Below, one piece after another: positions 1 through 64,000 of a stretch of DNA of 64,000 bases. The notes under the pieces are model-generated. The model saw only the letters and a program-made list of their open reading frames with translations. It did not search any database and had not been told where the DNA came from. The stretch lies in contig NC_045148.1 in the NCBI RefSeq assembly GCF_008831285.2, positions 8,003,001 through 8,067,000 on the forward strand, given 5' to 3'. Origin of the DNA: Nymphaea colorata (lineage: Eukaryota; Streptophyta; Magnoliopsida; Nymphaeales; Nymphaeaceae). Numbering within the stretch: the first letter of the stretch is position 1; every line of letters begins with the position of its first letter. Made by a program: the position numbers and the translations under genes.

Positions 1-1003
1 AGTTGGGCAGTGGATGAACCGAAGCTTTACCATCGTTTCCTGCACGACAACATTATAAGCGTCTTCTTGGAACTTAAAATTTAAAGTTCTTGGAGTTCAA
101 GGAGATTTCATGCTAAGAGCTCACGGTTTTTGAAGGGGGAAGACTATAACAGCTCAAATTTACTAAGTTTCAACATTGAATAAAAGTTTCAAAGAGTGGG
201 TTGCATTGAGCATACGCCCCACGGAGACCCACCTGCCTAAACTCTTGTTTCCTCATATACTTCATCTGAGAGAATGATGAACTTCCTTTTCTTTCTCTTT
301 ATTTTCCAACTTTCAAACTTAAATCCAAATCGGGGTGGATGCTGATGTGGGCTATGTGTGGGTAATTGTTAACACAGACCCCAAAACACTTTTTATTTTT
401 TTTATTGATTTTTCTTATTCACATATTAGCACCTTTTAAAAATTTTAACACATTAATGTGTATGTCCTCTGTAAAAGTTTCTTTGAAACTTTTGGATGTC
501 CTTTGTAAAAGTTTCGAAACTTTTACAATCCGCAGAAATCCACACCCTGTGAGACTCACTGCAGTAAATTTTCAGCAACATTTCAAAAGATCTTCAATCA
601 AATCTGCTTCGACTCCCAGTAAATACACATGGTTTCGATCGCTGTCACGGTCCGCTATATGCATTTTGTTGCAAACGTTGTCCTTGGTGTTACTAACGAA
701 GCAGAGGTCGCTGGCTTGAACAGATATTTTGGAGTTTGGAACGCACCTACGATCAACGAGGACAGAAGGAAAAAGGATACCTTTTAAACGTCACCAATTC
801 TTGTTCTTCTGTAGCAGGGACCCACCGGGAGCAGATGCCAGTCTTAATGTACATCACAAGTCGCCGGATAGGCTGCGCATATTTCTACCCCACCTTCCGG
901 TAAAATGTGAAGGCCTTGATTGACAGGAGGGTGTCCGAGTTTTCCGGGAACAGGGGAAGTGCCAAGCTTTCTTGTCTGTGACGTTCTTTCAGATTCACAC
1001 AGA
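1..1003. other. Upstream region and 5' leader of the NDB1-like gene
   Basis: No convincing exon or RNA gene is seen here. The region must hold the promoter and 5' leader of the dehydrogenase gene that begins at 1004. The short reading frames at 366-719 and 729-923 resemble no protein family I know and have no exon-like neighbours. The frame of the first dehydrogenase exon stays open upstream to about 920 but has no ATG before 1004. No clear TATA box could be assigned. Confidence 0.5.
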
Positions 1004-4000
1004 ATGCGTTTTCTGCCATTGTTGGATAAGTTCATTGTTGGTTTCCGAGATCGTCATCGGATCCCACGTCTGGTTCTCCTCCTGGGTATCAGGTATGAGA
1101 ATCTTTTTTTTTTTTTTTCTTTTCACTTTCTTTAGGTAGGGATCCTTTTCGAGGAACAATTTTACTGCAACACGAGGAGCCCCCATCATCGCTCCCAAGT
1201 TGTAGTTTGGACGGACAGAATTCAATTCTGCAGCCAACTGCAAACTATCTTCAGTTGGTAGGAAGAGCATTTGCAGATTTTTCAGACTTTCAAGGCTCCA
1301 AGTTGATTGGGAGCCGGTAGCTCGAGTTCACGATGTGTGGTAGAGAATTTAAAAGCTATATCCAGTTAGTGGAAAGGGTACTGATGAATTTTAGATTGCA
1401 AACGCCGAAACAGGGACACGGCTAGTTAAGCACCTTTCTGCTCCAGTGGAGGATGTGTAAATTATATCCGCTTAAGGCTTTCAAGTTGAAGGGCGGAGAT
1501 TAGCTCCAACGATAGTAGTGGTAGGTGGAATAGTTTAGTAATTTGACAATCCAGACAACATGTCTTTTCATAACGGATTCCGAATCATCGGTGGTTTGGT
1601 TTCTTTCTGTTGATTGAAAGTTAGACAAGAAAACTTCCAGAAATTTTACTTTCTGGTATGTGATTTATTACCATAAAAAAAATGTATGATTAACTTGGAA
1701 AATTCGGAATGAGTGCGTCAGCAAGATAGACAGGTCTTTATGAGAACTGTTTCCTAAATCCTGGCTTTACAGATATGGCGGTTGGAAGCTCCCAAGTGTG
1801 TAGATAAGTACGGAAAAAGCTCTTCTGAGTGCTTTGAAGTTTGAATTGCACTGAAATTTGCTAGTATGCATATCCCACTTTTCTGGTAGTTGAGTGCTCT
1901 ATGTTTCTCAGTTTTGTTTTCCTGAGGAATTGAAATTAGTAATTTACAAGAATGGGAGTTTCCATGTAATATAGATAGCCGTTTAATCGACAACTTATCT
2001 CTGACTGGTGAATAGAGCGGTGGTTCCATGGACAAGTTTTCTTAAGTTCCTAATGCTGGACTTTCATTTTCGTCTGCTGGTCCTTCTTTCCTCTGGACGA
2101 ACCTTTTACCTTTTCTGGGCGTGTTGGTGGTAACAGAACGTTCCAACACTTTGGTTTAAGGAAATTTCTGCAGGCCCATTTGCAATATTAGATTTACAAA
2201 CATATTGTCAATGAGAAGTACAGATAAATGTAGGATGAGTCTTCCCACCTTGTCTTAGTTTCCTAGATTTCACAACTTGTCGCTCTTTGCTGCACACTGA
2301 ACTGTTCATTAAAATGTTCATCTTTATCCCTTTTTTCTGGACCATAACATGTATCTAATCATTCCCTTAAAACTTCTAGGTTCCGTGCTCTTTAATTAAG
2401 ATAATCAGGCACCATGGTAATTCCCAAGGGTTTGCTTGATATTATTTGATTTGAACTGATGCTCATATCACATTATTCTGAGTTTTGCTCGGTTTTTATT
2501 GCAGTGGTGGAGGCCTTGTTTCATATTCTGAGGTTAAATCTGATCCAAGTGTGACTGATTCTAGCATTCCAAGGACCCAAGGGAAGAAAAGGTTGGTGGT
2601 ACTTGGTACAGGCTGGGCAGCCACAAGTTTCCTGAAGGATTTGGATAGTTCTTTATATGATGTTCAAGTTGTTTCACCACGTAACTATTTTGCTTTTACA
2701 CCACTGTTGCCAAGTGTGACTTGTGGGACAGTAGAAGCAAGAAGCATTGTTGAGCCAATTCGTAAGTTAATTAAACGGGTAAGCAAGGATTTGCTTTTCT
2801 TGGATATTTCAGATGAATATAAATGTGCTAAACATGTTCACTTGAATATAAACTAATGCATGCTAGCTACTTGGTCAAGTTTTCCAAATGCAAAATACTG
2901 ACTCTGATAAAATTTTGATGCCAAAAAATCAAATAGTATTTGGTGTAAACTTTTCCTGTTGTCAGAAATGAAAATCTAATGACCATAATTTACAATGAGA
3001 AAACTGCCATAAGAGAATTTTGTTCTCAAGTTGTTGGTGTGCAGCTTAGGCTTTGACAGCTCCCTTTGTGTTATGTTTCTAAATTTTTGGATTTTGGTGC
3101 TCATCTAGTTTTTGCTTTTCTATGCACAAAGATGTTTCTATTGGACATTTTAAGAGCTGTCGTGCACTAAAAGCTAATGACGGAATTTGGCTAGCCATGC
3201 TAAAAGTTAAAACATAAGTCAACTTATCTCAAAAATCACCATGAAAGAAAGTCTTGCTAAATTGTATTTCAGCTTCTGATTGATATGCTTTTTAATTTTA
3301 TAAATGACAATGAACTTTTCCTTGTTGGCAGAAAAATGATGAAATCCATTATTGGGAAGCAGAGTGCATTAAGATTGATGCAGCAAATAAACAAGTGCAC
3401 TGTCTTTCTAAGCATGATAAAAGTATGGAAGGGAAAGAGGAATTTCTTTTGGACTATGACTTTCTGGTGATAGCTGTCGGAGCACAGTCAAACACTTTCA
3501 ATACACCAGGGGTCTTGGAGCATTGTCATTTTCTAAAGGTACCTGTTTTTAATGTGTTGGCTAGATGAATGAGGTGACAAAGAATTTCTATACCAGAGTC
3601 CTATTAGCTAAAGCCTAAAACTGCTGAAACTATTTCTGGTTCCAACACTCTGCTTTTCTCCTTTGAACTGTTGTTAAAGCATGAACTTGGCTGTTCTTGT
3701 CAGGAAGTAGAGGATGCACAGAGAATTCGTAGAAGTGTTTTAGACTGCTTTGAGAAGGCAAACCTTCCAAATCTAAGTGAAGAAGAAAGGAAAGTCATTC
3801 TTCATTTTGTTGTTGTCGGTGGAGGACCTACTGGTGTGGAGTTTGCTGCCGAACTGCATGACTTTGTCTGTGAGGATTTGGTGAGGCTATACCCAGCCGT
3901 CCAAAACCTGGTTAAGATAACACTTGTCCAGTCTGGAGATCATATTCTGAATATGTAAGGACAACAATTTTATGTACCAGAATTTTTTTGCTTATGTTAA

Positions 4001-7000
4001 TTCATTGTTGGCTTCTATTACCGAAACCCGTGAACACTGTTCTCTGAATATTGAGTCGCTTACAAACATCATTCTTGGTTCAAACAGTTTACAGATATCC
4101 TAAGTTTGAAAATGGTTCTGTTCAATCAAGGAATAGTCTTGAATATGAGAAGGTTTTCAGAGACATGAAATGTTGAGGTTACTAACTTGCTCAATTTTTT
4201 TTTGACAAGACATGGAAGTATCAGCCGGCAAAAAAGGACTAAGTGTTGTTCTTTGAAAACATTTACATGGAGCTGTCATCACTCATAAGTAGCTGATAAT
4301 CTTTTAGCTGGATATGTTCTCAAGAAGGGCAAGGCAAAAGGATATAAATAAGAAGAGAAGTGGAAATGAGAACAGATTCTTTATATAGACTTCTTGCTTT
4401 TTTTCTTCTTTATCTTTGGTTATTGCCCTATCATAACTTGATTTTCACTATTACTGACAACTCTTTTGACATTAAGGAGAAAAAAAGGGATGAAAATAAA
4501 CTTTTATATCCCACTGAAAGTGATTTTGGTAGTCTAACCATGTAAACATCAGTTCTGTAAGATGAACCAGATGAACTATTTATTCAACATATCATCTGTA
4601 AGCTTGACTGGCAAGATTACCTTCGTCTCAGATGTGACAACCATAAGGTTTTAAATATTTTGGTTTGTACTTCATGGGTCATATTTCATTCATAGTCAAT
4701 CTTTCTCTACAGCCCTTTGGACTGGATATTCCTATCTTTTCAGCTAACCATCTACAATTGTAAAGATCTATGAAAACCTTGTCATTCAACTAACATACAT
4801 AATTTCTTGCTGCCTATGTAAAGTTGGCATTGCTAGAAAGGCATGCACCCATGTTATCACAGCCTGACATGAGTGCAGGTCCGGTTTCACCATGGCTACA
4901 GCGAATGCCATTTCGGGTGTGAGGACTACGCCCATGGTTAGAATTATCCAAAAATAGACCAGGTCAACTTTGACCAGGTCTGTTTCCATCTTACTTAGGT
5001 TTAGATTAAACTAATTTATGTCAATTTTTGAATATTTGTTAATTTGTTTGTCAGCTGGTGATTATGAATTTATGATTCATGAATGTATTTTTTCGTTAAT
5101 TTGTTTGCTTAAAAATTTTAAAGGATATTGTTAATCTAATTTTTTGTGTGTGTGTGTGTGTGTGTTTGTGCATGTTTGTGTGTGTCCCTGCACCCATGTG
5201 GCATAGCCATCAAGTGGCTAGATTTCTTGTTTCCGCAGGAAATTTAGGTAATGGAGCCTAGCACTTAACAGGGTGCTCGGATACACAGAATCTTTCTACA
5301 TTCATCATATAGTTCCAACATGCATAGCTTGAATGTACCCATTGGTAGTAATTATGACTTGACATCAACTTTATGAACCTTTAAATGAGTGAATACATCA
5401 TTGCAAGTCACTTCCATAATGTTTGCCAGATACACAACTTTAACAATATTATCCACAAGAAGAGCTCAAATACTTTATGTGGACACAATGTTTCTAATAT
5501 TCCATAGCACTTGTCCCATCATCCACGATCCATCACTTTTTTCTTGCTCAGATTCCAACCTGATAAATAGTTAGACCGTTATCTGCATAAATCACTTCTT
5601 ATATCTTCAAAATTTGCTTTTGTAGGTTTGATGAAAGAATCAGCACATTTGCAGAACAGAAATTCCAAAGAGATGGTATTGATGTAAAAATGGGATACAG
5701 AGTTGTTGAAGTAACTGACAAATCTATAAATATGAAGCGTAAGGACACCAATGAGTCATCGTCCAATCCATATGGAATGATTGTCTGGTCAACAGGCATT
5801 GGAACCCGTCCAGTCATAAATGATTTCATGGATCAAATTGGTCAGGTACAGTCATAAGGATGTATCTGTCTAATATTTGAATGTATGTTCTTAGTATTCT
5901 AGCCTTTTCTGTATAAGAAATAAATTTTATACTAAACTGTCTGTCTGAAGTTTGCAGCATGACAGGCGGGCTTTGGCTACTAATGAATGGTTGAATGTTC
6001 GAGGATGTGACAATGTATTTGCAATTGGGGACTGTGCCACTATAGAACAGCGTAAAATCATGGTATAGACTACCTATGGATATGATAGCTTTAGTTTGGG
6101 TTGGAAATTTAGTTCTTTTTTATCTTTAAACTACACTAACAGTCTTAGCATGCAATTCTGGAGCCAAAATGCACAGGTGCTTTTTTTGTAAGATGTGTCC
6201 TTTAGGGCACGTTTTTAAGTGGTGGAGAAAACTGTCCGAGCTGAGCCATGTGTCTTGTGGCATCCTCCACCAAAAACCCTTGTTTTCGTATGTTTATTCC
6301 CTTATGTCTTTCACACTCTTGGGGGTTACAACAGAAAATGCATGGTGCCCTTATTTCCTTTCTCAACATGCCCTTATGGACATAAAATGGTTAGTTAACT
6401 ATTTCAGTTGCAACATATCCTTAGCTCGTCTCTTGAAGCTAGCAATCAAATATTTTCTACTTTTTAAAATTTGAAATGCATAGATGTGATTTATGACAAA
6501 AAAATGTTTTCTTTTTTCTCAGTAACATTGTCTCTTGACTATCCTTTTCAGAAAAATTCCTCCAAACAAGAAATCTGCACGAAATTTCCAGATGAAACAT
6601 ATAAATACGAAAATATCTACTAAGCATCCTGTGGAAACCATTGATCCTATGGGTAGATCATTCAATTTCCCGTATTACTGTTGGGATGCTGCAGTCTGCA
6701 GACACTGAAATCATTGAGATTGTGCAAGTAATTTATTACTTCTCTCAGTCATCGGATAAAAAAGTGGTAGTAGTGCATGCTTACATTGATCTCACACAGT
6801 GGCATTTCTAATGGCCAACTCCTCCTTGGCTGCTCATAGTATTAAAAAAAAGGATAAAAAATGCTGCTGTGTCTGCTCATGTTGTTAAAAAAAAAGGACA
6901 AAAATTGTTGGTCTAGCTCCACGATTTAATGATGCTATAGAGCCTACGGTGGATTGAAAATCTTTGTATTTTGTCAACTTAAAATACCTCCATCATACAA

Positions 7001-10000
7001 AAGTGTAGTATATCTTGCTGCTGTCTTCAGTTCTTTCTGCTGGTTCTTTAAAGTTTAAACACTAAGTGAATTTATAGATCCAATAATATCAGCATTATTT
7101 GGGCTGTTTAATAGAACAGTGCATGCAAGTAAGCTCAGATGCCATAGAATCTGAATTGATGTATAACAGTCTAATAGATCAAAATCAACGTTCATTCCAT
7201 GTCATAAGATCGTGTTGTGCTTATTGGGATTGATAGTTGCATTGATCTTGTCTCTATTAATACATATTCTATGCTGTACAACTGTGACAGGAAGATATTT
7301 TTAACATTTTCAAAGTTGCGGACAAGGACAACTCGGGCACTTTGACTGTTCAAGAATTCCAGGATGTTATTGGAGAACTTTGTGAAAGGTATCCACAATT
7401 AGAACTCTACATGAAGAAAAAGCACATGCGAAATGTTGCAGATCTCTTACTGGGCAACAAAGAGAGCAATCAAACCGAATCCAAGGCACTAAACATTGAA
7501 GAGTTCAAGCTAGCTCTTGCAGAGGTAGATTCACAGATGAAAAGTCTTCCTGCTACTGCTCAGGTAAGTGCAGGCCAACGCACACTTGAAGTATGCTGCT
7601 AACGTCAATCCAGACCTGATCATATTGTTACAACAGTTGCCAATCACCGCACGTTTCTTTCTCGCCATTTTGCATTCTCTTTTCCTTTTCTGCTTGTCTT
7701 TTAAAACCTTCCAAGACTTGAGGTTATGTCAAATGCCTCCCCACCCAAAACATGCATATGAAAATATACATCTGCATTCACAATGCAAACATGCGCTTTC
7801 TCAATATTCTTTGAGAATAAGATTAGCTGGATGTGTAAAAGGTCATTTCAGGCTCATCTATTTAAGCAATCTGTGCTGAAAATGGGTTAAAGTTGCTTCA
7901 GCAACAGCTTGGTAAAGAAATGAGTTATCTTATATAAGCATTTATAAGAGTTTAAGGGTAATTTTATTTTAATACATTGCTTAGGTTAATGATTCTTAAT
8001 AGAGTTTATGTAGCTTCATTGGGCTGGCCAAAAGCCCGAACAAGCAGTCAAGATTGGAAATCTGACAAGCTAGTCAATCAACCCGAAAAATAGGACTAGT
8101 CAGGACTAGCTGGTCCTAGTCAGTCTCTGAAAGTAAAATCAAAAGAAAATTATTGAAACACAATAGTTAAAGTGCCAAAGATAACAGAAGAAATAAAATA
8201 TTACTATGAATTAAGTGAAAGAAATTTTCAACCCACAGCATTAATGTTGCCGAACAAATGGTTGCATTTATGGGGTTGTCACAACTGCGTTAATGTGAAG
8301 CTGGTTCAGGTGCAACTCCAATGAAGTAATATTGGTCCATTGGAGTCAAGTGTGTTAGATGTGGTCAGTCACACCGGGACATATTTCTTCAGCATTCTGT
8401 GACCACCTGACTTAGGTCTACGGCAAGTCAGCATGGTCAAATGACGTGGGGTTCTACCAGGTTTTTTTGTTTCAGATATATTTTAATGAAAGCATATAAA
8501 TACAAAATATAACCAATACGTAACATAAGTATTAGTTAGTCACCGACAAGTCTTGACTAGTCCATCAAGTTGATCAACTAGCTGATTTTGGCCCCAGCTA
8601 TTAGCACGATGGACTAGTCGATGGAGTGTCAACATGGCTTTGATAACAATGCATGCATTGCTTATTCTTTGTCATTGGCGCTTTCCGTCTTACATCTGCA
8701 CTTCTACTGGTAATATACACAACATCACATGAGTGAAGAAGAGGAAAAGAAGCAGAACTGATAAATTCAGTTTCCACCTAGTTTTCTTATTTACTTGATG
8801 AAAAATAATGTGTGAAAGAACATATGGAGGTCAGTTAGCACCAATAGGCTACTTGGTGGGACGAATCAAACTTGAAAGAATCTAAGGAATATGCCCAACA
8901 GGCTAATAGAAAAGTTAAACCTCCCCAGTCATCCTCACTTAGAAGTACTGTCCTCTGGATTTTGTATGCTTCATAATTCTTTTCCTTCAGTCTATGATCT
9001 GATGCAACCTACTGCCATGCTGATTGCTTTCAGGTTGCTGCTCAACAAGGTGCCTATCTTGCAAAATGCTTCAATCATATGCATGATTCTGAAACAAAAC
9101 CTGAAGGTCCTCGCAGAATTACAGAACCAGGTCGCCATCGCTTTCATCCTTTTAGGTAAACTACCTAAGAAAATCTGTTTGATTCATTTTTTTCCCTTTT
9201 AAATTTTAGTGTTTATTTCTCAACATTTTGGCTCATTTTCTGATCCAGAAAACGTGTCAGATGGCAGGAAAGTGTGCCACTGGAGACTTTTTATATCTTT
9301 GATCATTTAAATTGCAGCTGACTGTTTGGCCATATTCCCAATAGAAAATGGGCTGGAAGTGTCTCCTACATCATTATTTGGCATTGGTCAACCAAACAGG
9401 CCCTCAACTTTAGCAGTCAATGGTTCCCTCTTCTGAACTCACAAATAGTATATGTATCCTCTCCCATTACTAAAACTCTTGCTGTTAAAAACTATCTAGC
9501 TATACATGAATAACTCTACCTTGTCACATTGGTGTGACTATGAATCAAAGAAATAATAAGAGGACTTCAGAAGAAAAGACAAATTGAACCCTTCCATGAC
9601 TGATTCAGTACAAAATTAGACATACAATGACATAGTTATTTGCTCCTGATACAGTTTGACCATGTCCAGTCCTTGTCAGGGCCACATCCATGTTTTGAAG
9701 TGTTGACACAGATGTGTCACCTCTCGAGGTGTTCCTGATCTTTCAGAAATGGTAGTGCAGCTCACTTCAAGGGTGTGCTTTGCAGATTGTGGCTCAATGA
9801 TTCCAAGGCATGTCCATAACTCTTGCATGAATTCATACCAGGTTCTTGGCAGTGCCATTAAGTGTTAACATAAATGGAATAAGGTAACTACTGAAGGTAA
9901 AACCTTATGAAATTCATATGGGTACTTTGCAAATGAAAGTAAAACCTTATGAAACTTCATATGGGTATTTCACAAATGATTGATTGGTGGATACAATTAT

Positions 10001-12113
10001 TTGAATAGATCAAAACTATATAAGTTATATGTACTGCTTTGTCTTTAATACCCAAAACTCTATGTCAGGTTTAACATTTTGAGCGATGAATGAGAACCAG
10101 AGATACCTACCAAGAAATGTTTGGATTCAATGTGAAACCAGATTTTTCTTTTTGAGAGTTATACTGGTCAAGAATGTCTCTATTAGATAAGATTCATCAA
10201 CCTCTACCCGACCTTAATCAGCTTCCTAGTTATTGGAATTGGCAGTATGAGAGGCCGCTCATTTTCTTCAATGAAGTAATTTGGGCCATCTTTAAGAAAA
10301 GATCAACAATTGAAAGATGGAAAACACATTATTTTCATTTTTTAGGCAACTCAAACTTGAATTCCTTGTAGGAAAGTTTTGGATTGTTCTATCTTATAGC
10401 TGCACAGGAAAGGCTTTTATGATATTCAATGAGTGATGCTGGGGTACCCATATGATTAGAATATGTAAAGAGGAACTTTATGCACGGAAAATAATATTAC
10501 ATCAACCCCAAACAGAAAAGTATCGTATTGAATCTAGAGTTTTATTAACCCATTCACACTTAGGGCTCAACCTGATTGGATGCAGAAGCAGACAGCCTAT
10601 CACAAAGGAAACATAAGTTGTTGCACAGGAAAGCCTGTAGATTATCTGGTTAATAAAAGAGAACTATGGATGATCTCTTTCACCATCCTCTCCACCTTAC
10701 ATTAGCAGATCTAATTATGAAATTGGACTGTGGCCTTATAAATCAGTACAGACATGGGAATACCGTATAATCTGCTACCACTTCCTCTCCTACCAAGATG
10801 ATTATTTCCTCTCTAGAGGAGAAACCACCTTCAGTTTCCTACTCGTCTCATCAATGCAAATTGGATGAGAAGAGACGCATCAGCACAATCTTGCATGGGA
10901 GCACAGATAATACCAGTGCGGATATCAACCACAAAAGCCTTATTTTGGACATTTTAACTTGTAAATATGTTCATCGTATTTTAGCTACTTTGAATGCTTT
11001 GGACATCTTCTTTCCCACTTTGAGTACTCAAGCGGGAAGAAAATCATCTTTTATGACTTTAAGAATAATTGTGTGTTAAACTTGGTATTTGTTGGATGTC
11101 AGCCTAACTTTGAAACTGAATTTAGCTTTTCCTTTCATGAAAACTGAGAATCCAAACTTGATTCATGTACGATCTACTTTCTATTTTTGAAGATGTATAC
11201 ATTCTCACTGAATGCATATATGTGTGCGGGTGCTCGTGTGTAGATGTGTTTGTGTGTGTGTGCACATTTCTGATGTGTAGTGACCTTTGATAACCTAGGT
11301 ATAAGCATTTTGGGCAATTTGCTCCACTTGGAGGTGAACAAGCTGCTGCAGAACTGCCAGGAGATTGGGTTTCGATAGGGCAAAGCAGCCAATGGCTATG
11401 GTATTCTGTTTATGCAAGGTAAAGTATGGTCCTATGATATGTTTCATTCATATGGGGACTGCAAAACATGAGAGGTCTACTAGAAATTTAGTATTTAACC
11501 TCTTTTTTGGCAGATGTGATAGTCCATTTCAGTGGATTTTTTTGGTTATTTTGATGTTATGGTGAAGGGATAACTAATGACAGGTTGATCTCAAATGGAG
11601 GACGGTAGAAACTAGAGAATCTTGAAGATTTTTGAGTTTGAGTTTTAGTTGAGGAATGCAAAAAATTGTTGGTTTTAGATATGCCTTTCTCTTTAGCTTT
11701 TAAAACTTGAAAGATAGAGATTATTTATAGGTCTTCCAGGTGATTTTCTATTGGAGATTGCCTTTTCTGCCGACAGAATTGGACCCTTTCTGATGAGAAA
11801 TTGCACCGTGTTGGTTTTTGTATCACGCATCATGTGTCATCAATGTGTTGTACTGTCATGAGAGTGAGAAATCATGCAAAAAGGCAGTCTCACATCTTTC
11901 AAAATTTTATTTTTTCGCTATTTTTATGTAGATTGGTTGTTCCTATTATATGCTGGAAGTATATTTCTGTGACTCCCAAATCTCGATGCTAAAGATTCTA
12001 ACACTTTTTCCTGTTTTATCCTCAGTAAGCAAGTTAGCTGGCGCACAAGAGTACTGGTCTTGTTCGACTGGACAAAAAGATTTGTTTTTGGCAGAGACTC
12101 CAGTCAGATCTAA
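1004..12113 (+). CDS. NDB1: External alternative NAD(P)H dehydrogenase with EF-hand, NDB1-like (10 exons)
   Basis: This is a type II, rotenone-insensitive NAD(P)H:ubiquinone oxidoreductase. The family works on the outer face of the inner mitochondrial membrane, passing electrons from cytosolic NAD(P)H to ubiquinone without pumping protons. Exons are 1004-1092, 2505-2778, 3332-3538, 3704-3954, 5626-5845, 5958-6062, 7291-7563, 9034-9155, 11299-11418 and 12026-12113. All introns are GT..AG; the joined frame encodes 582 aa, the usual NDB size. The first nucleotide-binding motif is GTGWAA (64-69), followed by the family block [20 protein letters not shown]. The second is GGGPTG (229-234). An EF-hand loop, [12 protein letters not shown] (393-404), has acidic or hydroxyl ligands at positions 1, 3, 5 and 12. 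The C-terminus ends in the family signature KQVSWRTR...FGRDSS. Gln266 stands where NADH-specific members carry Glu, as in NADPH-type NDB1. The start was chosen because exon 1 splices in frame, by a split Ser codon, into GGGLVSYSE, matching the NDB N-terminus. Subfamily is inferred; family is secure. Confidence 0.95.
3955..5625 (+). other. Intron 4 of the NDB1-like gene, with a (TG)n tract
   Basis: A 1.67-kb intron joining GT at 3955 to AG at 5625. It contains a TG/GT microsatellite at about 5143-5165 and no coding signal I trust. The split ATG codon across this intron restores the frame (AT at the end of exon 4, G at the start of exon 5). Confidence 0.8.
6063..7290 (+). other. Intron 6 of the NDB1-like gene
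   Basis: A 1.23-kb intron between the exon ending in the QRKIM block and the exon that opens with the EF-hand region. Nothing recognisable beyond short A-runs near 6840-6900. Confidence 0.8.
7564..9033 (+). other. Intron 7 of the NDB1-like gene
   Basis: A 1.47-kb intron. It carries the inverted-repeat element described at 8022-8599. Outside that element nothing was recognised; the reading frames at 7568-7879 and 8891-9202 are chance frames, the second overlapping exon 8 in another phase. Confidence 0.8.
8022..8599. mobile_element. Candidate non-autonomous inverted-repeat element in NDB1 intron 7
   Basis: The left end reads GGCTGGCCAAAAGCCCGA and the right end reads, on the other strand, GCTGGGGCCAAAATCAGCT. 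The similarity continues inward through a run rich in GACTAGTC and AGTCAATCAA motifs on both sides. The interior has no coding potential. This fits a small degenerate DNA transposon or MITE. The superfamily is not assigned and no clean target-site duplication was seen. Confidence 0.5.
9156..11298 (+). other. Intron 8 of the NDB1-like gene
   Basis: The largest intron of the gene (2.1 kb). A direct duplication of about 45 bp (AAACCTTATGAAA..CATATGGGTA) lies near 9893-9980. A weak inverted pair at about 9315-9418 (ends resembling GACTGTTTGG) could be an old MITE. No protein-coding signal was recognised. Confidence 0.7.
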
Positions 12114-13506
12114 AACAATTAGGAGCCGATGGACATGCGCTTTGGGTAGTTTGTCTGCTCAGGGGATCCTAAATCTACTTTTCAGCACAGTGTGAGGAAG
12201 ATTAAGTTTTTTGGATGAGTTTGTCCCACGTATAACAAATTTCACATGTCAAATGTTCTCTTTTATTAGATCAACCAGCGTCTGTCTTAAGTTGTTTTTT
12301 CCATTTTGTTTCTTGGGCAGGTTTCACATTGCAGATTAGCATACTCATACTTAAGGTGCTTATATAGTTCACGTCATGTGCAGGCCTTGTCAGATGATTT
12401 ACAGAGTAGTATGGTTACTGGGTTTTTTTTTTTTTTTTTTTAAAGATTGCTAAATCCTGGTTTCTCCATCAGAGTTGTTTTCTGTTTCCTCTTCTTTTGC
12501 CTGGAGAAACTACATAAATTATTCATTGTACCATAACAAATTTTGGCATAAGTAAAGGATCTGAGGAAACCTTTACGGTTAACAAACAAACTTGAACTAT
12601 AGTACGCACACTAATATAAAATGTTGGCCCTGGAATGTCTTCTTTCTCTACCACTTGCTGATCTCTTTACTTTGTGTCCATCCAGGTTATTCACTTCTTA
12701 TTCACATTATTTGCATGGCAGTTGGAATAGGTGTCCGTCGTTTTCGTCACACAGAAATAATTCCTGATGGCAGTTGTGAGTGTAGGAAGCATCTTGTGCT
12801 TTAAAATTCTTCCCAAATTTCGGCATATGACATATCAATAAGCCTATCACTGTATTTGCTACGTGAAAATTAAAGTTTTCCGTCCACTGTAGCTTCTTTA
12901 CAAGACCAATTGCGACTATTTTTGCTTATGGTGTAGCCCATTTGTGATGAGATGAAACTTTTCGCTGGATCCACACTGTGAGCTTCGCTAATAGTTGAAC
13001 TCAGGGAACGATACCCATCAATCCAAACCTAAGATAGCATGATGTAACCGTCCAGCCATCTTATCTAGACTTGAAGCAGGTGAGTTGCAAAAAGTGAGGT
13101 GTAACAAGGATTTGGGGATGTAATTCAGTTTTTGCACTTTCGATTGGCAGAAATTGGATGAGGTTGCCAAGTTCTCTGGAGAAGTTTGAGAGAAAGACAA
13201 GTGCAATGAAGGAATATAAGTTAACTGCAGAGAGGAAAGAAGAGACATGATCCATAAAGCCCATTTAGGTGAGTGAGGTTAAAAGATGGATCTACACGAA
13301 GCATGGCTCTTGATTCTGCTAGAGGCGTCCGTCTTAGCCCTGTTAAAAGTGAATCTTAAAGTGTTGCAGATGTGTATACATGAATCCGATTGTTGATCTC
13401 ACAAGTGACCTGTCTGCAAGTGTTGAGAGGCCTGGTGAAACTCGATCGGTTTCCCCTCCTGGTTGGGAAATGGGAGTCAGTTATTCTTCAACCATGATTA
13501 GTCAAC
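12114..13506. other. 3' flank of the NDB1-like gene and intergenic DNA
   Basis: Holds the 3' untranslated region of the dehydrogenase gene, whose length cannot be fixed from sequence, and a T-run at about 12421-12441. No gene was recognised on either strand. Confidence 0.6.
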
Positions 13507-13766
13507 CATATATATATATATAGTCACCTAGATCAGGACTGTTCATTTGATGCACATGGACGGTTTGAGAAAAAAACATGAAGAAAAAGGTAGGAATTTG
13601 AAGAAAAAGGTAGGAATTAATATTAGATGATGAAAATACATATCATTTTTTTGTTATCGTTTTTCTTTTAACCATCCATCATGATGGATCCGGCGAGTCT
13701 TATTAGATGGTAGGGTGATTCTAGAAAACCAAAGTCACCATTCAATTTTCCTATATATATATATAT
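13507..13766. mobile_element. MITE-like element bounded by (TA)n tracts, copy A
   Basis: TA-repeat tracts (13507-13522 and about 13751-13766) flank a non-coding AT-rich body. The right end reads GTCACCATTCAATTTTC and then runs into TATATA. The body contains CATCCATCATGATGGAT and a short direct repeat, GAAGAAAAAGGTAGGAATT, present twice. Very similar ends occur at 16.3 and 42.4 kb, always next to TA repeats. This resembles the Micron type of MITE, known from rice to sit within TA microsatellites; that assignment is inference. Confidence 0.6.
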
Positions 13767-15929
13767 TGAGAAAAAGAGAGAGTATGGATTTAGCGATCTA
13801 CTTACATGCAATTCACAGATTTTCCGGCCTACACCTTCCAGCTTCCGGGATGGTTCATGAACTACTACGGATGATGCATATATACAAGATACACAAATAA
13901 AAAAAAGATAGAATTATAGAAAGACCACACTTTCAAATGATAATCTTGCAACCGCTGGAAATACGCTATGATATTTTTACAAGATTTTCAGTTTCATAAG
14001 GTGCCTTGATCACCTTCTAAGGAACTCAGAAAACGTCATGACACATTAAAAATGACACAAAACCCAAACTATCTTGTCATAACAATATGTGGCGTCCATC
14101 TGCGTATGTATTTAACTTCATTGATGCCGTTGATATTTGTTCGTCTAAAATATGTTCTTCTGTAGGTTGAAAACTGCAGTACAATCCTTCACATAAGGTA
14201 CGGGCATTTTGTAGGCAACAAGCACGTAGGGCTGCAAGGTGATTGAAATAAACAATTTGGTGTCATAGAAAATGACGGGACAAAGAAAAGATAGCTTGCT
14301 TGAACATGGGGAGTTCTTGAATGGGAGACAAGAACCGCTCATGATTGAGCTATATGTCATCAAGGAGCACTCTAGTCCATCGAACAACTGTTTTGTACTT
14401 CCTTCAAACTACTGCAGACAGTTATTGCTTCGGATCCAATGATAAGATTGATTCATCAATTCATTCCAGGAATCCCAACGTTGAGGATTTATGAAGAACC
14501 AAAAGCACTAATTTTATCATAAATCCGTGTGGACTCGGTGTCTGGTCGTAATTGGGGGAGTTGGAACTTAAGATCCACTGCGCAATGAAATTTTATCAGT
14601 AAAGAAATTTAATTCCAAAGGGCACATTCGATTGATCAAATGGATCCGGAACCTGTGGCTTCCGCCACATGGCGTCAAGATTTCATCCCCATGTGCATGT
14701 GGGGCACTCAGCAGCAATCATCTTCCCCATCATCTGACCGACTGTCGTTGTAAATTGAAAGCAGTGGATCATGTGGGCCTAAATTTAAAACCAAGTTAAG
14801 TTATTCTTGCAGATGTGTGTGTGCATGTGTATGTGTGAGAAAGAGAGATGATGATGTTAGAGCGACGAGCACTTGAAAAGCGAGCCTCATACCTGAAAAC
14901 CAGCAGGAAGAATTTCTGATCGTTGTAAGAAGGGTGATGGTGGTGGCATTTCTGAAGGCTTTCGTGTTACCTTATTCTTTTTCACCTGTAGTTTTTGGCA
15001 AGCGGCAGCCAGCTCATAGTCATGGAGGTTTTAAAAAGTAATTTTTTAAGTTGAGTTCTCTGCTGCCATCTTCGTTAATTGAACCATCGTGCCAGTAGAG
15101 ACAGTAATCTGAATATCAAGCAGATACCATAAGCCATTATCAGTTAGTTTTGCTTCTGTGAGAGAGAAAGAGTAGGGAAATCTTTGTCGTCTGTAGCTTA
15201 ATTTCTCCAACGCTGTTGCAGCATGATCACTTCATCCATGGCATGGCAATTGGCGTATATTTTATTGAAGGTGAGAGAGAGAGAGAGGCCTTTTAGCCTT
15301 TTCTGCAATGCCGTATCCATCCAATATTGGCCAAGGCATGTTCACAAATAGACAAAAGGATGCAGCCTTTTTTTCATCCATAATGGGGCACCATTGTTAT
15401 GTACCGCTATTTCTTTTATTTTGTCGATAAATACAAACTTTCTTTTTTTAAGAAAAATGGTCTTCCTTTCTGTTGGCTACAGTCTCTCTCAAGAACTCTA
15501 TAATCATATGTGGCAGTTTAAGTTTCTTCAGAAACCATATCCAACTGTGGATCTCTCTCTCCCTCTCTCTCTATAAATCATCTTCAATTGGGACTCTCTC
15601 TCTCTCTCTCTCTCGCTTAGGATTCTTTTCTGAAGAAAAAAAAAAGCTGGGTTTAAGTAAATGAAGCTTCACTCACTCATTTGTATGAGGGAAAAGTTGA
15701 GACAGGGCCCATTTGTCTGTCTGCATAAGAAGCTCAAACGAGTGAACATGCCTCCTTTGGCGGAGGGGCGCGCGCACCATGACAAGTGGCAAATAAAATT
15801 ATCCACCACCCGCAAGTGCTAGTCATTTGCATGGATTTGCTATCCATGTCATTTTGATCCAATAATTCAACGCCATGTATCCAGCATAATAGAAAACTTA
15901 TAAATAATCTCTCTCGAACTTATAAATCA

Positions 15930-15965
<36 letters not shown>

Positions 15966-16057
15966 ACCTTTATCTAACCTTTTATCATTGAAAATGGATG
16001 ACCAAAATTATTCATTATAAGTTTTAGCATATAAGGCTATGGTATATACCAATTTTT
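13767..16057. other. Intergenic DNA with CT microsatellites
   Basis: No gene was recognised. Simple repeats include CT tracts near 15555-15572, 15594-15614 and 15931-15964, and a GA tract near 15273-15286. The short frames on both strands here (for example 14145-14387 on the minus strand) lack any family resemblance or exon structure. Confidence 0.6.
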
Positions 16058-16298
16058 CATATATATTCATATAATAAGTGATTGAGTGATTATCCAAAAT
16101 CACCTAGACATCTAATTAAGGTCATTCATCTTAAGTAAATATATTTGAAGAAAAATGTATGAACTAATCCTACCTAACAAATATGTCAATCATTTTTTTC
16201 TCATTGTTTTTTTCTAAACCATTTATTTAATAAGATCAGATATTAGGAGGTTTGGTGACTCTAAAAAGCTAAATTCACTATTCAATTTTCTCATATAT
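16058..16298. mobile_element. MITE-like element bounded by TA-rich tracts, copy B
   Basis: The right end, CACTATTCAATTTTCTC followed by TATATATATA (16292-16303), matches the right end of copy A. The body includes GGTTTGGTGACTCTAAAAAGC, which parallels the GGTGATTCTAGAAAACC of copy A. Non-coding. The left boundary is approximate. Confidence 0.5.
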
Positions 16299-16495
16299 AT
16301 ATAAGAAAATGGAATGGTAACTTCAGCTTTTCATAATCACACAACCATCTAACAAGGACCATTCAATCCATCATGATGGATAGTTAAAGAAAAACAAAAG
16401 AAAAAAGTGAAGGGTATTTTCATAATCTAATATTTGTTTATACTTTTTTCTTTTTGTTTTTCTTTAAAGCATCTATCTGTTTTAGATGGATGATC

Positions 16496-16529
<34 letters not shown>

Positions 16530-16530
16530 G
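16292..16530. mobile_element. MITE-like element bounded by (TA)n, copy C, inverted relative to copy B
   Basis: It starts from the TA tract shared with copy B and reads AAGAAAATGGAATGGTAAC, the reverse complement of the copy A and B right end. It contains ATCCATCATGATGGAT and ends in a (TA)n tract at about 16503-16530. Copies B and C thus lie end to end in opposite orientation around one microsatellite. Confidence 0.55.
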
Positions 16531-19129
16531 TCAGGGAAGCATCCTTAATACAAGTCAGACACCAATAATTTAAAAATTGATTTCTAGCAAACAGATCTTA
16601 CAGATCACATGTGACGATATGATTTCAGAAAAAAAGAACAAAAACAAAGCCCTGTATATATATAATATTTTTTGTCAAATGAAAAAAGTGATGAATAAAC
16701 TGAAAATCAAACACCCAGAATAGTTTCAAGTATACAGAAGTGAGTGGAATAAAAGAACTCCTGCCACACCATGTGAGTGAATTAAATTAGGATTGCTTAA
16801 TTGTGTTTTATTTAAAGAAAAAGCCGACATCCTACGTAAACCCACGTGCCATACCAATATATCGATCATTCACTTTCTCTCTCTCTCTCTGAAAAATATA
16901 TAAAGAGCCATGGCGCTCATCTCTATGCATTGACACGTATTCTCAACCAATCAGTAATTCGATGTTTCTTGCTAATCTCCAAAAATTAATTAAATTAATC
17001 ACAAAGAAGAATATTAGTACAAAGTTGGCCCTCGAGTTAAGGCCTTTCCATTATCATCTCAACTGGTGAAGGTAGTAAATGAAGTGCACCTAACGTGCTC
17101 TTCACATGCTCTTGGCCTCATCTCATGAACTTTGTTACTTTGATCACTCGGGATGCCTTAGTATAGGCGACTCATTAAAAAAGGGTTTAAGTTTCTAATC
17201 CTTGTAGTCACTGTCATGTTTCGGTATGCTTATACTTTAAACGGTGATGCTCTCGAATGGAAGGGTGTAACCATAAGTTAGCCTACATCCTAATCCCGAT
17301 GCAGCTCTGGACCGTAGGAGTAAAAAGAGGAGGAAGAGTTTCGGCTTCTCACTTGGCAGTGGGTTCTCTCCCGTTCACTCCATTGCCTGGAGATCTGCGG
17401 TTCCGGCTCCACCCTTTTTCTACTTGATTAATTTGCTCCTTTGCAAGACAAATGTAATAAAGTCTGGCAAAGAGTTTGTATAATATACTATATGATTTAT
17501 GAACCATCTTATCAAGTTACTAGATGCTTTGCATGTGGTATCATATGTAACTCTTTTTAAGTCAATTATGTACTAACAGTTATTTACTTTCTTAAAAAAT
17601 AACTTTCCGCGTTAATTATACATTCTAAACCATCAATTAAGTTGACTGATTGGCTCATAATCAAGTATATGATATTGCAGGCATATATGGTACGTTGTTC
17701 CCCTTGTTTGCATCTAAATATGATCTGATAAAAAAACTTGAATATGGTTCATTAGTCCCAATGTTTAATTAGTTCGATGTGCTAATTAATTGCTAAGTAT
17801 TCAACTGCTTTTATCTGTCCTATTGCTTTTTTATGAATATGATGAATTCCTACCGGGGGAGAGGTTGTACGTTCATCCTATTTTTTTAGTTCATATAAAC
17901 AAAATAATAGGACGATTACTCGACGGGAAATTACAACACAACATAAAGATCCTTGGGATATCACTCTGTATTGGTCCCTATCATGATTTTCCAACCAAAA
18001 TTATATAAGTTCAAATTATAGTTTCATAACAACTATTTCAATCTTCTAATCTTCCATTATTCTCCATATTCAGCAATAATCTTATTACAAAGAACTCTTG
18101 AACAAAACGAAATTGTTTCGTCTTTAAACTTTCTTCTTGCAACTTGTCTAAGGAAGATTTTAGAACAATATTGCCAAAGCTCTTTCTCTAGAAATAGGAG
18201 TTTCGCTTTCATATGTGTCTATGAACTGTTGCATTTTGATCTTCAAACTTCCAAAATCACAACAAAAAAACGGATGTTGATTTCCCTACCAACAAAGTTT
18301 CTTGAATCCCCACCCTTTAAACTTTGAGCAAATGTTGTGACAAGTTTGTTTTCCCCTTGAAGAAAATTACATGATATATTCATATATTGATTAGATAATA
18401 GTCACAGACTTTGAAGTTTACGACAAGTTTGAATCCTCCCAACAAAAGCAATGAACAAACACCATGGTGCCCTAGCATGATACATTTCATACGATATTTC
18501 CTTCCTCCACAACACGGGTCTTCTTTTGACTTGCACCCATGCAAAAATCCTTTTCTATATCTAACTGATTGATTTTTGTCTCAGAGTTCCAAAGAAACAA
18601 AATCATCATCAACTAAACTAACAATGCAAATAACCAAAGACCACCCTTGGCAAGTTGGCAACAACAACCAACACATATATCTGCAATTGGCCCCATTCTG
18701 AGATAGAGATGGTTGTGGCGCGCATTAGATGGCAAGGTTGCGTATGATAGCCTCGGATCTCAGATTCGATGCTGCATTAAAAAGAGTGCTTTGAAAGATC
18801 CTAATCTTAGTAAGGTAAAAAAAGCTGTGGATTTAAGGTCAGATAGGAAGGCCCGACCTTAAATCTGTGAATCTAAGATTCTAATGATCTCAAATCACCG
18901 CGGATCTAAGGAACAAAACCACAAGTTTGGCCTTAGCAAGCAGACTTCGCCTTGGCCGGGGCTTGGGCCATACTGCGAGACTTTCCCACCCATTGAGTTC
19001 GGCGTCCTTATCAAGCCACCAAAAGTTTCTTCTCTTATCTCAAGTCACCGACTGCCCATAGCTGCAACCGAGGGCGCAGCAGGTCCCATGTCCACCTAAT
19101 GCATGAACTCTCTGCATTCAAAAAGTTAT
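16531..19129. other. Intergenic AT-rich DNA, no gene seen
   Basis: Nothing coding was recognised. There is a CT tract near 16876-16891. A segment rich in GATTTAAG and CTTAAATC motifs near 18810-18910 is similar to DNA at 42950-43000 and 57300-57430 and may be another dispersed repeat. Confidence 0.6.
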
Positions 19130-19290
19130 CAGTGGCAGAATCAGAAATTTTTGGCCGAGGGACACTAATACATCAAATTCTAACTTTAAGGGGTAACTGA
19201 TATATAAATAATTAAATGGCCGTAAGATATTAATATAAAAATAAAGAAATTTATGTGGACTGGTGTTCGCAATTGCCCACAATGGCCCAT
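19130..19290. repeat. Dispersed short element, GGCAATTGCCCAC family
   Basis: It begins CAGTGGCAGAATCAGAAATT and ends near a short palindromic motif, GCAATTGCCCACAATGGCC. Related copies, sharing the RAATTTTTGGC start and a GGGCAACTGCCCAC-like end, lie at about 29512-29706, 29768-29905 and 49870-50025. The CAGTGGC-type terminus suggests a hAT-like non-autonomous element; this is inference. Confidence 0.45.
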
Positions 19291-20032
19291 ATGTTCCTTC
19301 CCAGATCACACGAAGATTGTTCCGCAAGTTGGCTTGATCGAATGAATAGCGTGCACCAGTTCTTTCTTTTGGCACCTGTCAAACTCTAATGATGCAACGC
19401 TCGATCAAACTTTGCATACAAAAAATGGTATATGTCTGTATTGACTATGTAAATTCATGATGTTCATCAAAAACTTTGTGCAGCCTAGGATCAACGCTAA
19501 AATTCTTGAATGTTAAAGCTTCTCAATCATATCATTACTTCTTTCAAATCTAGATACATCACTAGAATCACCAATTGTAAAACGTACCACTCCTTGGCCA
19601 TAATGACCTGATTCAAATCCAGCAACAATCTTCTTGGACATCTAAAGATCAAGTTGAATTAATTTCAGCATGAACAATTTCAAAAATATTTCCATTCCAA
19701 AAGTTTATGGTCAACCAAATCAATTAAATCAAGTCTGCAATCTATTAAAAAAACTCTTATTTAGTTCCAGTATAATTTCGGCTTACCAGCAGCCAATTGC
19801 CCAATTAGAGATGAATCCTAACAATCCACATCTTGAGCAAAGATCCTAAAAATTATCCCAAGATAATTGAGTATAACCAAGTAGCTTTCGATATTTTGCA
19901 CCTTTATATCATCACATTTCCAGTTACAGAGGCCACAATACTAGCCCTTCTTAGATTACTCTAGGTCTCCACCATAGATCACTTTATCTAAGATTGATTA
20001 GAGTCTCCTTAGATTCATTGTTATTGAATATA
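19291..20032. other. Intergenic DNA, no gene seen
   Basis: AT-rich, without a supported reading frame, RNA gene or clear repeat. Confidence 0.5.
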
Positions 20033-20300
20033 CCAACTTCTTCTATCATTTTCATAATTGCACTAAAGCCAAAATCATAAAAAAAAACTTGGTTATGTAT
20101 AAACAGATTTTGATTCAAAACTTCTATGAAGTTATATAGTTGAATACAAGTACCTAAAGTTTGTATGAAGTTATACACCAACTTCTTCTATCATTTCCAT
20201 AATTGCACTAAAGCCAAAATCATAAAGAAAAAAAAGATTGGTTATGTATAAACATATTTTGATTCTAAACTTCTATGAAGTTATATAGTTGAATACAAGA
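20033..20300. repeat. Tandem duplication, period about 145 bp, two copies
   Basis: The segment starting CCAACTTCTTCTATCATTT at 20033 recurs at 20178 with few substitutions. Both copies contain GGTTATGTATAAACA and CTATGAAGTTATATAGTTG. The second copy is slightly shorter. No coding content. Confidence 0.9.
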
Positions 20301-21069
20301 CCATGTGAATGACAATGTTTTCTTTGGCGTTAATAGGAAAAATATTAATAAACCAACAAAAGGTGTTTAAGCTATGCCCTCACGGCAATTTCACAAGTAA
20401 TGTTAGCTCAAACCTACATTACACATTTAAAGAAAGAAAAAAAAAAGAAGATAATAGAACTTTCCTTTCATGTCTTAATTTGGAATTGCATAAATTTTGT
20501 TGGCTGTCAGTTTTGACAATGATATGCCATTATTGAATCGAAGGAGTCGACATGGGACGAGGAGACTGACAACGACGTAAACGAAACTACGCTACTTTTG
20601 TGGTCTTAAACACGAGAAAAATCAAGGACAATATGATCGAAAAAGGGCATTATGATTTAATTCTATCATTTTTTAAATTAAAACTTAATTCATCTATTAT
20701 TTTTCAGCCTTAAATTCTGAGAAATAGAAAAAAAAAAAGATACGTGAAACCGATCCATGCAATTGAGATAAGATCAAACAATGATGAAGACACCGACGGC
20801 CCCAGATTTAAATGCGGATATGGATCCAACTAACTTAAATAGAAGTAGGGCATAGAGACATTTATTGTGTCGAGATGTTCTAGTAGGGTGAGTGAGGAGG
20901 AGCAATAATGTCACAGCCCTGAGCGAAACCCCCTATCTCCTTCCTCCTGTCTCATTGTTCGGAACCATGTAAATACCAAGTGGTGAGATGTCCACGTACT
21001 TCACTTTTACAATACACGAACACAACCCCATATAGGTCTTTTAAAATCATGTTGTATGACGCATCCCAT
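20301..21069. other. Intergenic DNA, no gene seen
   Basis: AT-rich and without recognisable genes. A-rich runs are present. Confidence 0.5.
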
Positions 21070-21575
21070 TTTCAACGAGTCGAGCTAATACTTATTAAAA
21101 CTCGGCTTGTAAATGAGTTCGAGCTTAGTCATTTGCTGAACGAGTCGAGCTCGAGATCATGAGTCGACTCGTTCAAATAATCGAGTTGAGCTCGAGATCA
21201 ACATGTAATTGCCGAGCTCGAGCTTTAATCGAGTTTGTCGAGCATTAATCAAGTCGATATATTCAAATGAGTTTACAAGTTTGTCGTGCCTTAATTGAGT
21301 CGAGCTTGAGCTCAACACGTAACGAGGAATATCAATTCTATTCAAACAAGTTTTGTCAAGTCTTAATCGAGTCGAGCTCGAGCTCAACATGCAACGATGA
21401 ATGTCAATTCTATTCAAACGTGTTTGTCGAGCCTTAAACGAGTCAAGCTCAACACGTAATTGCCAAGTCGAGTTTGAGCTATTTTCGTCGAGCTATTCTT
21501 GAGGGAAAAGTTTCATTAGTCAAGCCGAGTTTGAGCTGACTGAACTCGAGCCCGACTCGACTTGTATTCACCCCT
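21070..21575. repeat. GAGCTCGA-rich dispersed repeat, copy 1
   Basis: A cluster of degenerate GAGTCGAGCTCGAGCTC units separated by ATCGAGTTTGTCGAG and CAACACGTAA motifs. Sub-blocks repeat in tandem (two copies of GTCAATTCTATTCAAAC-type segments). Similar patches lie near 34205-34670, 45365-45715 and 53625-53745. The palindromic unit has no coding meaning. This is probably an old dispersed repeat of unassigned class. Confidence 0.7.
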
Positions 21576-22403
21576 ACTTTTGAGCTATGGCCTTTAAAAC
21601 AACCTTATGCCCTATTTAATTTGGGCATTCCGGTTGATTACTATTTCGATTATCCAAATTCAGTTACAGATTGATTTAGGATTTGATATGCAGTTCCAAA
21701 ATATTTTCGACTTTGTTGTCGAATTGAAATTCGATTTATTTTGGGGACGAATTAGGTGTAATGGTCAGACCTTAATACTATGGTTTAAAAGAATTGAACC
21801 TTAAATTATTGTCCAAATCTAAATCTGAAACTGAACCCAATGATGGGGAATTTGCGACCCGAACAGGGATCTAAGATATGATCAACCAAAATGCATCGGT
21901 GGAATTTAGCAAACAAAGCAAATATAATGAGCAGTATGATCCAAATAGGCAGGACTTGCAAACCAAAGCCCAAATCCAATTCATACTCGAGCCAAAGATA
22001 CTTACCAAAAGCACGACCCATCAACTATTTAACGTTGTGGATGGATCTTATGAAAGCTTTTCCCATCGATCTCGGTTCCGAATTCCAGAAGATCATAATT
22101 CCATGTCCAATGGCGAAAGGTTCAATCAGATCCAAATTTGAAGTAGATCCGATCCGTGTCGTTTCTTTACTCGATCCAAATTACATTTATGCCCTCACGT
22201 GGTATCGCGGCAACGGAATGTGGTAGGCAAACCAAGCATGACAAGTGGGGTTAAAAGTGTCTTTTCTCAGAGGATGGCATTTATGTAATTTGAAAAGAAA
22301 GTGTAGTACCGTGACGTAATTGGGCGCGGTAAACGGCACTGAAGCAGGAGGGCGTCCGGTAGATTACAGAGAGAACTCTCTCTCTCTCGGTATCTTATGT
22401 GTG
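21576..22403. other. Intergenic DNA upstream of the auxin-receptor gene
   Basis: Short overlapping frames at 21878-22226 look like no known family. A CT run at 22375-22388 precedes a possible TATA element. Confidence 0.5.
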
Positions 22404-22410
22404 TATAAAT
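22404..22410 (+). promoter_or_regulatory. Possible TATA box of the TIR1/AFB gene
   Basis: TATAAAT lies about 640 bp before the start codon, directly after a CT-rich tract. If used, it implies a long 5' leader, possibly with an intron. The region is AT-rich, so this could be chance. Confidence 0.3.
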
Positions 22411-23047
22411 ATATAAAATTATATATTTTTAAGTCTAGTTTTCTGTCAATGGCAACGATTCGTGATTCGTGTTGAGATGTAGGGCTTTCTCCCTCTCGCA
22501 GTGGATTCTCTGGTACACCTTTCTAGGTCTTCAGTCTTTACTTTCCCGTTTGGGGAGTTCCTTTCTTCGGTTTTTGAAGGATGTGAGCTGAATCCCACCT
22601 CTCTCTTGAACCATGATGATGGCGGTTCTCGCCTCTGATCCAAGGCGGGAATTTCGTCTATGGTTCCCGAAAACTCCGCGCTAGGACTACCACTTTGTAG
22701 TTTCTTCATTCTAGCCCTGATTCCGAACTCAGAAGGTCAGAGGTCCTCGAGCGCTCGAAATCGTGGCCTTTTCTGAATTTTCTGGGGCTACCGAAGACCT
22801 CCGGTCACGAAATCGGGACAAATTTCGGAATTTTCTGAGATTTCGGAACTCAGAAAACCTCTTTCTGTGTTGACTCTTGGGGGAGGACGTGTGTGGATGG
22901 TCTGCAGCCGAGAAGCAATGTTCTTATCTGGTAAAATGGTGGTTTTTGAGCTGGTGTAGGTTCGGGGTTAGGAATTGGAGCTGCCCTCTTGCTTTGATCT
23001 GTAAAATCAGTAGTGTTGCCTACATCAGCTACTGACAATTTGTGAGG

Positions 23048-26000
23048 ATGCTGACGAGGAAGAAGAAGGACGTCGCCGGCGGTGGGCAGGGCGCTGGAGT
23101 TCCCTCCTTCCCGGATGAAGTTCTGGAGCATGTCCTCGCGTTCGTGAGATCTCACAAGGACCGCAGCGCGGTTTCGCTCGTCTGCAAGGATTGGTACGCG
23201 GCGGAGAGGTGGACCCGATCCCATGTGTTCATTGGGAACTGCTACTCCGTCTCGCCGGAGATCCTCGTCCGGCGGTTTCCAAACATCCGGAGCATCACGC
23301 TCAAGGGGAAGCCACGGTTCTCCGATTTCAACCTCGTTCCAGCCAACTGGGGCGCTGACATCGGGTCGTGGTTGGTTGTCCTGGCGAAGGCCTATCCCTT
23401 CCTCGAGGAGCTGAGGCTCAAGAGAATGGCCGTGACCGATGAGAGCCTAGATTACCTGGCGCAATCGTTCCCCAATTTCCGGGCGCTCTCGCTTGTTAGC
23501 TGCGATGGATTTAGCACCGACGGCCTTGCCTCAATTGCTACACATTGCAGGTGGCTGTTCTTCTGATTCTTCCTTGTCTCCGTTTGCCTGCTGATGTTGA
23601 TTTGCTTCCGGAGGGTTTTTTGCGACGTATATTTCCTTTTCTATCATCTGTTGGTGCCTTGGTTATTGGATTTGATGGTTTATTGAATTCCAAGTATGCT
23701 ATATGTGTTAAGTGTCAAGCACTCTCTTATTATATTTTCCTATTTTTTATAATTTTTCTTTGTCTACTGCCATTTCTTCATTATTTGGTGGAAGTGTGGT
23801 ATTATACGTTAGTGACATGAACCCTCTTAGTAATTTTTTGTTGCATGTCTATGGGATACCGTCTTTTCTTCTTTTTTTGGTTGCCACCAGATATATTTCC
23901 ATATATTGGTTTGTATTTCTGGTTTTATGCTTGATGGTTTTTTGAAGAAAATGTGCTTAGATTTTTTTTACCTTTATATATATATATATATTGTTGTTGT
24001 TTAGTGATGGCTATCATACCTTTCTACTCCAAGCAACTTTTGCCTTTCCGTATGCATTTTCGTATTAACGTTTCCTTGCTTCTCTCATAACACTTACTTG
24101 GGTTTCTCAAACATTGCAAATGCAACTTCTGTTGAATGCTCTCAAAACTGTAGCGATGTGTTTAGTGTAGGCATTACATGCCTTTTTTAGTGGGTGAACT
24201 TTATCCTGTTGTGGTTATGAATGATTGAGCTGATGGAGTATGACTTTGAGGTTTCTTGGCATGGCCTGGGGGGCAACTTTCCACTTTGTTTTGTGCACTT
24301 TCTTTAAGACTGAGCATTTCTTAATATTGGATTGCTCATCTCCTCTGAAGTGGTGAAGTGTGCAAGCTATATAGCCATCATACATATGTATGGCCATCTT
24401 CAATCATTTGATAATCCATCTGTTCATGGCAAAGCTTTTTAATGCCTATTGGATCTGAGCCCTTGAGACCCGAGCCAAAAGTAATCACCCTATGCCTTGT
24501 TCTTGTTAAGATGTCTGAGCCAAATGTTTTGTACTTCCTATTCATGGTCAGTATGACCTTGACAGTTATGCAATTGATTGGTAAGACGTAATTGTGAAAT
24601 ATGCTGGTTCTTGATTGTCAGAAGACTCAAACCCCTGTGGTATGTTCTTCAAATATATGCTGTTCTCAATGCCTGCAAAATTCAATTTTATGCCTTCTGT
24701 TTGTCTGAAATATCATGCTGATTGATTATTTCAAACTCGTTCTTAAAACTATTACATTTTCAGGAACTTAACGGAGCTGGACATACAGGAAAATGACATA
24801 CTTGATCTTGGAGGGAGCTGGTTAAGTTGCTTCCCTGAAAATTTTACATCACTTGAAGCTCTAAACTTTGCAAGTTTGAACAGTGAAGTCAACTTCGATG
24901 CTCTAGAAAGGCTTGTATCTAGATGCAGGTTTCTGAAAGTCCTGAAAGTAAACAAGTGTGTCACACCAGAACAATTGCAGAGGCTTCTTGTGAAAATTCC
25001 ACATCTGGCTGAGCTTGGAACGGGATCCTTTTTCCAAGAGCCCACCCCAAGGCTAACTGCCGAGCTCAGCAATGCATTCAGCAATTGCAAAAAATTACAC
25101 ACTTTGTCAGGTTTATGGGACGTGACACCGTTGTATATTCCTGCACTATCTCTAGCCTGTGCAAACCTTACATTTTTGAATTTGAGTTATTCAGTCCTTC
25201 AAAGTACCGAGTTGGTTCAGCTGCTTGCTGGCTGCACTCAACTTCGACGCTTATGGGTATGTGATACGCGATGGAGGTTTGCAATTTATGTGTATATTGT
25301 TGTGAAAATTTTGCATGGTTGCAAAAGTATTTTGTGCTTTCCTGGTTTCCAGATTATTAGGAGCATGGTTTCTGCATGTAAGTTGGGTTTCTGTCTTTAG
25401 TGGTCCTTGTCGCTCTGTCTGGCTTTTATTTTCTTTTTCAGCATTGACCAATAAATAATATGCAGCCTTTGAGTGTCTGATTGAGAATTGGTTGTGATAT
25501 TGCCTATTTTTTATTATTTCTTCTGGTATTTGACAATTGATGACATGTTACCATTCGGCGTCTGGTTTGGAGCATGGTTTCCACATAGAACTTGGGTTTC
25601 TGTCTTAGCAGTCCTTGTTGCTTTGTCTTTTGGCTTTTATTTTCCTTTTCAGCATTGACCAATAAATAGTATGCTGCCTTTGAGTGTCTGATGGAGAATT
25701 GGTTTTGATCTTGTCTAGCTTTTTATTATTCCTCTCTGGTATTTGACAATATATGACATGCTACCATTCAGCATCTGATTTGGAGTTGGTTCTGATCTTG
25801 CCCTGCTTATGGTAACTTGCTTTGAGTGGTTTAAAAGATCTTTGCGTTTGGAAGCTTTGCCAGTTGACTTGTTTGGTTTTGGGATTTTCAACTAAGCTGG
25901 TTCCTGAGTTGGTTACAGATTTTAAAGAGCTGGCAAGTAGAAGATTTTACAGTGTTATTTTAGAGGGCGTTTGATATACCTAGAATCATTGAATTTGAGA

Positions 26001-27160
26001 ATCAAAATGCTCATTTTTTAAGAAATTGGAATTATTAAACAAACGAGGTATTTTGTTACTGAAATTAGGAAACCAAAACCTGAAATTTTGATTCCATTCC
26101 AGTTTGAAGAGGAATTATGATTCTGGAATTTTCATTCTTGAATCAAAATTCCAAACCATCATATGCTCCCTTATTGAAATACAACCTTTTAGCCACATTT
26201 GTATCAGCCGTCACTGAAAACCCTAGGTCTAGGAACTTGTCTTTGTTCATAGTCTAACCAGTTGTCTATTAACCCTTCTCAATGTTAATTGGTCTTCTCT
26301 GTTGTGCTTCTTTAATATGTTTCAACTCACATTACACCTTCACTTTTCTGAGCTTGAGTTCTCTTGTGTTCTTCTGACTTGTTCCTCCTTATTTGACCAA
26401 CCTTCAGGTCTTGGACACTGTTGAAGATAAAGGATTGGAAGCAGTAGCATCTTCATGTCCAGAGTTGGAAGAACTACGTGTTTTTCCTGCTGATCCTTTC
26501 GAGCCTGATCTTGGTGGTGTCACTGAATCTGGGTTTGTTGCTGTCTCATCCGGTTGCCCAAAGTTGAGCTATGTGCTATACTTCTGCAAGCGGATGACAA
26601 ATGCTGCTGTTGAGAAAGTTGCTCAAAACTGTCCAAATTTCACTCACTTTCGTCTCTGTATCATGAACCCATGGGAACCAGATTATCTCACAAATGAGCC
26701 CATGGATGAAGGCTTTGGTGCTGTGGTTAAACATTGCAGCAAAATTCAGAGGCTTGCTGTATCTGGGCTTCTCACTGACCGCACATTTGAGTACATTGGC
26801 AGATATGCCAAGAACTTGGAGACACTTTCCGTGGCATTTGCAGGCAGCAGTGACCAGGGAATGCAGTATGTGTTGCAGGGATGTCCAAAGTTGCGGAAAC
26901 TAGAGATCAGAGATTGTCCATTTGGCAATGCAGCCTTACTATCGGGACTGGAACGCTATGAATCTATGCGGTCATTGTGGATGTCTGCTTGCAAGGTGAC
27001 AATCAATGCCTGCAAGATACTGGCACGGCAGATGCCTAGGCTCAATGTAGAGGTAATCAAGGAAGGTGAGAGTGATGAGATGCAGGCAGAGAAAGTGTAT
27101 GTATACAGGACGGTGGCCGGCCCCAGAACAGATGCACCACCTTTTGTTCTTACCCTCTGA
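23048..27160 (+). CDS. F-box/LRR auxin co-receptor, TIR1/AFB family, AFB6-like (3 exons)
   Basis: This is the substrate receptor of an SCF ubiquitin ligase that binds auxin together with Aux/IAA repressors and sends them for degradation in the nucleus. Exons are 23048-23550, 24764-25256 and 26408-27160, joined by a split Arg codon and a phase-0 junction; the product is 582 aa, close to TIR1 (594) and AFB2 (575). The F-box covers about residues 19-60 (FPDEVLEHV...SLVCKDWY). The LRR solenoid follows, with the family blocks FIGNCY (61-66), [11 protein letters not shown] (85-95), [62 protein letters not shown] and MRSLWMS. The C-terminus is [22 protein letters not shown] 23048 is the first ATG in frame and lies just before the F-box; the AFB4/5-type N-terminal extension is missing. 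The middle and end read like the AFB6 clade (inference). Arg90 replaces TIR1 His78. Exon 1 is more GC-rich than exons 2 and 3. Confidence 0.93.
23551..24763 (+). other. Intron 1 of the TIR1/AFB gene
   Basis: A 1.2-kb, T-rich intron with a short TA tract near 23976-23990. The apparent open frames at 23545-23945 run over T-rich DNA and are not exons. Confidence 0.8.
25361..25785. repeat. Tandem duplication, period about 209 bp, two copies
   Basis: GAGCATGGTTTC at 25361 recurs at 25570. Long shared stretches include TTTTCAGCATTGACCAATAA and GCCTTTGAGTGTCTGAT. Substitutions are scattered along the copies, so the duplication is not very recent. Confidence 0.9.
25963..26171. mobile_element. Probable MITE in intron 2 of the TIR1/AFB gene
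   Basis: The left end GAGGGCGTTTGATATACC is matched in inverted form by the right end, which on the other strand reads AGGGAGCATATGATGG. The inside is non-coding and rich in GGAATT, TTTTGATTCC and GAATCAAAA motifs. Flanks TTATTTTA and TTATTGAA could be a degenerate 8-bp target duplication, as in hAT elements. Confidence 0.5.
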
Positions 27161-28967
27161 ATGATGTCCTTCTGGTATGTTTCTCTCTGATTCTGCTATC
27201 TTAAAACTAAAAGTTTAGATTATTCATCATAGTTTGTAGCAAGTTTGTGCAAAAGGATTTATGTTATTATCTTTTTCTCCAGGTAATTTTCATTGTTTCA
27301 GGAACTAGAAACAGATTATCTTTTTTTTGTTTGATTACATTACAGCTTTCTTGCCGTTGTACTCTCTGTGAGAAACTTTTTATACCTGATCGTGAAACTC
27401 TTCAACAGCATGGTTCTAACCACCAGTCACTGAAATTTTATTTTTCATATGCGTATACATTAAGAAGTGTTTTTCTAGTGCATGATGAGCAAAGTTTTTG
27501 TATATGTTTGGAAATTATGCTTTGGGTCTATGGTTCTAGGTTGACCTTCAATGATCTCCTTTGTAATAGGAAAAAAGAAAGAAAAGCAGCTGAAAATCCA
27601 GAGAGAAAAGTTATGCCTCTTTTTGATCTCTTCATTTTGCATGTGTTTGTCTGAATTGGGGTGAGCCATAAACCACCGAACCTTACAAGGAGGATATCAT
27701 AGGGAAGATTGCAACAGGATGCAGGGTAGAACCTGAGGCTGATTCAGAATCTTCAACTTGACGTCTTTGATACTCTCCTCTCACCACACACCCCTTGACA
27801 GGGTCTTCATTGTAGTGTTTTGGTTAAGTTTTAACTACACATGCTAGTGATATTTTATGTGAAAAGAAAAATAGTTATACCTTGGTTTTAAGAGGGGGTG
27901 GCGGGGGTGGGTATACATGAGGCAAACTTGTGATGGAAGAATCCTATGGCCGAAAAAAAGCATCTAGACTTGTGACCCTACATGTGTTGCTGATAGTCAT
28001 CGAGAATAATTTGAAGCACTCAGTTTGTAAATCTACTGTTACAGCTATTATAAACGGCATACTACAAGGCTCGCCCGGTTGCAGATTTACTTCAAGGGCT
28101 TCCAAAAAAGGAGGAGAGCTGGCCAGGCTACTAAAAAGGTGCGGCTACAACAATGGGTGTTAAGGACCTGAATTCTCGCCATACCTCCAGAACAAGCTGT
28201 AATTCCTGTCAAACCCCTGGACTAAATTCCCTACTTTTCAGATCTCTTATTTGTGGGAATGATATCTGTGGCAGTAAGGAAAACTTTGGTAGTAGTGTTA
28301 GTGGTAGCAACATTAACATTTTAATGTTCAATCTCCCTACGAAACAAGCGTTCCAAAGAAATTCAAGGACTGCAAGAGTGAGCTTGACTGCGTCCTACTG
28401 CAGGGCTGGACCCTCTCTCCTATCACGACTTTGTTTTCTCACTGTTTCCCTTACTTTTCTCTGGAGCTCTCACGTTCGTTCATGTTGTGCAACTGGGATC
28501 GAACGTTCTGTTATTATTGTGATTTTTCTGTATTCAAGTTAGCTTACCATTCCATGTAGTCGGTCTGCAAGGGAGTCATTTCACATCAGACAAATGGCGT
28601 TGTGCTTGAGACATTTCAGTTAAGGTTGGGGAGAGACGAGAGGTGCGGAGAGAGTGAGGTCCAACCTGGGAGTGTGTGCACCAAACGTAGCAGACTGCCT
28701 TTCATCCTGTTCCCTTTTAGTAGTTTGGTTCTGAATGAAGTTTGTAGGGAGGCTGATGACTTGTGGGAATGCGGATCTGCTTGTTTGATAGGAACCCGAT
28801 TGGTGTAACCTTCTGAGCAATTATGTGTTCAATTTCTTGGACTCCATATCAAATGCAGATACCCATTGTCAACATATCAAAGTTTTCATCTTGATGGCAT
28901 TGTGCTACAGTTTTTCTTGGGGATTTTTTCTTTTTTCGGACCTACCTTTTGCCTATAATTTTAGAAA
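27161..28967. other. 3' flank of the TIR1/AFB gene and intergenic DNA
   Basis: Includes the 3' untranslated region of the receptor gene. GT and AG signals near 27176 and 27300 would allow an intron within it, but this is not decidable here. The frames at 27247-28542 and 28602-28808 show no family resemblance. Confidence 0.5.
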
Positions 28968-29107
28968 GGGATGTTTCTTATAACTTTTTTTTAACACGAG
29001 CTACTGTTTTCATAAAAATTGTGAAATGAGAATTTACTTAGGGATGTTATAACTTTTTTTAACACGAGCTACTGTTTTCATAAAAATTGTGAAATGAGAA
29101 TTTACTT
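28968..29107. repeat. Tandem duplication, period about 73 bp, two copies
   Basis: GGGATGTT..TATAACTTTTTT and the following AACACGAGCTACTGTTTTCA..TGAGAATTTACTT occur at 28968 and again at 29041 with near identity, indicating a fairly recent duplication. Non-coding. Confidence 0.9.
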
Positions 29108-29511
29108 CCATTAACCTGAGAAACAAAAAAGGTCAAAAAGGAAATATTGTTAGCTTGGTCGATAAATGTATAGTTTAAAGAAAATGGTAACGTGAGTTTC
29201 AGCTCAAATTTTTATTTGAAAATTTTCATGAAAAGTGAGGCTTCTACTAAAAAATTACAAAATGCGTCTTCATGTTAAATTATAAGAAAATTATATATAA
29301 AAAAAAATTTCCTTCACTTTTTGATTGAGGGGGAGTTGCTGCATCTGCATGTTCGATGATACGGTTATCTACAGAGCTGCTTTGCAGTCTCTTTCCTGAG
29401 TCAGTGTATACCTAAGAGTGTAAGATGCATGGTGTTCGAAAAAGGTTTACATTCATATGTTTAGCTAGTGGCTGCATCCGGGGCTCGTTTTCACTCAAAC
29501 TGAGTTCATTC

Positions 29512-29905
29512 GTGGTGGAGCAAGAAATTTTTGCTAATGGGGCATTGTTATAGAAATTCTAATTTTTGCTAATGGGGCACTGTTATAGAAATTCTAATTT
29601 CTAAAAAGGCACAACATATATACATATGTAAATAACTGTAAGAAATCTATGTATAAATAAATAAAAATTTTGTTGTTGGCTGGGAAACTGCCCACGTCAG
29701 CCTATATGTAGCTACGAGACTGGTTCATTTAAGAATTGCTTTTGCTTCTACCTTGTAATCAGCAGCCAAGTTAGAAATTTCTGGCTGAGAGGCACCATTA
29801 ATACTTCAAAGAACTTTTAAGGGACAAATAATGAAATGAATGTAGAAATACACAAGTTTTTTGTGGATTCTAATCTCCCAAGTGCCTCCGCCACTGCTTA
29901 TCATC
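29512..29905. repeat. Two copies of the GGCAATTGCCCAC-type dispersed element
   Basis: The first copy (about 29512-29706) contains a short internal tandem repeat, AATTTTTGCTAATGGGGCA, twice, and ends at GGGAAACTGCCCACGTCAGCC. The second (about 29768-29905) begins GTTAGAAATTTCTGGC and ends near CCTCCGCCACTGC. Both resemble the element at 19130. Boundaries are approximate. Confidence 0.45.
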
Positions 29906-30913
29906 TATTAATGCATGCTTATGACCGAATATCTGGACGAATAATTAATGTGCATGGTATTTTCGCATGAGCAGATCCAATGCCGTTGATTCACCCGGCA
30001 ATCACCCTCGAATGGTGCCTGTGAGTGTGAATGGGAGCTTTAGATGTAAGACTCGAAATTTTGGGGGCTACTCAAGGTGGTGATACAGTAGTTCTCGAAT
30101 TTGGATTGTGGTCTCCGATTCTGTAAAATATAATTAAACTGGACATAGAGTTGGATAAGAAGCAAGAGATGGGAATTAAGAAATCTATCTAATAGGTCAT
30201 TCGTTCAAAAGTAAGCTAGAATGTAGCTGCAAGTCCCAAAAGGTTCTTCACTCTCCTGGTTAGGTATACAAGGTTCCAAAGTAAAGGATCTCACAAGATG
30301 AAAGCATTGGAAGACCATCTTGGAAAAAGGCTATTGGAAGCATAATTTGCATTCTTTTGGGCGTGATTCGTGAAGGGATGTTTTTTTAAATGCATCCCGA
30401 GCTGCAGCTTCCTTGGGTATTGAAAAAGCAATTAGCTCGTTAGAAGATATTGTTTCATCCTTGACTAATTTCTTTTACAGGTTTTTTTTTCTTAGTAACA
30501 TAGAAGATCTTCGGTTCACTTTGCATTATGAATATCTTGTTGACTTGAAATATCTAAATACATGCAGTTTTAAAGATAGAAACTTGGGTTATTCAACAGG
30601 GAGAAAACTGGCTTGAGATGGTTGGACTTGGAAGAAGCTGAACCCCTTGCCATGTTGCTCACCCCTGATGAGCTGAAACCTCCTTCATCATCACTTATAA
30701 ATAACTGCCTAACGTCTGAGAAATACAAGTAAATACATGACTGTAGAATAATTCAAAAACGCATACTTCATCGCAAGAACGTTAAACTTTATTTAAGAAT
30801 ACCATTCCTAATAGACAAGAAACTATCCTTAAATGAAAAGTTCTGTACATCTTACATTTTTGGCTATTCGCCTGTGATTTTGCCCTCTTTCTGTGAGTAT
30901 AGAGATAAAAGGC

Positions 30914-30971
<58 letters not shown>

Positions 30972-31758
30972 TGGACAAGAACCGATGGGTCCTAAGCTCA
31001 ACATTCTTCAATATCATTAAGATAGCACCCTTCAAGATTTGAACTGAGGACATGACTATAACACACCAAGCAACCTAACTGGTTGTGCTACCCATCATTT
31101 GGTGAGAGAGAGAGAGAGAGATGCAAAATTATGAAGAAATTTACTTGAAAAGTATGGTTTGTGAAATTTTCATTTTTGGAGTAAATTGTCTCCTATGCTA
31201 TGGATAAAGTAGTTTTTTTTTTTTCAAATTTAGTATTGTTTCCATTTGTAAAGCATCTGTTTGTGAATTATCTTATAAAGTAAGCGGGTTGTTTGTAATT
31301 TTGAAACGTCATGCAGTTATTGTATGTCCAAATTTGGGCAGTTATGTATAGACTTCTTATTAAGATAATAGTAAAACTCATGTCTTAAGAGTTCGTCATA
31401 TGTATCTGTCCCCATAACCTCAAAACTCATGAGTATGTTGGCATCTCGCTGCACTCAGGCTGAAAACAAGTGCTCACTGACTTCATATTTAATCATATAT
31501 GATTTTCAGTGTGGAGCCAAAGCAAACTTAGCTGGCACTCTTTATGATCTCGTCTATAATTTTGTCTTATTTTCATGATAGCCTATAGATTACTTTAATT
31601 AAGTTATCTTCAAAATGGCCATAATGGCTTCACCAATTGGTAGTCATCATATGCTTTTGGATCTCTTGGAAGATGAACAATTACATATGCTGGTTTCTCA
31701 ATTTATTAGAAATGCATGCCAATGGTTAGGATTGGGCCAGCAATACATATACTATATA
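29906..31758. other. Intergenic DNA with a long (AG)n tract
   Basis: The main feature is an uninterrupted AG microsatellite at about 30914-30968, with a shorter one near 31103-31120. No gene was recognised. Confidence 0.6.
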
Positions 31759-31963
31759 CAGGGGTGGAGCCAGTATTTTTTTCAAGGGCGGGCCAAACGG
31801 AGGTTGGGTTTTTTGGGTTTGATTTGGGTGGGGCCAAATTAAACTCACAACCAAAAAATACATAGGGCAACAAAATTTTTTTATCTTTTACGATGTATTT
31901 TTTTTTTTTTTAATTCATGGTGGGGCCATGGCCTAGGCGGGCCCTCCCCTCCCTCCGCCCCTG
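31759..31963 (+). mobile_element. hAT-like MITE, family 1
   Basis: It begins CAGGGGTGGAGCCAGTATTT and ends CCCTCCGCCCCTG, giving short terminal inverted repeats of the CAGGGGCGGA type seen in Tip100-like hAT elements. The flanking 8-mers ACTATATA and ACTAATAG agree at six positions and may be the target duplication. Length is 205 bp and there is no coding content. Related copies are at 41304-41510 (opposite strand) and 54858-55041. Confidence 0.65.
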
Positions 31964-33497
31964 ACTAATAGACAACTGACACAATGGATCAGATTCTAGC
32001 TAGTTGGTGGGGATCATTGCCCACACCAGTTCCTTAATGTTTCTTTATGTTCACATTAGCATATTGAAATATCTGTTCTGTTATATACATGAACAATGCC
32101 CTTTCGGATACGAAAATCTGTGAATGAGTCCCTTTCGAATACGAAAATCTGTGAATGAGTACTCCAAGAAATTGTTCTGGTTTTGCCAGTGGATCACTGA
32201 TTCTCCTTCCATGTTAATTTTTCATTCTCATATCTTACAAACAAGCTATTTGTTGATGCTGTTTAAGTGAGAAAGAACATTTCCTGTCATTATTTGTGGA
32301 CCAAGTAGCTTATGTCTTACCTTATAAGGGACTCTTCTTTATCAATGGTAGAACCATTTGCTTGATAATAAAAGACCAAAAGAGTACTTGCTGCTCACTA
32401 GATCAATCTGTCCTGCCATATATAGGAGCTACATAGCATCCTGCACCAACTACCCCGTAGAGCTTTTCACAGGGATCTCGTGATGAATATGGGAGGATCT
32501 TTCTTTCTCTTTCCCTACACGCGGGCACACACACACCCAAGAAAAAATTTCCACAGACTAAAAGTTCCAGAAACCATAAAAGATCTTGGTATATTGTTTG
32601 CTGCATGCCATGTTTGGTTATAAAGCAAACAGATTTAATATTTCCACCGACTGAGCTCCCCAAAGCAGTTCCGGCTTCAAGAATTAAGAAGGATCCTGTG
32701 AGTCTCACGGCGCCGTTCAAAGCAATCAACAATCAACACTTCTCGTGAACCATGATTGGTATCTCAAAGCTTTGTCATCTTCTTTCATGGCGTCATCTGC
32801 ACATGGCAGCCGAAGAAAACAAACGAAGCGGGAGCTCTGCTTCTTGGATCCTTTTGAAAATTAATCCTCTGTCTCTTCTGTAGCTAGGAACTAAGCTTTA
32901 CGTTGTTTTAGCATTGAGAACGTACGCATCTGTCCTAACCACATTGTCTACTCAGGTTAGCATCTTTCCTGCAATGATCCAAGACAAAGTAACAAAAAGG
33001 GAAAACTTCATCTTTAAGGGTGTCTGGTTTGGAAGGAGCCTGAGTTTTGTAGGACTTTTTATTCATCTCGTTTGCTTTCTGCTTCAAATCAGTAAATATC
33101 ACATAACATTACCGGATTAAAAATTCAGACTCACCAAACATATGCAAACTTCAGATGCTAAAGAGAACACAAGATCAGAATGTCGTTTGCTGTTCCTGTC
33201 CATCTTCTCAGAACCAGATAGTTGGATTATACATGGCAATTCACCCCATGTTTTGGGTATAGAAAGCAAGACGATGCGTAAAATTTTTTCGGGTGGGCAT
33301 TTTAATTTCTTGCCGACCTCTTCTCTGAAACTTTTGGTCCTTATTTGCATATTCTTCTGATAGTCGAAGAAAAGAATAACAACATAATCTCTTGATCAAT
33401 CACCCCCTTTCACCAATCAGAGTTTTGTCAACACGTAATCCATTTCATGGGCATCTATGCAGATGTCAATCTTAAGAAATGCAAGAACGTCTCAAAT

Positions 33498-33545
<48 letters not shown>

Positions 33546-34204
33546 GAGAGAGAGATCTGCGGCAACCTCTAGTTGCCGGGTCAATTTATTTATTTATTTA
33601 TTTATTTATTTTTTTTTTCATTGCCAAAATTCGTCGGAAAAGATGCATTCAATAGAGGCGGCCGGCAGATTTCGATTTACCATTTGGTCGCTACCTGTAA
33701 AAACTCCCCTTTGTGCATTTTCGTGCTTCTTTTCTCTGCTTTATCATTAAGATGTTTCCTACTCCCATTTGATATTTTTTTATGAAAAGGACACCACGAT
33801 ATGGAACTTTTGTCAATGTTGTGCAAGTGGTTTCTTATTTCACTCATTTCATATATGAGTTTGATAGGTTACTGAATGACCTTTCATGTTAGAAGTTAGT
33901 CATTTGTTGCAAATTGATTTGTAAGTTCATTGTTCATTTGTTATTACTTTATATTTTATTCGCCTTGAAACCTATTATGTAGTAAGCTTTAAACATTCAA
34001 TACGGCTATTGACTAACAAGAATGACAAGTATGTTAATTTGATTTTTGAAGTAACAGGCAAAATTTTTTAAAGCTTGTTGATAAACTGAAAGGGGGGAAG
34101 ATCTCATGGAAGAAGTTGAGTTTAAAAGTCAAGTAGGCTAAATCAATATCCATATGGTGAATTCCCAAAAAACTGGAAGAGAGTTTCTATGCTAATTAGC
34201 GGTA
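31964..34204. other. Intergenic DNA, no gene supported
   Basis: A 31-bp direct duplication (TTTCGRATACGAAAATCTG) lies at about 32101-32161. A (TA)n tract runs from about 33499 to 33541, followed by a TTTA repeat near 33585-33611. A minus-strand frame at 32403-32732 is open for 109 codons but has no recognisable domain. Confidence 0.5.
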
Positions 34205-34670
34205 CACACAAGCCAAGTCGAGCCCGAGCTTAGCTAGCTCGAACTCGAGTCAAGCTCCTTATAGCAAACTCGAGCTTGACTCGACTACACAAAATTGAGC
34301 TTAAACTCGACTCGTCTAACCCATTTAACTCATTTAGGCGGTAACTCATGTAAGCATTAACTCATTTAACTAGTGTAATTTGTTTAACTAGTGTTAGAGT
34401 TAACTCGTGTAACTTGTGAAAATATGTTCTACCCTCAAAGTTGAAACCATTGATTGGGTGAACCGGCTTTAGAATATTATATGGAGTACAAGTGTGAAGG
34501 GAGTCAAGTATAACCGAGTCGAGTTCTTGAAACTTGAACTCAACTCGTTTATCATTTCGAGTATATTTGTAAGCTCAAACTCAGTTTGTTATAAACGAGT
34601 CAAGCACGAGCTGAGTTTTTTCTTGCGAATTCGAGTCGAGGCCGAGTTGGCTCAGCTCATTGTGCAACCC
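34205..34670. repeat. GAGCTCGA-rich dispersed repeat, copy 2
   Basis: It starts with CAAGCCAAGTCGAGCCCGAG and ends near CGAGTTGGCTCAGCTCATTG. It carries repeated AACTCGAGTC-type units and a block of ACTCATTTAACT repeats in the middle. Same family as 21070-21575. Confidence 0.65.
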
Positions 34671-34703
34671 TTATGCTAATCCTTTACTGGGTTGTATTAC
34701 TCA

Positions 34704-37170
<2,467 letters not shown>

Positions 37171-37171
37171 G

Positions 37172-37211
<40 letters not shown>
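37171..37211. repeat. (CT)n tract in the presumed 5' leader of ARM gene 1
   Basis: An almost pure CT repeat of about 40 bases that ends about 60 bases before the first in-frame ATG. CT/GA tracts in plant leaders can bind GAGA-type BPC proteins; whether this one does is unknown. Confidence 0.9.
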
Positions 37212-37212
<1 letters not shown>

Positions 37213-37259
37213 GAACATCCAGCAACACGTTGGAGAACTAGGTGTCCTTTTTGCCTGAA

Positions 37260-37298
37260 ATGGGCATCTCCCAATGCGTCCACTGGTTGAAGGAATAG
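37260..37298 (+). promoter_or_regulatory. Overlapping upstream ORF of ARM gene 1 (12 codons)
   Basis: An ATG at 37260, with G at -3 and G at +4, opens a 12-codon frame that ends at a TAG at 37298. It overlaps the longest ARM start (37274) in another frame. The 37274 ATG itself has C at -3 and C at +4, a poor context. Confidence 0.5.
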
Positions 37299-39070
37299 TG
37301 AAACTGGAAATGTGGAAGCAGGATGATCAGCTGAAGCCGGAGAAGGAGAAGGCGGCGGAGGAGTTGGGGAAGCATGTGGAATCCCGACAGCAGGAGTATG
37401 GATTGCGTCGAGCAGTGGAGTTGATTGCGTCGGTGACGGTCGGCACACACTCGACGCGGACTTTCCCGGTGAAGTGGCAATCCATCCGCGCTAAGCTCGA
37501 TCGGCTCCACTCCGACCTCTCCAAGGCGTTGCTCCTTCTAGACTCCGCGTCGGCCTCCGACAACGGCGGCCATGCCGGCGAGCTCTCCGCCCTTGGTGTC
37601 CGGTCGATCATTGCAACGCTGCATAAATGTGCCGCCATGGCGCACATCTGCACGGAGCTGACCTACAGTGGGAAGCTTCTGATGCAGAGCGACCTTGACA
37701 AGATCTGCGGTCGCCTCGACGAGCATCTCCGGCGCATAGACGCTGCGTATCAGTCGGGAGCCCTTGCTGCCCATGCTCTGGCGATCGTCGTCTCCCGGCC
37801 TCCCGCCGGTGCACCTCGAGAGGACGTTCAGTTTTTCGTGCGCGACCTCTTCACTCGTGTGCAGATCGGAACCAGAGCCATGAAGGTCGAGGCACTCCGG
37901 GCACTTGAGGAGATCGTCTGCGAGGAGAAGTACCAGAGGATCGTCGTCCAGACCGGCGAGGTAGCTCAACTGGTGGTGGTTTTGGAGTCGGACGACGTCG
38001 AGCTCAGCAATAAAGCGGCAAGAATTCTAGCAGCAATCGCTCGGAACGAAGAGCACAAGGCTGAGCTCGTCTCCGCCGGAGTCATCCCCCCGGCAATCAG
38101 GCTTTTGGAGAAGGGCAGAGGCCAAGGGAGGGAAGCCGCCGCCGTGGTGCTTAACCGACTCACTGCTTACTCAGAGAACGCATGGTCAGTTTCATCTCTA
38201 GGAGGAGTAACGGCGTCGTTAGCCGCCTGCCACACCACGGAGAGCGTCCTTCGGCGAGAGGCAGCCGGGATACTGAGGAACCTGGCAGGAGTGGAGGAGA
38301 TCCGGCGGTTCATGGTGGACGAGGGCGTTGCCTCGGTCGTCATCCGCCTTCTAAATGCAGGCGATGACGACACAAAGATTTATGCGACTGATTGCTTACG
38401 AATGATGTCATCCGGCGACGGATTTTCTAAGAACTTAATTGTTAAGGAGGGTGGTGTCCAGTCGCTGGTGTCTACTTTGGGTTCGAAGTCGCCGGAGTGC
38501 CGGGAGTTGGCATTGCAGGCCATCGGAAACTTGGTATCGTCACCAAACTCGGCAAAGATCGTCGTTCTTTCCGGCTTCCTCGGCTGGATCCCTTTGATCC
38601 TTAGATTCGGAGAGTTTGGAAAGCAGCAGCCTGCGGTGCGGGCCGTGAGAGACCTTGTGAAGCTATCCGATGAGGCAAAACGTGCTGCCGGAGACGCGGG
38701 AATCATGCCGGAGTTGCTCAAGCTTCTCGACGCAAAGTCCGTCGCAGTGAGAGAGATGGCCGCGGAGGCAATATCGGAGATCCTCACCGTCCCCAAAAGC
38801 AGGAACAAGTTTGTTCAAGAAGATCACAACATCGTTCGCGTCCTCCAAGTGCTCGACTCAGACACCGGCACCGGGGTGCGACATTTTCTCCTTCTTGGTC
38901 TCATTTCGGTATCAGGTTCCCCGACGGGCAGACGGAAGATCGCGTCGTCCGACAAGGCGCACGCCGTCGAGCGGCTCGCAGCGGCTGATGACCCGGAGGC
39001 GAGGCGCATTCTCCGGCGCATAGCCGGCAGCAAATTCAAACAGATCCTTGGCGGCATTTGGAGATCATGA
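37274..39070 (+). CDS. Armadillo-repeat protein, At5g50900 type, copy 1 (intronless)
   Basis: An intronless frame of 598 codons. The N-terminal third (about 25-200) is helical and carries the family blocks FPVKWQSIRAKLDRLHSDL, LTYSGKLLMQSDLD and IVVSRPPAGAPREDV. About residues 200-520 form a series of armadillo repeats, recognisable by motifs such as NKAARILAAIARNEEHKAEL, REAAAVVLNRL, REAAGILRNLAGV and CRELALQAIGNL. The C-terminus has FVQEDHNIVRVLQVLD and ends KFKQILGGIWRS. The overall order matches Arabidopsis At5g50900, for which I know no firm biochemical role; ARM repeats usually bind proteins. The longest frame starts at 37274, but the ATG at 37310 (MWKQ) aligns with the family start MGK and may be the true one (586 aa). 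It has a tandem paralogue at 43481. GC-rich compared with its flanks. Confidence 0.9.
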   Translation: MRPLVEGIVKLEMWKQDDQLKPEKEKAAEELGKHVESRQQEYGLRRAVELIASVTVGTHSTRTFPVKWQSIRAKLDRLHSDLSKALLLLDSASASDNGGHAGELSALGVRSIIATLHKCAAMAHICTELTYSGKLLMQSDLDKICGRLDEHLRRIDAAYQSGALAAHALAIVVSRPPAGAPREDVQFFVRDLFTRVQIGTRAMKVEALRALEEIVCEEKYQRIVVQTGEVAQLVVVLESDDVELSNKAARILAAIARNEEHKAELVSAGVIPPAIRLLEKGRGQGREAAAVVLNRLTAYSENAWSVSSLGGVTASLAACHTTESVLRREAAGILRNLAGVEEIRRFMVDEGVASVVIRLLNAGDDDTKIYATDCLRMMSSGDGFSKNLIVKEGGVQSLVSTLGSKSPECRELALQAIGNLVSSPNSAKIVVLSGFLGWIPLILRFGEFGKQQPAVRAVRDLVKLSDEAKRAAGDAGIMPELLKLLDAKSVAVREMAAEAISEILTVPKSRNKFVQEDHNIVRVLQVLDSDTGTGVRHFLLLGLISVSGSPTGRRKIASSDKAHAVERLAAADDPEARRILRRIAGSKFKQILGGIWRS

Positions 39071-40980
39071 CCTTGTAAAGACTTTTGAACTTCCCATTTT
39101 TCCAATTTCTGGATCGTGTTTTTCTATGTTGTGACATCTCACATTTCACGCACATTTGTTTGAATGAGCACATTAGTTCCTGCCTGGCACCCAATGTCGC
39201 CACTTATACATAACCAGTAACCATATGATATATAAGTGTTTTTTCATTTTTGGAACTTTTTTTTGCAGTTAATTTAGAATAATTTTATGCAATCAACCAG
39301 TTTTTATCCTGACTTCCAACATCTAAAAAGACAAACGGAAATGAATCAAGCAAGCTCATGATGTAGATTGAAATAACAAAGACGATCAACATTTTTGTGA
39401 TATTTATGTATATATAAGAGGACAAACTTTTCAAGAATTTAGGTTGTGTACTACCATTTGTTTCTGAAGCCTAAGTTCTGTGATAACTTGGTTTTTTAAC
39501 TAATTTTAAACAACTGGTTTGTATTTGGGTGGCAAGAGAAAAGGAAGTTTTCATAAATAACATGGGGAGCATTGTTTTATTAAAACTTAGGTAGCATTTA
39601 ATTGGTACATTTAAAAAATTAGTATTTCAAGAAGTTTCCCAAATTCGTCTTTTCAATGTAGATGACAAGAAAAAATTAAGTCTTCCTAAACATAAACATG
39701 CATCATAATATTTGTTTTGAGTGAGCGAGAGGTTGTCAACTCACTGCTCACTGCCCAAGAAAGAGGCCGGATTAATTTTGCCGATTTCCTTCAATCCTTT
39801 AATGGGAAGCTTCTTTTTTCTTCCAAGGACATTCAAATTGAATCTGCTTAACTTATCAAAAGGAAAAAAAGTTTCACCACTCGGCAGCTAGAAATGTTTC
39901 ATATCTTAAAAAAGTGTTGTAGATATCTTGATAAAAGAATAGTTTGAAAGTGTCAGATGAATGCTCATCTTCTAAAAGATATGATTTTGACTTACCTACA
40001 GTGATAGTATTTATATATTACATAAACATGTTTTATATTACAAATCTGTAACAAAATATTTAATGAAGAGACTGCACATAGGATGTCTATAAAATATATG
40101 AACAAAGTAAGGTTGGTTCGATCGGACGAAGGATGATTTTGGCGCCTGCCGGCTGCATGTGCCGCCCCCTGCATGTGCGCGCCGTCCCCTATTTTGTCTG
40201 TTGGCGTAGCGCCGTTTGCGGGTCCCACGTTGGGGTGGCCCCCCATCCACGCCGTCGGCGTCGCATGTGGGTGCCAAAGTATCGGAAAATGAAATTCCGG
40301 CGAGTGAACGCCTCGACATCTTCAACATTCACATGTTTTTATTTTCAACATATTTTATAAATACATATAAATCTAAAAGAAATAAAAAATTGTAAAACTA
40401 TATGAACATCCTGTTCTTAACATGCTGAAATTATTGATCTATATGAACATCATGTTCTTGACATGCATTTATCTCATGCTCAAAATATTGGTAGATTGTT
40501 TTTTTTTTAAAGTACTAATGACATACAATTCTAATTAGTTTTGATTTTTTTAGAGAGTCCACACCTTGTTATACATGTTACGTTGTATTTATACTTCCTC
40601 TTTTGCTTTTGTCTTGCGGTTTGTTACTATAGTTAGAGGACTTCTTGTCCTCAATTTTTGTATCTAAGGGACGTCTTGTCTCTCAATTTTGATATACATT
40701 CTCATTTTATCGGCACACCTTATTATATAGGTCTCTTCTATCAAGAGGATAGTCATTAAATAGTTTTACATCCCGCTTATAAACACATAAAGCATATAAA
40801 AAATAAAACATGACATAGAAGAATAGTAGTATGTCCATAACAACCGAGTTTAAGAGCGTAACATAAGTCTCCAAATTGGATATATTATATGAAACGGACT
40901 CAAATCGGATATATTATAGAACCACCTAAGTCTCCAAATAGCACTAAATCTTTTTGCCACTTAATCATCACCAAATTTTA
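39071..40980. other. Spacer between the two ARM genes, left part
   Basis: No gene was recognised. The start, CCTTGTAAAGACTTTTG, is shared with the DNA just after the second ARM gene and marks conserved 3' leader DNA from the duplication. A GC-rich island at about 40130-40310 stands out from AT-rich surroundings but has no supported frame. Confidence 0.6.
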
Positions 40981-41111
40981 AGGGCAGAGCTAGGCCTACA
41001 TGAGCCTTGGCTTTGCCTTAAAGAAAAAAAAAATAAAAAATTACTTATAAATTTTAAAGAATTTCACTTGTTTTATATAAACATTTAAAAAAATAATATT
41101 TTAGCTCTAAG
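40981..41111 (+). mobile_element. hAT-like MITE, family 2, truncated
   Basis: AGGGCAGAGCTAGGCCTACA followed by an AT-rich body with AAATTTTAAAGAATTTCACTTG and TTAAAAAAATAATATTTTAGC. It matches elements at 52755 and 53944 in sequence order. No matching right terminal repeat is seen. Confidence 0.45.
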
Positions 41112-41303
41112 TTTAAGATAAAGATATGAGCCTGAAAAATCAAACCAAAAAATCAGCCGCCCCGACTCACTCAACTTCCATGCAGTCACCAAACTAGCAC
41201 GACGCCAGTGCCACTCAGGCTGGGTGGGACTCACCCTTGGCTCAAAAGCCACGAAAGGTGGGACATGTACATGTTGGCATGTTATCAGTCTCGTCGATCC
41301 AAG

Positions 41304-41510
41304 AGGGCGGAGGGAGGGGGAAGCCGGCCTAGGCCATGGCCCTGCCCAACCAAATGAAAAAAAAAAAATACAGTATAAAAATTGATTTTTTTTTTTAACG
41401 TTCATGTATTTTTTGAATGTGAGTTCAGTTTAGCTCTACCCAAATCTAACCCACAAAACCCAACCTCCATTTGAATCGCCCCTGAAAAAAATTCTGGCTT
41501 CGCCCTGCCC
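41304..41510 (-). mobile_element. hAT-like MITE, family 1, inverted copy
   Basis: Read on the minus strand it begins GGGCAGGGCGAAGCCAGAAT, continues with GGTTGGGTTTTGTGGGTT, and ends CCATGGCCTAGGCCGG..CCTCCCTCCGCCCTC. This parallels the element at 31759-31963 along its whole length. Non-coding. Confidence 0.6.
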
Positions 41511-42207
41511 GAGACTACGAGACGATGAGCTTATATTGGGATCCATTTGAGGGCAGAAATCTGCATTTGTCCCCGGTTCTCTTGTTTTCTAGATAAAGTA
41601 GGATAATTCGGGAAATTTCGCGGCTCGTGTCATTACATCCGCGTTTTGCATGGCCTTTTACGATGATATGCGTATCTGTGTCAACGGGTCGGATCTTTAT
41701 TGGATCCACCAAGTATCGGCCCAGGTGTGATCCTAAACTGCAATGTGCTGGCATAGACACATGGGTCGAGCGGGTCTAAGATTTGGGAACCACGGATGGA
41801 GGGCAGGGATCCAGTTCCGACTGGCCTATGAACTTACCCATTCCTTTTGGTCTAAGTTTTTGAAAGTTTCTACAGTCAAACTCGACAATGTGGGCGTGAT
41901 CGAACGGGAATTGAAAAATTCATGTGGAATTCTATAGCGTGAAAAGAATCAACAACTACGAAAATCCCAAAATTTCATGATCCCGAAACGCTCTTCTACA
42001 GGCAGAAAAAACATGATATAGAAGTTCCTATTATAAAATGAACCCGTGCCTGCTCGCGTCCAGATTACTACAAACATGACTAGAAAATTAAACTTACAGT
42101 CGCAGTAACTTATATTTATATATAAACGAGAAGCTCTTGTTTCGCTTTCTGTTATCCACCCGTTGAAGCAAGAGCTAGACTGGATAAAAGATGGAGCTTC
42201 AAACTTT
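41511..42207. other. Spacer between the two ARM genes, middle part
   Basis: No gene, RNA or clear repeat was recognised. Confidence 0.5.
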
Positions 42208-42473
42208 TATATATATATATATATACATATAAAATAAGTGGAGGATGACTCTAAAGTAAGCTAGTTATCTAACCAAGGACGTTCATACGAAACAAATAAA
42301 TGGTTAAAAAAAATATAATCTAATATTAAATGACAATATATAATGAGTGAACAATGACCCTAGAATTATTCAAAGAAAAATAATAAAAAAAGGATGTAAA
42401 TTAATATTATTAAATGACAAAATTATCGATAACTTAATGGTTGGATAACTCCAAAAAAATAAAATTACCATTC

Positions 42474-42516
<43 letters not shown>
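42208..42516. mobile_element. MITE-like element bounded by (TA)n tracts, copy D
   Basis: TA tracts (about 42208-42226 and 42479-42516) flank an AT-rich non-coding body. The left end reads AAATAAGTGGAGGATGACTC and the right end ATTACCATTCAATTTTA, the latter shared with copies A and B. It also shares the TCTAATATTAAATGAC-type interior. Confidence 0.6.
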
Positions 42517-42518
<2 letters not shown>

Positions 42519-43480
42519 ATAACGTGTACGTCAGTGCCACACAACGTAATGAAAGATTATATGTACTTGAGAACGAAATGTTTGAGTTTGTCCGAATTTT
42601 AGAATCTATCCTGATATTAAAAAAAGGTTTTTTTTTAAAAAAAAAAGGTTATCAAGCATTTATTTCCGTACGATCGTTCTAACTGTTTGGTGGTGCGTCT
42701 TTTCCAAAAAAGAGATGGAAAAAGAGAGGATTCAACCACTGCCTGCTGGGAATCTCATAAAAACTTAGCTGAGGAATGGATTCTCATTCTTCTGCCACTT
42801 GGATTTGAGAAAGATCAAGCGCATGATATGAATCTGATGTGATAGGTTTCGCTGATACTGTCGAAATATCAACAGTAAATCTTTCATCCACCTAATACTT
42901 TTGTTTTTTTTTTTTTTTTTTTTTTTTGTATCGAGAGAGAAGGTAGGATTTAAAATCAAAGGTCTGATCTTAAATCCAGGATTCTTAAATCCTGGGATTT
43001 TAAATCCGAAGCAGTCAAACGCCCTCAAACTAGCTAGATCTAACTCTCTCTCCGATTAAAGTTCCTTTGGTTACAAAATCACTTCCGTTCTTCTCACTGT
43101 GTGCATGCTTCAGATGCTTCTGTCAGGTGTAAAGTCCCAAGATGTTCGCTGTATTTCTAACAGGAAGGAAGGAACGCCGTGGGTGGCTGGAACCACTACG
43201 TGTCAAATTACCGAATTACCCTTAACGGTCTTGTTACCCCTACAACAGGCGTCAACAGAATCTAGTCCACCGCCAGAGTGACATTCATGTTATTTAGTAA
43301 CAACGGTATAGGCAAAAATGTCAACATCATCTTTTTGAGAATCCCGTCCCGCCATAGTACTAAATTCTCCACCCGCCCCCTCCCGCCACCGTCAGAGACC
43401 CATCTTTCTCTCTCTTTCTGATTCCGGCTGCAGTTCCGTGAGATCCGGCCTGGATTTTCGTGTCTAATGGATGCTTCTCC
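42517..43480. other. Spacer and 5' region of ARM gene 2
   Basis: A T-run at about 42904-42927. Next to it is a segment rich in GGATTTAAAATC and CTTAAATCC motifs that is nearly palindromic (42950-43010). The second ARM gene's leader must lie within the last 200 bases; a CT-rich stretch is at 43404-43416. In another frame, ATGs at 43467 and 43471 overlap the ARM start. Confidence 0.5.
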
Positions 43481-45265
43481 ATGGGGCACGAAGGCGGTGG
43501 AGTTGTGAAACCTGAAATGGGGAAGCAAGTAAGCGAGCGATGGCCGGGCAGAGCGAAGGAAGGAGGAGGGTTGGAGGTGAAGGTTGGATCCCGGCAGTCG
43601 GAGTGTGGTCTACGGCGAGCTCTGGACCTGATCACGTCGGTGACGGTCCTCACACACTCAACACGAGTTTTCCCTGTGAAGTGGCAGTCCATCCGTGCCA
43701 GGCTCGACCGGCTCCATTCGGATCTCTCCAACATCCTGCTCCTTCTAGACTCCGCTTCTGCCTCCCACAACGGCGGCCACGCCGTTGGGATCCCCTCGAT
43801 CATCGCAACGTTGTCCGAATGTTCTGCCATGTCGCGCAGCTGCACAGAGCTGACCTACAGCGGGAAGCTTCTGATGCAGAGCGACCTCGACAAGCTCTGC
43901 GGTCGCCTGGACGGGCATCTCCGGCTCATAGACGGCGCCTACCGAACGGGAGAACTCGCCGCGCATGCCATGGCGATCGTCGTCTCCCGACCACCCGCTG
44001 GTGCGCCTCGGGAGGACGTTCGGTTCTTCGTGAGCGACCTCTTCACGCGTGTTCAAATCGGAACCACAGCCATGAAGGTGGACGCGCTCCGGGCACTCGA
44101 GGAGATCGTCTGCGAGGAGGAGAAGCATCGGAGGATCGTCATGGAAACCGGCGAGGTGGCTCAACTGGTGAGGGTTTTGGAGTCGGGCGACGTGGAGATA
44201 AGCAAGAGAGCGGCAAGAATTCTGGCAGCAATCGCTCGCAACGAAGAGCACAAAGCTGAGCTCGTCTCAGCGGGAGTCATATCCCCTGCAATCGGGCTTT
44301 TGGAGAAGGGCAGAGGCCATGGGAGAGAAGCCGCCGCCGTGATGCTTAACCGACTCACTGCTTACTCAGAGAACGCATGGTCAGTTTCATCTCAAGGAGG
44401 GGTGACGGTGTCGTTGGCCGTCTGTCAGACAACGGACGGCATCCTCCGGCGGGAGGCTGCTGGAATCCTGAGGAACGTGGCTGGAGTGGAGGAGATCCGG
44501 CGGTTCATGGTCGACGAGGGCGCTGTCTCCGTCGTCATCGGCCTCCTAAGGTCAGACGATGAAGAGACTCAAATTTGTGCGGCAGATTGCTTACGAATAA
44601 TGTCGACTGGCGACGTATTTATTAGGAGTTCAATCGTTAGAGAGAAAGGGATCCAGTCCCTCGTGTCTTCCTTGATCTCCAAGTCGTCGGAGTGTCGAGA
44701 ATTCGCCTTGAGGGCGATCGGAAACTTCGCATCCTCGCCGACCTTTGCAAAGGTGGTCGTTCTTTCCGGCTTCCTCGGCTGGATCCCCGCGATCCTTAAG
44801 GGAGGAGAGTTTAGAATGCAAGAGCCGGTGGTGCGGACTGTGCGAGACCTCGTTAAGGTTTCCGATGACGCAAAACGCGCTGCCGGAGACGTCGGAGTGG
44901 TGCCGGAGTTGCTCAAGCTTCTCGATGCGAAGTCGGCTACCGCGAGAGAGATGGCCTCCGAGGCAATATCCGAGATTCTCGGTGTCCCGAAAAACAGGAA
45001 CAGGTTTGTTCAGGAAGATCGCAACATCCTTCGCGTCCTCCAAACGCTCGACGCCGACACGGGCACCCGAGCACGGCAGTTTCTCCTCCTCACTCTCATT
45101 TGGGTATCGAATTCCCCGATCGGCAGACGGAAGATCTCGTTGTCCGGTTCCATCCGCGCCATCGAGCGGCTGGCCGAGGGCGACGTCCCCGAGGCAAAGC
45201 GGATTGTCCGGCGAATTTCTGGTGGAAAATTTCGAAAGATCCTTGGCGTCATCTGGAGATCATAA
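43481..45265 (+). CDS. Armadillo-repeat protein, At5g50900 type, copy 2 (intronless)
   Basis: Tandem paralogue of the gene at 37274, in the same orientation about 4.4 kb downstream. The longest ATG-started frame encodes 594 aa. The ATG at 43517 (MGKQ), with G at -3 and G at +4, aligns with the family start and is a strong alternative (582 aa). Domain order is the same: an N-terminal helical region with FPVKWQSIRARLDRLHSDL and LTYSGKLLMQSDLD, armadillo repeats with REAAAVMLNRLTAYSENAWS and REAAGILRNVAGVEEIRRFM, and the C-terminal FVQEDRNILRVLQ..KFRKILGVIWRS. Most differences from copy 1 are conservative substitutions, with a few small indels, for example loss of residues after SHNGGHA. Both copies keep full-length frames, so both are probably functional. 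Role unknown; protein binding is inferred from the fold. Confidence 0.9.
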   Translation: MGHEGGGVVKPEMGKQVSERWPGRAKEGGGLEVKVGSRQSECGLRRALDLITSVTVLTHSTRVFPVKWQSIRARLDRLHSDLSNILLLLDSASASHNGGHAVGIPSIIATLSECSAMSRSCTELTYSGKLLMQSDLDKLCGRLDGHLRLIDGAYRTGELAAHAMAIVVSRPPAGAPREDVRFFVSDLFTRVQIGTTAMKVDALRALEEIVCEEEKHRRIVMETGEVAQLVRVLESGDVEISKRAARILAAIARNEEHKAELVSAGVISPAIGLLEKGRGHGREAAAVMLNRLTAYSENAWSVSSQGGVTVSLAVCQTTDGILRREAAGILRNVAGVEEIRRFMVDEGAVSVVIGLLRSDDEETQICAADCLRIMSTGDVFIRSSIVREKGIQSLVSSLISKSSECREFALRAIGNFASSPTFAKVVVLSGFLGWIPAILKGGEFRMQEPVVRTVRDLVKVSDDAKRAAGDVGVVPELLKLLDAKSATAREMASEAISEILGVPKNRNRFVQEDRNILRVLQTLDADTGTRARQFLLLTLIWVSNSPIGRRKISLSGSIRAIERLAEGDVPEAKRIVRRISGGKFRKILGVIWRS

Positions 45266-45364
45266 ATCCTGACCTTGTAAAGACTTTTGCTGTTATCTTT
45301 TCTTGAAATTTCTGAATTTTGTGTTGCTTTAAGGCTTTATATATTTCACATTTCATGCTGAAAG
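45266..45364. other. Conserved 3' leader DNA of ARM gene 2
   Basis: CCTGACCTTGTAAAGACTTTT follows the stop closely and is also found after ARM gene 1, so the duplication included the 3' untranslated region. Confidence 0.6.
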
Positions 45365-45715
45365 AACGAGTTGAGTTTGAGTCAGTTATTTACTTAACTA
45401 ATTCGCTCGAGTTCCTCGTTCAAATAGTTCAAACTCATCACGTAACTGTTGAGTTGAGTTGAGATTTAATTGAGTTTTAATCGAGTTTGTCGAGATTTAA
45501 TGAAGTCGATATATTGAAACAAATTTAAGATTTTGTCTGACCGCTAATTGATTCGAGCTCAACACGTAACAGTTGAGTTGAGTATGAGACCGCTAATTGA
45601 TTTGAGTCCGAGCTGCTTTTGTCTAACTATTTTCAAACTTAAATCGAGTTGAGCTTGAGGTTTCATTAGTCGAGTCAAGCTCGAGCTGACTGAACCACTC
45701 GACTGGTGTTCTCCT
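45365..45715. repeat. GAGCTCGA-rich dispersed repeat, copy 3
   Basis: Degenerate units such as GAGTTGAGTTGAGATTTAA, ATCGAGTTTGTCGAGATTTA and CAAGCTCGAGCTGACTGAAC. Same family as 21070-21575, sharing the GTCGATATATT and CAACACGTAAC motifs. Confidence 0.65.
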
Positions 45716-47826
45716 AATTGTAAGTAAAATATTTACCCGCTTTTTAGCACTCTACCCAAGGAACCAATAGATTTCTTCACATAGATTTAGTAACTAATCT
45801 GTTTGGGTGAAAAAAATAAAAAGAAAACTTTAGCCTTCATAGGGGAAACCGGAGCTTGCAAACCAAACCAACAAGGGGTCTAGTAAATGCGATTGATATG
45901 TCAACTTCAGTTAAGTTATTAAGGGAGTGGTTGTTAGTTTTGGTAACTTTTTCTCCTACAATCAAACACCGCTCAAGTTTTAATGAGCCAACACTCTTTG
46001 GTACCCACTTTCAAGTTAGGTGAGCTTCACTTTTCATAACTTCATATACATTAAAACCCAAGGAACGTTTCACTTTTTCTTGCTCCATAAATCCACGAAG
46101 CTTCTTATGGTCGATTGATTGTTAACATCGCTATTACTACCATGAACTCTTTCATAATATCGTTGCAGAGTTTTTATGATATCATTTAATTTGTTTACCA
46201 CCCACTTGTCCTTATTGATCTTAAGAATACTATTGTAGTAAACAGATATTAAGTTAATAATCTTTTAGTCTAATACTGTTTTTGTAGCAATAGAAAAATA
46301 AATAACTCTTACAACATCAAACTTTCATACTAAAGAAATCAATATTTTCCATAGAAATAACTTGAATTAAGACTTACTTTACGTCAACTTAGTTTTTATA
46401 AACAACGTACATATTTTGTTTAAAAAGTATTTTATATAACAAATCATCCTGACCTAACTGGATAAATATATCAAGCATAGGCATAATAACCACTAATCAA
46501 GGCCTAACCATATGTACCAATGTTACATTTTCAAAAAAATCGAGTCTGATGGACGTAGAAAGAAAAAATCGTTCGAGTACTCGACCCGAATCGCTATTAG
46601 TTATTAAATACGACAACGTATCCATCAACAAAATCATAAGCTAGCGGATCTAATGCAAACAAGTTGGTTCCTGTACTATAAATGTGTATTATATTTGTGT
46701 ATAAAAAATACAATATAATGACGAGTTTATACAGACAAAAACTAAATGAACTTAATTTAAGTGACTAAAGCGCTTGACGACGAGGGATCACATTGGGGTC
46801 GGCTAATTTTCCGGACCCAGTAGGTGTGCGCGCCGAGCCATGTTTTGTCTTTGAGCGAGCGGTGGGGCACCTTGAGTCAAGGGAGACCTGGACCAAGTCT
46901 TGAGTGTCCTGGCCCCTGATCTCGAATGCAAAGTCTCGGGAAAATTTCTATTCATGAGAGATATGATGGATGATTCAAGGAACATAGTGTTGTAATAAAA
47001 TAAATAAAATATGTACGTAGTTTGATTTCTGTGAAGCGTTATGCCTCTATGTTTTATGTCTTGGAGTTAGGTAATTTAGGTAAAAGATACACATTATTAC
47101 TATCGATGATGTTGAAATGGTGGGTTGTGAACCTTTTACTCTTACTCGCTCACAGATATGTGATCCTTTTGTGGTTGTTTGGTAAACGAAACACTTTGTC
47201 ATTGTTGCATAAACTTACTCTTAAATTTGGAGAAATTTATAGGCACCTAGTTTTAGAGTTTCATGAATCTGCTTTAATTTTTTTTTTATGTAGATTCGTG
47301 GGACACTCACATGGTGTTTCAACATACAAATAACTTTAATCACCGAAAGAGAGATGATGTTAACAGGTTAATCAAATGAAAGCAACAATTTCTCGAAAAT
47401 ATCAGAGTTTAGAACAACTAGTATTTTCGAGAATTTTATCGAGGCTTCAAGAACCATCACATGAAAATCGACTGCTCACTCCATATATTTCCATTGCGCC
47501 ACAAAAGATGGACTACATGAGCAATGCTAGGAATTTTTTATTGCAGGAATCAAATTATAGTTTCAAAAATTCAATAAAAACCAATTTAAAATTTTTTATA
47601 TAAAATAAACAAAAAATTTCAAAATTTACACTATAAAATTTTATATATATATATTTTTAATTTGAGGAGGGCCAACCACGAATGACTTTGACATGGTTCT
47701 TGATACTGAAAGTCGTGGATTCAGATCAGACAAATCCTGAAAAATGCTCAACACCTTATAAATTGTATGCCATTCATGGCACTCTTCACACGCGTGCACG
47801 CCCACACACACACGCACGACCGCAAA
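45716..47826. other. Intergenic AT-rich DNA, no gene seen
   Basis: The frame at 47022-47333 is leucine-rich only because the DNA is T-rich, and resembles nothing known. No RNA gene or clear element was recognised. Confidence 0.5.
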
Positions 47827-49592
47827 TCAAATTATTTTAATGAAATAAAACGAAAAGCAAAGAGATTTCAGATTTTTAAAATGACTTAATTGCCACTCAT
47901 TTCTGGTTCTATGGACGAAAACAGGCTGTGCTTGATAAACGAATCTCATGTGGGGGGAAACAGAATAATTTGCTGAACTTTCCCCTTTTTTTCTCACAAA
48001 TGACCAATTCGTCCCCACAATTACTGGTTTGGATCTGGACTTACATCTGGTGAACCCGATTTCCAAATTTGTTTTGGATCTTGGATCAGGTGGGCAGTAC
48101 GGCCATATCCACATACAGATGAGAAATCTCGATCCAATGATGGGCCTCAATGCAAATATTTAAATGCTATCCTTAAACATGGTAATATTTACAAAACTAT
48201 AAGTACCAATTATATTGCCGCTCATATGATTAGAAATTACGGAGTTCAAGCACATGACTATGACTTCCTAAGTGGCAGACTTTTATGGATCTATATTTGG
48301 TTTCAAAGACCAGCCTCGTTGGACCCCTTAGTTTGACATATGGATATGGATCTATATTTTGGTTCCATCCCGCACAAATCGGAAAGAAAAAGGTTAGACA
48401 GCTTTACCATAAGTTTTGATGTCCGGGACCCGAAACGGAGGGCACGTCAGTAATTAAGGTGGCTCTCTTGTGAAATGACTAGAGTAGCCCTTACAATTTG
48501 CTGATGTCCAGCTAGGAGCAAAACAGTCTTATCGCCTGTGGCTTTATTTTAAGTTTTCAACTGTGGCGTAAAATGTAAATCTAGCTTATTTTGTGTGAAA
48601 TGACAGTATTGCCCTTATCTACAAATACGTAGACGGAACAACCCAAGCGAGCTTCCTGTGAAGCCAAGAAAATATTTTATCCAGATCATGAAGCGGATGA
48701 GGGAGCATTCCCTGCTTCGCTGCTTCATGTGCTGGAGGAAATATTTTTTGGCCTTACACGAAGCTTTCGCTTGGATTATTCCGTCTATGTGTCCACAAAA
48801 AAGGGCGTTACTGTCATTTCACACGAAATAAGCTAAATTTACATTTTACTCCACAGTTGAAAACTTAAAATAAAGCCACAGGCGATAAGACTGTTTTTGC
48901 TCCTACCTGGACGTCACCAAAGCGTGAGGACTACTCTCGTCACTTCGCAAAAGAGCCACCTTAATTACTAACGTGTCCTCGAGTTCGGGTCGGGTTCGGG
49001 TATGAAAACTTGTAGTGAAGCTGTGGGTATCTGATTTGTGCGGAGATGAAACCAAAATGTAGATCCACATCCGTGTATCAAAATAAAGGGTCCAACGAGG
49101 CAGGTCTTTAAGTCCAGATCTAGATCCATAAAATTCTCCCACTTTAAAGGAAGTCATAGCGATGCTTGAGCTCATAATTTCTAATCATCTAAGTGTGAAA
49201 TTATTGATAATTGTAGTTTCCTAAATAATACCAAGTTTGAAAATAACATTTAAAAATTGGCACTCAGCCCCATCATTGGATCCAGATTTCTCATACGCAT
49301 GTGAAAACGGCCGTTCTACCACCTGATCCAGGATCCGAAAGCACAGAATCCCAGTTCCCATTGAAAAGCAGGTCCAACAGATGTAGGTCCTAATCCAAAC
49401 CAGTAATTGGGGACGAATTGGTCATTTGTTAGAATAAAGGCCAAAGTTCCAAAAAAATAAAAAAGAAAAAGCTACGAGACTCGTTCAGCAGGCCTGTTTT
49501 TGTCAACAGCACCAGTAGTCAGTGGTAATAAGGTCATTTCAAAGATCTGAAATCTTTTTCTTTTTCCCTCTCTTACATTTTAAATAATTGGA
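47827..49592. mobile_element. Large foldback: near loop-free inverted repeat of about 1.77 kb
   Basis: The two halves are reverse complements of each other over about 880 bp per arm, meeting at about 48706 with a loop of only a few bases (GGGAGCATTCCC). Paired blocks include CAATTCGTCCCC..ATTACTGG (48005-48030 with 49400-49425), GACTTCCT..TTTTATGGATCTA (48259-48294 with 49123-49158), GCCTCGTTGGACCC (48314 with 49090) and CAGGCGATAAGACTG (48527 with 48878). Mismatches and small indels are spread along the arms; by eye roughly four fifths of positions agree. The outer ends are near CAAATTATTTT and AAATAATTGG. There is no transposase-like frame. It may be a foldback element, a long-TIR MULE derivative, or an inverted duplication. 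Confidence 0.85.
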
Positions 49593-49798
49593 TTTTTTTT
49601 AAAAAAGAGAAAAAAAAGAGTGCACAGTAGTAACATTAGGTATTTGTATTTGTTATTATTTAGTAAAAAACTAAGCTTGATTTTGTAAAATGGTGTCGTT
49701 TTATAACTGGAAAATGCAAACTCAACTGCGCATCTTTTTGGGGGCAAAGAAAAAAAAAAAAAAAAAAAAAACTTAGCCTATTATAACATCTATTCTTG
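49593..49798. other. Short spacer with an A-run between the two foldbacks
   Basis: Contains an A-run of over 20 bases at about 49749-49771. No gene. Confidence 0.6.
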
Positions 49799-50474
49799 TT
49801 GAAGAACTTCAAGGTCAAGAGCTGTTTACCTGAGCTCAATCTGTTTACGGTGAAGCCAAAAAAATTGGTTGGAGGGGCATTTGTTTAAACAAACTTAAAT
49901 CTGGTGTGACACTTATATACATATAAAAATAAATTTTTAAGATTTTTTATTAAAAAAAAAACTTTTAAGAGGCTGGTGTGGGCAACTGCCCACACCAGCG
50001 ACAATGTGGCTGCGCCACTGGAACAAACTGGTAGAAACTGGGTCTATCTAACCACACCTTGCTTGTAAAGGAAACCATAAACAGACGGCAGAGCTAAGTC
50101 AAGAAGATGCTTTGTCGCTGCATCCTAGTGATGAAAATGACAGTGGAGCTCAGTAACGGAGCTACTTGTTGGCTGGGGTGGTCCACTGTCCACGCCGACC
50201 CATAAAAAATTTCATTATAATGTAAATTTAAAGTCGTGACAATGTAAGGTTAATGCATTATAATGAAATTTTTGATGGGCTGGCCAACAAGTAGCTCCGC
50301 TACTGAGCTCCACTGTCATTTTCATAACGACGAAGCATCTTCTTGACCTAGCTCCGCTGTCGTTTATGGTTTCCTTTACAAGCAAGCTGGGGTTAGGTAG
50401 ACCTAGCTTCTCCAAGCTTATTCCTAAACAGATTCCGCCCCGATAAGCAGCTCTTTAACCCCGAAGTTCTTCAA
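49799..50474. mobile_element. Second foldback, with nested elements
   Basis: The outer ends TTGAAGAACTTC (49799) and GAAGTTCTTCAA (50463-50474) are inverted copies. Pairing continues inward through AAGAGCTGTTT, ATCTGTTTA, GCTTGTAAAGGAAACCATAAAC, AAGAAGATGC and ATGAAAATGACAGTGGAGCT. The core (50151-50305) has its own ends, CAGTAACGGAGCTACTTGTT and its inverted copy. The left arm is longer because a segment at about 49880-50025 has no partner; it ends GTGGCTGCGCCACTGG and resembles the element at 19130. No coding content. Confidence 0.75.
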
Positions 50475-52754
50475 CTTAAGCCAACTTCCTAGCTGAGGAT
50501 TTTGTACATATGGTTTATTTATTTTTTGATTTATTTGATTCTTTCATTCTTTAGTTAATGACAATTCCGGGAGGCAGCAGATATGAGTCTGAATCCAATG
50601 AAAACAATGGAATAAATGATGTCTATTTGAATAAAAATATTTGTCAAATAGACATATTCTCCAATAAAAGAGTTACAAGCAAACACCCACATATTGATCT
50701 ATTAGACATACAAATCTAGTTTAAAAAGTTTTTCTCAATGTAGAAAAGGATTTGGTCTCTCTTGAAAAGCCAAAGGAAAACTTGCTTACAAAAGCTTTAA
50801 GAAAATATAAAAAGAAAAGCAATGAGAAACATATGAACAACATACCAAGAAATTAGCGCTTCATGGCATTATCAACAACTTCTTCATACTATACAATGAG
50901 AAGAAGAGATAATTGTATTGTATTGCACCAAGAAGAACTTGAGGCATGCGTTTTATAGCCAAAGCATCAATTTTATAAGGTAACTACAGATTCCAAGGAA
51001 TTAAAGTGAAACTATAGCGAATGAAGCAACTATAAACATAAAAAATCAAAAACTTCATGCGCTTTACTTTTTGGCAGAACAGTTTCCTTTTATAAGTTAA
51101 TTTCTTTTTGCACTTTGTGTAAATAAAACTATGCATTTGAGGAAAATGAGTAAGAGGAAGGGATAACTTCAAATTTTTAAACTTATTTTCCTTAACTATT
51201 GAAGCAGTGAATATGATGCTTCCTACTATTGATTGGCTAAATATTGAATCTTATAAAATCTGACAATTACAATCTATTTTAGCTAAGAATTCTTTCTAAA
51301 CACAAAGAAATTGATATTGAGGGTGGGCATCTGACCGGTTGTTTGGTATCATGTGAGTATTTCATGAATCTACATGGAATACTTGTTCGAGTGTTTCATG
51401 AATTTATTTTAATTTTGAGGCAGATTCAGGTATAACATTCATATGTCTTTAATCTTACATCAAATACCCAATCAACGATTCAAGTAGAAAATTGTTGATA
51501 AATTTATGGCAGTCATTGAACATGTATTTCTATTTTAAATGGTAGTTGCTAAATAACATAATATGGAATAATCCTAAACCATGTCATATTCAGGAGGATT
51601 TGATCTTTCTAGAATCAACATATTCATAATTAAGGGAATGAAATAGACATGGCCTCTCATTATAAACTCTAAATAACATTCACATGATTGAGGCATATCC
51701 ACAACCAATTAATATAAAGCAATCTCAAACAATTATAAGTAAGAATTATGGCATATTAAACATACTCCTTAACTTCAGTTTTTTTTTTCACTTTTTTTCA
51801 ATTTTTTAATGTCAACATTTTTTTTTTCATTTTTCATTTTTTATTTGTTTCAGATGTACTTATCTTTTGATGTTTGTGTTATTAGCTTCTCATTTATTTT
51901 ATCTTACCATCATTTTAAGTTTTTTAAATTTTTTAAAAATTTACCGCATTTATTTTTTTTTCAAGCTCATCATATTATACTTGAGAAAAACCTCACTGCT
52001 TAAAACTTCGAAACGTTATTAGTGACTATGATATTAATCTACTGCTAGGTTATTAAATTGAATTTACTTAAAAAAAATAATTCTAATTAAGGCCCCCAAA
52101 GGTAGACCGTGTACAATCATAGCCCTTCTACAAAGAAAAAGAAAATAATTTATTTCAAATCATGCTGAAAGTAACTTTTTCCTTCATAATTGATCCTGTT
52201 TTCCTTTTCCAAATTAATCTTGTCACAAATTCAAAACAAAAACCCCAAAATTTCCAAACCATACAAGTCCCTGGACCTTGTTAAACCCTACAATTTATGT
52301 AATTTGATTCAGATTTCTACCATATTTGGACATTATTTTTTAATCGAATTTGGATTTGACCAGCATAAGGTCTGACATTGCGTTTGATACGTATTAGATT
52401 TCAGTTGGATATCAGATTTCGTAATTTGGATTCCATACTTGTGAAGCTGCAGACTTAACTCAGCTAATCAGATTAATTAGCAATAAGTATCCCGATTTCT
52501 TAACCAGATCCAACTAAACATGCTCTAAAATTTGAACCATAATCAGATCTACCACATCCATTTGGTTCCCCAGTTATCATCTTCATCACATTTGTGTCAC
52601 ATTTTGACATTACTGCAGTTTGGATCCAAGACCAACATGCTGAACAAAAAGTACTGGGCCTGTTTTAGTTAGAGCAATCTACAATCAGATAGTACAAAGT
52701 GCGGCGACTGAATACCCCGTTGCCGCATTCACTATCCTCCGTTGTGATTGAGGA
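50475..52754. other. Intergenic AT-rich DNA, no gene seen
   Basis: T-rich stretches at 51780-51850 give short phenylalanine-rich frames that are not genes. No RNA gene or clear repeat was recognised. Confidence 0.5.
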
Positions 52755-52946
52755 CAGGGGCAGAGTCAAGGTAGGGCCCGCTTAGGTCCTGGCTCCACCT
52801 CAATTTTTCTTTTTAAATTTACATGTAAATTTTAAAAAAATTTATTTGTTTATATACAAATTTTGAAAAATGATATTTAAGCCTTATTCAAAATTTAGAA
52901 ACTTTAATTCGGCTTGCCTCATGAAAAATTTCTGTCTCTACCCTTG
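52755..52946 (+). mobile_element. hAT-like MITE, family 2
   Basis: It begins CAGGGGCAGAGTCAAGG and ends TTTCTGTCTCTACCCTTG, short inverted termini. The AT-rich body contains AAATTTACATGTAAATTTT and AAAATTTAGAAACTTTAATT, shared with the copy at 53944. The flanks ATTGAGGA and ATTGGCAA could be an eroded 8-bp duplication. Confidence 0.6.
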
Positions 52947-53070
52947 ATTGGCAAGACATTTGGGAAACCCCAAAATTTGTCGCCGTTGATGAAACGGAGG
53001 AGGTTGCCTCTCCCTAGTGATGCGCTTGAAGAGGCCTTGGATTTACAGATAGCAGAAGCCGACTCTGTAT

Positions 53071-53345
53071 TGTTGGGGAAAATCAGCAAACTAATTTTCA
53101 GGAAAGATAAGATCATGATAATCCCAGCAAACTAATTTTCAGAAAAGATAAGATCATGATAATCTTTCATTTTCTTGTTGTAACGCACAGATTTGTAACA
53201 TTTCTATCTCAAGATTTTGGATCTGTACATATCTCACGATTTGTTAACGTGTATAAATACTCAAAACGTGTTTGAAATGTATTATCACTTTTTGACTCAT
53301 CATCTCTCTAGTTTCTCTCTTTTTTCCCTCACGCTTTCTTTCTCG
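53071..53345 (+). repeat. Copia-type LTR (about 275 bp)
   Basis: It starts TGTTGGGGAAAATCAGC, a typical TG start for plant Copia LTRs. A TATA-like TATAAATAC is at about 53252, and the repeat stops directly before a primer-binding site at 53346. A 41-bp unit (CAGCAAACTAATTTTCAG) is tandemly doubled at 53084-53165. The 3' end lacks the usual CA. Confidence 0.6.
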
Positions 53346-53357
53346 TGGTATCAGAAC
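53346..53357 (+). other. Retrotransposon primer-binding site
   Basis: TGGTATCAGAAC matches the plant initiator-tRNA(Met) primer-binding site (usually TGGTATCAGAGC) except for one base. Its position just after the LTR supports a truncated Copia element. The following frame, 53358-53549, may be degraded leader or gag DNA, but no gag motif is visible. Confidence 0.7.
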
Positions 53358-53943
53358 TTATTCAAAGAGAAGAGTAGTGAGAAGTTTGACGCCCCAACTA
53401 GGGGTCTCGCCATAAGTGTTCAGGTTTTCCAATCTTTTCTGCTTGCTGAACATTACCATATTGCATTGAAAGGGGCTGACTTGATGAGAAGCACATGTAT
53501 CAATTTGAGGGTACAATATTGGAAGTTTGGTTTGGAAATGTTGAGTTAAAACTAGCTAATTCTAACAGTTGGTACGTAGAGAAGAAGAAGAATGTTGCAC
53601 GGGCTGTGTGTTGCCGATAGGACAGCACAACTAGCTGAGCCAACTCGAGCTGAGTAGAACTCGCTTTAAACAACTTAGCTTGTGCCCTCCTCTTTTATAA
53701 ACGAGCCGAGTTCGAGTTTCAAAAGCTCGACTTGACTCGCAAACCGACACTGTGTTTAGTAACAGTCCAGTAGGTTGTCACTAATGATTATTTTCAAGTG
53801 ATGGGCGCTTTCCATCACTGAAGACCTTTTCTGTGATGGCCAACTCCATTGCCCTCCATGTAACATATTATCCGACGGCTGTAGCCATTGCTAATTAACA
53901 ATATTAGGCGATGGAACATTCTGAACTACTCCAAGTAGCTACT
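53358..53943. repeat. Retroelement remnant and GAGCTCGA-rich repeat, copy 4
   Basis: No pol domain is present, so the Copia element is broken. At about 53625-53745 lies a fourth patch of the GAGCTCGA repeat (CAACTCGAGCTGAGTAGAAC, AACGAGCCGAGTTCGAGTT). Confidence 0.5.
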
Positions 53944-54107
53944 CAGGGGCAGAGCCAAGGGGTGCTTGCATGGTGCCCTCGTCTCACCTCAATTTTTTTT
54001 ATAAATAATTTGCATATAAATTTACAAAATTTTACTTGTTCTATATAAAAGATTCAAAAAATGATATTTCGAGTCTTGTCAAAATTTAGAAACTTTATTT
54101 TAGCAAG
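53944..54107 (+). mobile_element. hAT-like MITE, family 2, 3'-truncated
   Basis: It begins CAGGGGCAGAGCCAAGGGG and matches 52755-52946 through TTGCATATAAATTTACAAAA and AAAATTTAGAAACTTTATTT. The right terminal repeat is missing. Confidence 0.55.
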
Positions 54108-54154
54108 GAAACAGTGATGGCCATATTAGACGCACAACGGTTTTCATTGTTGCT

Positions 54155-54159
<5 letters not shown>

Positions 54160-54225
<66 letters not shown>
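54160..54225. repeat. (CA)n(TA)n microsatellite
   Basis: A short ACAC run passes into a TA tract of more than 50 bases. Another TA tract is at about 54679-54701. Confidence 0.95.
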
Positions 54226-54229
<4 letters not shown>

Positions 54230-54857
54230 CTAATCGGACCGAGACATCAGTTTCCACTTCTGATGTGGATTTGGACCTAAATTTGAATTGAATCCAGACT
54301 GATTGCATCCCCATCTTGATCTTTCATTTTCATCCAGCCATGTGAGCTTGTACCATCCCCCTCTCTCCCCTTGCCACCACCACCCTCTTCCATGTGTCTA
54401 GTTAATTTCTTTTCCAAAAGTCTCTAGATAAACCGAGTCATGTTTCCATACCGTCTCGGTTTGCCATTGACATGGACATGAATCGAATCGCATCCGTTTA
54501 TCATGCGCTTTCCCGTTTGAAAACAACCAAGGTATATGCCAAAACCTTTTCGATTTGCGGCCGATACGCTCGCCCGATACAGGTGTTGAGAGGCATCCCC
54601 ACTCAAACAAGGACAAACTCAAAAACAAGCAACCCACTACTTACCCTCCTTATATTCGTAAATTTGACTCATACTGCTTTATATATATATATATATATAT
54701 ATCATCCCTAGACTTCAGTCTCATGTTATTAATAAATATAATTTCATTTAACTAGAATGCCTCCACCTATTCCTAAAGTCTAAAATGATTTGTACTACGT
54801 CAACATCCAGAATATTTATGACCTAGATTTCATATACTTCACAAGTGCATTAATTTT
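54226..54857. other. Intergenic DNA, no gene seen
   Basis: Short frames on both strands around 54400-54710 have no recognisable content. Confidence 0.5.
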
Positions 54858-55041
54858 AAGAGCAGAGATATGATTTTTTTCGAGGGGGCCAAACATACCA
54901 ATCTCGGATTCGGCTAGAGCCAAATTGAACTCGAATCTAAAAAATACATTACATAATTAAAATTTTTTAATTTTATTTTTTGTTTTCCAGTTAATTGAAG
55001 CAGGGCCATGGCGTCTGTGGCCCCCCTTCCCCCTGGCCCTG
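54858..55041 (+). mobile_element. hAT-like MITE, family 1, third copy
   Basis: AAGAGCAGAGATATGATTTT at the left, then CTAGAGCCAAATTGAACTCG and AAAAAATACAT, ending GCAGGGCCATGGCGTCTG..CCCCCTGGCCCTG. The order of motifs is that of 31759-31963. The ends are more eroded. Confidence 0.55.
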
Positions 55042-57952
55042 TCGTTGTTTGTTTCGAATTTTCGAGATATCAACCTGCAATTTACACAGCCACAGGGCAT
55101 CACTTCAAGAAGAGACCGAATCGTGAGGAGATTGAGGGAAGGGTGAGAGTTTCGGCAATACGGGTAAAATAAAATATTAGTTGGTAAAATAAAATATTCG
55201 TCCAACCTGCGTACTAGTTTTTTTTTATTTCAAGAAATTCTTTTACACATCTCATGATGATTTTTAAAGGCAAAGAATATCTTAATATTTTTGGGAGAAT
55301 GAGTTGGTGTAAAGTCGGAGGAAGAACGCAGATTGGGACCAGAAGAAGGCTGGCTGGGTCGGTCTGGGTCAAGTCAAGGCTCTTCTGCTTTAAGGTGAAT
55401 TATTAATGGACGCGGTTTCTCTTTATGAGGACGACACCTCGGAAGGTCGTCCCTGAGTTGAATTATATATGGCGCAAACATTAAGTGAGTCAACCGCGTT
55501 GACTGAGCAACCTTGATGCACCGTCAAACTTGCCAAAATATTTTATTAAAGAAAAAAAAAATGAATGCATGGGCTCATATATTTTTTTAGCTCCATTTTA
55601 GTCGTATCAAATTGGCACGAATAAGTCCACTTTTGAATTTTTTTAGCTTTGAAAAAGTGCAATAAAAAATTTAAAAAACGCATGGGACCAAAGCCACTCC
55701 AGTTATCAACTTTCGGGCTATCGGATTATACGTAAATTGGGTTTGACTTTGCAAACTAGATCGATAGCCCTTCTTTTAAAACAGATTCCAAATCCGATTA
55801 GTATGACATCCAACACTTATATCTAATTTCGGTAAAAACTAAGACTCGGCATTAGGCCAGCCCAGCTTGATAATGAGACCGGTCCAGTCCCACATATAAA
55901 ACTCGGACTTGGGCCTAGCCCAACTCGAAAACTCGAGCTCGAATCTGAACCGATTATATTAAAAAAATATTTTTTAATATAAAATAATGCATAAAAATAA
56001 TTAATGGTAATAAAATATTATAAATATATACAAATAATAAAAAAATAAAAAAAAATCATTATTAGGCCCATCGGCCCTGGTCACGTTTTCCTAAGTCCGA
56101 TAGAGTACCGAGTACCCAGCAGCGGTCAGGCCCGGTGCCCAGGCTTAGTAAAAACTCTTTATTGGATTCTTGTAAGACATCAGTGGTAGCTTCAAATTTG
56201 GCTATAAACTGATAGTGATTGGATTAAGATACTGTTACTAAGTCCGATTAAATGGATCCAAACTTTGGGTAGAGTATTGAGAAGAACATAAACCAGAGTC
56301 ACAATTTTTCACATAACTCCTATCAAGTCAAGGCCTTTATCTTCATTTATCTGATCTAAAATGTTGAGTAAAACTCCACCCTAATTTTTATTGTTTATGA
56401 CTTAACAGGAAATGTACTTCTGTTTGCTCACTCAAAATATAAAACTCCGGGACGTCGACCCATGCACCTAACTTCTATGTTGTTCTGACTAGCGCAAAAA
56501 ATTAGTGCCCACAAGAATCAAACTAATCCCGTACTTATTTGAGCCGATTTAGCCTAATCAACCATAAACATAACTGTTTTGGATCATAATTATTACTTGG
56601 TAAGTCGCTTTCTTCCTTTAATTTGTTGCTATCGTCTTTTGTTTTTATATCTTTAAGACCTTAAGGTATATTCAAACGAGTAAAAATGTTATAAAAAGTA
56701 CAATGTAAAATATCTTGTTCTAGTGAGTAAAAAAAGTATTTTATCCTACTGCCTAAATGAGAGCCGAAGCTTTTATCTAACCCATCATCAACAAAAAGTG
56801 CAAACACTACTTTAAGCATTCTAAAATTTAACTTGTGCTTCAAGAATCTCTTTTTAGAGTATAAAAAATTTGAAGCACCAGACATTCAAAACGGTTAGCA
56901 GCCACATTCAACAGGATGCTTTATATTTAAAAAATATTTTAATATAAAACATACAGTTGAATGTAGCTGCCAATGACGCAATATTGACATTACCTAACTA
57001 AAGTAATGTTCAACCATCGAAACCAGCTCTAGTGGGAAAAGGGGACGCAGATTTAGCCAAAGCAAGAATTGATATAATATTTTATAATAACTTATTTAGC
57101 TTCTCAAGGGATAAAAACGCGTGCTCATCTTTGTTGTTATTTTTTTGGGGTTTAACGTTTAGCGATCAGAATTAGACACAAGAAGAACCAGTTAAATAAT
57201 TTTTTTTTTTTTTTAAAGTGCAATTTGGTAATCTTTTGTTTATACTACTAAGGTGGCATTTCATTACCCGGAAATTTGAAATCTATTGATCTATAGTTCA
57301 TCAGTAGTTCATCAAACTTAAGATCTAGATTTAAGATCATTACTTTACTTCTCTGCATTGAAAAAAAGTTGGATTTAAGATAGGATGAGGGAGAACATGA
57401 GCTTAAATCTATGGTTTGGATCTCAGATCCAAAGCTATCAACTCCCCCCTAAAAGTTAAGACTTTTTTTTTCTTATACTCAATTGTAGTTTCATAGGAAC
57501 CCAAATATCATTTTCCAAATTTTTATACAGGATAATGATTTTCTTCAAAATTTATATGTATTTTTTTTTTGGATGAGAGAGAAAAGGCCCATGCTTGGCT
57601 CTATTCTTAGTTCATATTTTTATGGAAACTATGCTTTCGTGTCCTGTCTTGAGGCTTATTATCTAAGTTGAACAATATAGTAATGTTATCTTGGATATGA
57701 AAGCTATAAGGATAAGAATGAGAGGCCTTAGAAAAAATTAGGAAATTCCAGGTTAGGTAAGGCGTAATGGTGAAAAGCTCAAATTCTTTTTTTTTCTTTT
57801 AACGGTGAATGGTTCGTTTGTTTGGCTACCTTTAAGAGAAGGTACTGACATCAAAACCTTTTACGGTATAAAAGTAGTGCACACTAAAACGTGACAATGA
57901 CCACTGGAAGATTCAAACATGGGTTATTAAGAAAGCCGACCATTAAGCTACG
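55042..57952. other. Intergenic AT-rich DNA, no gene seen
   Basis: No coding or RNA gene was recognised. A segment at 57295-57430 with GATTTAAGAT and CTTAAATCTA motifs resembles DNA near 18820 and 42960. Confidence 0.5.
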
Positions 57953-58076
57953 ACTTCTCATGGTAAGAAAACTCAAATTAAATTTACTATTATGGGATTA
58001 ACTTTTATCCAACTACTTCTCACGGTAAGAAAACTCAAATTAAATTTACGATTATCGGATTAACTTTTATTCAACT
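57953..58076. repeat. Tandem duplication, period 62 bp, two copies
   Basis: ACTTCTCATGGTAAGAAAAC at 57953 recurs at 58015 with only a few changes, in the distal upstream region of the sugar-transporter gene. Near identity suggests it is young. Confidence 0.9.
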
Positions 58077-58630
58077 AGCAGTACCTCCCGAAAAGGTAAG
58101 GACATTTACGTAATTGCGGACCTCAGTCTCCAGTCTCCCCGATCGTGTGTCTCTGCAGCTCGTGAGGTAACGGAAAGCCGGCGATATCGCTTCGGACGGA
58201 GATCGGGCGTGGACCCGTCGATGCCTCCACGTCTGCTGCCTTCGCGCCAGAACCGAACCGCCCCTCGCTTCCTCCGAAATAACAACCATGCCACTCACCG
58301 GCAGCGGGTGCCTTCAATGTATTCCTGCACGCTCCACTTGGCTCGGTTCGGTTCGTTTGGATCGAGCAGAGTTATTAGTTCTGACCTTCTGGAATCGAGC
58401 GTGGTCCGAACGAATCCGGTTCGATCCGTTGCCAGCGCTTCCGGTGACGAATGGTGGCAATCACGTTAATAAGGAGAAGGTTAGGTCCTTTTCTGAGAGG
58501 GCCGTAATCACGCTCTCTGGACTTCCCGTGGGCAATTAACTTCTTGCTTATTTGGCCGCTCTTGTAATATCCGGGTCGGCTGGTGAGAAAATTACTCGGT
58601 TTACCCCTGGGCGAGCCTCCCAGCATTCCC
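58077..58630. other. Upstream region of the sugar-transporter gene
   Basis: More GC-rich than the spacer before it. The overlapping short frames on both strands, with TCGGTTCGG-type repeats around 58345-58440, do not resemble proteins. Probably promoter DNA. Confidence 0.5.
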
Positions 58631-58638
58631 TATAAATA
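58631..58638 (+). promoter_or_regulatory. TATA box of the STP gene
   Basis: TATAAATA in a locally GC-rich context, 150 bases before the start codon. This would put transcription start near 58665 and a leader of about 115 bases, followed by the CT-rich stretch typical of plant leaders. Confidence 0.65.
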
Positions 58639-58780
58639 CCACCACTCCGTTTCACTCCCTCCTTCGTCTTCAGAGCTCTTCCGCACCGCCGTCCGGCTTT
58701 GCGCTGCGTTCTTACTTCTCCTTAGTGCTTCTTCCTTTTCTTTTCTCTCTGGTTGGAAAGGTTTCGGAAGTGTCGGGAAA

Positions 58781-61700
58781 ATGGCCGGCGGTGGGTTTGT
58801 TGAGACCCGTGAAATGAAGAACTACGCAGGGAAGGTCACGCTGTTCGTCGTCTTTACCTGTATAGTCGCTGCTACCGGCGGTCTCATCTTCGGATACGAT
58901 ATCGGGATTTCAGGTCGAGATCTGGAACGATCTTGATTTCTATTTCCTTGTTACTTTTGCTTTCGATGAGTGTTGATGGTTTTCCTTTTAGGATATATTT
59001 TTTTTTTTCTGATGCGTGGAGTCGAACTTCGCATCGAGATCCGGGATGGACAGGAGACGACTTGCAGATTTTCATTTTCGAGGAATTTTTTTTAAGTTCT
59101 GGACTGTGATATTTCCCTGAACAATGAGACGAATTTCAGCAATCTTGCTCGGTTTCTATAAGCGTTTTCTAATAATTTTATTTCTCAATGTTAGATCTCT
59201 CTGGCTTTCTAGATGACTTCATTAGGTATGAAGGTCAAATGTGCTCAGAGATCTCTTCCTGAAAAATCGGATTAAATGTAAATTGAGGAACTTATTTTTC
59301 GAGATTATTTTCAAGTTATGCATGCAAAAACTACTATACGATTTTCCGTTTCTTTCGTTAGCATTTTATGGACAGATTATGGGCATCCTTTTTCGACAAA
59401 AAATTTTGCCCTTTGTCTGGACCAGCAGTTTACTTTTTGTGCATCTCCTCACCAAGAGATTCCATTTCTAATTGTCCGAATTTTTTATGATGTTAGGTGG
59501 AGTGACGTCCATGGACCCATTCCTGGTGCGCTTCTTTCCGTCGGTGTACCGGAAGATGGAAGCCGATAGGAGCCAGAATCAGTACTGCAAATTCGACAGC
59601 CAGCTTCTAACGACGTTTACATCGTCCCTCTATGTCGCCGGACTCATTGCCTCGTTCTTTGCATCGACGGTGACTCGAATGTTCGGGAGAAAGCCGTCCA
59701 TGCTCTTCGGCGGTCTTACCTTCCTTGTCGGTGCGGCCGTCAACGGCGCGGCCAAGAACGTGGCCATGCTCATCATCGGTCGCATTCTGCTCGGTATCGG
59801 CGTCGGGTTCGCCAATCAGGTAAAGATGGGATCTCCTTTTCTTTCTTTTTTATTCTTCTTTCTGATTTTCCGTGTTATTTCAGAAGATTCCGCCATCATT
59901 TACTTTTATTCACATTTTCGCTTTTGTGTTCCTTCATCTTCCCTGCAATTCTCCCAAAAGTTCGTTCCTCTCAACCTTTTCGTGATGACGGGTTTGTCCT
60001 TTTCTTTCTGAGCTCGACTGTCAAATACCGAATTCTGACACTTCTCGTCTCAGAGCACTGGTCAGCCCTTCAAAGTGCTGTTACTCGGATGCTTCCTCTT
60101 CAGTTTGGATTATTATAGTTCTGTTTCTCTACCCTTCATTTTTCCTGGATGCTGACATGCTGGCTTTTCATTGAAAATTATACAAGTTGCCATTTACTCC
60201 AGATGATATAACAAAAAAAGCTCAAGCTTGGAAATTTCTATTTAACCGTCTTTCTATTTCCGAATTAAGCGTACTCATGAGCGTGACCTTATCATTCTTT
60301 CCATGAACCTCTATCCATAGTGGATAAGCCCACCTAATTTCCTAAATCGCCTCATCCATCCCGTGAGTCACAGCGTGGCAGACGATTCTCTTCTCCTGCC
60401 CTCCGCCGTTCATGCTGGGAACGGACGGTTGATTAAGAGCACAATAAAGACTTATCTTTCTGTGCCGGTAAAAATTATAAAGTAGGAAAAAGAAACAGAT
60501 AGCCAGCTCTTGCAGGCATACGACCGGGTTCTTATCCGAATCCACGCGTCCTTTTTGATGGTTGGACTGAAGAACGAGTCACTTCACGGAGGGGAAGGTA
60601 CACGAGCCTAGTGCAACATCTCTCAGCATAGAGCCGAGGGAGTTCATCGAATCGGCCCTGTGATCGGTTGTCATGGCAATGGCATTTTGACATCGTCGAT
60701 TATTTCATCCACGTCAGCAGTTATCGAGTCCGATGGCTAACTGGTTGCCCTTTCTAGCGTCCTTTCCTGCCTACGTATTGAATAAAAAACTGCCACCAAT
60801 GGTTTGCTTGCTTTTTGGCTTTCACTTGTAACGGAACCAGCATCCGGCGAGATCGATGTTGCCTATTTTAGATAGTTACCTATTAAAGTTTCCTTTTTTA
60901 GCTTTTTCCCAAGAAAAATTCTGAGGTACGTATTTATCACTATGTTTTTAGAACGTAGACACGTAATGTCATACAAGTTTATTTGTATGCGCAGATAAAA
61001 TTTTACTCAACTATACATTTATACAAATGTTAATTCGTATAGTCATCTGTTGTTTCAGGTGCTATTTATAGTTTTGTACATTCAAAAAAGCCGATTTTCG
61101 TGGACCTGTAAGTTTAAATCGCCGCAATAACATTTGCATGATTTACAGATTTGAAAAAAATTATTTTCTGAAGCTTAACTGTAAAAATTTTGCCCTTTAC
61201 AAATTCTCTCCTAACACACGGTGATGGCCTGGCTTTCTGCGCTCCTCCTTTAGCGTTCCTTATCTTTTGGTGGTCACAGAGCAGCTACCGTGGGACACCT
61301 TGACGAGGCCTGTCTTTATCTTTCCCGTCTTGACGTTGCCAAAGTTTGAAATTAGTCCCAGTTCCTTTCATACATAACATAATTGTTCTCTTTGTCATAG
61401 ATCTACATTTGCGTCCTATGGTCCTGTGTCCATTTTTGCCAATTCCGTGGGCCTTGGGTCTAGGGAAACGTTCAAATTATGCTACTTTTTTTTTTCCCTA
61501 CAATTGGGCCTTCTTGGAGAGACACAAACAATATCCCATTATTTTAAGCACAAAAATATTCTGGACATAGTTTCCGGAACGACGCAATTGGTTTCGCAGA
61601 CGCTGATATTTTGAGTTTTCTACTTTCTTTGCAGACAAGTCATTATAATTGTAAAATACTTCCGCCAGTTGTCACAGTGAGGAAACCAGATTTGTCATCC

Positions 61701-63883
61701 TATACACATGTCCGGACATTCTACTCTTAAATTACGCTTGTGATATGTCTATATCGTTCATTTGCAACCCCAAGCAAGAACAACAGAACAATCCATCAAA
61801 AAGATGATTGATGAAACGCCTTTTGCAGCGGCTTCCAACTCATGGTAAAAGACAAACAATACATTTAATATTTAGGCATCTTTCTCCTTGAACGACCACG
61901 GTATCCTTGTCAACTCATTTATGTCAAGTTAGTTGTCATTTTCTGAAACCGAGAGTCCGTTGCGCATATTCCACTCTCTTTTCTATTACTTGCCCGCAGA
62001 GTTAAAAACTTGCCGCCATCTACCTTGGCCTTCTGAGCCTGAAACTTAACTATTCTTCTTTTCAATGTCATGAATACCAAATGTTTCCCGTTAGAATAAT
62101 TGGTTCATTGAATTAGGAAATACGATGAACATTGTTCATAAATGCTTAAAATTATATTTCAAATTGCGGATCGATTTTTCACCTTATGCATCCCTGATTC
62201 ATCACCGCAGAATCTTTTCTGGAAACCCGCCTTACTATCTAGTGCTTATGAGACTGACAGTGGTTTAATCGTACAATTTGCAGTCTGTACCAGTCTATCT
62301 TTCTGAAATGGCACCGGCGAATCTGAGGGGAGCCCTCAACATTGGCTTCCAACTGTTCATCACGATAGGCATCCTGGCCGCTAACCTCGTCAACTACGGC
62401 ACCAATAAGATCAAGGGCGGATGGGGCTGGCGCGTGAGTCTGGCCCTGGCCGCCGTGCCTGCCGTGATCATGACCGTCGGGGCGCTCTTCCTCCCCGACA
62501 CCCCCAACTCACTGATCGAGCGTGGCCACCAAGAGCGGGCCAAGCAGATGCTCCAGCGCATCCGCGGAACCACCGAGGTGGACGAGGAGTTCCAGGATCT
62601 CATCGAGGCCAGCGAGTCGTCCAAGCAGGTGAAGCACCCGTGGGCCAACATCGTGTCACGCAAGTACCGGCCTCAATTTGTCATGGCCCTCGTCATCCCC
62701 TTCTTCCAGCAGCTCACCGGCATCAACGTCATCATGTTCTACGCTCCCGTCCTCTTCAAGACCATCGGCTTCGGCAACAACGCCTCCCTTATGTCCGCCG
62801 TCATCACAGGGGTGGTGAATGTCGTGGCCACGCTCGTCTCCGTTTACTGCGTGGACAAGTATGGGCGTCGGTTCCTTTTCCTCGAAGGGGGGATCCAGAT
62901 GTTCTTGTGCCAGGTACACCTTTCTCATCCTCTAATAAAAAGCTACAATTTTGTGTGGTATGGATAATAATGTGGTCGACGGATTTTCTGTTATTTGCTT
63001 CTCTGATGATGTCAGTAAGTGCATATGGTCATATTCTTGCTTTTCATTTATGAGGTCATCTAAAGCTTCAATGTTCTAGACTTATACTCTGCATTAGTAC
63101 ATGGTTCTGGGCTATCCATCATTCACCAACTTGAATGTCTGCTTTACTGCCATCTAGATTGCTAATCAACTTAGGTATGTGTGTGTGTGGGAGAGAGGGG
63201 ACAGAGAGAAAGAGAAGAAGAAGAGAGAAACAGAGGACCTGCTAAGATTATAAAAACCCATCTCAACCAATCTACCTTGTCACTAACGCTGGTAGGATAG
63301 ATATTAATTTAATCACATACTGGTAGTGGACTGTTGATTCAGTTGGACGAATGGACAGTATACTTAATCCTCAATTAGGCTAATGACGGCCCTCTGTTCT
63401 TGTCCCCCTCTGTGTTTCATGCAGGTGGTGATTGGAATCATCCTTGGGCAGAAGTTCGGACTCTCCGGCACAGGCAGTCTGACCAAGAGCGAGGCCAACC
63501 TGGTGGTCTTCTTCATCTGCGCCTACGTTTCCGCCTTCGCCTGGTCCTGGGGTCCCCTCGGATGGCTGGTGCCCAGCGAAATCTTCCCCCTGGAGATCCG
63601 TTCGGCTGGTCAGAGCATCAACGTCTCCACGAACCTGCTCTTCACCTTCGCCATTGCCCAGGCCTTCTTGGCCATGCTCTGCCACTTCAAGTTCGGCCTC
63701 TTCTTCTTCTTCGCCGGGTGGGTCCTCATCATGACGACGTTCATCTACTTCTTCCTCCCCGAGACCAAGAACGTCCCTATCGAAGAGATGATCCTTGTTT
63801 GGAGGAAGCACTGGTTCTGGGGCAAGGTCCTGCCGGCCGACGACGAGATGGTCGAGATGCAGAAGCCGAAGACCTCAGCGTAG
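58781..63883 (+). CDS. STP: Sugar/H+ symporter, STP (monosaccharide transporter) family (4 exons)
   Basis: A plasma-membrane hexose/proton symporter of the major facilitator superfamily that imports monosaccharides from the apoplast. Exons are 58781-58913, 59497-59819, 62284-62913 and 63425-63883; all joins keep frame and give 514 aa, normal for STPs (about 500-525). Signatures are [15 protein letters not shown] (37-51), RMFGRKP (105-111), [14 protein letters not shown] (139-152), [50 protein letters not shown] (408-426) and [11 protein letters not shown]. Asp40 and Arg140 correspond to the proton-site pair of Arabidopsis STP10 (Asp42, Arg142). Cys75 and Cys448 correspond to the cysteines of its extracellular lid (Cys77, Cys449). 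Twelve membrane spans are expected. The ATG is the first in frame before the conserved [13 protein letters not shown] segment. Exons 3 and 4 are GC-rich against AT-rich introns. It reads as a general hexose STP, but the isoform and sugar preference cannot be fixed. Confidence 0.95.
58914..59496 (+). other. Intron 1 of the STP gene
   Basis: A 583-bp T-rich intron that splits a glycine codon of the SGGVTSM signature. Nothing else was recognised. Confidence 0.85.
59820..62283 (+). other. Intron 2 of the STP gene
   Basis: A 2.46-kb intron between the codons for FANQ and SVPVYLSEM. No element with clear ends and no coding signal was recognised; frames at 59924-60118 and 61346-61614 are chance. 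Confidence 0.8.
62914..63424 (+). other. Intron 3 of the STP gene
   Basis: A 511-bp intron with a short GT run and an AG-rich stretch at 63180-63236. Confidence 0.85.
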
Positions 63884-64000
63884 ATGGCCACGATTTTAAT
63901 GATAAATGATGCATAATACACGTTGTCAATGAACATTTCAAATCCCATCCTCCTCAGTTCTTTATTATTCAATGTTTTCGGGAGCATGTCCCATAGTAAT

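Follow-up and report, generated by a model that had tools for sequence, protein, structure and literature searches.

DNA elements that consist almost wholly of long inverted repeats have been described in several organisms. MuTAnT and the FARE1 family (cited in PMC4486113) are described there as foldback elements built almost entirely of long inverted repeats; they often lie near genes and include many decayed copies with target duplications that are hard to define. MuTAnT itself, a Mutator-like foldback element of Medicago, is reported to be 292 bp long with two 144-bp terminal inverted repeats (TIRs) and 218 related elements; it inserted in TA microsatellites with 9-nt duplications, and 25% of its copies are defective, their duplications being difficult to define (PMC4486113). 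The Tm1 Mutator/Foldback elements of root-knot nematodes have composite inverted repeats with a varying number of a ~14-bp motif, along with 9-bp duplications and a transposase-coding group (PMC3169594). In VANDAL21, arrays of a short motif in non-coding element DNA run in the same direction and are bound by the element-encoded VANC protein (PMC5735166). SaTars are described as numerous, non-autonomous, MULE-type elements with TIRs, mostly flanked by microsatellites and joined into arrays, many of them without a target duplication (PMC5907723). Long inverted duplications are also found in Mu killer (PMC3440606) and IR71 (PMC12825306, PMC5910406). IR71 of Arabidopsis is transcribed into a ~3-kb double-stranded RNA that is cut by DCL2 and DCL3, and secondarily by DCL4 (PMC12825306). 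A long hairpin RNA is produced by IR71 (PMC12825306, PMC5910406) and has been proposed for Mu killer; the short antisense transcripts of Mu killer offer an explanation other than the hairpin (PMC3440606).

New microRNA genes and hairpin small-RNA loci can arise from near loop-free inverted repeats as long as the one described here, and rearrangements take place at foldback elements. With an old hairpin that retains a preserved block, one could ask whether loci of this type are maintained or simply decay. The present hairpin lies in a 64-kb stretch of the Nymphaea colorata genome (the window). Local alignment of its two halves revealed an imperfect, near loop-free palindrome of 1772 bp at 47824-49595, with the following parts, all defined by that alignment:

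47824..48704, + strand, left arm of the palindrome, 881 bp
48705..48708, no strand, loop of 4 bases
48709..49595, - strand, right arm of the palindrome, 887 bp

Pairing runs the whole arm length and is not confined to short blocks. The 915 alignment columns comprise 704 identities, 149 mismatches and 62 gap positions, and the score of 480.5 compares with a maximum of 48 in 50 mononucleotide shuffles of one side. BLAST (E <=0.01) recovered the same arm pairing, 76.6% over 899 columns. The near loop-free inverted repeat of ~1.77 kb proposed by the initial annotation is therefore confirmed, as is the divergence of its arms by substitutions and indels; its placement at 47827..49592 was right in location and 3 bases short on either side in extent. 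An ungapped search of the window for inverted repeats of at least 50 bp with partners within 3 kb returned 12 pairs, namely seven from this palindrome, two from its neighbour (50020-50424), two from TA runs and one that is widely spaced (13699-13762 with 16293-16356). By local alignment, the flanks beyond the arm ends are unrelated to each other. The outer arm ends are AT-rich and carry no recognisable terminus. A CA-rich stretch (47783-47823) abuts the left end of the palindrome, and an A/T run lies at the right end.

We interpret the hairpin as a decayed, non-autonomous foldback-type DNA element that would give hairpin RNA if read through, and assign this reading a probability of about 0.6. 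It fits the unrelated flanks, the 4-base loop, the lack of coding sequence in the stretches scanned, the motif repeated within each arm and the presence of two other palindromes nearby in the window. As in foldback elements, long inverted repeats (881 and 887 bp, against a loop of 4 bp) make up most of the sequence, and the element would consist almost solely of two long TIRs that meet at the loop. A single insertion at this site may have been followed by drift, in the course of which the target duplication would have been lost. The motif copies could be binding sites for a transposase or another element-encoded protein supplied from elsewhere. A read-through transcript would fold into one hairpin and could be processed by Dicer-like enzymes. 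Judged from its sequence, the locus is probably an ordinary case of a known kind, resembling a foldback element and probably having behaved as one. Counted against this reading are that we saw no target duplication, no second copy in the window, no tandem array and no transposase. Among the origins considered in the initial annotation, a foldback transposon is the best supported, through the motif and the two further palindromes; membership of a Mutator-like group is not claimed, because no target duplication was found and copies were sought within the window only.

The hairpin differs from MuTAnT in its length of 1772 bp, in having one known copy (in the window searched) and in having no duplication (PMC4486113). 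Neither the 9-bp duplications nor the transposase-coding group described for Tm1 is seen here, and the motif copies are spaced 119, 475 and 125 bp apart in the left arm (PMC3169594). The hairpin resembles VANDAL21 in that a short motif recurs several times with one orientation, but the VANC21 motif, YAGTATTAY, is different, and the copies here are far apart rather than in a dense array (PMC5735166). By analogy, protein binding of the VANDAL21 type is a plausible role for them. The two neighbouring palindromes and the CA-rich stretch at the left end recall the SaTar arrays, although at our locus the CA-rich contact is short and confined to the left side (PMC5907723). Mu killer and IR71 are both transcribed and IR71 makes small RNAs (PMC3440606, PMC12825306). 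Mu killer also carries part of mudrA, whereas no coding remnant was found in the scanned stretches of our hairpin (PMC3440606).

The motif consists of AAATGAC, a spacer of 6-9 bases and a GCCC-like word. Each arm has four copies of it, all pointing the same way, at offsets 56, 175, 650 and 775 in the left arm and 57, 169, 651 and 777 in the right:

47879..47896, + strand, motif copy 1, left arm
47998..48015, + strand, motif copy 2, left arm; the weakest, missed by the 2-mismatch pattern
48473..48490, + strand, motif copy 3, left arm
48598..48615, + strand, motif copy 4, left arm
48802..48819, - strand, motif copy 4, right arm; missed by the 2-mismatch pattern
48928..48945, - strand, motif copy 3, right arm; reads AAGTGAC
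49410..49427, - strand, motif copy 2, right arm; missed by the 2-mismatch pattern
49522..49539, - strand, motif copy 1, right arm; fails the 7-match pattern

On one strand the left arm has four occurrences of AAATGAC, a frequency that some 7-mer reached in 14 of 1000 dinucleotide shuffles. The commonest 7-mer of the right arm occurs three times, a count reached by 389 of 1000 left-arm shuffles. Because the copies in the right arm are homologous to those on the left, they add no independent evidence. Our first pattern for the motif had seven matches on both strands of the 64 kb, all seven in the hairpin; the patterns were composed after the sites were known, and the sites were picked for sharing AAATGAC. 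An alternative pattern (<=2 mismatches) matched six times in the window, five times in the palindrome and once at 19271; 100 shuffles of the window gave a mean of 1.86, and two of them reached six. When each left-arm copy was left out in turn, 3, 92, 8 and 0 of 124372 outside sites scored as high as copies 1 to 4, respectively, so that copy 2 (92/124372) is weak. The arms contain no tandem array of the kind seen in classical Foldback elements. A second motif, TGGATCTNNATYTGG, occurs 12 times in the window at <=2 mismatches, with five occurrences in the hairpin; the shuffle mean was 4.57 and none of 100 shuffles reached 12. This enrichment is partly due to a 21-bp direct repeat within the left arm (48284-48304 and 48345-48365), which is part of the TGGATCTNNATYTGG motif. 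A search of the plant transposon literature for GAAATGAC returned nothing evidently relevant among the matches listed.

The initial annotation saw neither coding content nor a transposase frame, and both statements hold for the scope covered. The longest stop-free stretch in the hairpin has 110 codons, and no credible Pfam match (best E 0.13) was found in the 9 of 39 stretches of at least 30 codons scanned in the region 47700-49700. The whole window has no Rfam match at the gathering score. Three Rfam hits at E <=1 in 47800-49620, to mir-578 (E 0.053), sR39 (0.26) and snoR43 (0.96), lie far below gathering and are attributed to chance. The earlier view that no clean target-site duplication is visible was likewise borne out. 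We scanned words of 6-15 bp around both ends, exact below 9 bp and with one mismatch from 9 bp, and none of the 29 shared words is flush with both palindrome ends. The nearest 9-bp shared word is set in by 17 bp from the left end and by 2 bp from the right end, and the longest word common across the ends is 5 bp, the commonest value in 500 shuffles. The 8-11-bp duplication typical of MULEs is thus not seen here; decay is possible. GTGCAC, 24 bp outside both ends, proves nothing as a target duplication, because it is only 6 bp long and self-complementary.

The palindrome does not stand alone. We surveyed the window at 252 centres 250 bp apart with arms of <=430 bp, a spacing that can miss small palindromes between centres. 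The median score was 21.5 and the top scores were 213 for the hairpin under study, 116.5 for its neighbour and 58.5 at 16250. The neighbour, also near loop-free, adjoins the first palindrome and has a core at 50020-50424 and outer pieces at 49798-49818 and 50455-50475; its inner arms (50119-50173/50283-50337) are 91% complementary, and its left arm has extra segments. BLAST (E <=0.01) found no similarity between the two palindromes. A 21-bp stretch is common to both at 86% (48653, 49845), perhaps by chance. A Kunitz_BPTI match in the second palindrome (E 0.012, one of 19 stretches scanned) is below the cut-off and was rejected as a coding remnant. The third palindrome, weaker, pairs 16115-16296 with 16299-16500 through 134 identities, 44 mismatches and 28 gap positions, and scores 59.5 against a maximum of 29 in 100 shuffles. 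Its arm also matches 13596-13763 in both senses by BLAST, a lone related stretch 2.5 kb away. The sequences at 16115-16500 and 13596-13763 may perhaps represent a small mobile foldback element, which would place foldback-type mobile sequence in this stretch of DNA. Judged from the 64-kb window, palindromes are not rare in the Nymphaea colorata genome, so the hairpin is less unusual than it would otherwise be, and its reading as a foldback element gains in plausibility.

The arms have evidently been diverging for some time. The 853 ungapped positions differ by 77 transitions and 72 transversions, giving a K2P distance of 0.200, and there are 29 gap runs, of which 27 are 1-4 bases long and the others 7 and 11. 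CpG decay fits 14 of the 77 transitions; CpG depletion in the arms is not clear (0.67 and 0.77, against 0.72 for the window). On the assumption that plant substitution rates of 6.5e-9 to 1.3e-8 per site and year apply and that the arms were identical at first, the palindrome would be ~8-15 million years old. Preservation is uneven. If every gap run is treated as a single event, the alignment has 178 events over 882 columns, and one block stands out against 2000 shuffles:

48506..48604, + strand, best-preserved block, left arm; 5 events over 100 columns, matched or bettered by 4 of 2000 shuffles
48813..48912, - strand, partner block, right arm; coordinates derived from the arm pairing

The longest exact run between the arms, 47 bp at 48520-48566, lies inside this block (10 of 2000 shuffles reach this length). 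Among the best 50 columns there is one event (42/2000), and among the best 150 there are 15 (27/2000). Statistical support for an unusually preserved block is moderate, because several measures were tried on one block. Either constraint or local gene conversion between the arms would explain it equally well.

How the palindrome arose can be accounted for in other ways. Fold-back reads do generate palindromes, but an assembly or read artefact can practically be dismissed here, since the arms differ at 149 of 853 positions, transitions and transversions are nearly balanced where random error would give ~1:2, and gap runs are numerous. These features argue for an old, evolved divergence and against read error as the source of the differences. 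An inverted duplication of ordinary intergenic sequence that arose accidentally during replication or repair, was never mobile and has drifted since is a more serious alternative, although we regard it as unlikely. In its favour, no target duplication was found, the window has no second copy of the arms (BLAST, E <=0.01) and the Pfam scan of 9 of the 39 stretches revealed no transposon protein, whereas a repeated motif running in one direction is not expected of random intergenic sequence. The two other palindromes suggest that such elements occur here, but a duplication-prone genome would show them too. The AT-rich outer ends would also suit two copies of one longer element, placed head to head, of which only the adjoining ends were retained. 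We consider this very improbable, as the 4-base loop leaves no room for separate target sites and the window holds no second copy.

A different question is whether the hairpin is in use. A functional long-hairpin RNA locus like IR71, with pairing under selection and a yield of 21-24-nt RNAs, has a precedent (PMC12825306), and several properties are in line with it. The fold of the full-length + strand has -965.2 kcal/mol, and 722 of its 726 pairs are in register (to within 40 bases), while that of the other strand has -987.9 kcal/mol, both values without a shuffle control; the inner 981 nt fold with z = -52 against 20 shuffles, and one block is better preserved than the rest (4/2000 shuffles). 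Strong folding is, however, a consequence of the palindrome and is not informative on use. The duplex is in register, yet mismatched at 149 of 853 ungapped positions, and the arms share a single exact run of at least 21 bp (47 bp). Where small RNAs are concerned, this scarcity of exact runs counts for more than the fold, and it makes a young, almost perfect siRNA hairpin less likely. Wobble-type differences, a possible sign of RNA selection, show no bias to the + strand (33 for +, 44 for -). Such a locus is improbable in our estimate. A literature search joining long inverted repeats, MITEs, hairpins and small RNAs in plant genomes found nothing. More doubtful still is a living regulatory hairpin, in which a mobile relic would make small RNAs from its inner block that silence relatives or nearby genes, with the eight motifs as promoter or protein docking sites. 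The foldback-type element in decay remains our preferred reading.

Pfam scans of 7 of the 31 listed ORFs of the window place the hairpin among genes. A TIR1-type F-box gene lies near 23036-27160, and two ARM-repeat genes with DUF7032 (37259-39070 and 43442-45265) form a tandem pair, 79.6% alike in DNA over 1849 columns. The palindrome lies ~2.6 kb downstream of the second ARM reading frame. Further on are sugar transporter exons at 59472-60008 and 62269-62964. Other repeats are also present. The sequence at 49911-50021, immediately to the left of the second palindrome's core, is 70-92% similar in parts to 29614-29723, 19223-19281 and 42622-42646, and is perhaps a dispersed repeat. A direct repeat of ~155 bp (52755-52909/53944-54100), 77% identical and 1.2 kb apart, could mark the ends of a small LTR-type element.
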